Source: a virus. Taken from it: DNA of 35,129 nt. Shown piece after piece: positions 1-35,129 of this stretch. The DNA lies in IMG/VR virus record IMGVR_UViG_3300046471_000052, positions 1 through 35,129 of that record, one strand, 5' to 3'. The stretch's first letter is position 1; the number at the start of each line of letters is the position of its first letter. The position numbers and the translations under genes are program-made. A model generated the notes under the pieces. That model made no database searches and was not told where the DNA came from. It saw only the letters and a program-made list of their open reading frames with translations.

Positions 1-19
1 ATTCTGGTGACTCTTGGAG

Positions 20-33
20 GGGGGAGCTCCCCC
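20..33. repeat. GC-rich palindrome at the packaging-end side
   Basis: A perfect 14-base palindrome made of five G, AGCT and five C. It starts four bases beyond the stop codon of the last early gene. Joined to the other edge of the window, it lies about 45 bases upstream of the small terminase gene, where actinophages with cohesive ends carry their cos site. It could be a cos-associated element or a weak hairpin terminator. It lacks a T-run on the leftward transcript, which argues against a simple terminator. Confidence 0.4.
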
Positions 34-37
34 AGAC

Positions 38-280
38 CTAGTCGTCGATCGATCCGTCGTCGACGACGGTCGGCTCTGGTTCCCGGTAGGGCTTGGGCTT
101 GCCGACTGTGGTGGTGGTCTCGACGGTGGCGAGGTGGATGTCGGGTTCAAGTCCGAGCTCGCGGGTCTTGTCTTCGAAGTAGGCGAGGTCGCGCTTGGCT
201 GAGTCGACGTCTCCGTGGAGGCCGCCGACGATGGCGTCGCCTCGGGCTACTGCGTACTGTGTTACCTTCGTGCTGGTCAT
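38..280 (-). CDS. Hypothetical protein, 80 residues, last early gene before cos region
   Basis: I do not recognise a family. The ATG at 280 is chosen because AGGAGA lies a few bases upstream; a longer reading of the frame would run into the HNH gene. The N-terminal half (residues 1-45) looks like a small alpha/beta domain with a KRDLAYFED helix. The C-terminal part is rich in Thr, Pro and acidic residues (ETTTTVGKPK, VVDDGSIDD) and is probably flexible. It lies directly between the HNH endonuclease and the edge of the genome, so a role near DNA packaging is possible but is only inferred from position. Confidence 0.6.
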   Translation of the reverse strand: MTSTKVTQYAVARGDAIVGGLHGDVDSAKRDLAYFEDKTRELGLEPDIHLATVETTTTVGKPKPYREPEPTVVDDGSIDD

Positions 281-291
281 TTCTGGGTCTC

Positions 292-573
292 CTACCGTTC
301 GAGTGCGCCGCTGCGTCGGATGATGGGGGCGTAGTCGCGTGCCCGCTTCGTGCTGTTGCAGGTGGCGTGTGCTGCCTGCTTGTTGGTGAGGTCGTCCCGT
401 CCGCCCTTGACGAGGGGGATGATGTGGTCGACGACGAAGCATTGGGCGTCGGGCCACTTGAGTGTGTAGTCGATTGGCTTGCCGCAGATGGCGCAGTTGG
501 GTTTCGCCCTGGCGATACGCGCCCGGTCCTTGAACTGCTGAGCGCTGTTGCGGTGCGGTGGCTTGACCGGCAT
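292..573 (-). CDS. HNH endonuclease, terminase-associated type
   Basis: A 93-residue HNH nuclease. A zinc-binding CAIC pair is at residues 27-30, the catalytic VVDHIIP stretch has Asp49-His50, Asn64 follows, and HATCN (69-73) completes the HNH fold and second Cys. HNH proteins encoded next to terminase are known in many phages to be needed for cos cleavage and headful processing together with the large terminase. On a circular map this gene is about 650 bases upstream of terS on the same strand, which fits that role. The ATG at 573 is preferred over the upstream ATG at 609 because the previous gene stops at 575, leaving a one-base gap. It most likely acts in the cytoplasm during packaging. 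Confidence 0.85.
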   Translation of the reverse strand: MPVKPPHRNSAQQFKDRARIARAKPNCAICGKPIDYTLKWPDAQCFVVDHIIPLVKGGRDDLTNKQAAHATCNSTKRARDYAPIIRRSGALER

Positions 574-574
574 C

Positions 575-691
575 TCAGTTCCAGGATCGGCTCTCGTCGT
601 CGAGGTCATTGACGAGGGCGTCGCAACATAACGCGGCGGCGATGGGGTAACGCCAGTGTTGTCCGCAGTAGTCGCAGACGTAGTCGCTCAT
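575..691 (-). CDS. Zinc-ribbon-like microprotein, 38 residues
   Basis: Short frame beginning MSDYVCDYCGQHW with one CxxC pair (residues 6-9) and a later CC (22-23), which could form a single zinc site. It is packed between a small membrane protein (two-base gap upstream) and the HNH gene (one-base gap downstream), so it is almost certainly co-translated with them. No family is recognised. Despite its size, the tight fit between neighbours and the Cys pattern support it as a real gene. Confidence 0.55.
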   Translation of the reverse strand: MSDYVCDYCGQHWRYPIAAALCCDALVNDLDDESRSWN

Positions 692-693
692 GG

Positions 694-828
694 TCACGCC
701 TTTGTGGTCCGGTACTTGGGGGTGTAGCGGGGGTCGATGAGCGCGTATGCGACTCCGGGTGAGTAGGCGATGAGGTAGATGCTGAACGTGAGGAGACCGA
801 TGGTGGCGCCGAGGAGCAGGGGCTTCAT
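694..828 (-). CDS. Small membrane protein, 44 residues
   Basis: The start overlaps the stop of the upstream zinc-ribbon gene by four bases (ATGA). Residues 3-30 (LLLGATIGLLTFSIYLIAYS and following) form one hydrophobic membrane-spanning segment, and the tail is basic and polar (RYTPKYRTTKA). It lacks a lipobox and a clear signal-peptidase site, so a single-pass inner-membrane protein is the best description. The function is unknown. Confidence 0.6.
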   Translation of the reverse strand: MKPLLLGATIGLLTFSIYLIAYSPGVAYALIDPRYTPKYRTTKA

Positions 829-1040
829 GGCTGCAGGTGGGCGTGGCGTAGATCCCAGATGATGTGGCCTGATGCGGCGAGCTTCTCGAAGTACTCGGTC
901 CCGTGATGGCTGCAGTAACTCAGTTCGGTTCCGTTGACCAGCGCGAAGACGAATGCTTGTGCGCCGCAGTCGGGGCCGTCGCAGGTAGCGCGTGGCATGG
1001 GTGGGGTGGGCGTTATACCGAGGTCGTCAAGGACGTTCAT
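825..1040 (-). CDS. DUF7455-like zinc-ribbon protein
   Basis: A 71-residue protein with the pattern CDGPDCGAQA (Cys20, Cys25), then SYCSHHG, then a short helix. This resembles the small DUF7455 family that is widespread in actinobacteria and their phages and has no proven function. A good ribosome site (GGGAGG) lies six bases before the ATG at 1040. It is the first protein gene downstream of the tRNA-Trp gene and may be on the same transcript. The family assignment is from memory of the Cys pattern, so moderately certain. Confidence 0.7.
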   Translation of the reverse strand: MNVLDDLGITPTPPMPRATCDGPDCGAQAFVFALVNGTELSYCSHHGTEYFEKLAASGHIIWDLRHAHLQP

Positions 1041-1062
1041 GTCGCCTCCCGTGGTCGGGTTG

Positions 1063-1134
1063 CTGATTCGCCAGGACTCGAACCTGGACGGACGGTTTTG
1101 GAGACCGCCGCTCTGCCAATTGAGCTACGAACCA
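1063..1134 (-). tRNA. tRNA-Trp (anticodon CCA)
   Basis: On the minus strand the sequence folds into a complete cloverleaf. The acceptor strand 1134-1128 (TGGTTCG) pairs with 1070-1064 (CGAATCA) over seven pairs, including one G-T. The D-arm GCTC...GAGC, an anticodon stem around loop CTCCAAA giving anticodon CCA, and a T arm CCAGG/TTCGAGT/CCTGG are all present. The discriminator base is G, as expected for bacterial tRNA-Trp. The CCA tail is not encoded (GCAA follows), so the host enzyme must add it. It lies between the second recombinase gene and a zinc-ribbon gene. Confidence 0.93.
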
Positions 1135-1232
1135 TCGAGAGCGGGGCGGCGGCGAGTGATGACGAGTTACCACACACGACGACCACGTATGACGCCGCTC
1201 CGGTCTCACCGCGTTGGGTTGCGCGGTACTGG

Positions 1233-1250
1233 TGGGACGAGTCCGTCCCA
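1233..1250. other. Hairpin in the leader upstream of tRNA-Trp
   Basis: Perfect seven-base inverted repeat TGGGACG / CGTCCCA around a four-base AGTC loop, inside the 267-base gap between the recombinase stop (1402) and the tRNA (1134). No T-run follows on the leftward strand. It may be a processing or transcription-modulating hairpin, or chance. No open reading frame is convincing in the rest of this gap. Confidence 0.3.
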
Positions 1251-1343
1251 TTCACCGGCATCAACCCGCATTGGGGGAAGCGAGTCGCCGGGAGTTAACG
1301 AGTGAAGGCCGCAACCCAGGATGGGCGCGACCTTCGGACACGA

Positions 1344-1372
1344 TACACATTACCGGTCGGGCCATTTGTCAA
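1344..1372 (-). promoter_or_regulatory. Possible leftward promoter for tRNA-Trp and downstream genes
   Basis: A perfect TTGACA -35 hexamer (minus strand, 1372-1367) is followed after 17-19 bases by weak -10 candidates within TGTGTATC (1349-1342). It sits immediately downstream of the recombinase gene and about 200 bases ahead of tRNA-Trp. The -35 match is strong but the -10 is poor, so this is a tentative call. Confidence 0.35.
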
Positions 1373-1401
1373 GGACGTTCGGTGGCGGTGTGTCGTGACT
1401 C

Positions 1402-2211
1402 TCACCCGGCGAGTTGGTTGACGGCGGTTCGCATCCGGGCGGTGTCGTACTGCACGTACCTCCTCGTCGTCGCTGGTGAGGCGTGGCCGAGCATCTCCTG
1501 CACGAGGAGCAGGTCGGAGGTGAGCGCGTACGCCCTGGTGCCGAACCGATGGCGCAGGGTGTGCATCGTGTAATGGTCGGGGAGGAGCGCCGCAATCTGC
1601 TTGCCCACGTATCTCGGTGACAGGTGTCCGTTGTCCCGTCCGGGAAACAGGTAGCCTGCATCGAGGGTGGCGAGGGTCTTCCCGAGCGAGATCGGCAGCG
1701 GGACGATGCGGTCCCGCCCACCCTTCCCGTGCACGATGAGGGAGTGTCCGACCATGTCCTCCATGAGGTCGGTGGAGTGCACCTGTGCGACCTCAGCCCG
1801 ACGTAGCCCGAGCTCGGCTGCGAGGCGAAGCATCAGTTTCTCCCGCGGCCCTGCCGCCATCAGCGCCTCGTGGTAGATCCGGTCCGGTGCAGGGCGTGCC
1901 TTCCCGGCGACCATCTTGATCTTCGCGACAGAGTCGACGGGGTTGATGGTGACCTTTCCGCGGTAGATACCCCAGGCGTAGAACCGCTGCAGTGATGTGC
2001 GCCGGCCGCGTCTCGTCTCGATCGCCCAGGTCTGTGCGGCGAGGTAGTCGTGGACGATGTCGCCTGTCACGGCCCATGGTCCGACTGTGATCCTGCGGGC
2101 CAGGTGTTGCAGGTGTTCACGTCTCGCGTTGTTCGTGTTCGTGCGCTTTCCGGACGCGCGTTCGTGGGACAGGAACCCCTCGATCGCTTCGGTCCACTCG
2201 CGCGTGATCAT
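1402..2211 (-). CDS. Tyrosine recombinase (XerC/D-like), second recombinase of the phage
   Basis: A 269-residue tyrosine recombinase. Residues 1-95 form the SAM-like DNA-binding core and residues 105-269 the catalytic domain. All expected catalytic positions are visible: Arg137/138 in LGLRRAEV, Lys163 in HGKGGRDR, His217/Arg220/His221 in HTLRHRF, His243 in LGHAS and Tyr252 in TRRYV. It cuts and rejoins DNA at specific sites through a 3'-phosphotyrosine. It is shorter than the integrase at 16999-18126 and lacks an arm-binding N-terminal domain, so it resembles Xer-type resolvases rather than a lambda-type integrase. It lies six bases from the preceding gene in the early operon, far from attP. 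Multimer resolution, or integration at another site, is inferred and not shown. Confidence 0.88.
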   Translation of the reverse strand: MITREWTEAIEGFLSHERASGKRTNTNNARREHLQHLARRITVGPWAVTGDIVHDYLAAQTWAIETRRGRRTSLQRFYAWGIYRGKVTINPVDSVAKIKMVAGKARPAPDRIYHEALMAAGPREKLMLRLAAELGLRRAEVAQVHSTDLMEDMVGHSLIVHGKGGRDRIVPLPISLGKTLATLDAGYLFPGRDNGHLSPRYVGKQIAALLPDHYTMHTLRHRFGTRAYALTSDLLLVQEMLGHASPATTRRYVQYDTARMRTAVNQLAG

Positions 2212-2217
2212 GCGGTA

Positions 2218-2442
2218 TCACCCATGTTCAGAATCCGATTCAGTCGGATGGTGATCCAGCCGCCAATCCGGGTCGGGATCGCGCATGGCGGGTCGAGACA
2301 AGACTTCGGCCCGCTTCTCGGCCCACGAATCTGTCGATTGGGTCCACACGCCAGGGCAGTAGTGCGTCTGGTTGCCCAGACCCCAGATATGCCCTGCATG
2401 CGCGAACGACGCATTGCACACTTGCGTCGGGCACCATGTCAT
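2218..2442 (-). CDS. Hypothetical Cys/His protein, 74 residues
   Basis: Starts with ATGA overlap to the upstream gene. The N-terminus has CPTQVC (Cys4, Cys9) and then several His residues (FAHAGHIW, THYCPG), a pattern that could bind zinc. The C-terminal half is polar and acidic (DPDPDWRLDHHPTESDSEHG). It resembles small Cys-rich phage proteins annotated as hypothetical; no family is recognised. It directly precedes the recombinase gene. Confidence 0.6.
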   Translation of the reverse strand: MTWCPTQVCNASFAHAGHIWGLGNQTHYCPGVWTQSTDSWAEKRAEVLSRPAMRDPDPDWRLDHHPTESDSEHG

Positions 2443-2660
2443 CGCTCATCCTCCGAATCCGACGGTTCGGGCACGACTTCCCAATCGGGCGAGCCGATAC
2501 GACGGCGAACGATCACGGCGGCACCCCATCGGCACTTGTCGGCCGTGTGCCGCGCCGCCTCAGCGGTCGGGTAGTTGAGGATGCCGAACACCACCCAGTA
2601 GGGGCCTTGGTCGGGGTAGGCATCGTCAAGCCAGCCGTACTCCCACTTGGGCTTAGGCAC
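2439..2660 (-). CDS. Hypothetical protein, 73 residues
   Basis: GTG start at 2660, with four-base overlap (ATGA) to the next gene downstream. The sequence is a compact alpha/beta fold rich in aromatic residues (WEYGWLDDAYPDQGPYWVVF) followed by a helix (PTAEAARHTADK) and strands. It ends in an acidic tail. No family is recognised. A 13-codon frame (2694-2653) bridges the stop of the previous gene and this start, touching both, which suggests coupled translation across the 33-base gap. Confidence 0.65.
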   Translation of the reverse strand: MPKPKWEYGWLDDAYPDQGPYWVVFGILNYPTAEAARHTADKCRWGAAVIVRRRIGSPDWEVVPEPSDSEDER

Positions 2661-2693
2661 GGTCAGCCGCCGAATCGGACGGCCGGGACGCCA

Positions 2694-2948
2694 TCAGTGC
2701 TGGGGTCGACGACCGATGCGGCGAGCAAGCCAGTCCACCACCGGGACGACCCATGATCTGATGAGCAGGCGGTCCAGTTTCCTCAAGGCGACGCGAGCCT
2801 CCGCCTGGACGCGGGCTTCGTGCACGCGTCGCGGGTCCCCGTACAGGATCTCGTGCAGCTCGCCGGGCTTCATTCCCCAGTTCAGGAGACCCGTCATCAG
2901 TCCTGCGCGCTCGAGGTCCTCGTTCGAGCGCTCATCGAACGTGGTCAT
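2694..2948 (-). CDS. Hypothetical helical protein, 84 residues
   Basis: Starts by ATGA overlap with the upstream gene. Mostly helical and charged in the first 60 residues (RVHEARVQAEARVALRKLDR). A short hydrophobic stretch near the C-terminus (LIRSWVVPVVDWLA) could be an amphipathic or membrane-associated helix. No family is recognised. Confidence 0.6.
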   Translation of the reverse strand: MTTFDERSNEDLERAGLMTGLLNWGMKPGELHEILYGDPRRVHEARVQAEARVALRKLDRLLIRSWVVPVVDWLARRIGRRPQH

Positions 2949-3136
2949 GGCTCGATCCTCTCAGGCTCCGAAACGGTCGGTCTGAGGGTGGCGAGTAGCT
3001 CGTCGTGCTCGGACGGAATGATGCCCGCCTCCACGAGCGCGTCTACGGCGTTCGCGGCCACTATCCACCGCTTGTCCACCCTGTGGCCCTTCATGGAGCC
3101 GAGCACCGCGTGATAGGCGTTCGTGCGCACGCTCAC
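2945..3136 (-). CDS. Hypothetical protein, 63 residues
   Basis: The GTG at 3136 is chosen because it overlaps the upstream stop (GTGA) and no ribosome site supports the longer frame. It contains a helical region (RWIVAANAVDALVEAGII) and a polar C-terminus, ending in ATGA overlap with the next gene. The family is unknown. Its conserved overlaps on both sides support it as real. Confidence 0.55.
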   Translation of the reverse strand: MSVRTNAYHAVLGSMKGHRVDKRWIVAANAVDALVEAGIIPSEHDELLATLRPTVSEPERIEP

Positions 3137-3285
3137 CTGTCCGCCTCCGGATCGGACGATTCGTTGCGCACGGCCACGCAGTAGCGGCAAACGTCAGCGG
3201 AACCCCAGCGGTCGTGCTGGCGAAACCATGAGTGGATGGCGAGGCGGCACAACCAGCGGTGTGCACTAATGCGCGCGTCAATCAC
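3133..3285 (-). CDS. Small Cys-containing protein, 50 residues
   Basis: GTG start at 3285, eight bases inside the upstream gene. The protein has WLCRLAIHSWFRQHDRW followed by CRYC, giving a possible H/C zinc site with the CxxC pair near the C-terminus. It ends with GTGA overlap to the next gene. No family is recognised. The start is uncertain because the only alternative in frame is longer and lies inside the previous gene. Confidence 0.5.
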   Translation of the reverse strand: MIDARISAHRWLCRLAIHSWFRQHDRWGSADVCRYCVAVRNESSDPEADR

Positions 3286-3862
3286 GATGACTCCCGTTCG
3301 GGTGGACCGTGGGTGCGGCACCATGCACCGGGCAGTCCACGTTCGGCCCATCGCTGATCCCGGCGATGGCAGGCGTGCAGATGCACCGGGGAGCGTCCTC
3401 GTGCCAGCGGCGGCCGGCGAGAATGTTACGCAGGTGTGGCACGGGAACGTACGTGATTTGCGTGGGGAGCTTCGTGAGGTATTCGTCGATTGCGGCGACC
3501 GTCACCCCGAGGACTGCGTTTGCTTCCAGCGCGTCGTCGGCGATCGCACGGTACTCGGCGCGATCTTCTTCGGTCAGATTGTCGTGGTACTCGTCAATCT
3601 GCTGCGACATCACGCTCACGGGGTAGTTCGTCTTGCTCAGGAGCCCACCGGTCTGCTCATCTAGGAGGCAGGACAGTCGCCAAGCGATGTCCTCGTAATC
3701 GGCGGCATCTCCGGGCGTCATGACGCGCAACTCGGTCACTTTCGTGACCTTCTCGTCGGGGTAGAACGTGACACCGTTCTGCCATCCACCCCGAACCTTC
3801 TCGGCGAGCGGATGCTCGGTAAGGGTGCCGTCAACGACGGTGAGTCGGGCGATCCTGCTCAT
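3278..3862 (-). CDS. Hypothetical protein, 194 residues, with C-terminal Cys/His cluster
   Basis: One of the larger unknowns of the early operon. Residues 1-60 look like a beta-rich domain (VRGGWQNGVTFYPDEKVTKV), residues 60-140 are helical, and the C-terminus has CICTPAIAG...CPVHGAAPTVH, a likely zinc-binding knuckle. The start is by ATGA overlap with the upstream gene. No recognised family or enzyme motif. Confidence 0.65.
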   Translation of the reverse strand: MSRIARLTVVDGTLTEHPLAEKVRGGWQNGVTFYPDEKVTKVTELRVMTPGDAADYEDIAWRLSCLLDEQTGGLLSKTNYPVSVMSQQIDEYHDNLTEEDRAEYRAIADDALEANAVLGVTVAAIDEYLTKLPTQITYVPVPHLRNILAGRRWHEDAPRCICTPAIAGISDGPNVDCPVHGAAPTVHPNGSHRD

Positions 3863-4032
3863 TGGATTTTGTCCTTCCGGGATTGGAGATCGATGACATC
3901 GAGGATGAGTTGCGCCTCGCTGGGGTTCTGGGCGGCGAGGACGTGCAGCAGATCGACGGCGGCACGGATGTTTCCCGCTGCCATCGCCTTCCCGATCGCG
4001 GCAACGACCTGGGCGTCGGTGAACTCAGGCAT
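3859..4032 (-). CDS. Small helical protein, 57 residues
   Basis: The ATG at 4032 shares a base with the stop of the upstream gene (TGATG). The sequence is almost entirely helical (DAQVVAAIGKAMAAGNIRAA, LLHVLAAQNPSEAQLILDVI), reminiscent of a TPR-like helical hairpin. No family is assigned. It ends with ATGA overlap to the next gene. Confidence 0.6.
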   Translation of the reverse strand: MPEFTDAQVVAAIGKAMAAGNIRAAVDLLHVLAAQNPSEAQLILDVIDLQSRKDKIQ

Positions 4033-4208
4033 CACTGACTCCGGTTCTCTAGGTTGGCGGGCGGGCATTCGAGGTGTGCGACAGCATCCCCGCGATCCGT
4101 CGCGAGCGTGCCGTTGTCGGTGTAGATGCGGGTGACCTTGCGGACGTCGACGACCTGATCACCGACCTCGAACGGTGAAGCGCACCTCGCGCAACTGGAT
4201 GACGTCAT
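4032..4208 (-). CDS. Zinc-ribbon-like protein, 58 residues
   Basis: The protein starts MTSSSCARCASPFEVGDQV, with a CxxC pair at residues 6-9, a central beta-hairpin region, and HLECP near residues 46-50 that could complete a Cys3His zinc site. This pattern (CxxC, GDxV strand, HxxC) is common in small phage proteins of unknown role. The start overlaps the upstream stop (ATGA) and the stop overlaps the next start (TGATG), so translation is coupled on both sides. Confidence 0.65.
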   Translation of the reverse strand: MTSSSCARCASPFEVGDQVVDVRKVTRIYTDNGTLATDRGDAVAHLECPPANLENRSQ

Positions 4209-5008
4209 GGCTGGTTCCTTCCTGTGCTGATTCCGTGTTTCTTGATGAGGTGGCGGGCGGTGCGTTCGGTGCGTGCGCGGTCTTTGGCCACGTCGGCGAA
4301 CAACAGGCGGAGGTGTTCGTACTCTTCATCCGGGTACCAGTGGCCGGCGGTGCAGACGATGCGTCGGTCGTCACCGGGGAACGCGGGCGGGTAGACGGCG
4401 ATCTTTGCCCCGCATTCCTGTCTCGGGCAGGGCATGGCGGAGTAGGAGGGTTTCTCAATGCGGGGCCAGCGAGCATTGATCCGCCAGATGTCGGCCATGG
4501 TGTCGGTCATCGCGTCGACGTCGTCAGGGCGGCCTGCGGCGAGAATCGTGTCGAGTCGGGCTTTGATCCAACGGGCGAGGGTGCCGACCAGGGTCGCGGC
4601 TGTGGCGGGGGCGACGTCGAGCGGGAGTCCGACGATGGTGCCGCGCGCGTTCCGCCATGCGCCTTGCGCGACGTCGGGGGCAGGGGTGCGCATTTGCTGT
4701 GCCCACGTGACCGACCAGTACACGAGTGCCGAGTACAGTTCGTTCGCGTCGTCGAACGCGGCCTGGTTGAACGGCAGTGGTGCATCCCGGGACGAGTCGA
4801 CCCGTTCGCCACCGTCACCGGACCCGGATGAGCGGATCGCGTTGCCGATGAGGTGCTGGGCGAGCTCGGCCGCCAAACCGAGGGCGGCGTCGAGGCGGCC
4901 CCAGCATCGGACACAGTAGGCGCCGTGTGTTGCCGGGAGCGGGGTGGTCCCGTCCGTCTTCGTGCACCCGCGCAGGCAGGGCATGAGCGTCTCGATATGG
5001 TCCGTCAT
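4205..5008 (-). CDS. Conserved-type hypothetical protein with two Cys clusters, 267 residues
   Basis: The ATG at 5008 (MTDHIETLMPC) follows a purine-rich stretch (GAAACGGAGACC) that can act as a weak ribosome site; it overlaps the upstream stop by four bases. An N-terminal cluster (CLRGC..., YCVRCWGRLD) and a second cluster (CPRQECGAK ... IVCTAGHWY) look like two zinc-ribbon halves. They flank a helical middle (residues 55-190). The C-terminal helix (RARTERTARHLIKKHGIS) may bind nucleic acid. Similar proteins are frequent in actinophage early regions and are annotated as hypothetical. The function is unknown; a DNA- or RNA-binding role is inferred from the clusters. Confidence 0.7.
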   Translation of the reverse strand: MTDHIETLMPCLRGCTKTDGTTPLPATHGAYCVRCWGRLDAALGLAAELAQHLIGNAIRSSGSGDGGERVDSSRDAPLPFNQAAFDDANELYSALVYWSVTWAQQMRTPAPDVAQGAWRNARGTIVGLPLDVAPATAATLVGTLARWIKARLDTILAAGRPDDVDAMTDTMADIWRINARWPRIEKPSYSAMPCPRQECGAKIAVYPPAFPGDDRRIVCTAGHWYPDEEYEHLRLLFADVAKDRARTERTARHLIKKHGISTGRNQP

Positions 5009-5220
5009 GGGGTGGTCTCCGTTTCGTTCACCCAGGGTCGAGGAGCGAAACTCCACAGGATCTCGCCGCCCTCGAGTCGTGCGTGGTGCTGACCTTCATG
5101 TCCCGCGGGGAGCCCGCAGCCGATGGAGTCGAAGTCGATGAGTACGCCAACGTTGCATCCGTACAACTGCTGCATTGCTTCGGCGATCTCGGTTTCGGTT
5201 ATCGGGGCCGGCTGGCTCAT
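5005..5220 (-). CDS. Hypothetical protein, 71 residues
   Basis: Starts MSQPAPITETEIAEAMQQLYG, then CGLPAGHEGQHHAR, whose Cys/His spacing (CxLPxGHxGxHHA) is seen in several small actinophage proteins and may bind a metal. Its start lies in a 26-base segment that is repeated, with one change, at the start of the gene upstream (5217-5564). The C-terminus NETETTP also resembles the ends of the two upstream genes. Confidence 0.65.
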   Translation of the reverse strand: MSQPAPITETEIAEAMQQLYGCNVGVLIDFDSIGCGLPAGHEGQHHARLEGGEILWSFAPRPWVNETETTP

Positions 5221-5237
5221 GGTGTTGTCCCCTCGGT
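5212..5237. repeat. Repeated gene junction, copy 1
   Basis: A 26-base stretch spanning the end of one gene, its ribosome site and the start of the next. It matches 5556-5581 with a single base change (C at 5231, T at 5575). Both copies encode a C-terminal TTP, a stop, and an N-terminal MSQ. Confidence 0.85.
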
Positions 5238-5564
5238 GACGGGTTTCGGGAATACCTCGGCTACCGCGACAAGAACGGTCAGCATTTCGTCCCAGACGTC
5301 CTCGACGTCGGCGAGCTTGTCTGAGGCGACCATGTGCTTCGACAGGCGAGCCGCTCCACCTTTCACCTGGGCTGAGAGGTCACCGCTGTACAGCAGACGC
5401 CCAAACCTCCGGGTCTCGTCTCCCCAGACGGTGACGTCGAGCGAGTGAACCCAAGCGCTCTCCTCGTCGCTGCGGAGGATGTAGAACTTTCCGCTGATGC
5501 GATCACTCTCCACTCCGACGATCCGTTGGTAACGGCTCATGTCGTAGACCTTCATCTGGCTCAT
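5217..5564 (-). CDS. Hypothetical protein, 115 residues
   Basis: The start MSQMKVYDMS lies in the second copy of the repeated junction, with GAGAGG upstream as ribosome site. Strands dominate residues 10-60 (GKFYILRSDEESAWVHSLDV), followed by two helices (VKGGAARLSKHMVASDKLAD, VEDVWDEMLTVLVAVAEV). No family is recognised. ATGA overlaps at both ends. Confidence 0.65.
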   Translation of the reverse strand: MSQMKVYDMSRYQRIVGVESDRISGKFYILRSDEESAWVHSLDVTVWGDETRRFGRLLYSGDLSAQVKGGAARLSKHMVASDKLADVEDVWDEMLTVLVAVAEVFPKPVTEGTTP

Positions 5565-5581
5565 GGTGTTGTCCTCTCGGT
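5556..5581. repeat. Repeated gene junction, copy 2
   Basis: Second copy of the 26-base junction at 5212-5237, 344 bases away in the same orientation. It carries the stop of the 62-residue gene and the ribosome site and start of the 115-residue gene. Confidence 0.85.
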
Positions 5582-5749
5582 TCGGATCTGCCCCAACAGG
5601 CGGTCTGTTTCAGCGTCGTAAGCCCGCTCCCGGACCAGGCGTGCATCCCTCGGTCGGGGTAGGGCTTCCGCGATCGCTTTGTGTTTCTTGCGGCCCGCGG
5701 TCTGCACCCTTCGCAGGTAGTCCGTGAACCACTCATCCGCGGTGATCAC
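5561..5749 (-). CDS. Hypothetical basic protein, 62 residues
   Basis: GTG start at 5749 overlapping the upstream stop (GTGA); the longer frame is a shadow of the DUF4326 gene. Helical and strongly basic (YLRRVQTAGRKKHKAIAEAL), which would suit nucleic-acid binding, though no motif proves it. Ends TERTTP, like its two downstream neighbours. Confidence 0.55.
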   Translation of the reverse strand: MITADEWFTDYLRRVQTAGRKKHKAIAEALPRPRDARLVRERAYDAETDRLLGQIRTERTTP

Positions 5750-6111
5750 GATGGGTGACCGTTCGCGAGTTCGAGCAGCACGTCTGCGTGGCACGGCACG
5801 CGGGTTCCGTCTGAGTCCTCGAGTGGGCACCAGCAGGCGAGGTCGTAGCCGACGAGAGGCCACACGGGTGGGCGTTCCCATCCGAGGACCTCGACAACCC
5901 CGTTCATCCAGTCACGGAAATAGGCCACGGCTTCACTGGCGTTCTCAGCGGTGATGGATCCGGTCGCCGTGCCTGCGTCCCATGCGACAACGACCTCTTT
6001 GCCAATGGCGAATGGGTTACCGTGCCGGGTAGACCGGTCCACCTTCACCGCCTCCGGGTCGTCTGCCCGCCACGGTTTCTGCCGGGACATCTGGATACGC
6101 TTCGGCATCAC
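5746..6111 (-). CDS. DUF4326 domain protein
   Basis: A 121-residue protein with the marks of the DUF4326 family: STRHGNPFAIG near residues 27-37, a DWMNG helix, and the C-terminal DLACWCPLED...PCHADVLLELAN signature with conserved Cys and His. The family is common in phages and bacteria; its biochemical role is not established to my knowledge. The first ATG pair (MMPKR) allows starts at 6111 or 6108; 6111 gives ATGA overlap with the upstream stop. It lies in the middle of the early operon. Confidence 0.85.
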   Translation of the reverse strand: MMPKRIQMSRQKPWRADDPEAVKVDRSTRHGNPFAIGKEVVVAWDAGTATGSITAENASEAVAYFRDWMNGVVEVLGWERPPVWPLVGYDLACWCPLEDSDGTRVPCHADVLLELANGHPS

Positions 6112-6347
6112 GCCGCCTCCCTGACGATCACGGGCCGGCGCACACCGGACACCTTCCGGACCTCCACGAACTCGTCATCCCCAAGAACAGCCAGGTTGAT
6201 GCCGTGCTTACGGAGGAAGTCCTCATGTCGTTCCACCGACCGGCAGTCGTTGCAGTTGATGGTGGTGGGGCGGGGTTCTTTGAGTTCGATACCGCAACGA
6301 CGGCACACACGGGCGTTGGAGACGGGGGTACGGGTACCAGAGATCAC
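6108..6347 (-). CDS. Zinc-ribbon protein, 79 residues
   Basis: The GTG at 6347 overlaps the stop of the replication-initiator-like gene (GTGA) and is preferred over the upstream ATG, which lies within that gene. Two pairs, CRRCG and CNDC, separated by 14 residues make a clear zinc ribbon at residues 15-36. The C-terminal half (FVEVRKVSGVRRPVIVREAA) is basic and beta-rich. A DNA-binding role is likely but unproven. Confidence 0.65.
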   Translation of the reverse strand: MISGTRTPVSNARVCRRCGIELKEPRPTTINCNDCRSVERHEDFLRKHGINLAVLGDDEFVEVRKVSGVRRPVIVREAA

Positions 6348-7000
6348 GACGCCACCGCCTCTGCGGCGATCGCTGCGCACTTGTCACACGGCAGCGGCCA
6401 CCCAGGATGCTCATCGCACTCAGGGGCACGGACGGGCATCAGTGTCGGCTTGTTCTTCTGCGCTGCCTGAGCGGCATTCATTCGAGCTCGCGCAGTCCCA
6501 CACGCTCCACACGGACTATCAGTGCCCTGGGGGTGTTTTGAACAGAATGGAGAGAGTGTCGCGTCAGCGACCTCCCCTCCTATTCCCTTCCCTTCCTCTC
6601 CTCTCCCTTCCTTCTGAGTTTGTGCGAGTTCACCCGAACTCACGCGAGTTTCGGTGAGTTCGGGTGAGTCCAGGTGAGCGCACACGGGGCACCGTGAGGA
6701 CCAGCGAGTGTCGATCCGCTGATGGTCGCCGAATCTGGGGATGGCGAGGAAGCGTCTCCCGTCCGGTAGCGCGAACCGTTCCACTCGCCCGGAGTCGATG
6801 AGCATCTGCAGCAACGTCTCACCGTCGACCGGGTCAGCCGGGAGGATCTTCAGCTTCAGCCCGAGAGCATCATCGGAGAAATGTCCACGGTCGCAGGCGT
6901 AGTTCCACATGCCGATGTAGAACAGTCGCGCCTCGAACGGGAGGGCGATCATCGCCCCATCCGTCCAGAACTCGGGCTTGATCGTTCGTATTCTTGGCAT
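6344..7000 (-). CDS. Replication-initiator-like protein with N-terminal winged helix
   Basis: 218 residues. The N-terminus (MPRIRTIKPEFWTD, then ALPFEARLFYIGMWNYACDRG) matches the start of many actinophage and prophage proteins annotated as replication initiators or DnaD/O-like helix-turn-helix proteins. Residues 1-100 would bind DNA. The linker (LAQTQKEGRGEEGKGIGGEV) is disordered, and the C-terminal third holds two Cys/His clusters (CSKHPQG...CGACG, CDEHPGWPLPCDKC). No helicase-loader ATPase motif is seen, and no helicase or primase gene accompanies it. Its start shares a base with the upstream stop (TGATG). The role is from family resemblance, so moderately sure. Confidence 0.65.
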   Translation of the reverse strand: MPRIRTIKPEFWTDGAMIALPFEARLFYIGMWNYACDRGHFSDDALGLKLKILPADPVDGETLLQMLIDSGRVERFALPDGRRFLAIPRFGDHQRIDTRWSSRCPVCAHLDSPELTETRVSSGELAQTQKEGRGEEGKGIGGEVADATLSPFCSKHPQGTDSPCGACGTARARMNAAQAAQKNKPTLMPVRAPECDEHPGWPLPCDKCAAIAAEAVAS

Positions 7001-7401
7001 CAGTTCTTCGCCTCCGCGTACCAGTGCATGTACCTGTCCCCATAGACCGCGTGCATCATGTCCAACGCGACGACCCCGCTGATCGGCCGGCGGATGACAC
7101 CGTCAAGGCGGTGCCATTGGAACTCGTGCGGGTAGTAGACGGGCACCTCGGTAGGGTTTGTCCACTTCTCCGCTTTCCACCCGTATGCGAGGGCGATGAC
7201 GATCATGGATGCCTCGAACTCGGTGTTGCAGGGTTGGCATGCGGTGACGCCGTCAGCAGCGCCGGGACGGATCTTCGACCCGCCCATTCCGACCGCTCTG
7301 CGGTGTTGGAATGTGAGCGCGTCGAGGGCGTGGCAGGCCACGCACCGCTTCCCGTCGCGTTCGTAGACGGAAGCCCTCACAAGGGCCGTGGGCGCGCTCA
7401 T
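7000..7401 (-). CDS. HNH-like nuclease, 133 residues
   Basis: Starting at the ATG at 7401 (ATGA overlap with the upstream stop), the protein has the actinophage HNH layout: VYERDGKRCVACHAL (CxxC), then TFQHRRAVGMGGS, then ACQPCNTEFEA. The second His of the usual HHR pair is replaced (QHRR), so activity may be weakened or the site may use a different residue. The C-terminal 60 residues are unrelated to the HNH core. It neighbours the replication-initiator-like gene; a role in replication or recombination is inferred. Confidence 0.7.
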   Translation of the reverse strand: MSAPTALVRASVYERDGKRCVACHALDALTFQHRRAVGMGGSKIRPGAADGVTACQPCNTEFEASMIVIALAYGWKAEKWTNPTEVPVYYPHEFQWHRLDGVIRRPISGVVALDMMHAVYGDRYMHWYAEAKN

Positions 7402-7580
7402 GCGTGGAACCTGCAGTAGTCGGTTCGTCCCCCAGCAGACAGTGACGGGATAGTCCTCCACCCGTTGACCCTGTGGACACGGATACGCAGGGAAGCGGTC
7501 GTTTCGCCCTCGTTCGCGGGGATCGTTTCCGTGCACCCGGGGCGGTCACAGGACAGCGCGTACACCATCGTGGCGGTCAT
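7398..7580 (-). CDS. Small Cys/His protein, 60 residues
   Basis: The ATG at 7580 overlaps the methyltransferase stop (ATGA). CDRPGC near the N-terminus and YCRFHA at the C-terminus form a probable Cys3His zinc site holding together a beta-rich middle (TTASLRIRVHRVNGWRTI). This arrangement is common in small actinophage proteins of unknown role. Confidence 0.65.
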   Translation of the reverse strand: MTATMVYALSCDRPGCTETIPANEGETTASLRIRVHRVNGWRTIPSLSAGGRTDYCRFHA

Positions 7581-8266
7581 GAGGACGCCTCCAAAGTGGA
7601 GAAGTCGAACGCCTGCTGTGAGAGTCGCCGGACGATGAGGTCGCAGTACTTCTCTTCGAGCTCGACCCCGATCGCCTTCCGCCCGAGGTTGCGAGCTGCG
7701 ATCAGAGTCGAACCGGAGCCCGCGAACGGGTCGGCGATGACACCGGGCGGGCACTTGGCTATTAGCGCCTCCATGAGCGCTACAGGCTTAGGAGTGGGGT
7801 GATCTGGGCGGCGCGCGTCCGACGACATAAGAGTTTGAGCGCGAATCACGTTCGTCTCACGCTTGCCGGTGAAACCTGACCCGAGGACGTAGATCTCCTC
7901 CTCGCCATTCCCCCACGGCATCGCGAGGTCTCCCATGCCAGGCCCGCCTTGCTTGTCCCAGACGAGACGGTGCCGTGTGGCTGCAGGCCGAGCGACATTC
8001 CAGCGCCCGAAGACCAGAGCGGGTCGGTCTCCCCACAGTTGGATCACGTCGTCGCGTACTTCGGTTGTCGAGTCGCCCGCAACAGAAACACGTCCGGTGG
8101 TCCGCCTCGGCTCGCCCTTCCGACCACCGAACCCGGTGTAGTCCATCCCGTACGGAGGGTCTGTCACCAGCACATCGGCGAGAGTCCATCCGCGGATCGC
8201 CCTGCAGTCGCCGTGGTGCAGCTGCACGAGCTCGTCTTCGTAGTAGAGGCTCACGACGTCATCCAT
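7577..8266 (-). CDS. DNA methyltransferase, beta class (N6-adenine or N4-cytosine)
   Basis: A 229-residue amino-methyltransferase. The catalytic DPPY is at residues 36-39, HPTPKP at 156-161, and the AdoMet-binding DPFAGSGST at 179-187 near the C-terminus. Catalytic motif before the AdoMet motif defines the beta class. It transfers a methyl group from AdoMet to the exocyclic amino group of adenine or cytosine in a specific DNA site. There is no adjacent restriction enzyme, so protection of phage DNA against host restriction is the likely purpose. The start overlaps the DUF4406 gene by 16 bases. Confidence 0.9.
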   Translation of the reverse strand: MDDVVSLYYEDELVQLHHGDCRAIRGWTLADVLVTDPPYGMDYTGFGGRKGEPRRTTGRVSVAGDSTTEVRDDVIQLWGDRPALVFGRWNVARPAATRHRLVWDKQGGPGMGDLAMPWGNGEEEIYVLGSGFTGKRETNVIRAQTLMSSDARRPDHPTPKPVALMEALIAKCPPGVIADPFAGSGSTLIAARNLGRKAIGVELEEKYCDLIVRRLSQQAFDFSTLEASS

Positions 8267-8571
8267 TCGTAGGATTCACGGACGTCCAGCCCGAGCTCTA
8301 GCCCGATCCGTCGCTCGAGGCGTGCGCCACGGCTGTACTCCCACCCGGCGAGCAGGGCGATCGCGTCGGAACTGATAACCATTCGGATCGCGTGACGCAT
8401 GTACCAGTCCCACGGCTGCGGGATGCCTGGCGTCGGGTTCAGCGCTTCCACGCCGGTGGGGTTGAGGACGCTGTGTCCGAACGACACCAGGATTTCCTCG
8501 GTTGCGTTGAACTCCGGGTAGTTGTACTCGGGGATTCCGGTCATCGGCCCTGCGATGTATAAGACGGTCAC
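8251..8571 (-). CDS. DUF4406 protein (nucleoside deoxyribosyltransferase-like)
   Basis: A 106-residue protein. The N-terminus MTVLYIAGPMTG is the nucleotide-binding loop typical of DUF4406 and of nucleoside 2-deoxyribosyltransferases. PWDWYMRHAIRMVISSDAIA and LLAGWEYSRGARLERRIGLE give the usual D...D and S-x-GAxxE active-site region. Family members are thought to act on nucleosides or nucleotides, but the substrate is unknown. GTG start at 8571 overlapping the upstream stop. In this position between two DNA methyltransferases it may serve nucleotide salvage or base modification, which is inference. Confidence 0.85.
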   Translation of the reverse strand: MTVLYIAGPMTGIPEYNYPEFNATEEILVSFGHSVLNPTGVEALNPTPGIPQPWDWYMRHAIRMVISSDAIALLAGWEYSRGARLERRIGLELGLDVRESYEWMTS

Positions 8572-8759
8572 GTCGCTTCCTCCGGGTCGGGCGTGAACGT
8601 CTGGTGGCTCAGCGCAGAGAGGGCATGCTTAATCAAGGCCCCGTCTGTGACGACGTGTAGGCGCTCCTTTAGTTCGTCGAACTCGGCCCGCTGCTCAGCG
8701 GTCAAGCTCGCTGACACGATCCGCTTCTTGAACGGCTCCTTCTCGTCGAACGCGCTCAC
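8568..8759 (-). CDS. Small protein, possible ribbon-helix-helix regulator, 63 residues
   Basis: Residues 10-50 (KKRIVSASLTAEQRAEFDEL, then KERLHVVTDGALIKHALSAL) have one strand followed by two helices, the order of a ribbon-helix-helix DNA-binding fold. The start is by ATGA-type overlap with the upstream gene. The assignment is structural pattern only. Confidence 0.5.
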   Translation of the reverse strand: MSAFDEKEPFKKRIVSASLTAEQRAEFDELKERLHVVTDGALIKHALSALSHQTFTPDPEEAT

Positions 8760-8866
8760 TTTTCTCCCTCGGGTTCGAAGTCGAGGGAGGCGAGGATCTC
8801 CGGTGCGTGGATGCCGAATCGGGCGATCTCGTATCGTTCAGCCGGAGACGGCTCCCGAGCGATCAT
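8756..8866 (-). CDS. Microprotein, 36 residues
   Basis: The ATG at 8866 overlaps the cytosine methyltransferase stop (ATGA), and its own stop overlaps the next start (TGATG or ATGA type). It is helical and charged (SPAERYEIARFGIHAPEILA, SLDFEPEGEK). No family. It fills the otherwise unexplained 100-base space between two genes. Confidence 0.5.
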   Translation of the reverse strand: MIAREPSPAERYEIARFGIHAPEILASLDFEPEGEK

Positions 8867-9597
8867 GAAGACACCGCCAGAGACGCGAGAAGCTGACGGC
8901 CGATCCACTCGGTGTAGACAGGCGGGATCGCCTCGCGTAGTCCGTCCCGCGAGGCCCATCCCATGCGCATGATCCCTCGCGCCCGCGGGGTGCCAGAGAA
9001 GTTCCCGACGATGTGCATGTACTCGCCCATGACGGGCGGACGGCCCATCTTGGTCGTGCGCACGACATGTTCCGGGTGGGCTGGTGCGACCACGGGGAAG
9101 CTCGTCTCGAATTCGCGGTGCCGGTATGTTTCGATACCGAACATCGCACCGCACAGCACCATGGGATCGATCAACGGCTCGGGATCGTTCTCGGGATCAT
9201 CCGACACGACGTTCTCAATCACGTAGGGCAGCCCCGTCTCCTGCAACAGCTTCCGGGTGGAGCGAATCAGCCGGGGATGGTCGTTCCCCTGGATGCGCTG
9301 CGCTCTCGTCTTTGCCTGGCACGGTGGGGATGCGTGGATCGCGTCGAAGTCAGCCAGACCCAGAGTCCGCGGGCTCGGGTTTGCCGTGTAGGGAACGTGA
9401 GCATTCCACCGGAAGGTCAATTCCGCTCCGGTTAGCAGCCATTCGAGAACGTCTAGCGCGTCTGCCTGCTTGAAGGGAAACGGGTAGCGCGGCTGGTGGA
9501 ACAGGTCAACGCCGACGACTTCATAGCCGGCGTCTTGATAGCCCCGGGATGCGCCACCCTGGCAGCAGAACAGGTCGAGCACTTTTGGGGCGGTCAT
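8863..9597 (-). CDS. C5-cytosine DNA methyltransferase
   Basis: 244 residues. Motif I VLDLFCCQGGASRGY (6-20), motif IV SPPCQ with the catalytic Cys93, and motif VI YVIENV (125-130) are clear. It methylates carbon 5 of cytosine in a defined DNA sequence, using AdoMet. It is short for the family (usually above 300) and I cannot see a QRR motif VIII, so the target-recognition region is reduced. The start at 9597 overlaps the WhiB stop (ATGA); the longer frame into WhiB is a shadow. Expected role: masking phage DNA from host restriction. Confidence 0.85.
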   Translation of the reverse strand: MTAPKVLDLFCCQGGASRGYQDAGYEVVGVDLFHQPRYPFPFKQADALDVLEWLLTGAELTFRWNAHVPYTANPSPRTLGLADFDAIHASPPCQAKTRAQRIQGNDHPRLIRSTRKLLQETGLPYVIENVVSDDPENDPEPLIDPMVLCGAMFGIETYRHREFETSFPVVAPAHPEHVVRTTKMGRPPVMGEYMHIVGNFSGTPRARGIMRMGWASRDGLREAIPPVYTEWIGRQLLASLAVSS

Positions 9598-9884
9598 GAC
9601 GCTCTCCGCATGTTGGCTCGCTGGAACGGTGTGGTCGCGCCCCAAATACCCTCGGTTTGGTTGGTGCGCATCGCGTACTCCAAACACGCAGCACGGGCTG
9701 GGCACGCACGGCAGATCGCTTTCGCTTCGTTGTTCTGCGTCCCCTTGCCCTCCGGAAACCAGAAGTCCCCACCGATCTGGGCACAGGACGCGGACTTCAC
9801 CCATGACTCGGGTTTGATGATGGATTCGAGGAACGATGTGGGTCCGTTGGTGGCGGTCTGCGCCAGTGCAGTGTCGTAGGTCAT
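9594..9884 (-). CDS. whiB: WhiB-family iron-sulfur transcription regulator
   Basis: A 96-residue WhiB-like protein. The four iron-sulfur Cys are at 34, 58, 61 and 67 (SASCAQ, AICRACPARAACLEY), followed by the family's turn GIWGAT (79-84) and a basic tail (PFQRANMRRAS). WhiB proteins are specific to actinobacteria and their phages. They bind a 4Fe-4S cluster and the primary sigma factor; the mycobacteriophage TM4 homologue blocks host WhiB2 function and excludes superinfection. This one may redirect host transcription or affect division; that is inferred. Confidence 0.93.
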   Translation of the reverse strand: MTYDTALAQTATNGPTSFLESIIKPESWVKSASCAQIGGDFWFPEGKGTQNNEAKAICRACPARAACLEYAMRTNQTEGIWGATTPFQRANMRRAS

Positions 9885-10258
9885 CGGAACAACGCCCCCA
9901 TGTCGCCGTTCGTGCGGCCCGTGCGGAGGGCGTGGATCAGGAGTTCGTCGGGTGCGTCATCGACGTGATTGCGGTTGCAGGGCTCGGTGATGCGGACGGT
10001 GAGGTCGACCCCGTACCGGTCCAGGAGGTGTTTGAGGACGTTCTCGAGCTCGGGGAACTTCGGGCGGTTATAGGAGTAGCCGGATTGTGAGGAGTCGCGG
10101 GCGAGGGGTTCCAGTGCCCGGATGCATCCGGCGAGAGCGTCAGCGGCGGGGATGCGTTCGACTCGCGCGACGGGACGGTTCTCGAACTCAGTGAGTCTTG
10201 CTTGCACTCGGGTGAGTTCGTCGAGGATCTGCGCTTTGGTGCGCCTGTCATCGGTCAT
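9881..10258 (-). CDS. Hypothetical protein with N-terminal coiled coil, 125 residues
   Basis: Residues 1-30 (TKAQILDELTRVQARLTEFE) form a coiled coil. The middle is helical, and residues 70-100 contain YGVDLTVRITEPCNRNHVDD. ATGA overlap leads directly into whiB, so the two are probably translated together. No family recognised. Confidence 0.6.
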   Translation of the reverse strand: MTDDRRTKAQILDELTRVQARLTEFENRPVARVERIPAADALAGCIRALEPLARDSSQSGYSYNRPKFPELENVLKHLLDRYGVDLTVRITEPCNRNHVDDAPDELLIHALRTGRTNGDMGALFR

Positions 10259-10283
10259 GACTTGTCCTTAGGTTTCGGGTGCG

Positions 10284-10490
10284 TCAGTCGACGCATTTGC
10301 AGGGGCGGACGAGGAAACAGTCCGGGCAGATCACTTCGTCGGGGCCGATGGTGAACCGGTCGTGTGCGGGGGCGCATTCGTTGTGGACGAGTTCGTCGCC
10401 CTCATACCGGATCAGGTCGCCGGGATGGATTCGGGAGTCGCACCCGGCAGCGCAGACACCGTCGTACAAGGCACGGAACGGGCCGGTCAT
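10284..10490 (-). CDS. Zinc-binding small protein, 68 residues
   Basis: Contains GVCAAGCDSRIHPGDLIRYE and HNECAPAH, then ICPDCFLVRPCKCVD. The first part (CxxxC...I..GD.I......H..C) resembles a small PARP-type/zinc-ribbon domain seen in many actinophage proteins. The C-terminal CPDC...CKC could hold a second zinc. Function unknown. Confidence 0.65.
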   Translation of the reverse strand: MTGPFRALYDGVCAAGCDSRIHPGDLIRYEGDELVHNECAPAHDRFTIGPDEVICPDCFLVRPCKCVD

Positions 10491-11080
10491 GGTGTGTCCT
10501 GAGGGATCGGGGCGGCTTCCCAGTGGTCGACGTTGGATGCACCGAGGAGGGCACGTTTCTCAGTGAGCGCTTCCTTCACCGATCCGATCCCGGCGATCCC
10601 TTTTGCCTTCGCCCAGTTCTCGATCTGGTCGAGGGTGGCGGGGTCGGTGCATTCGGCGATGCCCGTGAGCGCGGTCGCGACGTTGTCGGCGGCGATCGGG
10701 AGCGGTTGCACGGTGAACGGTGTGCGTCGTCCCCTGGTGACGGTGAGTGGGACGGTGAGTGGTTCGGTGATGTGCGACAACGCTCGAATGCGGATTCCCC
10801 CCACAGCGTCTTTGCCGAACGTGATGGTGGGGTCGCCGTAAAGGGTGGCTTTGCGGCCGACGTACGCCGATGCTTCGGCACCCCACGCTGCGATGAGCAC
10901 CCGTCGCATGGACTTGCCCGGCTTGTACGGGCGACCGGGATACTCGGCGTTGTGCAGTTCGACGGGCTGGTCGGGTGGGCCTGCCTTGACTTCCACGATC
11001 GTCACGGTGAGCGGGGAGGATGCGACGTCGTCGTAGTTGAGTTGGTCCGACTTCGGTTCAACGGTTTTCTTGATGTCCAT
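10487..11080 (-). CDS. Hypothetical protein, probable recombination partner of the exonuclease, 197 residues
   Basis: Begins one base after the stop of the RecE-type exonuclease. Residues 20-110 are beta-rich with LTVTIVEVKAGPPDQPVELH, PYKPGKSMRRVLIAAWG and ATLYGDPTITFG, compatible with an OB-like DNA-binding fold. Residues 135-185 are helical (ADNVATALTGIAECTDPATL). In many phages the gene following such an exonuclease encodes a single-strand annealing or binding protein. I do not see a RecT or ERF signature, so this role is inferred from position only. Confidence 0.6.
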   Translation of the reverse strand: MDIKKTVEPKSDQLNYDDVASSPLTVTIVEVKAGPPDQPVELHNAEYPGRPYKPGKSMRRVLIAAWGAEASAYVGRKATLYGDPTITFGKDAVGGIRIRALSHITEPLTVPLTVTRGRRTPFTVQPLPIAADNVATALTGIAECTDPATLDQIENWAKAKGIAGIGSVKEALTEKRALLGASNVDHWEAAPIPQDTP

Positions 11081-11081
11081 G

Positions 11082-11945
11082 TCACACCGTGATTTCGGAG
11101 CTCAGTGCGTGGCGCTCGTCGAATTGCATAGCCGCCCACACGGGGGGCTCAAGCGTTTGCACGTCGTCGGGGTAGCCGGGCCACGTCCCGGACGCTTCAC
11201 AGGCGGCGTACGTGCTCCTGGCGACCTTCCCGAGGGTGCGGCCCATCTCCTCGTACAGAGCCCCGAGACGGTGCACGGCGACGAGGTACGGTGCGGTTGT
11301 TTCGACGACGACGAAGACGAACTGGATCTCTCCGAACGGGCGGTACACGTCCCGGTACCATTCCTGCTGAACGTGGTAGCCGTAGTCGATGACGGAGCGG
11401 GTGAACGAGTCACCGTCCGCGGACTTCGAGGACGTCTTCAAGTCGATCCCGAACACACCCTGCGGGGTTTCGTCAGTGAGCGCATCGAATCTCGCCCGGA
11501 CAGGCACGTCGTCAACCACGTTGAACACCGACACCTCACGGCTCCCCGCAAGGTCGAACAGTGCGCGGGCGGTCGGGTGTGCCAGGACCGCATCCGCCAT
11601 GCCGTAGATCGGGCGCAGCTCGGACGCTTTCATGGGAATGTTGCCCTCGAACCGAATCGCGTCAGCCCAGTCCTTCGCCGCCTTCGTCGAAGCCGCACCG
11701 TTCGACGCGAGCACATCATCCGGGTATGCGACAGCCCGCGGTCCGACGCCGAGCGCCAGCGAGTGAACCGCTTTGCCCACGTCGAACGCTGGCGTGGTGA
11801 ACTCTCTCCCCTCCCGGTACTTGAACTTCGCCGGCGACCCGTCGTACTCAGGGAGCAGAAGACGCGCTCCGGTGCTCGAGAGTTCAGGGCGGGAGTGGTA
11901 GTCGAGGTCACTCATGCCGTGGACGATTGCTTCGTGCTTGCCCAT
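11082..11945 (-). CDS. RecE/DUF3799-type PD-(D/E)XK exonuclease
   Basis: A 287-residue putative exodeoxyribonuclease of the DUF3799 (PDDEXK-like) group. MSDLDYHSRPELSSTGARLL is the usual N-terminus; FDVGKAVHSLAL gives the GxxxH motif (Gly57, His61); FGIDLKTSS gives the catalytic Asp168-x-Lys170; YHVQQEWYRD is the conserved Q..Y helix. Such enzymes resect double-stranded DNA ends 5' to 3' to start phage recombination. The gene follows a TAATG overlap and precedes the 197-residue partner by one base. This is the clearest DNA-metabolism enzyme of the early operon. Confidence 0.85.
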   Translation of the reverse strand: MGKHEAIVHGMSDLDYHSRPELSSTGARLLLPEYDGSPAKFKYREGREFTTPAFDVGKAVHSLALGVGPRAVAYPDDVLASNGAASTKAAKDWADAIRFEGNIPMKASELRPIYGMADAVLAHPTARALFDLAGSREVSVFNVVDDVPVRARFDALTDETPQGVFGIDLKTSSKSADGDSFTRSVIDYGYHVQQEWYRDVYRPFGEIQFVFVVVETTAPYLVAVHRLGALYEEMGRTLGKVARSTYAACEASGTWPGYPDDVQTLEPPVWAAMQFDERHALSSEITV

Positions 11946-12283
11946 TACTCGGCTCTCCCTCGGATCGGGTCACGCTTTTCGTGCGCGAGCCAGTCGGTCA
12001 ACTGGGCGTGGAGTTTCACCACGGCGGGTTCGGTGAGGACGACGGTGGAGGTGACCATCTCCCCCTGTTCCCTGACGTCGAGGCGGATGAAGCGAGCGAC
12101 AGAGTCGTTCAGTTCGTCGGAGTCAATTCCGGGCACGCACCACTCGGGAATGCTGGCGATGCCGAGAGCGGCGGCGGGGTGATCGATGTGTGGGAAGACG
12201 TGTGATCGCTGGTACTGCAGAACGGTCCCGTCGATACCGGACTCGTCTTCACCGATCTCGGCCCAGGATGCGTAGATGCTCAC
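11945..12283 (-). CDS. Hypothetical protein, 112 residues
   Basis: Ends in TAATG overlap with the exonuclease. Middle region YQRSHVFPHIDHPAAALGIA contains three His; the second half is beta-rich (VARFIRLDVREQGEMVTSTV) with a C-terminal helix. This layout is found in small actinobacterial proteins that I cannot name with confidence. Confidence 0.6.
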   Translation of the reverse strand: MSIYASWAEIGEDESGIDGTVLQYQRSHVFPHIDHPAAALGIASIPEWCVPGIDSDELNDSVARFIRLDVREQGEMVTSTVVLTEPAVVKLHAQLTDWLAHEKRDPIRGRAE

Positions 12284-12492
12284 GATGCACTGCCCTTTCC
12301 TCGGAGTGCGTCACGCATGAACGCGACCTGACGATCCACGAACCCATCCGGAAGGGTGTCGGCTTCCTCAGCGGCGAACAGGGCGGCTTCGGCTTGGTCC
12401 CGTTCAGCGATCCGCTGTGTGAGGCGGGACTCTGCGACGAGTACGGCGGTGCGTGCTGCGGCGAGGTTCTCCCGCGCTCTGTCGACGCTCAT
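12280..12492 (-). CDS. Coiled-coil protein, 70 residues
   Basis: Residues 5-45 form a continuous heptad-like helix (RARENLAAARTAVLVAESRL, TQRIAERDQAEAALFAAEEA), followed by DGFVDRQVAFMRDALRG. Overlaps at both ends (ATGA). No family. Confidence 0.6.
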   Translation of the reverse strand: MSVDRARENLAAARTAVLVAESRLTQRIAERDQAEAALFAAEEADTLPDGFVDRQVAFMRDALRGKGSAS

Positions 12493-12758
12493 TTCTGCTC
12501 CTTCGGGGTTCTGTTGCCGACCCCGTCGAGGCGGTCAAGGCGGGATAGTTCCGGACCCGACGCCCACTCCATGGGGTCTTGTTTCCGGGCGAGTCGGGTA
12601 GGTTTCCTGGACCGGTGGTTGAACGTGAACGTGAACACCACGGTCATGGCGATCCCGAAGAGGACGGCCCAGAAGAGTCCCCAGGATTGAGGGGTGTTGT
12701 AGGCGGTGATGAACGCGACGACCGCGAGGAACCCGGTGGCCCAGCGGACGGCGATCAT
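12489..12758 (-). CDS. Small membrane protein, 89 residues
   Basis: Two membrane-spanning helices (residues 5-20, WATGFLAVVAFITAY, and 27-46, GLFWAVLFGIAMTVVFTFTF) joined by a short turn, then a basic cytoplasmic tail (RSRKPTRLARKQDPM). Located in the early operon rather than the lysis region, so superinfection exclusion is one possibility; no evidence beyond topology. Confidence 0.65.
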   Translation of the reverse strand: MIAVRWATGFLAVVAFITAYNTPQSWGLFWAVLFGIAMTVVFTFTFNHRSRKPTRLARKQDPMEWASGPELSRLDRLDGVGNRTPKEQK

Positions 12759-13072
12759 GAGGTCACCTTCAGGGCGGTGTCGGCGAGTTCTTCCGGACCC
12801 GGGTACTCGGTAGTCCCGTACAGGGTGAGGAGTTCATCGAAAGCAGCCACAAGGGCATCCCGGACGCCACGGATCGCTATTTCGAGCCGTGAGATCTCGG
12901 TGTCCATCCGGTCGATGTACTCGACATCCGCCGCGATCGTGGCCAGCGCGTTCTCGTGCTCCTCGATCAGGGCACGGAGAGCCTTCGCGAGCACGAACGA
13001 CACCGGCTCCTCGGCCATCTCAGAGTTGTCCTGCAAGTCGAGGGCAGCGCGTGCTTCCTCTAGCGCGTTCAT
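12755..13072 (-). CDS. Coiled-coil protein, 105 residues
   Basis: Helical throughout, with a central coiled coil (LIEEHENALATIAADVEYID, RMDTEISRLEIAIRGVRDAL). Ends with a short polar tail overlapping the next gene by ATGA. The function is unknown. Confidence 0.6.
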   Translation of the reverse strand: MNALEEARAALDLQDNSEMAEEPVSFVLAKALRALIEEHENALATIAADVEYIDRMDTEISRLEIAIRGVRDALVAAFDELLTLYGTTEYPGPEELADTALKVTS

Positions 13073-13221
13073 GACCTGGTCTTTCTGTTCCGGTACACGT
13101 CCACGACCAGCACCACACCACCCACAGTGAGGAGGGCAACGATCGCCACCGGTCCTACCGCTGCTGTGACCGCGGTGATGGTGAACAGGGCGATGAGGGC
13201 CAGGTAGTGACGGGGACTCAC
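13069..13221 (-). CDS. Small two-helix membrane protein, 50 residues
   Basis: GTG start at 13221 overlapping the upstream stop (GTGA) and ending in ATGA overlap with the next gene. Two hydrophobic segments, YLALIALFTITAVTAAVGPV and AIVALLTVGGVVLVVDVY, end in a basic tail (RNRKTRS). It resembles a small holin-like or anti-holin-like protein by topology, but it lies among early genes, so lysis is not implied. Confidence 0.6.
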   Translation of the reverse strand: MSPRHYLALIALFTITAVTAAVGPVAIVALLTVGGVVLVVDVYRNRKTRS

Positions 13222-13640
13222 GACTCCACCGCCTTGAGCCATGCTTCGGCGTGTTCCTTGAGGATCAGTACCTTGTCGTCATCTGTCGTCGAGGCGATTC
13301 CGACCGACTGCGACCCGAGCATTGATCTGCCCTCGAATAGGACGACCACCTGCTTGCCGATGAGGTCTTCCCACTTATCCACCCCAACGGTCTCGATGAT
13401 CCGGATGATGTAGTCGAGGCCGTACGCGGTGCCACGACGGGAGTAGTCCCGCGCTTCACGGTCCTTGGGTTCGTCAAGGCAGAACCCGCCGACGCTTACT
13501 CCGCCGCCCTTCCATTCGATGCCGAGGGAAGCGGTCAGGATGCCGTGGTCCTCGTAGCCGAGCCGGGTGGACTTGATGACACCGATCTGACCGCCGTACG
13601 TCGTCCCGTTGTGCTCGATCGTGATGTTCCGGGCGTTCAT
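13218..13640 (-). CDS. Hypothetical beta-rich protein, 140 residues
   Basis: The ATG at 13640 has a GAGGTGG ribosome site; the long upstream frame is the shadow of the ParB-like gene. The N-terminal half is beta-rich (ITIEHNGTTYGGQIGVIKST, GILTASLGIEWKGGGVSVGG), then helices (LDYIIRIIETVGVDKWEDLI). This layout is common in small phage proteins annotated as hypothetical. No family is named here. Confidence 0.65.
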   Translation of the reverse strand: MNARNITIEHNGTTYGGQIGVIKSTRLGYEDHGILTASLGIEWKGGGVSVGGFCLDEPKDREARDYSRRGTAYGLDYIIRIIETVGVDKWEDLIGKQVVVLFEGRSMLGSQSVGIASTTDDDKVLILKEHAEAWLKAVES

Positions 13641-13711
13641 CGGAACCACCTCATGGGGTTGTACCAGCGTCGCGGTGTGGTCACAGGAACCCACGTAGAA
13701 CGGCGGTTCAT
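13637..13711 (-). CDS. Possible coupled microprotein, 24 residues
   Basis: A 24-codon frame (MNRRSTWVPVTTPRRWYNPM and four more residues). Its ATG overlaps the stop of the ParB-like gene and its stop overlaps the ATG of the next gene, both as ATGA. It exactly bridges the 67-base gap. The product is very basic and Trp-rich. It may be a real peptide or only a translational coupler for the gene below. Confidence 0.35.
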   Translation of the reverse strand: MNRRSTWVPVTTPRRWYNPMRWFR

Positions 13712-14544
13712 GCGGCGTCCTTCCACCACGAACCGAGCGAGGCCGTGCCGCGCAAGCCGGCGTTGTAGATCTCGGTGATGACAGCTGCGATGCACTCCGG
13801 GACCGTCTTCCCGGTCCGGTCACGGGTGACGACGGAACGGTTCTGCACGCCCTTGACGCCGCCCATGGTGGCGTTGAGCTTCTTGATCAAGCGTTCGTCG
13901 TCGATGCGGCCGTCGTAGCGACCGAGGAAGAGGGCAACACCGCTGACGATGACCGACTCGAATCCCTGGTCACCGAATGCGTCACGGATCACGTGCAGGC
14001 TGCGGACCAGTCCGCGCGGCCCATACTTCTTGTACGTCGACAGCAGCGCGGAGACAGCCGAGACGGAACCGTGCCCTTTGCCGCGGGTGACCTTCAGTCC
14101 GAGGCTGCGAACGATCCGGTCAACGTCGGACTCCAAGGGCCGTTTGGCCTCGACCCCGATGCGGAACTTGTCGAACGCGGAGACGGCGAGGACGTCGTTG
14201 TGCTGGAGGAACTTCTCGGCCTCCTGCTCTTCGGTGAGGTCGTAGTAGCACCACGCCTCGACTTCCCACTCCTCGAAGCCTTCGCCGAAGTAGTCCTTGA
14301 GGGCGTTGTATCTGTGCTGACCGTCGATCAGCCAGTAGAAACTGTCCCGGTAGGAGACGGTGAGCGTCCCGATGCGTTCCATGTCGATCGCGTCGAGGAT
14401 CTTCGCGACACGCGCCTGATTTAGGTCGCGCTGCGCGGACGGGGACACCCGGATCTCTCCGAGCTTCACCGTCCGGATGTGCGCCTGGCGCTTGATCTTC
14501 TTCGACACCGTAAGAGGCGTCACGTTCAATGCTTCACTCACCAC
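13708..14544 (-). CDS. ParB/sulfiredoxin-fold protein (DUF6551-like)
   Basis: 278 residues. The N-terminal domain (residues 20-125) has the ParB-nuclease fold: IRVSPSAQRDLNQARVAKIL, then FYWLIDGQHRYNALKD with the family motif DGQHR. The rest is helical. This matches actinophage ParB-like nuclease domain proteins. Some ParB-fold proteins bind CTP and DNA, others cleave DNA; which applies here is unknown. It starts at GTG 14544 or 14541 inside the end of the upstream helix-turn-helix gene, so the two are coupled and probably work together. No ParA ATPase is nearby. Confidence 0.8.
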   Translation of the reverse strand: MVSEALNVTPLTVSKKIKRQAHIRTVKLGEIRVSPSAQRDLNQARVAKILDAIDMERIGTLTVSYRDSFYWLIDGQHRYNALKDYFGEGFEEWEVEAWCYYDLTEEQEAEKFLQHNDVLAVSAFDKFRIGVEAKRPLESDVDRIVRSLGLKVTRGKGHGSVSAVSALLSTYKKYGPRGLVRSLHVIRDAFGDQGFESVIVSGVALFLGRYDGRIDDERLIKKLNATMGGVKGVQNRSVVTRDRTGKTVPECIAAVITEIYNAGLRGTASLGSWWKDAA

Positions 14545-15523
14545 TGATCTCCTTCAGTCGGTTCTTCATGCGATTGATTGCCCGGAGCGGGGAGACGAGT
14601 CGTTGCAGCCACTCGTCGGCCTGTTCCGGGGTGATGTCCTCGAACTCCACGAGTCCGAGGACGCTTTCGTCGCCTTCGAGGGAAGCGATGATGCGCTCCA
14701 TGACCTCGAGGCCGTTGATCCGCTTCCTCTTCCCCAGCACCTCATCGGCCGGGAAGGTGATGCCCTCACGTCGGGCACCCGAGCGCAGTCCCTCTTCGGT
14801 CATCCCGACGCGCTTAGCAATCTGGGCGGAAGACAGACGGTCCTCCGCAAGGTCGCGGACGGTCTGCCACTTCGCCGTCTGCTTCTCAGAGTGAGTCGGC
14901 AGGTTTTTGATCTTCTTGACGATCGCAGCTCGGGCGACGCTGCCCTCTTCCTTCGCCTCAGCCAGGACCGCCTCGTACTGCTCGTCCGTTACGTCATCGG
15001 TCATCGCGTAGATCTCGTTGCGTTCTTGTGAGTTCGAGAAGAACTCGCCAGGAGACGGCAATCGCAAAGTCGGGTCCAGATCGTGCGCTTGAACCGACTC
15101 TTCGACGCCGTTCCGGACACGGACGTACCCGGGCTGCGACCGTGGCGTTGCTCGCGTCGAAATCTCGCCCGCTTCCTGCCCCTTGCGGATGGCTACACCT
15201 AGGGCTCGCTCAGCACGGCGCACCATCTCGGTCGCGTCAAGCTGGATGTCCTCAGAGAGCTTCTTCTGCTTCGAGGCCTCGGCGACGGTCGCCACGAATG
15301 CCCTGAAGTCCGCAATGTCGCGAACGGGGTTGGTCGATTCCATCGCCCGCTCGAGCCACTGCTTGGCCTGGTCGAGCATCATCGTGACCGCGAGTTCCTG
15401 CTGCTCCTTCGGGAGCGAGTCGAGGAGCGCTACATCGGTAGCCGCGGTAGACTGCGGGTACTGATCTCCATCGGTAATCGCCCCGGCCTCTTGCAGGAGG
15501 ACCGGGGCATTTTCCTGCGTCAT
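14534..15523 (-). CDS. Helix-turn-helix DNA-binding protein, ParB-pair partner, 329 residues
   Basis: An N-terminal helical region (residues 40-130), a middle linker, and around residues 215-250 a helix-turn-helix: DLAEDRLSSAQIAKRVGMTE followed by EGLRSGARREGITFP. The C-terminus is helical (EQADEWLQRLVSPLRAINRM). Such proteins are found paired with ParB-fold proteins in phage early regions and are often annotated ParB-like. A role in replication origin handling or gene regulation is possible. The gene follows the excisionase-like gene with ATGA overlap. Confidence 0.65.
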   Translation of the reverse strand: MTQENAPVLLQEAGAITDGDQYPQSTAATDVALLDSLPKEQQELAVTMMLDQAKQWLERAMESTNPVRDIADFRAFVATVAEASKQKKLSEDIQLDATEMVRRAERALGVAIRKGQEAGEISTRATPRSQPGYVRVRNGVEESVQAHDLDPTLRLPSPGEFFSNSQERNEIYAMTDDVTDEQYEAVLAEAKEEGSVARAAIVKKIKNLPTHSEKQTAKWQTVRDLAEDRLSSAQIAKRVGMTEEGLRSGARREGITFPADEVLGKRKRINGLEVMERIIASLEGDESVLGLVEFEDITPEQADEWLQRLVSPLRAINRMKNRLKEISGE

Positions 15524-15705
15524 GCCGTCACCCCGACCTTCGCGGCGTCGATCGCGGCTTGAACCTCAGCAGGGTCGTAGCGAACGAGGGCGCCAAGCTT
15601 CCGGTACGGCAGGACGGCCTTCTTCGTGCGCCAATAGCGGAGCGTGCCAACAGGGATGCCGGTCTTATCGGACACCTGCTGCTCGGTCCACAACTCCCCC
15701 GTCAT
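15520..15705 (-). CDS. Excisionase-like helix-turn-helix protein
   Basis: 61 residues with a MerR/AlpA-type winged helix-turn-helix (HTH_17): LWTEQQVSDKTGIPVGTLRY, then W and RYDPAEVQAAI. Small proteins of this family in the first positions of a phage early operon act as excisionases (Xis) that bend att DNA and steer integrase to excision. Here it is the second gene after the leftward promoter, coupled to the Cro-like gene by ATGA. Excisionase is the best guess; a plain transcription regulator is the alternative. Confidence 0.75.
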   Translation of the reverse strand: MTGELWTEQQVSDKTGIPVGTLRYWRTKKAVLPYRKLGALVRYDPAEVQAAIDAAKVGVTA

Positions 15706-15950
15706 GCCGACACCGCAGCAGACGGACGTTCGGAAACCGGCGTCATCACATCAGCAATGGGCACGTCGAAGTACTGGGCGATCAAGCCGAGTTCGTCGAT
15801 GGTGAATGGCGACGCGAGGAGGAGCCGTCGCTTGACCGTGGAGAGGGCAATACCGGTTCCGTCAGCCAGGCTCTCGATCGACTCCCGACGATCTGCGAGG
15901 ATGGAGCGGATCGCTCGGGCCGCTTTGCCACTCGGTGTATCGTAGTTCAT
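15702..15950 (-). CDS. Cro-like helix-turn-helix regulator, leaderless
   Basis: 82 residues with an XRE-type fold: AARAIRSILADRRESIESLA, then DGTGIALSTVKRRLL (helix-turn-helix near residues 27-45). It is the first leftward gene and diverges from the repressor gene, the position of cro. The predicted promoter (TTGACG, 16 bases, TATCGT) would begin the transcript at or next to the A of ATG 15950, so the mRNA is likely leaderless, a common arrangement in actinobacteria. The palindrome 15938-15963 covers the start codon and the -10 box. Confidence 0.75.
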   Translation of the reverse strand: MNYDTPSGKAARAIRSILADRRESIESLADGTGIALSTVKRRLLLASPFTIDELGLIAQYFDVPIADVMTPVSERPSAAVSA

Positions 15951-15963
15951 GAGGACTACGATA
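15938..15963. promoter_or_regulatory. Operator palindrome over the leftward promoter
   Basis: Perfect nine-base inverted repeat TATCGTAGT / ACTACGATA separated by eight bases. One arm contains the -10 box of the leftward promoter and the other lies just inside the Cro-like gene. A protein bound here would block early transcription. Confidence 0.7.
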
Positions 15964-15985
15964 GTTCAGGAGAACTTCACGTCAA
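15958..15985 (-). promoter_or_regulatory. Early leftward promoter
   Basis: On the minus strand TTGACG (15985-15980) is followed after 16 bases by TATCGT (15963-15958). The predicted start point is 15950-15951, at the ATG of the Cro-like gene. This would drive the whole early operon. Confidence 0.65.
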
Positions 15986-16000
15986 GTCTATTTGCGCGAT

Positions 16001-16020
16001 TCGTGTCATATCTGACACGA
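16001..16020. promoter_or_regulatory. Operator palindrome before the repressor gene
   Basis: Perfect eight-base inverted repeat TCGTGTCA / TGACACGA with a four-base spacer, ending seven bases before the GTG start of the repressor gene. Its sequence is unrelated to the 15938-15963 palindrome. Likely a binding site for the repressor (self-control) or for the Cro-like protein. Confidence 0.7.
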
Positions 16021-16027
16021 TGGGCCT

Positions 16028-16519
16028 GTGACTGACTACGAGCCTACTGGCTTCTACAAGGAAATCGCCGCCCGAATCCGCGGCCACCTTGCCCGATTTG
16101 AGATCAATCAGGCCGACTTAGCCGTGCTCTGCGACGTCTCACAATCGCAGTTCTCGAAGATCATTCGCGGCGTCCGCCCGATGACCATCGACCAGCTCGT
16201 CGTAATCTGCGAGGCCATCGGAATGAACATGAACACGTTGATGGAGGACGTCTACAAGTTCGTCTCGGAGCGAAGCCTCCAGTCCTCGCCGATCCACTAC
16301 GTCATCGAAGAGGAGCGCGAGCCCAACCCCACACTCGTTGACGAGAAGTGGCTCGACCCGTGGGGAGTTCAAGCCCGCCGCCGGATGCTGCTAGGTGACG
16401 ACAACGTCATCCAGGGGTCGTTCGGTGTCGGTGGCAAGGCGGACACTGAGGAAGACGGGCTCAGGGCGGTCGCGAAGAAGAAATCCGAAGACCGCGGGAC
16501 CACACCGGAAGAGACATGA
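16028..16519 (+). CDS. Immunity repressor, XRE family
   Basis: 163 residues, GTG start at 16028 with no clear ribosome site, so the mRNA may be leaderless or weakly translated. An XRE helix-turn-helix spans residues 12-70 (FEINQADLAVLCDVSQSQFS, KIIRGVRPMTIDQLVVICEA). The C-terminal part (75-163) is charged and not a LexA/S24 protease. It is followed by an ImmA-type metallopeptidase with ATGA overlap, the classic repressor/anti-repressor-protease pair of ICEBs1 and related phages. There, the peptidase cleaves the repressor after DNA damage. It would hold the early promoter silent in the lysogen. Confidence 0.85.
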   Translation: MTDYEPTGFYKEIAARIRGHLARFEINQADLAVLCDVSQSQFSKIIRGVRPMTIDQLVVICEAIGMNMNTLMEDVYKFVSERSLQSSPIHYVIEEEREPNPTLVDEKWLDPWGVQARRRMLLGDDNVIQGSFGVGGKADTEEDGLRAVAKKKSEDRGTTPEET

Positions 16520-16968
16520 TCGACGATTACATCTACGAGGCCATCGCCGTCCTCGGTGTCCGCATCGTGTACACGGACCTTCCCCCTGATCGTGATGGAG
16601 AGTATCTGCACCGCCGGAAGCTGATCCGGTTGCAGATCGGCATGGAGCACCGGCTGCACCGTTGCGTCCTCGCGCACGAGTGCTGTCATGCGGTCTTCGA
16701 GGATGTGACGAGCAAGTTTGGGCCTGTCAACGCGAAGCAGGAGCGTCGTGCGGACGAGTGGGCGGCGCTGAGACTTGTCTCCCTGACCGACTACATGCGG
16801 GCCGAGATCATCCACGGCGGACACGAGGGGGCGATCGCGGTCGAGTTGAACGTGACGGTCGACTTGCTGCGGGTGTTCAGGAGCATGCTCCTCGTCGTCG
16901 GCGAGCGGACGTACGTGCAGCCGCGGATGGGCGCCGGGCAGTGGCTCCACCGGAAGTTGCAGCCGTGA
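16516..16968 (+). CDS. ImmA/IrrE-family metallopeptidase
   Basis: 150 residues with the zinc motif HECCH (His54, Glu55, His58) in CVLAHECCHAVFED and a downstream KQERRADEWAA helix that supplies the third ligand. In ICEBs1 and several phages, ImmA cuts the repressor encoded beside it and thereby induces the element. Here the start overlaps the repressor stop (ATGA), which supports such a pairing. The two Cys inside the zinc motif are unusual but do not replace ligands. Confidence 0.88.
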   Translation: MIDDYIYEAIAVLGVRIVYTDLPPDRDGEYLHRRKLIRLQIGMEHRLHRCVLAHECCHAVFEDVTSKFGPVNAKQERRADEWAALRLVSLTDYMRAEIIHGGHEGAIAVELNVTVDLLRVFRSMLLVVGERTYVQPRMGAGQWLHRKLQP

Positions 16969-16979
16969 AAGTACTGGAT
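16968..16979. repeat. AAGTACTGG-type motif, copy upstream of integrase
   Basis: AAAGTACTGGAT, starting at the last base of the ImmA-like stop codon and 19 bases before the integrase ATG. The 11-base core AAGTACTGGAT recurs right after the integrase gene. Probably an integrase arm-type site or a self-regulation site. Confidence 0.5.
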
Positions 16980-16998
16980 CGAGAGGTAGAATTGACTC

Positions 16999-18126
16999 AT
17001 GCCTAGACCGCAATTGATCCTCGAGACGTGGGGCAACATTCGCCGTGCGACGGTCGATGGTCAGCCGGTCGCGTACGCGTACTACCGGGACTCGCGGGGG
17101 AAGCGCCGCCAGATCCAGCGGAATGGGCGCACCGAGCCTGAGGCGGAACGGAACCTCGTCAAGGCGCTGAAGGCTATGGCGGGTGAGACCGCCGACCTTC
17201 TCTCGGGTGACTCCACGATCTCGGCTCTGGCAGACAAGCATCTCGAAGAACTCAAGCTCAAGAACGCGGTTGCGGGGACGTACAACACGTACCGGACGGC
17301 GATCGAGGGGAAGATCAAGCCGGGCATCGGTGACCTGAGGCTTTCGGAGGCGACGGTGCCTCGGCTGGACCGGTTCGTGAAAAGCCTGATTGCCACTCCG
17401 TCGCAGGCGCGCACCGCTCGCACTGTCCTGATCGCCATGTTCAACCTCGCCGTCAGGCAGGGGGCGGTGGCACGGAACCCAGTCAAGGACACGATGCCGA
17501 TCAGCGCAGGCAAGCGGGTCGTGAAAGTCATCGCACTGGAAGACATCCACGCGATGCGCGGGTTGTTCACGGACTACGACAAGAAGCACACGTCCGAGCT
17601 GCGCGAGCTGTCCTCGATGCTCATGGCGACCGGATGCCGCATCGGTGAAGCGTTGGCGATCCGGTGGGAGGACATCGACCTCGACGCGGGCGTGCTCCGG
17701 GTGACCGGGACACTCTCGACGGACTCGGATTCCGGGAAGCTGTTCCGACAGGATCACCCGAAGTCCGATGCGGGGCACCGTGGTCTGACGCTCCCCTCGA
17801 CGTTGCTGGACGCCCTCGTGGCACGCAGGGTGGGTGCCGAGTTCGAGATGGTTTTCCCGTCCTCTACAGGGACGTACCGCTGGCCGGCGAACACGCGCCG
17901 TCAGTGGCGTGACGCGATCTCCGATTCGATCTACAAGGGCAAGACTCCCAGGGACTTCCGCAAGGCCGTGGCGACGCATCTAGACCGACAGGTGGGGATC
18001 AAGGCGGCGCAGGCACAGCTCGGTCACGGGTCTGAGGAGATCACTGTGAGGTACTACGTGGAGCGGCAGAAGGAGATCGCGGATTTCGCCGGAGTCATCG
18101 ACTCCATGTTTGAAAGTGCTGGATAA
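16999..18126 (+). CDS. int: Phage integrase, tyrosine recombinase
   Basis: 375 residues: arm-binding N-terminal domain (1-60), SAM-like core-binding domain (65-165), catalytic domain (175-370). Catalytic Arg214 lies in MATGCRIGEALAIRW, Arg321 in TPRDFRKAVATH, His343 in LGHGSEEIT, and Tyr352 or 353 in VRYYVER. The first His of the HxxR box is Arg318 here, a known variation in some actinophage integrases but worth noting. It recombines attP with a host attB; attP is recognised 77-114 bases downstream. Ribosome site GAGAGG precedes ATG 16999. It lies 30 bases after the ImmA-like gene and may share the repressor transcript. Confidence 0.93.
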   Translation: MPRPQLILETWGNIRRATVDGQPVAYAYYRDSRGKRRQIQRNGRTEPEAERNLVKALKAMAGETADLLSGDSTISALADKHLEELKLKNAVAGTYNTYRTAIEGKIKPGIGDLRLSEATVPRLDRFVKSLIATPSQARTARTVLIAMFNLAVRQGAVARNPVKDTMPISAGKRVVKVIALEDIHAMRGLFTDYDKKHTSELRELSSMLMATGCRIGEALAIRWEDIDLDAGVLRVTGTLSTDSDSGKLFRQDHPKSDAGHRGLTLPSTLLDALVARRVGAEFEMVFPSSTGTYRWPANTRRQWRDAISDSIYKGKTPRDFRKAVATHLDRQVGIKAAQAQLGHGSEEITVRYYVERQKEIADFAGVIDSMFESAG

Positions 18127-18135
18127 GTACTGGAT
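18124..18135. repeat. AAGTACTGG-type motif, copy after integrase
   Basis: TAAGTACTGGAT, overlapping the integrase stop codon. Matches 16969-16979 over 11 bases and 18376-18387 with one change. Lies about 70 bases from the attP core, a suitable place for an integrase arm site. Confidence 0.55.
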
Positions 18136-18170
18136 TCACTCACCAGCACAACTCGCTAAAACCAACAAAT

Positions 18171-18199
18171 AGGCCCGGAATCGTTGAGATTCCGGGCCT
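18171..18199. terminator. Terminator between integrase and attP core
   Basis: Perfect 12-base stem AGGCCCGGAATC / GATTCCGGGCCT around loop GTTGA. It lies 44 bases after the integrase stop. On the minus strand it begins three bases beyond the 3' end of the tRNA remnant, so after integration it would also terminate the restored host tRNA transcript. Confidence 0.8.
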
Positions 18200-18202
18200 T
18201 GT

Positions 18203-18240
18203 GGGTGCACCCCCAGGGACTTGAACCCTGAACCCATTGA
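18203..18240 (-). other. attP core: 3' half of a host tRNA gene
   Basis: On the minus strand this segment is a tRNA from the 3' side of the anticodon stem onward: TCAAT (anticodon stem), GGGTT (variable loop), T arm CAGGG/TTCAAGT/CCCTG, acceptor GGGGTGC, discriminator A. No 5' half is present. Phage attP cores of integrases next to tRNA genes have exactly this form, because crossover there restores the host tRNA. The stem sequence and A73 recall an actinobacterial tRNA-Lys(CTT), but the anticodon is absent so this identity is inference. Confidence 0.85.
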
Positions 18241-18375
18241 TATGGGGCCTCATCATTGAGGCGATCCGTGGGTGTTGGTGGGTGCCGATATATCTACTCT
18301 CGACTGAGAACGCGTTACTTCCTGGTGCCTGCGTTGTTGGTGGGTACTGGTGATTGTTGGTCCGAAAGTACCGAG

Positions 18376-18387
18376 TAAGTACTGGGT
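18376..18387. repeat. AAGTACTGG-type motif, distal arm copy
   Basis: TAAGTACTGGGT on the far side of the attP core. Two weaker relatives lie close by (GAAAGTACCGAGT at 18364 and GGGTACTGGTG at 18342). The 18241-18399 gap holds these motifs and no gene that I can support. Confidence 0.5.
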
Positions 18388-18399
18388 GACGTTGACTTC

Positions 18400-18633
18400 T
18401 CACCGATTCGCGGTGCGCCGCAGTATTCGATGTGCAGTGATCGGGTCGTGTGCTTGTCCTTCGAGTGATACAGCAGCCCTGCCAAGCAGGATGTAATACC
18501 TGGCTGGCGTGAGCCCAGCCGCGTAGATGGCGGTTTCTTTCCGTCCGTTGTGTCGTGGCCATGTTGCCTCGAAGTCAAGCAAACTCTCGGGGGTCATCCC
18601 CTGATTGTTGCGGGAGGGTCCGACAACGGTCAT
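18400..18633 (-). CDS. DUF3263-like protein
   Basis: 77 residues from ATG 18633, or 65 from ATG 18597 (MTPESLL), which has CAGGGG just upstream and matches the usual family start better. The sequence LLDFEATWPRHNGRKETAIY, then GLTPARYYILLGR and DPITAHRILRRTANR, follows the actinobacterial DUF3263 pattern, a small helix-turn-helix-like protein of unknown role. It lies alone on the minus strand between the attP arms and the plus-strand orphan gene, outside both operons, so it could be expressed in the lysogen. Family call from recalled pattern. Confidence 0.75.
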   Translation of the reverse strand: MTVVGPSRNNQGMTPESLLDFEATWPRHNGRKETAIYAAGLTPARYYILLGRAAVSLEGQAHDPITAHRILRRTANR

Positions 18634-18739
18634 AAGTTATGTAAACCGGGACGTGTAAAGAATCGGCGCGAAAGTTGGAACGTTGCGGTGACGTGCCAAT
18701 CCGGTTTGCATGTCCCCACTCCCTGGCATCCTCAACCCC

Positions 18740-18979
18740 ATGCCAAGAGGTCAAGGCCCGCGTGGTGGCGACGAGCGTGCGTTCGCATACATCGACAAGG
18801 TCAACGTGGGGCTCGAGTTGACCTATCTGCGGTCGGGGTCTGATCCGGATTGGGAGCGGCCGCACATCAACGGGGTCGACGTCACAGGCTCCCCAGAACT
18901 CTGGTCCCCGTATCAGCGGGCACGTCGGGAAGCGTTCGTGGAACGGGTCGAGGCGTACCGGGCTGACGGGCTCCTGTAA
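18740..18979 (+). CDS. Hypothetical protein, 79 residues, orphan plus-strand gene
   Basis: Starts MPRGQGPRGGDERAFAYIDK (an in-frame ATG at 18710 would add ten residues). Residues 25-60 carry VGLELTYLRSGSDPDWERPH and DVTGSPELWSPYQ; the C-terminus is a charged helix. No family recognised. It diverges from the DUF3263-like gene and runs into a strong terminator, so it is its own transcription unit and a candidate for expression from the prophage. Neither start has a good ribosome site. Confidence 0.55.
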   Translation: MPRGQGPRGGDERAFAYIDKVNVGLELTYLRSGSDPDWERPHINGVDVTGSPELWSPYQRARREAFVERVEAYRADGLL

Positions 18980-18982
18980 CGA

Positions 18983-19026
18983 CGAAAGACCCCCTCCCAT
19001 CGCCGGGAGCGATGAGAGGGGGTTTC
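18983..19026. terminator. Bidirectional terminator
   Basis: Long inverted repeat: GAAAGACCCCCTCCCATCGC pairs with GCGATGAGAGGGGGTTTC around loop CGGGA, with a two-base bulge and one mismatch. It separates the converging plus-strand orphan gene and the leftward late operon, and each strand ends in a pyrimidine-rich T stretch. Confidence 0.88.
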
Positions 19027-19065
19027 GTACGTACGGGTCACATAGTTGGCAATCGGGTTCGACCG

Positions 19066-22056
19066 CTACACGGGGATCTCGGTGACCTTCCAGTCCTCCC
19101 ACGCGGCGGTGGCGTCGAGAGCGAAGTTCCCGAACATGCCGGGAACCTTGTTGCCTGACAGGTTCGTGTACGACGTGCCGCCCGCGTTCAACAAGGTTCC
19201 GTTGACGGTGAGGAAGAACAGCGTCCCCGCTACCGTGATCTCCACGACATCGCCCGCCAGAGGCACCACCGCCGAGGTGTAGAGCTGGACCGTGACACCG
19301 GCCAGTTTCCGTTGAATGCAGTAGACCTGTTGTCCGCCGCCTGAGCCGTAGCGCAGCGACGCCATGACCAGATCGTTCGGGCCGGTGGACCGTGCAACGA
19401 GGCCGAGGATGTAGGCAGCACCAACGCTTTTGACGGCGCCACGAACGGTGTATTTATCGAATGCCACCGCGCGAGTGACGATCGAGTTGCCGGTGCCCGA
19501 CAGCGCTTTGGCGGCGTTGGAGCTGACACCCCATGTCGCGCCGCTTCCCGCGTCCTGCACGGCAGCCCACGAACCGGAGGCGTCCGAGAACGCCCCCAGC
19601 GGGGCACCGTCCGCACGCGTGAACGTGTCCATGTAGGTGATCGGCGCGACCGGTGTCGCGACGATCGGAGAAGAGTAGGTCCCCACAGTCCCGGAGTAGA
19701 TGGGAGCAACCCTGCAGTAGTAGGGCGTGCCGTCCGTGAGGCCCGTCACTGGTTGCGTCGGCGTTGTTGATGCCGTGCGGGTGACGGTGGTCCACGGGCC
19801 GCTGACAGAGGTCGCGTACTGCGCCCGGTAGTCCGTCACCCCGGAAGCATCGATCGGGGCCGTCCAGGACAGGTTCAGCGTCCCAGAGGCGGGTTTGGTT
19901 GCCGACAGCCCACTCACCAGATCCGGTGCCGCCCCGTCAAGCCGGTACACCGCACTGCTGATGATCTGCTCGTTGAGGAAAGCGTTGACCACGTTGACGC
20001 GAACGTCGCCCGCGAGGCGTGGACGTGTCGCCGTGACCGCTCCGACAAGGTGGATGCCGTTCTGCTGCGTTGGGGTGGTCTTGTCATCCAATGCCACCAC
20101 ATCAACGTCGAGCAGATCCGTGGGAGCCGCGATGGTCACACCATCCCGATACGTCTGCCCCGCATCCGTTCCGTTGTTCCTCGCGGTACCGCGAATCCGC
20201 AGAGACTTCACGGGGGTTGCTGTCCGAATGAGAACACCCGAGCCCGCGTTGTTGTCAGCGGTGAGATTCAGCGAGATACGAGGGCCAAGGCTCGAAGACA
20301 CATCCGCGAGAACACCGGGGCCTGCGGTCGCGCCGCGGGCAACACCGTTGACTTCATAGGAGCCGTCCGGGATGTTGCCGAGGTAGACGTTCGCCTTCGA
20401 GTTGCGTTCGGCGTGCACCGTGATCCGCCCGTTGACACCGGCCTTCGGTTCGAGGGATGTCCCATCGAGGAAGACACCGTAGGTTCCATCGGTCGCGGTG
20501 ATGTCTGCGACCAGACCGTCCGCACCACAGTCCTGCAATCCTGCCCAGCAGCCGATCGCGGTGATGTTCCGCGCAACATGACCCCTCGAGAAGTAGGTGT
20601 ACGCGGACTGCCGCTCGTAGAAGATCGCATTGCGGCCGGCGTCGTGGACGATGACGTTGTTGATCAGGCCCGGCTCGTTCTGGTATTTACCTGTGCCGAT
20701 CCCGATGCCCGAAGCCCCCGACATTGTGGACGGGTCCGTCACCTTCGCCATACGGATGCCACGGCCCGGCTCGTACAACGTCACGTCATGCAAGCTGTAG
20801 TCCACCAGCGCGTCACAGCCGATCGACGTACCCCACGAACCACGGAACACCATGTCGTGGACATGCAACCGCTCGACGTCCTGCATGAACAGGGCTTTGA
20901 GCTGCGTCGTGTATACCGGCTTGTTGGCCGTGGAGGCAGTGCCGTCCGCGAGGATGTCCACGGTCGCACCGCCCGCGGTGAGGGAGACGGTGAACTTAGT
21001 TGCGGAGACGACCGTCTTCACAACGTAGTCGGTGTCGCTGAGCAGACCACTCCCGGCAGACAGCCCCCGGAAGAACACGTGATCTCCCACGGTGAGACCG
21101 TGAGTACCGGTCGTGATCTCGTCAGTCGAGGCCGAGAACGTGGCCGTACTCCACGCGTTACCTGTGATCTGCGGGGTGCAATCCAGTGTGAAGTTGCTGA
21201 ACTCAACATCGCGGAGAATCGACCCGTACGCTGCGTAGAACGGGGTCGCGTCCGTGGCTGATTGGATCACCGTTCCCAGCTTGGATTCACCAAGGACGCC
21301 GAGCGGAAGATCCTTCCACCACAGCGAGTAGGGATCGTTCGAGTGGCCAGCGTTCACCCCACCCTTGGTCAGCTTGTAAGTGCCGTCGGGGATGAACACG
21401 CGGCGCGGACTGGTCACCCCAGCCATAGCCGTGCGGAAGCTTTCAAGAGCCGGCCGAATGTCAGCGGGGGTCCCATCCACGTTGAACACGGTGCCGAACT
21501 CACGAATGTCATAGACATTGGAGGCGTACCCAGCCAGCCCAACAATGGTGCCCGTTAGTGCGTCTTCGGACAGGCGCCCATCAGTAATCACGTCGAGCAC
21601 CGGAGCTACAGCCGCGGTAGCCGCTTCAGCGGCCTCCACCGCCTCACCAGACGCCACCACTGTCGCCTGAGCCTGCGCCACAAGGTCCTGCGCGGACGGC
21701 ACATCCACCACCGGGGTGAACGTGTTCGGATCGACCTGTGGAAGATCACCGAAGTCCACCGGACCCGCATCCGGGATCGACGTGTACCGCGGTTTCGCCA
21801 ACCCGCCACCGTCACCCGCTGACCGGATGTCCCACCGCACACAACACGCGCCCGCGGTGGGGACCATGTCGAGCGGCTCCACCGGGAAACCATCCACGAT
21901 CGTCACCCGGATCGGGGCCGGGAAGATCACATCCTCCCCGGAAACCTGGACGAACGACCGCCGTCCCGCCCAATACGTCGCGACGATCTCGCCGCGGACG
22001 ATCGGTCCCGCCTGCTCGAGCAGCGTCTCAAGGGCGGTGAGGATGACCACTGTCAT
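19066..22056 (-). CDS. Tail fibre / receptor-binding protein with beta-helix, Fn3 and lectin-like domains
   Basis: 996 residues from ATG 22056 (CAGGAGC upstream). Residues 1-120 form a virion-attachment domain (VILTALETLLEQAGPIVRGE). Residues 125-155 are an Ala-rich coiled coil. From about 182 (YDIREFGTVFNVDGTPADIR, VFIPDGTYKLT) to about 690 there is a pectate-lyase-type right-handed beta-helix. Residues about 710-800 are a fibronectin type III domain (LNLSWTAPIDASGVTDYRAQ). Residues 805-996 look like a concanavalin/laminin-G jelly roll (MDTFTRADGAPLGAFSD). Likely binds or trims host surface polysaccharide. It is the last late gene, placed after the lysis genes rather than beside the other tail genes. 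Confidence 0.85.
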   Translation of the reverse strand: MTVVILTALETLLEQAGPIVRGEIVATYWAGRRSFVQVSGEDVIFPAPIRVTIVDGFPVEPLDMVPTAGACCVRWDIRSAGDGGGLAKPRYTSIPDAGPVDFGDLPQVDPNTFTPVVDVPSAQDLVAQAQATVVASGEAVEAAEAATAAVAPVLDVITDGRLSEDALTGTIVGLAGYASNVYDIREFGTVFNVDGTPADIRPALESFRTAMAGVTSPRRVFIPDGTYKLTKGGVNAGHSNDPYSLWWKDLPLGVLGESKLGTVIQSATDATPFYAAYGSILRDVEFSNFTLDCTPQITGNAWSTATFSASTDEITTGTHGLTVGDHVFFRGLSAGSGLLSDTDYVVKTVVSATKFTVSLTAGGATVDILADGTASTANKPVYTTQLKALFMQDVERLHVHDMVFRGSWGTSIGCDALVDYSLHDVTLYEPGRGIRMAKVTDPSTMSGASGIGIGTGKYQNEPGLINNVIVHDAGRNAIFYERQSAYTYFSRGHVARNITAIGCWAGLQDCGADGLVADITATDGTYGVFLDGTSLEPKAGVNGRITVHAERNSKANVYLGNIPDGSYEVNGVARGATAGPGVLADVSSSLGPRISLNLTADNNAGSGVLIRTATPVKSLRIRGTARNNGTDAGQTYRDGVTIAAPTDLLDVDVVALDDKTTPTQQNGIHLVGAVTATRPRLAGDVRVNVVNAFLNEQIISSAVYRLDGAAPDLVSGLSATKPASGTLNLSWTAPIDASGVTDYRAQYATSVSGPWTTVTRTASTTPTQPVTGLTDGTPYYCRVAPIYSGTVGTYSSPIVATPVAPITYMDTFTRADGAPLGAFSDASGSWAAVQDAGSGATWGVSSNAAKALSGTGNSIVTRAVAFDKYTVRGAVKSVGAAYILGLVARSTGPNDLVMASLRYGSGGGQQVYCIQRKLAGVTVQLYTSAVVPLAGDVVEITVAGTLFFLTVNGTLLNAGGTSYTNLSGNKVPGMFGNFALDATAAWEDWKVTEIPV

Positions 22057-22195
22057 CGGATGCTCCTGTCTGCCGCACGACCTGTGCGGTGATCTGCTCG
22101 GTGCAATGCGGACACGTGATGAAAACCGTGGTGGGGAAGCCACCGAACGCGGGCTCGAAACGAACCCGCCAACGGTGACCCCACCACCGGAGCAT
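22028..22195 (-). CDS. Small CPHC protein, 55 residues
   Basis: Begins MLRWWGHRWRVRFEPAFGGF and has one FITCPHCTEQIT knuckle at about residues 26-37. It overlaps the start of the tail fibre gene by 29 bases and follows the holin-like gene by two bases. No family known. The ribosome site is weak. Confidence 0.55.
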   Translation of the reverse strand: MLRWWGHRWRVRFEPAFGGFPTTVFITCPHCTEQITAQVVRQTGASDDSGHPHRP

Positions 22196-22197
22196 GA

Positions 22198-22431
22198 CTA
22201 GCTCTTGGGGATGTTCGGGGTGGTGACCGCGAGACCGAAGATGGCCGCGAGGTACGCGTACCCGACCGTGACCGGGATGGTGATGGCCGAGATGTCGAAC
22301 GCCGGGGTGGAAGCATCCACGACGGTTGCGGTGCCGACGATGAGGCCGACGACGCCGAGGGCGATGTTCGCCGCCTTCCGCACCTTCGGGTTCGCGACGA
22401 CGATGTTGGGGGTTTCGCTGGGAGTGCTCAT
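22198..22431 (-). CDS. Holin-like membrane protein, 77 residues
   Basis: Two predicted membrane helices: residues 19-38 (KAANIALGVVGLIVGTATVV) and 50-68 (AITIPVTVGYAYLAAIFGLA). A polar N-terminus and short C-terminus give class II holin topology. Located three genes after the endolysin. Similar small proteins are often annotated as holins in actinophages. One of two candidates in this cassette. Confidence 0.65.
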   Translation of the reverse strand: MSTPSETPNIVVANPKVRKAANIALGVVGLIVGTATVVDASTPAFDISAITIPVTVGYAYLAAIFGLAVTTPNIPKS

Positions 22432-22769
22432 GTTCGTTCCTTTCGGGGTTTCGATTCGAGCTCGAGCGGGATCTCACCGGAGCGCCAGTTGCGCCACAGC
22501 ACCCACACGAGACGCCAGATGGTCACGGCGACACCGATGTACACGACAATCCGCACCCACTCCCGGAACGGGTAGTCGGTGCCAGCGAACCTGGCGATCG
22601 TGTTGTTCGTGAACACGACGATCAGCGACCACACGAAGTACATGAGCGCCCGACCCGCAGCGGTCTTCCGCCAGTTGAAGAAGAACGAGTACGACACCGC
22701 GAAAACGATCGCGCCGACCGCGGCGGCGATCATGATCAGGTCTCCAAGGAAGAGGATCACTTCAGTCAT
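22428..22769 (-). CDS. Membrane protein, lysis cassette, 113 residues
   Basis: Three hydrophobic segments: residues 5-30 (ILFLGDLIMIAAAVGAIVFA), 41-58 (ALMYFVWSLIVVFTNN) and 72-92 (VRIVVYIGVAVTIWRLVWVL), then a basic tail (SKPRKERT). Conserved-type membrane protein of actinophage lysis regions, where it is called holin or simply membrane protein. Holin or holin regulator is plausible. Confidence 0.7.
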   Translation of the reverse strand: MTEVILFLGDLIMIAAAVGAIVFAVSYSFFFNWRKTAAGRALMYFVWSLIVVFTNNTIARFAGTDYPFREWVRIVVYIGVAVTIWRLVWVLWRNWRSGEIPLELESKPRKERT

Positions 22770-22980
22770 TGGCGGTCCTCCTGGTGAACGAGATCTGGAT
22801 GGAGTCGCCGAAATGGTTCAGGCGCCGCCGCTCCGCGAGGTAGCCGGTGAGACGCGCAACAGTGGGCGCGCGATTCACTACATGCTCCGCTTGCGCTTCG
22901 ATCTCCCGACGCATCTGCTGCGCTTCTCCCACGTCGTCAGGGACTGACGTCGTCGGCTTGGTGAACGGCCATGCCATCAC
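22762..22980 (-). CDS. DUF7620-like small protein, 72 residues
   Basis: Starts MMAWPFTK (GTG at 22980 or ATG at 22977). A helical centre (AQQMRREIEAQAEHVVNRAP, LTGYLAERRRLNHFGDS) ends in IQISFTRR. The last segment, HFGDSIQISFTRR, is typical of a small protein found beside holins in many actinophages (recalled as DUF7620). Role unknown; it has no membrane segment of its own. Confidence 0.7.
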   Translation of the reverse strand: MMAWPFTKPTTSVPDDVGEAQQMRREIEAQAEHVVNRAPTVARLTGYLAERRRLNHFGDSIQISFTRRTAND

Positions 22981-23279
22981 GCACCCCCAGGGGTCGTGTC
23001 CTCATCGAGGTCCGGCTGGGAAGATCGGAGCACTGCACGCACCGTCCGCGACCCTTCGAGGAGTTCGGTGTTCTGACGAGTGATCTCACTGTTCAGCCGG
23101 CGACTGTCGAGCGCGGTCTCTTTCCACTCATCGCCACGCTTGTTCGCGGTCTCCAGTTCGCGTTCATGCGACGACCTCGGGATGAGGCGACCGACCGCGA
23201 GCAGGTAGTAGAAGAAAGCGACAACACCGATACCGAACCCGATCGGCGTGAGCGACCAGAGACCTGGCAGCTCGATCAC
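22977..23279 (-). CDS. Single-pass membrane protein with coiled coil (spanin- or holin-like), 100 residues
   Basis: GTG start overlapping the endolysin stop. One membrane helix (residues 10-31, LTPIGFGIGVVAFFYYLLAV) is followed by a charged coiled coil (SSHERELETANKRGDEWKET). A single N-terminal anchor with a coiled coil next to endolysin resembles class III holins or Rz-like proteins. A Gram-positive host would not need a spanin, so a holin or regulator is favoured. Confidence 0.65.
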   Translation of the reverse strand: MIELPGLWSLTPIGFGIGVVAFFYYLLAVGRLIPRSSHERELETANKRGDEWKETALDSRRLNSEITRQNTELLEGSRTVRAVLRSSQPDLDEDTTPGGA

Positions 23280-24121
23280 GACACGGTCGTCTTGAACGTG
23301 GCCTCCGCAAGCGCGTCCTTCACCGCCTGCTTGACCACGGCGGCGTCCTGAGCGGCGTCGATCTTGCCGAGCGCGGCGGCAAGCGCTGCGGTATCGACCG
23401 TGGCGTTCACTGGCGGATTCACGGCCAGGAGGTACGCGCCTGTGACGTCGAGCTCGGCCTCGAGCATGACGTCCACTGGGTCGTTCTTCCTCTGTCGCTG
23501 CAGGAGTGTCACGTGGTAGGGCGATCCGATGTGTGCCCGCTTGCCGGTGACGAGGGAGACGAGCATGATCTTGCCGTCCGTGGTGTTGATGATCGAGTAG
23601 GACATGTCTTCTTCCTCCGGTTCAGGGGTGAATTCGGTTTCTTCGGTGAAAGCGGGGACGGCGCCGAATGCGGCGAAGTCGATGTAGTGCCACCGCTCAC
23701 CACCACTGATCCCTGACATGGCCTCGGTGATCTGCTGGACCGCGAACCCAGCCGCAGACATGGCCTCGTCAACCTGATCCCAGGTGAGCCCGTTCGGGTC
23801 GACGTCTACTGCCAGGCAGTCGCGTCCGTTCCAGTTGCCACCGTGGGACGATGACCCCGCCACGGCGGCACCCGCACAGTTGCCCGCCGCGCACGCGTTC
23901 GCACGCGCGACCCGCTGTGATGCGATCGGCCGATAAATATTCCACCCGGTGCGGATGAAGATCGTCCGACCGAAATGTTTCAGCGCGTACGCCTTCGCGA
24001 ACGCCCACCGGGCTGCGAACGCCGGGGTGCACCGGAACTCCCAGTACCCGTTCTCGTCCGTCCCTGAGGCGAGCACCACGGACACGACCGCGTCTGGTAC
24101 GTACCCGTTCGAATAGGTCAC
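23276..24121 (-). CDS. Endolysin, M15-type peptidase
   Basis: 281 residues, GTG start overlapping the upstream stop. The first 160 residues are a D-Ala-D-Ala carboxypeptidase/L-Ala-D-Glu peptidase (M15) domain. His93 in SSHGGNWNGRDCLAVDVDP and Asp106 or 108 form the zinc site with His145, and GERWHYID supplies Glu142 and His145. It cuts stem peptides of peptidoglycan at lysis. The C-terminal 110 residues are acidic then beta-rich (TTDGKIMLVSLVTGKRAHIG) and probably bind the cell wall. No signal peptide, so a holin is needed for export. No lysin B follows. Confidence 0.85.
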   Translation of the reverse strand: MTYSNGYVPDAVVSVVLASGTDENGYWEFRCTPAFAARWAFAKAYALKHFGRTIFIRTGWNIYRPIASQRVARANACAAGNCAGAAVAGSSSHGGNWNGRDCLAVDVDPNGLTWDQVDEAMSAAGFAVQQITEAMSGISGGERWHYIDFAAFGAVPAFTEETEFTPEPEEEDMSYSIINTTDGKIMLVSLVTGKRAHIGSPYHVTLLQRQRKNDPVDVMLEAELDVTGAYLLAVNPPVNATVDTAALAAALGKIDAAQDAAVVKQAVKDALAEATFKTTVS

Positions 24122-24774
24122 GCTCCCACCCGCCTGACGTCGAGTGCGGTGGTGATCGCGGTGGCTACCGCGGCGACAGTGGACCCGCCAGCGGCGGCGA
24201 TCTTGAACGTCTGCCCGACCGTGAAGCGCGTGAGCGCTTCAGCGACGAGACCCGTGTAGGCGGTCGTGTTGGTGACGCCGTACCCCTGACGGAACACGGA
24301 TCCTGCTTTGTAGATGTTGACGGAGACGGATGCGGCGGCCACGTTGGTCGCGGTGAGGAACGCGCTGATGCTGTACAGACCCGCGACAGAGCATGTGAAG
24401 GTGATGCGGTCTGACGTGGTGAACCCGGCGAGGGTGCCCTCCAGCGGTACGGAGTCCCACGCGACATCCTGCGGGCCGGTCGTGAAGTTGAGGGCAGCCG
24501 TGCGGCGATAGGAGAAGTAGATCGGGGCGTCCCAGCGGAGACCAGTGGTCTGCGTGGAGTCTGCAACGAGCGCCGCACCGTTCGCCCCCACAGCGAGACG
24601 AGCGACCGTGTCGGCAGCGGTCCCGACGATCATGTCACCCTTGGCATCCACGAGAGTGCGGCTCATGTACCGGCCGTCGAGCGCGGTGAGCATCGTAGTT
24701 GGCGGGAGCCCGGTCGCGAGGTCTTGGAGCGGAACGCCGAAACCTGCGGGGATCGTGATGGGGAAGGTAGCCAT
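24118..24774 (-). CDS. Minor tail protein with C1q-like domain
   Basis: 218 residues from ATG 24774 (AGGAGG eight bases upstream). Residues 40-85 have the common phage-tail segment DGRYMSRTLVDAKGDMIVGT and AVGANGAALVADSTQTTGLR. Residues 88-200 resemble a C1q/TNF jelly roll (LAGFTTSDRITFTCSVAGLY, SISAFLTATN). Such domains trimerise at the tip of tails and bind host surfaces. It follows the tail-tip gene by 11 bases and precedes endolysin. Confidence 0.75.
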   Translation of the reverse strand: MATFPITIPAGFGVPLQDLATGLPPTTMLTALDGRYMSRTLVDAKGDMIVGTAADTVARLAVGANGAALVADSTQTTGLRWDAPIYFSYRRTAALNFTTGPQDVAWDSVPLEGTLAGFTTSDRITFTCSVAGLYSISAFLTATNVAAASVSVNIYKAGSVFRQGYGVTNTTAYTGLVAEALTRFTVGQTFKIAAAGGSTVAAVATAITTALDVRRVGA

Positions 24775-24785
24775 GGGTGCGCCTC

Positions 24786-25886
24786 CTACAGCGGTTCGCT
24801 GGACTGTGCGCGAATGGTCATCGTCAGCTCTCCACCACTGGGGAAGCTCCACTCGATCGCACGAATATTTCCGGTGAGCACGCGGTCGCGGAGAACTACC
24901 TCCACAGCGTCGCCGGGGTCAATGTCGAGGCGGGCGCGAGCGGTGATGGTGAGGTCGTAGCCGCGTGTGACGGTGCGGGACTGGATGCCCTTGGCAGGCT
25001 CACCGCCAGGGTTTGCGCGGTCGAACGTGAGCATGAGGCCCTTGGTGTTCTGACCGGGCTGCGGGTAGCGGTTGAAGCTGACCGTGCCCCCTGCACCAAG
25101 TGTCGAGGTGGTGTCGTATTTGGTCACCACCCCGTCTGCCCAGTCCCCATCCCGGCTGACGTTCTCCACCACGGAGTACACGATGGGGTCAGCGTCTTCG
25201 GGTGCGCCTTCTGGCTGCGTGTACGCCGCAAGTCTGACTGTCCTGCCGGTCTGGGCGTTACGCGCGCCGACATGCCAACTGGTACCCCACTCCGAGTAGA
25301 GGCGGCAATTGATCGCGTCGAGCTCGGGCTTCAGAACATCGATGAACGATTCCCCACAGTTGTGGAGGCGACGCTCGAACGAGTCGATCGTCGTGTCCTG
25401 CACGATCGCCTCACTATTGAGGCTGTAGCTGCCGAAGACTTCCAGGAGCGCGTAGATGACGAGGTCGTAGACGGTCGCGGCGCCGGTGTCGAAGCCAGTC
25501 ACGGGATACAGCAACAGCTTGTCTTGCATCATCGACTCGGGGCCGGCGAGTTGAATCGTGACAGGTCCACCCATGTAGTCGCGGGAGACGGATCGGACGT
25601 ACAGCGATGCGGCGAGCGATGCGATCGTGACACCTGCGGTCGTCTTCTGCGTAACGGAGAAGGCGACCTGCTGACCCGCCGTGCCCCCTGGTGCGATGCG
25701 AGGGTCGAGTGCCGCCCACTGAATCGCATCGCATGCGGCGAGGGTGACCGTCGCGACCGCCCAATTCACGCGGTCCTGGTCGGCGCTGAACGTGATGGAA
25801 TCCACGTCGAGGGCGTCCGACCCTCCGCCGTAAACGATCGACGCCGTGTACTCGTACGTCACTTCAACCGGGCTGATCGTGGTCAC
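24786..25886 (-). CDS. Tail-tip (Tal-like) minor tail protein
   Basis: 366 residues; GTG at 25886 overlapping the distal-tail stop (GTGA). Beta-rich throughout (VTYEYTASIVYGGGSDALDV, ASLYVRSVSRDYMGGPVTIQ), with a central helical insert (SFERRLHNCGESFIDVLKPE). The final part, DIDPGDAVEVVLRDRVLTGN, is the kind of OB-like module found in baseplate hub proteins. Position after the distal tail gene and before the fibre-type proteins supports a tail-hub role. Confidence 0.75.
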   Translation of the reverse strand: MTTISPVEVTYEYTASIVYGGGSDALDVDSITFSADQDRVNWAVATVTLAACDAIQWAALDPRIAPGGTAGQQVAFSVTQKTTAGVTIASLAASLYVRSVSRDYMGGPVTIQLAGPESMMQDKLLLYPVTGFDTGAATVYDLVIYALLEVFGSYSLNSEAIVQDTTIDSFERRLHNCGESFIDVLKPELDAINCRLYSEWGTSWHVGARNAQTGRTVRLAAYTQPEGAPEDADPIVYSVVENVSRDGDWADGVVTKYDTTSTLGAGGTVSFNRYPQPGQNTKGLMLTFDRANPGGEPAKGIQSRTVTRGYDLTITARARLDIDPGDAVEVVLRDRVLTGNIRAIEWSFPSGGELTMTIRAQSSEPL

Positions 25887-26299
25887 GATTGGATCTCCTT
25901 GAAAGGGACGGTGAGGGTCCACATGTCGGCCTCGGCCTGGTCGATCCGAAACTGGCCGTCAGCGACCGCAAACAGGAGGTCGAAGGTGTCGTCGATTGCG
26001 CCGTTCCAGACGATGACGTTGCCGACGATGGAGTAGCCGGTGGTATCGGTGACGGGTCCGTTGAATTGATAGGAAGACGCCTCGCCGAAGTAGGCGATTC
26101 CTGAGACGGCGTCCGCGTAAGACGCGAGAAGCAACTGCAGTTCTCCCGTGCGCAGCGTCTGCGGGATGTATGTGACGCGCACCGAGGATGACTGCAGTAG
26201 AGGCCGCACGACGTTGCGGGATTCGACCGCATTGGCATAAGGCCCGAAAACCATGATCGGGGTTAGCGTGGCGGAGTCGGTCGTGCGCGTGAAAGTCAT
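25883..26299 (-). CDS. Distal tail protein
   Basis: 138 residues from ATG 26299, which overlaps the tape-measure stop (ATGA); the GTG at 26305 is an alternative. Beta-rich (FTRTTDSATLTPIMVFGPYA, SSVRVTYIPQTLRTGELQLL). Small beta-sandwich proteins directly after the tape measure form the ring that joins tail tube and tip (Dit). Assigned mainly by position and size. Confidence 0.7.
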   Translation of the reverse strand: MTFTRTTDSATLTPIMVFGPYANAVESRNVVRPLLQSSSVRVTYIPQTLRTGELQLLLASYADAVSGIAYFGEASSYQFNGPVTDTTGYSIVGNVIVWNGAIDDTFDLLFAVADGQFRIDQAEADMWTLTVPFKEIQS

Positions 26300-27549
26300 T
26301 CCCACAACACCTGTCCGGTTGGGGCGTAGTTCACGCCAACGGTGAAGTCCCTTTGCAGGCGAGCACGCGCCGCGTCCGCCTGCGATGTGTCAGCACGGAA
26401 GACGACGGTGGACACGACGGTCCCGGGGATGGAGTTAACGTCGCCCTTGAATGCGCCGACATCTGCAACCGCCTGCCCCGTTACGGCGTCAACAACGACG
26501 GTCGCACCAGAAGGGAGCGTGTAAAGCTCATTGCCGAACTCGTCGACCTGCACCGTCGCGGTGCCCGCATCTTCCAGCACCTGTTTCAACGCGTCGGAGT
26601 AGTCCCTCGCGGACTGGGAAGCACTGCCCTGGATGCCGGTCTGTTCCTCAAGAATTCTAGAAAGGTTACCGACCGCAACGGATTCTTCACCGATCTCGGT
26701 CTTGCGCCTACCCGTGTTGTTCGTCGCGGCGAACGACGCATCACCGAGCGCTCGTTCACGACTCTCGAGGATCTCCTGTGCAGTCGCGAGGGCCCCGCTG
26801 TCCCCAGCGAGAACACGGAGAGCAAGCGCTCGATCGCCCAGGGCCTGAGTGAGATCCGCGAGGTTCTGCTTCTCGGCCGGATCTACAGTGGTCGCGATGT
26901 CACCGATTCGGCTAGCAATGTCCATCTCGTTCAGAACCGTCGTGCCTGCCTGTATGTACGCCTTCGCGAGATCAGATGCCTTCTCCTCAAGGGCTTTGCG
27001 CTTCTCCTCCGCGGTGCCAAACAGGGCAGTGCCAATGCCGATGCCCGCTGCGGCGGCGAGTCCCAAGGCGGCGCCGCCGGGCCCGAACCCCGCGAATGCG
27101 TTAGCCGCGAGTTCCTGGAAGCCGCCGACAATCGACTCCACGGAGCCATCGAACGATGCGCCGACCTCTCGAGCGGTCGAATTTCCTTCGGTCCCGAACT
27201 CCTCAAGGCCGGCCTTCGCCTTGTCCATGCCCTTCTTGGTGTCGTCTCCCGCGTCGCGACCCGTGTCGCCCACCTTCTGCAGCGACTTCCGTGCGTCGTC
27301 TGCTTCGTCATCCAGATCGTCGACTGCATCCGCCGCCTTGCCGACCTCACGGCGGACCTCCTCAAATGGGCGCCCATTGATCTTCGAAAGATCCCGCGCG
27401 ATGTCGTCGTTAGACTTGCCAAGGTCATGGCCGACATCGACCAGCTTCTCCATATCCGAAGCGGTTTCATCGAACGCGCTTCCCAGTTTTCGCACCTGGG
27501 AAACCGCGGCTTCGGTGTTCGCCTTGACGTCCACGGATAGCTCAGACAC
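26296..27549 (-). CDS. Tail tape-measure protein (short)
   Basis: 417 residues, GTG start with GAGGAGG upstream. The N-terminal two thirds are coiled coil (VRKLGSAFDETASDMEKLVD, AGDDTKKGMDKAKAGLEEFG). A hydrophobic Gly/Ala-rich segment follows near residue 150-180 (AFAGFGPGGAALGLAAAAGI), then more helices and a compact C-terminus. This is the usual tape-measure layout but at the low end of siphovirus sizes. At roughly 0.15 nm per residue, a tail near 60 nm would be expected. No frameshifted chaperone pair is seen upstream. Confidence 0.85.
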   Translation of the reverse strand: MSELSVDVKANTEAAVSQVRKLGSAFDETASDMEKLVDVGHDLGKSNDDIARDLSKINGRPFEEVRREVGKAADAVDDLDDEADDARKSLQKVGDTGRDAGDDTKKGMDKAKAGLEEFGTEGNSTAREVGASFDGSVESIVGGFQELAANAFAGFGPGGAALGLAAAAGIGIGTALFGTAEEKRKALEEKASDLAKAYIQAGTTVLNEMDIASRIGDIATTVDPAEKQNLADLTQALGDRALALRVLAGDSGALATAQEILESRERALGDASFAATNNTGRRKTEIGEESVAVGNLSRILEEQTGIQGSASQSARDYSDALKQVLEDAGTATVQVDEFGNELYTLPSGATVVVDAVTGQAVADVGAFKGDVNSIPGTVVSTVVFRADTSQADAARARLQRDFTVGVNYAPTGQVLWE

Positions 27550-27605
27550 GCGGCCTCCTCACTGGGCTATTCGTCAGCGCGGCACCCTTGTGGGATGATC
27601 CGGGA

Positions 27606-27842
27606 ATGACGAACAAGGTTGTGCTCTGGGTCGGCGGCGTGATCACCGCACTCCTGATCGCTGTCGTGGTCGTCGTACTGGTGCTGGTGAACACGCTCAA
27701 CACCCAGGCCGAGAACGACTCCTACCAGGAGTGCATGGCGTCTATGGGGTTCGAACGAGGAGCGGCCCCGGAGATGCCCAAGGGGGGCATCGAGGAATAC
27801 GCGAAGTCGGCTGCTGAGGCCGCCGAGTTCTGTAGCCGCTAG
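27606..27842 (+). CDS. Membrane-anchored small protein on the opposite strand (moron)
   Basis: 78 residues. Residues 5-30 are one strong membrane helix (VLWVGGVITALLIAVVVVVL). The outer part, residues 35-78, is polar with two Cys (YQECMASMGFERG, AAEFCSR) that could form a disulfide outside the cell. It is the only plus-strand gene within the late operon, inserted between the tape-measure gene (divergent) and the gp10-like gene (tail to tail, four-base overlap). GATGAT lies six bases before the ATG, so a leaderless transcript is possible. Position and topology fit a lysogenic-conversion or superinfection-exclusion gene; the function is inferred. Confidence 0.75.
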   Translation: MTNKVVLWVGGVITALLIAVVVVVLVLVNTLNTQAENDSYQECMASMGFERGAAPEMPKGGIEEYAKSAAEAAEFCSR

Positions 27843-28315
27843 CCTTCGATCGTGTCATTGATACTGACGCCCAACGCTTCGGTCCACGCCTTCGCGAGCT
27901 TCGGGACGATCGCTTTCACCGCGGGAGCGAACACGTAACCGGTCTTCTTGTACGTCCGGAACTGTCGCGTCGTGTGACGGGTCACCGCGTGCGAGCCACC
28001 CTTACGCGAGCGTCGTTTGTAGGTGGACTTCTTCTCCCGAGTCGCGCCGTACTCAGCCGGCCCAGAAAGGAACGCGAGGCTCCCCGACTTGCCAGCTTCG
28101 AGGCGGATGCCGTTCTCGATAACCGTCGCCGTGCCCGTAGAACCGATGGTCCGCTTTTCCAACTTCGTGGAAGCGCTCCTTGCAAGGAGACGCTTCCACT
28201 CCGGTTCGATCGTCTTCGTCGATTCCTCGATCTGCTTCGACAGAACCGCCTCAATCCCCTGCAGCCGCTTACCGGCCCCGGAGAATTGTGATGCGTCAAC
28301 GTCGAGGAACGCCAT
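27839..28315 (-). CDS. HK97 gp10-like tail or head-tail protein, 158 residues
   Basis: Starts MAFLDVDASQFSGAGKRLQG; the helix EESTKTIEPEWKRLLARSA and the basic stretch REKKSTYKRRSRKGGSH recall the HK97 gp10-like tail-completion family. In most phages this gene comes before the major tail protein gene; here it follows it. The long upstream frame is a shadow of the major tail gene. Confidence 0.65.
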   Translation of the reverse strand: MAFLDVDASQFSGAGKRLQGIEAVLSKQIEESTKTIEPEWKRLLARSASTKLEKRTIGSTGTATVIENGIRLEAGKSGSLAFLSGPAEYGATREKKSTYKRRSRKGGSHAVTRHTTRQFRTYKKTGYVFAPAVKAIVPKLAKAWTEALGVSINDTIEG

Positions 28316-28317
28316 GG

Positions 28318-28737
28318 TTACGCGACAGTGCGGACGGGCTTGCCCTGCACGCCGAGCGTCACGGACGCGACAGCGACCGAGTCGACAGTGCCACCGATCG
28401 CACCAGGCGTGATGATGACCGTCGCCGTCCACGTCGGAGCCGTGCCAGTAGCGGGCTTCTTCGGCTTGAACGTGATCACCTTCGACGTGCCCTCGTTGTC
28501 GAACAGGTACTGCGACAGGCTGGATGTGGTCGCCCAGTCCTGCGCGTACGCGAGGTTCAGAACCCACGTCGCCGTCGTACCGAACGTGAACACGGAAGCC
28601 GGCGTGAGGCCCTTCCAGTTCACCTGAGACGACGACGGAACGAACTCCACCTGGGAGACGTGCGCCTCGTAGTTGTCGGTCGCCACAGTGAGGACGACGT
28701 CGTTGAGGATGATGGGGACGAGCACGGGTGATGCCAT
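28318..28737 (-). CDS. Major tail (tube) protein
   Basis: 139 residues from ATG 28737. Beta-rich with VPIILNDVVLTVATDNYEAH, VEFVPSSSQVNWKGLTP, VLNLAYAQDWATTSSLSQYL and a C-terminal strand VASVTLGVQGKP, consistent with a tail-tube subunit. Placed between the terminator-like gene and the tape measure. Small for the family but within range. Confidence 0.8.
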   Translation of the reverse strand: MASPVLVPIILNDVVLTVATDNYEAHVSQVEFVPSSSQVNWKGLTPASVFTFGTTATWVLNLAYAQDWATTSSLSQYLFDNEGTSKVITFKPKKPATGTAPTWTATVIITPGAIGGTVDSVAVASVTLGVQGKPVRTVA

Positions 28738-28739
28738 GA

Positions 28740-29114
28740 CTAGCTCACTTTCTGGGCGAAGACGGGGAAGGAAATGCGATACGCGAACTGCTTGCCGTAG
28801 AGGAAGGCAGTTGCCGTTCCCTGCGGGTACCGGGGGTCGAGGTAGTCGAGGACGGTCGGGAGAAGGTCTTCGATCTGCTCGGCCCCGGCGTCGACGTCCG
28901 CCAGCGGTGAGACGAGCTCGAGCGTGACGGTGACGGTGCGGTGACTGTTCGGGGCCGCGGGGAACGGGGCCACTTCCTGTTGCGAGATGATCGCGGTCAC
29001 GCGTGAGAAGGCGGTGATCTCCGAAGCGGTCGCGACGACCCAGATGTCGGAAAGCTCGTCGTCCTCCGCCCAGTCCTCCGTAAACTGCTCCTCGAGGAAC
29101 TTGACGACCCTCAC
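28740..29114 (-). CDS. Tail terminator-like protein, 124 residues
   Basis: GTG at 29114 overlapping the connector stop (GTGA). The N-terminal helix (VVKFLEEQFTEDWAEDDEL), the strand pattern and LLPTVLDYLDPRYP match small minor-tail/terminator proteins (gpU-like) that close the tail at the head end. Three bases separate it from the major tail gene, a typical order. Confidence 0.7.
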   Translation of the reverse strand: MRVVKFLEEQFTEDWAEDDELSDIWVVATASEITAFSRVTAIISQQEVAPFPAAPNSHRTVTVTLELVSPLADVDAGAEQIEDLLPTVLDYLDPRYPQGTATAFLYGKQFAYRISFPVFAQKVS

Positions 29115-29569
29115 AGGGCATCCACCCCGCCCTCGAAAATCGGGTACCCGGCGATGTCGACACCGCATGAGCAGTACGCCGCACCGAAGTAGGCGGAGCA
29201 CCAGGGCAGGTGACTGGATGACCCTGACGCCATGTCGAGCGAGAAAGCCCCACTCGATCCGGTGAGCCCGAGCAGAGGCCACCAGTCCGCGATCGTGCGG
29301 AACGTGTACCCGTCCACGATCTGCGCATCCGTGTCCGTGTCACGCCGCTTCACCTGATCGACGACCACCTCACGGATGACGAAGTCGATCTTGGCTTGCA
29401 CCATGTCGGCGTCAGCGACACCGAGTGTGGTCGCACGATCCTGAATGAACATCAGGTTGTCGTCGATCCACATCTGCCACTGCTCCTCGGTGACGGACCC
29501 GGTGGGGGGTGCAGGCTGACCCAACGCGACGGCGATGTGCCACGGGTTGATGTTGGTTTCAAGAGCCAT
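29111..29569 (-). CDS. Head-tail connector protein, 152 residues
   Basis: Mostly helical N-terminal half (TEEQWQMWIDDNLMFIQDRA, MVQAKIDFVIREVVVDQVKR) as in gp6/gp15-type connectors, then a Gly/Ser-rich C-terminus with several Cys (HLPWCSAYFGAAYCSCGVDI). The connector joins the portal to the tail. The Cys-rich tail is unusual for the family. Confidence 0.7.
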   Translation of the reverse strand: MALETNINPWHIAVALGQPAPPTGSVTEEQWQMWIDDNLMFIQDRATTLGVADADMVQAKIDFVIREVVVDQVKRRDTDTDAQIVDGYTFRTIADWWPLLGLTGSSGAFSLDMASGSSSHLPWCSAYFGAAYCSCGVDIAGYPIFEGGVDAL

Positions 29570-29587
29570 CCCGCACCCCCTTCTCGG

Positions 29588-29740
29588 TTACTTCGTTGCC
29601 TTGGCCGCGGGCTTCGCGGCAGGCTTCTTCACGGTCGTCGCGGCGGAATCAGCGAACTCCCACTCGGGACCGAAGCGGGCGACCTTATCGTCGTCGACGT
29701 TCACGACCACGCTGTTCTGCGTGTTGCGGAGGCGAGCCAT
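29588..29740 (-). CDS. Small basic-tailed protein downstream of capsid, 50 residues
   Basis: Two bases after the capsid gene. The N-terminal half is beta-rich (TQNSVVVNVDDDKVARFGPE) and the C-terminus is Lys/Ala/Pro-rich (TVKKPAAKPAAKATK), like a histone tail. Small genes here in actinophages are usually unnamed head proteins. Possibly a head decoration or DNA-contacting protein; unproven. Confidence 0.65.
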   Translation of the reverse strand: MARLRNTQNSVVVNVDDDKVARFGPEWEFADSAATTVKKPAAKPAAKATK

Positions 29741-29742
29741 GA

Positions 29743-30663
29743 TCAGGCCGCGTTGATGACCTTGGCGAAGGCATCCGTGGAGAAGATGCCGATGCCGTAG
29801 ACGACCTCCGCGCGGATCGCGATCTGGTTCGCGCGCTTCAGGTCGCCGGAACCGTCCGGGTCGCCGTACTTGATGACCTCGAGCGGGATGTCGCGCTGCA
29901 CACCCCAGCGGAGACCGTTGGTGAAGTCACCGACGATCGCCTTGACGTTCGGGTTGACCGACGCGTACGCGCCGCCGCCGATCGTCGCCTCAGGCGCCGA
30001 CACAGTCGACGACGCCGCGGCCGACAGGCCGAAGACGTTGTCGATGTTGATGCCGAGCCCGAGCTCCGGGTACAGGCGCCGACCATCGGCGTCCTTGACC
30101 GTCGCGAGCGTGAACGCCCACGCCGGGTCGATCGCGACACCGTTCGGGGTGAACCCGTCCGCAAGGATGAGTCCCACCGCCGCCTCGAGGTCGTCGGTCG
30201 GCTTCGACGAACCGGTGATCTCCACCGAGTTCGTCGTGTCGACGAGCTTCACCGGCGAACCAGACAGCAGCACACCGGTGATGGGGTTGATGCCGTGGAT
30301 CGCGATCAGGTCGAGCGCGCGAGCCAGCGCGACCGCAGCGAGGTCGCCCATCGACGAAAGGACACCAAGCTGGTAGTCCTCATCGGCCCACTGGACCTCC
30401 TCGTTGAACCGCTGGGTTACCTGCACCTTGCGGGGGCTGACGGTCACGGTCGAGAAAGCCGGCTGCGACTGCGTCTTGTTTGCACCTTCCGCGACGACCT
30501 CACCCTTGGGAGCGGTCGTCAGCGTCATGTACTGGGTGTCGCCGAACAGCATCGGGGTCTGACCCGACAGCTTGGCGATTGCGGAACCGGTCTGAACCTT
30601 CTGCCACACACCGCTTGCGAGGTGCTTGGGCAGGGTCAGGCCACTCGTTGCGAGAGTTGCCAT
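29743..30663 (-). CDS. Major capsid protein, HK97 fold
   Basis: 306 residues. Typical late-start sequence TSGLTLPKHLASGVWQKVQT, the E-loop region TLTTAPKGEVVAEGANKTQS, then QVTQRFNEEVQWADEDYQLG and ALARALDLIAIHG (spine helix), ending SGDLKRANQIAIRAEVVYGI. This matches the HK97-type capsid of actinophages. It follows the scaffold gene by 19 bases and carries a clear ribosome site (AGGAGG). Confidence 0.9.
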   Translation of the reverse strand: MATLATSGLTLPKHLASGVWQKVQTGSAIAKLSGQTPMLFGDTQYMTLTTAPKGEVVAEGANKTQSQPAFSTVTVSPRKVQVTQRFNEEVQWADEDYQLGVLSSMGDLAAVALARALDLIAIHGINPITGVLLSGSPVKLVDTTNSVEITGSSKPTDDLEAAVGLILADGFTPNGVAIDPAWAFTLATVKDADGRRLYPELGLGINIDNVFGLSAAASSTVSAPEATIGGGAYASVNPNVKAIVGDFTNGLRWGVQRDIPLEVIKYGDPDGSGDLKRANQIAIRAEVVYGIGIFSTDAFAKVINAA

Positions 30664-30682
30664 GGTGTCCTCCTAGGACGGG

Positions 30683-31189
30683 TTAGTCGGAACCGCTGAA
30701 CAGGTTCTTCGCGTACTTACGCTCTTCCTGCTCGGTTGCAGTTCCATGGGTTTTGGATTCGCCCTCTTTTGGGGCGAGGTTGCCTGGCTTCTTGGATTCG
30801 GCCTGACGTGCGGCGAGGCGCTGCGCCTGCGCTGTCAGTGCTTCCTCATCGGCACCCGTGAGGAACAGGTCAGCGTCGGACGGATCGCCGTCTTTGCCGG
30901 GTTCGGTCGAGATCCCGAAGCGTGCCGCGACACGCGAGCGGAGAGCCTCAGTCCGGGTGGACGTCAGTTCCTTCTCGAGGTTCGCGAGACGCTCCTCAGC
31001 GGTGACCGTTTGGCCGGCCTTTGCTTTGAGATCGTCGTAATCCGGGTAGCGCGAACGCGCGATCCGGTCGGCCCTCTGGGCGATCAACTGATCGACCTCG
31101 GCCTGTGTGAACGTCTTGCCCTGTTCCTGCTGCTGCTCGGCCTCGGTCGCGTCGGTCTCCGTCGCAACCTCAGTGGTGTCGTCAGTCAT
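30683..31189 (-). CDS. Capsid scaffolding protein
   Basis: 168 residues, highly charged and helical: acidic Gln/Glu-rich N-terminus (TEAEQQQEQGKTFTQAEVDQ), coiled coil ERLANLEKELTSTRTEALRS, and a basic C-terminus (ERKYAKNLFSGSD) that would bind capsid. Directly before the capsid gene as expected. The 93-base space before it (31190-31282) holds only a 22-codon frame without a ribosome site. Confidence 0.88.
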   Translation of the reverse strand: MTDDTTEVATETDATEAEQQQEQGKTFTQAEVDQLIAQRADRIARSRYPDYDDLKAKAGQTVTAEERLANLEKELTSTRTEALRSRVAARFGISTEPGKDGDPSDADLFLTGADEEALTAQAQRLAARQAESKKPGNLAPKEGESKTHGTATEQEERKYAKNLFSGSD

Positions 31190-31282
31190 GGTCGGTGCCT
31201 TCCGTTTCAGTGCCGTCGCACATGCACCGCGAATCCGTCGCGTACGGCCACACGCATATGAGCGTGGAAGTTCATGCCCGAA

Positions 31283-31948
31283 TCAGTCCGGGAAGTAGGT
31301 GGCGACGTAGTCGCGAACGCGCGCTTTCTGTGCTGGCGTCTTCGACCGCTTCGATCCCAGGTATTGGATGACGGAAGCCTCAGGGCCGTCGTCGTCGCGG
31401 AACGCGGGGCGGGCGGTGCAGTCGCAATGCCCATGAGCGGCGAATATCGCCGTATCCCGCTTGTACACGGCACCGCGGCCGGCCAGCATCCGGCAGAATC
31501 CGCAGGAGTCACCCGCAACGCGCGCCCACCCGACAGAGTCAGGATCACGTCGCGAGTTCAACGTGATCGTGTCCCTGTAAGGGCGTGCGACCTCGTTCTG
31601 TACAACCTCCGCGAGCCGTGTCGCCGTGGTCACGTTCGAGCCGTCAGCAGGTGCTTGCGCCGCCCATGCAACCGCGTTACGGATCTTCTCCGTCCGGTCC
31701 ACAACCACCGGTTCAGCGCGAAACCACTTCTTCGTGTCCGCCAGGTCGCGGAGATCGTCGAACAAGTCAGCGGCGAGAGCGGAGGAACCATCCGTGAACA
31801 GCGAGATCAGCCACGGCACCGCCTCGAGCAGTTGCGCGAGGATCTGCTGTGGTGTCCCCGTCAACCCAGCGATGAGCGCACGTGTGGACTGGTCCGCGTT
31901 GAACGTCAGAATCCGCAAAGCCGCTTGGGATTCAAGCGCTGACGGCAT
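31283..31948 (-). CDS. MuF-like minor head protein
   Basis: 221 residues overlapping the portal end by 17 bases. The C-terminal GDSCGFCRMLAGRGAVYKRD, followed by FAAHGHCDCTARPAF, is the Cys/His signature of phage Mu gpF-like head morphogenesis proteins in actinophages. These proteins are packaged or act in head maturation. The first 120 residues are helical. Confidence 0.85.
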   Translation of the reverse strand: MPSALESQAALRILTFNADQSTRALIAGLTGTPQQILAQLLEAVPWLISLFTDGSSALAADLFDDLRDLADTKKWFRAEPVVVDRTEKIRNAVAWAAQAPADGSNVTTATRLAEVVQNEVARPYRDTITLNSRRDPDSVGWARVAGDSCGFCRMLAGRGAVYKRDTAIFAAHGHCDCTARPAFRDDDGPEASVIQYLGSKRSKTPAQKARVRDYVATYFPD

Positions 31949-33365
31949 CAGCCTGCGGCGCTACGGCAGTCGCCTGAGCGGTTGCGATCTGTGGCAGAGC
32001 AGCGACCAGAGCCCGCCCGGACGCACGGCGGCGGTCGGCGAGAGCACGCTTGATCTGCTGGTCATCAAGGCCGAGGAGCTCGAGCCCCACCTCGGTCTCG
32101 GCAAGCCACGGCACCGCGGAGATCTGCTTCGTCCCCGCGTCAGCCTGAGCCGCACGGGACAGATGCACAGGGTTCCGCCACTTCGTGTCGATCGACGCCC
32201 ACTCGGCCGGAATCTGCTCGAGCCCGTTTTGCATCGCCAGCGCACGGGTCACCGCGCGGCGGATCGGAACAGACCACCCATCGGTGGCGTCCTCAGCCTC
32301 CGCGACGAGCGACTCACGTGCCTCCGAGTAGGAGTCCGCCGACGTCGGGTTCGCCATGTCCGTTAGCGCGAAGTCCGCGTCGGACATGTCCGTCTCCCGC
32401 GCCATCAGCTTCGCGAGCGCGTTCAGGTGCGCGAGGTGCGGCTCAGGGGACGACGCCTCGAACTGCTGCGCAGTGGCACGCTGGTTCGCCTGATCCTTGT
32501 CGAGGCTGTCGGGGATACCGAACGCCCGACCGAGAGCGATCTGCCACGACGCCTTCATGGAACCATCAGGGTTCGTGAACACCGACTCGTCCGCACCGAG
32601 GAGGATCAGCTTCGGGATCGCATAGATGTCCATGTGCGCCTCGAGTCGCACGAGCGCCCGCAGAGCGGAGTCCTGGTGCGACATCACCGGGCGGCTGATC
32701 CGAGACCGCCCCATGCGACGTGACGTGCGCGGCCGGTACACAAGTGGGTCGACCGGCACATGCCACGGGTGCTCCGACCGGTCGACGTACCACTGGTCGT
32801 CGATGAAGTCAGCGTTGATCGTGACCCCGTCGAGGTACAGCACGAACCCGGTGATCTTGCCCTTGGTGCGAGCCGTCACCGAGAGGAGGTTGTCGAGGCG
32901 ACGCTTCCGCGAGTTCCACTCACCCGTCGCGTTCAACGCATCCTTCGCGTGCACCAGCGCCGCCGGCTCACCCTCAGATTCGTCACCGCGAGTCGTGATC
33001 AGAAACGACGTACCATGCAGAAGCGAATCGGTGCGCGCCTGCGACACCTCCGCCATCAGGAAGTTCGAGTCCACCAACTGCTGCATGCCCAAAGACCCGA
33101 GGTCACCGTCAGCCCAGATCATCTTGTCGAGCACGCACCGACGACCCAGACCGTCGACACCCTTCGCCGCCCACCCGAGCGCGAGACCGAGCTTCGCGTA
33201 CTGCGGCGGGATGACCGTCCCGATCTTCTTCACTGCCTGACGGCCGTCGTAATACGACGACCGCAGAAGGTTCCGCGGCGTGTGCTCATCGAGTTGCATG
33301 ATGAGCGAGTTGAGCGTGACGGTCTCCTCGTCGGAGAGATCCGGGATCAGCAGCGAATCGGTCAC
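31932..33365 (-). CDS. Portal protein, SPP1 gp6-like
   Basis: 477 residues. N-terminal ETVTLNSLIMQLDEHTPRNL with YYDGRQAVKKIGTVIPPQYA is the usual actinophage portal start; the wing and stem region includes SRISRPVMSHQDSALRALVR and the crown has NPTSADSYSEARESLVAEAE. It forms the dodecameric ring through which DNA enters and leaves. Four-base overlap with the large terminase gene. Confidence 0.93.
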   Translation of the reverse strand: MTDSLLIPDLSDEETVTLNSLIMQLDEHTPRNLLRSSYYDGRQAVKKIGTVIPPQYAKLGLALGWAAKGVDGLGRRCVLDKMIWADGDLGSLGMQQLVDSNFLMAEVSQARTDSLLHGTSFLITTRGDESEGEPAALVHAKDALNATGEWNSRKRRLDNLLSVTARTKGKITGFVLYLDGVTINADFIDDQWYVDRSEHPWHVPVDPLVYRPRTSRRMGRSRISRPVMSHQDSALRALVRLEAHMDIYAIPKLILLGADESVFTNPDGSMKASWQIALGRAFGIPDSLDKDQANQRATAQQFEASSPEPHLAHLNALAKLMARETDMSDADFALTDMANPTSADSYSEARESLVAEAEDATDGWSVPIRRAVTRALAMQNGLEQIPAEWASIDTKWRNPVHLSRAAQADAGTKQISAVPWLAETEVGLELLGLDDQQIKRALADRRRASGRALVAALPQIATAQATAVAPQADAVSA

Positions 33366-34864
33366 AGAATCACCGCCCTCCTCGTCTCATGGCGCCTGGT
33401 CGGGCGTTGTACGTTGTCCTTCTGCGCCCCCCACAGGGCGAGAGTCACAGCCACCACGGGAGTGATGTCCGAGTTGGCCGCTTTACGGTTCCACGCCCAA
33501 CCGCCGTAGAGCGGACGCTTCCGCGCGACCGAGAGAGACACGTTCAGTTGTGGCTGGTCAGTGTGCTTCACGGTGCCGTCGACTATGCCGTCGTAGAACT
33601 TCGCGCACGCGATTGCCATGTCTCGGCCCTCGGCTGCAGCGCGGGTGACTTCCACGTCCGTGCCGACGAGGTAGTGACGACCGCGCCGTTCCTCAAGTAG
33701 GCCCGACATTTCGTCGACGACGACGGCATGGAGCGGGTTCTTCTTCGCGGCGGCTTCGATCCAGGGTCCGACCCAGTCGGTGCCCTTGCGTTCGTTGTCG
33801 AGCTCCACATGCCAGATCCCGTCAGCACGTTGACCAGCGAGAGCAACAGACGCAACAGACCTATCGGGGGCGACATCGATCGCGAGCGTCAACCGCTCGA
33901 TCGGCATGGAACTCAGGTCGGCGGCGAACCCCCACGACTCCGTGTCGATAACCTCAGGAGCGCCAGCGGCATCCCAAATACCCAACGCCTCACGTAGCCA
34001 CGACTCATCCGAGGGAAGGTTCTTGCGGAGACGGAGCATCGACCGCAACGGGGTGCGGTGCGGGTACGACGGGTTCGCTATCGCCCACTGCTCCCGGTCA
34101 TCAGGAGACGCGTCAGGATCAGCGGAGCATTCGATGTACACCTGGTCTTCGGACTCACCCGCGATCGCCTCCGTGCGTCGCTGGGAGAACGCCTCGCTCG
34201 GATCGATAGGTCGGGGCGGGGTGCCCATGAAGAACAGCAGCGCACCATGTGGATGCCGGGACTGGTTCGTTGCGGCGACCATGTCCTCGAGCGCCTTCTC
34301 CGTGAGGATCTGAGCCTCGTCGAACACCTCGACGTCGACTTCTTCGAAACCACGTCCGAATCCACCCTCACGGGCGCCGAACATGATCACCGACCCGTTG
34401 TGGAAGTGGATCTCCTGCTCACCGTTCGTCGAACGGATCGCAGACACGAACGGCTTCACCGACTTGCGACCACCGAACCCACGCAGCGACCCGAACGTCT
34501 TCGACGTCGTCCTGGTGCGGTGCGCAGTCCACAGGACCGTCAGATTCGGGAACAGAGTGCACAGCGCGAACACGATCCGGCCGATCATGTACGTCTTCGC
34601 GACCTGACGCGGAATGCTCAGCGTCACTCCGCCAACCGTGGCCGCATAGTCGCCGTTCGCACGCTTACCGAGGATGACCCTCGACGCGCCAACCTGCCAC
34701 TCGTCGAACTCGTCTCCGAACTCACGGATACGAGCCTCAACAGCAGGCCACCCCGTCGTCACAATCCCCACCGGGATCACGATGTGACGGGCAACCTCGC
34801 TGAGCTTCCGGGTATCCCTAGATGGCTTCTGCGTCGAAGGCTTCGTCAGCAACGTTTGCGGCAT
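33362..34864 (-). CDS. terL: Terminase large subunit
   Basis: 500 residues. ATPase domain: Walker-A-like SIPRQVAKT at 83-91 and Walker B VEVFDEAQ at 178-185. Nuclease domain: Asp330 in TLAIDVAPD, Asp384 in AVVVDEMSG and Asp466 in NSDITPVVAV. The enzyme pumps DNA into the head and cuts it. The start at 34864 lies 47 bases inside terS and is supported by a strong GAGGAGGA ribosome site. Confidence 0.95.
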   Translation of the reverse strand: MPQTLLTKPSTQKPSRDTRKLSEVARHIVIPVGIVTTGWPAVEARIREFGDEFDEWQVGASRVILGKRANGDYAATVGGVTLSIPRQVAKTYMIGRIVFALCTLFPNLTVLWTAHRTRTTSKTFGSLRGFGGRKSVKPFVSAIRSTNGEQEIHFHNGSVIMFGAREGGFGRGFEEVDVEVFDEAQILTEKALEDMVAATNQSRHPHGALLFFMGTPPRPIDPSEAFSQRRTEAIAGESEDQVYIECSADPDASPDDREQWAIANPSYPHRTPLRSMLRLRKNLPSDESWLREALGIWDAAGAPEVIDTESWGFAADLSSMPIERLTLAIDVAPDRSVASVALAGQRADGIWHVELDNERKGTDWVGPWIEAAAKKNPLHAVVVDEMSGLLEERRGRHYLVGTDVEVTRAAAEGRDMAIACAKFYDGIVDGTVKHTDQPQLNVSLSVARKRPLYGGWAWNRKAANSDITPVVAVTLALWGAQKDNVQRPTRRHETRRAVIL

Positions 34865-35105
34865 CAGACTCCTCCTCAGCCTGCTGGCGCCTCAACGCCT
34901 CGATCTCCTTCGAGATCTCAATCTGCCGACGCGACAACGCAGCCAGATCACGAGGCGAAGTGTTTGCGTTGTCGCACGCTCGGGCGATCACACGACGCAA
35001 CTGGATTAGTTCATCCAGGCGGGAACCCTCATCAGCCGCCTCAAGAACCGAGGTGATCTTCTTGGAGGGCGTCTCGTTCGCCCCAACTGCACGCAGAGTC
35101 GCCAT
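34818..35105 (-). CDS. terS: Terminase small subunit
   Basis: 95 residues. A long helical hairpin (LDELIQLRRVIARACDNANT, LAALSRRQIEISKEIEALRR) and an acidic C-terminus (EEESDAANVADEAFDAEAI) fit the small terminase oligomerisation core. It recognises the packaging site on phage DNA. First gene of the late operon; AGGAGG precedes the ATG, which is 24 bases from the window edge. The N-terminal DNA-binding part is short. Confidence 0.8.
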   Translation of the reverse strand: MATLRAVGANETPSKKITSVLEAADEGSRLDELIQLRRVIARACDNANTSPRDLAALSRRQIEISKEIEALRRQQAEEESDAANVADEAFDAEAI

Positions 35106-35129
35106 CAGCCACCTCCTGCGTGTGGAAAA

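What the first reader, a model, noticed from the sequence alone, without database searches (positions are those of the whole stretch)
27606..27842. Inverted membrane-protein gene inside the tail operon
The only plus-strand gene among 20 late genes. It codes for one membrane helix and an external domain with two Cys, the topology of superinfection-exclusion or lysogenic-conversion proteins. Its promoter would have to lie in the 56 bases shared with the tape-measure leader.
Basis: partly seen in the sequence, partly recalled or inferred. Interest (0 to 1): 0.65.

Follow-up and report, generated by a model that had tools for sequence, protein, structure and literature searches.

The report
Reverse membrane moron beside tape measure
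A temperate actinobacterial virus carries one extra small membrane-protein gene, pointing backwards, wedged just before its tail-length gene; many related viruses keep unrelated envelope-protein genes in that same spot, so it looks like a docking site for genes the dormant virus uses, probably to protect its host from other viruses.

Summary
An ATG ORF at 27606-27842 (+, 78 aa) is the only plus-strand gene among 21 minus-strand late genes, and codon statistics support it in that frame alone. It has one N-terminal TM helix and a 45-residue outer part with Cys43 and Cys76. It is a private insertion: relatives sharing this tail module have the upstream gene and the tape measure gene (TMP) abutting, and none carries the insert. 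Its stop overlaps the upstream gene's stop (CTAG). A promoter-like site ends 6 nt before the ATG (extended -10, TCGTCA-17-GATGAT), so a leaderless mRNA is predicted. The phage encodes a repressor and integrases. The slot just before TMP is a hotspot. In 154 related loci, reverse genes occur in 11 of 111 pre-TMP slots against 4 of 1499 other slots (strict test). About 15 unrelated families occupy it, mostly TM proteins or lipoproteins, and 9 of 16 have a TAnnnT box 6-8 nt before the start codon. HK97 gp15, a known superinfection-exclusion moron, sits in the same slot. Best reading: a moron expressed from the prophage, probably an injection-blocking envelope protein. Moron status is well supported; exclusion is inferred. 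The protein has no detectable homologue.

The parts
27606..27842 (+). Moron gene: 78-aa protein, one N-terminal TM helix (~5-29), outer part with Cys43 and Cys76
   Evidence: no homologue found
27550..27838 (.). 289-bp insertion relative to all tail-module relatives
   Evidence: Gap between upstream gene and TMP is -8 to +8 in nearly all relatives (L136 +30; L113 +162, where the TMP frame itself opens at the junction), +289 here
27591..27599 (+). Putative extended -10 element TGG-GATGAT; predicted +1 = A of the ATG (27606)
   Evidence: and direct reading; first base of the hexamer departs from TAnnnT
27571..27576 (+). Putative -35 element TCGTCA (4 of 6), 17-nt spacer
   Evidence: below the threshold of the standard scan
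27554..27559 (-). Shine-Dalgarno AGGAGG of the tape measure gene, inside the shared 56-bp gap
   Evidence: read directly; the closest relative L096 keeps the same SD inside the end of the upstream gene
27839..27842 (.). CTAG: overlapping convergent stop codons of the moron (+) and the upstream tail gene (-)
   Evidence: the same 4-bp convergent overlap in about half of the pre-TMP reverse genes
26296..27549 (-). Tape measure gene, 417 aa, GTG start
   Evidence: PHROG tape measure hits, E 3.9e-6
27839..28315 (-). Tail gene upstream of TMP (158 aa, no family hit; conserved neighbour of MTP and TMP in relatives)
28318..28737 (-). Major tail protein, used to find relatives
   Evidence: phrog_4574, E 1.4e-12
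16028..18126 (+). Lysogeny cassette: HTH repressor, M78 peptidase, tyrosine integrase (the main other plus-strand genes)

Best explanation
The gene is a moron: a self-contained one-gene insert (promoter plus ORF) placed backwards at the junction just before the tape measure gene of a temperate actinobacterial siphovirus. In the prophage, when the minus-strand late operon is silent, a host sigma-A-type promoter in the 56-bp gap makes a leaderless mRNA starting at the ATG. The protein inserts by its N-terminal helix with its C-terminal two-cysteine part outside the membrane. There it most likely interferes with DNA entry of other siphophages, in the manner of HK97 gp15 or TP-J34 Ltp, whose exclusion depends on the incoming tape measure protein. 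Shown here by sequence: the ORF is coding, the insertion is private, the promoter-like site exists, the phage encodes a repressor and integrases, and the slot is a hotspot for envelope-protein genes. Inferred: expression, topology in vivo, and exclusion. Confidence: moron with its own lysogenic promoter about 0.85; exclusion of other phages as the function about 0.4.
For: Codon statistics single out this frame. In relatives sharing the major tail, upstream and TMP genes, the two flanking genes abut and no locus has the insert. The phage has a repressor, an M78 peptidase and tyrosine integrases. Promoter-like TCGTCA-N17-TGG-GATGAT with +1 at the ATG: no other of 65 window genes scores as high at that position, random 1.3e-4. 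In 154 related loci reverse genes sit in 11 of 111 pre-TMP slots against 4 of 1499 other structural slots (Fisher 1e-10; looser count 19 against 6), in about 15 unrelated families. TM or lipoprotein in 11 of 16 against 37 of 1178 forward small genes (5e-13). TAnnnT 6-8 nt before the start in 9 of 16 against 0.6% of forward genes (6e-17). Seven of the eight occupied records of 29 kb or more besides the window encode a tyrosine integrase. HK97 gp15, annotated as a moron, lies between the chaperone and TMP genes; its exclusion is escaped by HK97 hybrids with HK022 tail tube and TMP genes, and TP-J34 Ltp exclusion is overcome by TMP changes (PMC10883804). Tab of JBD26 is a minus-strand late-operon moron with its own promoter that targets TMP (PMC10884400).
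Against: No homologue of the protein was found anywhere searched, so function rests on topology and position. The -10 hexamer GATGAT lacks the first T of TAnnnT, the standard scan found no promoter, and the score used (with a bonus for TG) was chosen after seeing the site. There is no sequence similarity to HK97 gp15. Some occupants of the slot are soluble (L209, L211, L019) or include endonuclease VII and HTH genes, so the slot is not reserved for exclusion proteins. No expression data.
Confidence: 0.45

Rival explanations
1. Lysogenic-conversion moron with an envelope function unrelated to phage exclusion: a membrane-anchored surface protein that alters host envelope or stress fitness, placed before TMP only because that junction tolerates inserts.
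For: Occupants of the slot are diverse; several look like ordinary actinobacterial secreted proteins (DUF732 in L217, an Rv1352/Rv1906c domain in Gordonia phage ODay gp16). The slot also takes endonuclease VII (Phistory) and HTH genes (ODay).
Against: The strong bias to TM and lipoproteins next to TMP parallels known TMP-directed exclusion proteins; nothing links this protein to any host pathway.
Confidence: 0.35
2. Intracellular interference with virion assembly or packaging, as Tab of JBD26 does by targeting TMP, with the TM helix merely anchoring it.
For: Tab is a minus-strand late-operon moron that targets TMP.
Against: Assembly interference acts in the cytoplasm; this protein has a 25-residue very hydrophobic helix and its second half, with both Cys, is predicted outside. 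Tab comes with an anti-Tab gene in the late operon; none was seen here.
Confidence: 0.08
3. Neutral passenger: a recently inserted, expressed or silent ORF of no present function.
For: Private to this phage; no homologues; promoter is imperfect.
Against: Intact frame with phage-like codon usage; the slot pattern across relatives, including a 60-aa family kept at 46-74% identity in four loci, indicates selected functions for occupants.
Confidence: 0.1
4. Chance ORF, not a gene.
For: About 2% of random stretches of this length and composition hold an ATG ORF this long.
Against: Codon periodicity, exact stop overlap with the neighbour, no other gene in the 289 bp, TM architecture shared by other occupants of the slot.
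Confidence: 0.02

Closest known systems
HK97 gp15 superinfection-exclusion moron
   Same: Small predicted membrane protein; single-gene moron in the slot between the pre-TMP tail gene and the TMP gene; temperate phage.
   Different: Same orientation as the late genes and followed by a terminator in HK97, reversed here; no sequence similarity; Gram-negative host; exclusion shown for gp15, not here.
TP-J34 Ltp-type superinfection-exclusion lipoproteins
   Same: Membrane-tethered, outward-facing prophage protein; the class acts at DNA injection with TMP as target. Lipoproteins are common in the same slot in related phages.
   Different: Ltp is a lipoprotein encoded in the lysogeny module; this is a TM-anchored protein in the tail operon; no family match.
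Tab of Pseudomonas phage JBD26
   Same: Small protein on the opposite strand inside the late operon with its own promoter; defence targets TMP.
   Different: Located between terminase genes; acts on virion assembly; comes with an anti-Tab gene.
Pre-TMP lipoprotein genes of Gordonia Langleyhallvirinae (Kenna gp16, Spooky gp17, Malisha gp18)
   Same: Reverse-strand envelope gene in exactly the same slot; Kenna encodes an integrase.
   Different: Unrelated lipoprotein of about 265 aa; a tail assembly chaperone gene lies on the other side.
Corndog gp53 of Cluster O mycobacteriophages
   Same: Leftward gene inside the structural operon with a predicted leaderless promoter (PMC4351075).
   Different: DNA-binding protein, not an envelope protein; its position relative to TMP could not be checked here.

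Membership tests
Phage moron | Present in one phage, absent between the same two genes in relatives | tested here: met
   Flanking genes abut in relatives; 289-bp gap only here
Phage moron | Own promoter, expressed from the prophage | tested here: inconclusive
   Promoter-like site with +1 at the ATG; no expression data; strict scan found none
Phage moron | Own terminator (common but not required) | tested here: not met
   No intrinsic-terminator-like site in 27300-28400; stops overlap instead
Phage moron | Carried by a temperate phage | tested here: met
   Repressor, M78 peptidase and integrase genes
HK97 gp15 family | Sequence similarity to gp15 | tested here: not met
   No local alignment
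HK97 gp15-like in position and topology | Small membrane protein gene directly upstream of TMP | tested here: met
Superinfection-exclusion proteins | Expression alone blocks DNA entry of other phages | not testable with these tools
   Needs an infection assay
Ltp-type exclusion lipoproteins | Lipobox signal peptide | tested here: not met
   No Cys near the N-terminus; first Cys is residue 43 (direct reading)
Known defence families (PADLOC) / Pfam / NCBIfam / PHROGs | Profile match | tested here: not met
   No match above cut-off

The most novel reading that the evidence does not exclude
The junction before the tape measure gene is a general docking site in actinobacterial temperate siphophages, where unrelated reverse-oriented, leaderless envelope-protein genes are swapped in and out; adjacency to TMP keeps each exclusion gene recombining together with the TMP that must tolerate it, so occupants are TMP-directed entry blockers.
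Probability: 0.3. Interest if true: 0.75.

Novelty: new variant of a known kind. Interest (0 to 1): 0.55.

Why it matters
Single reverse genes in tail operons are usually annotated as hypothetical and passed over. Here one leads to a measurable rule: the pre-TMP slot holds such genes far more often than other structural slots, they are mostly envelope proteins, and many carry a -10 box placed for leaderless transcription. That gives a way to find candidate superinfection-exclusion proteins by position rather than similarity, and a direct test of whether exclusion genes and tape measure genes are inherited as matched pairs.

Tried and rejected
Homologue searches for the 78-aa protein: phages and plasmids by tblastn, IMG/VR, GTDB contigs, 8 host genomes at E<=1 and 400 genomes of the family of a Microbacterium: nothing credible. 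The TM plus two-Cys reverse genes of L103/L106 looked similar, but BLASTP E was 0.19 for a single comparison and they sit upstream of the terminase region, so homology is not claimed. Phrog hits of L062 to 'superinfection exclusion' models cover its TM and Thr/Pro-rich linker and were not used. Low-scoring reverse calls in L193, L194 and L203 (first ORF) lie over forward frames with better codon scores, probably chaperone frameshift regions, and were dropped by the strict test. A fold search was not run: a single-sequence model of a TM helix would give meaningless matches. A disulphide between Cys43 and Cys76 is possible but was not tested.

Full report
What is there. The window is a 35,129-bp virus record. 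A codon-based gene caller gives 21 minus-strand genes from 19066 to 35105 (terminase, portal, capsid, connectors, tail, lysis region) and one plus-strand gene inside them, 27606-27842. Elsewhere on the plus strand lie a repressor (HTH_26), an M78 peptidase and a tyrosine integrase (16028-18126) and one uncertain ORF at 18710-18979. The phage is therefore very probably temperate, and this gene shares its strand with the lysogeny cassette.

Is the ORF a gene? Length alone is weak evidence (about 2% by chance). Codon usage is decisive: GC by codon position .62/.41/.85, and +0.30 log-odds per codon in this frame against -0.75 to +0.02 in the other five; the neighbours score 0.22-0.46 in their own frames. 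Its stop overlaps the stop of the upstream tail gene in a CTAG, and no other gene fits in the 289 bp. The protein has one strongly hydrophobic helix, about residues 5-29, with a lysine before it (N-in expected by the positive-inside rule), and a C-terminal part with Cys43 and Cys76. The single-sequence AlphaFold model shows helices 2-46 and 61-77, pLDDT 81, pTM 0.43.

It is an insertion. A profile of the major tail protein found relatives in IMG/VR and in actinobacterial genomes (Microbacterium, Glaciihabitans, Salinibacterium, Cryobacterium, Leucobacter, Agreia, Mycetocola, Cellulomonas). In those with both flanking genes, the upstream gene and TMP abut: start-to-stop distance -8 to +8 in all but two (L136 +30; L113 +162 by first ATG/GTG, though its TMP frame opens at the junction). 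The window has +289. The closest relative by major tail protein, L096, carries the TMP Shine-Dalgarno GGAGGAGG inside the end of the upstream gene; the window keeps an equivalent AGGAGG on the TMP side of the insert, as expected of an insertion exactly at the junction.

Promoter. The 56-bp gap holds TCGTCA (27571-27576), a 17-nt spacer and TGG-GATGAT (27591-27599), with the predicted +1 on the A of the ATG and no Shine-Dalgarno at the usual distance. No other of 65 window genes scores as high at that position; random sequence does so at 1.3e-4. Caveats: the hexamer lacks the first T, the score was defined after seeing the site, and the standard scan found nothing.

The slot is a hotspot. Loci fetched with the major capsid protein were pooled with the tail-module relatives and de-duplicated to 154. 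Reverse genes were counted per slot between structural genes. A strict frame test gives 11 of 111 pre-TMP slots and 4 of 1499 others, odds ratio 41, Fisher 1e-10; two of the four others are transposase-like genes. The loose count is 19 against 6. Loci are related to each other, so the p-value is not to be taken literally, but the occupants fall into about 15 unrelated families, which argues for many separate acquisitions. Of 16 occupants, 11 are TM or lipoproteins, against 37 of 1178 forward genes of similar size. Nine of 16 have TAnnnT 6-8 nt before the start codon, against 0.6% of forward genes and 0.4% per position elsewhere upstream; the gene caller does not use this motif, although one start (L166) was moved to an in-frame upstream ATG before that count. 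So many occupants appear to carry their own leaderless promoters; the window's box is a one-base variant and is not among the nine. Seven of the eight occupied records of 29 kb or more besides the window encode a tyrosine integrase.

Annotated phages agree. Gordonia Kenna, Spooky, LitninMcQueen, Squiddly and Malisha have a reverse lipoprotein gene between the chaperone and TMP genes, with the start annotated too late in Kenna, Spooky, LitninMcQueen and Squiddly (lipobox upstream). Phistory has a reverse gene plus endonuclease VII there, and ODay a six-gene island beginning with a reverse lipoprotein. Mycobacterium phages Yoshi, Jolie2, GoldenAsh, prophi89-1 and Ogopogo and Gordonia Mayweather and Axym have an empty slot.

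Mechanism. HK97 gp15, annotated 'moron product', occupies the same slot, though in the forward direction. It is a predicted inner-membrane exclusion protein; HK97 hybrids with HK022 tail tube and TMP genes escape it, and TP-J34 Ltp exclusion is overcome by TMP changes (PMC10883804). Tab of JBD26 shows that a minus-strand late-operon moron with its own promoter can give constitutive defence aimed at TMP (PMC10884400). A predicted leaderless reverse gene in a structural operon is described for Corndog 53 (PMC4351075). By analogy I propose an outward-facing, membrane-anchored blocker of DNA entry. This step is inference: there is no homologue, no expression data and no infection test.

Novelty. 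Morons, and the HK97 gp15 position, are known. I found no paper in the searches made that describes the pre-TMP slot of actinophages as a docking site for reverse, leaderless envelope-protein genes; most subscription papers are not in that library, so this is not proof of novelty.

Noticed in passing
L154 9018-9707 (Gordonia phage Kenna gp16) and relatives: Annotated start is too late: in-frame upstream sequence MNRRLAIAAVCAAAACILSSC is a lipoprotein signal, so this family is a lipoprotein.
   Followed up: yes
L225 (Gordonia phage ODay) 2106-5061: Six-gene island between chaperone and TMP: lipoprotein, two divergent HTH genes and three further genes; resembles an immunity or early region inside the tail operon.
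   Followed up: partly
L103 1499-1705 and L106 1540-1740: Reverse TM genes with a short two-Cys tail and a TAnnnT-like box before the ATG, upstream of the terminase region; architecture like the window gene but homology not established.
   Followed up: partly
window 1402-2211 (-) and 16999-18126 (+): Two tyrosine recombinase genes in one 35-kb phage.
   Followed up: no
window 27839-28776: No recognisable tail assembly chaperone between major tail protein and TMP; a 158-aa protein of no known family holds that place throughout this group, and TMP is short (417 aa).
   Followed up: no
L155 8985-9134 (RitSun gp15): Annotated reverse gene overlies the chaperone frameshift region, which the related phage Yoshi annotates as one frameshifted gene; probably an annotation artefact.
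   Followed up: no
L030, L214, L215, L216 pre-TMP slot: A conserved 60-aa two-TM protein family ending WLIIKAAKS/G occupies the slot in four loci.
   Followed up: partly
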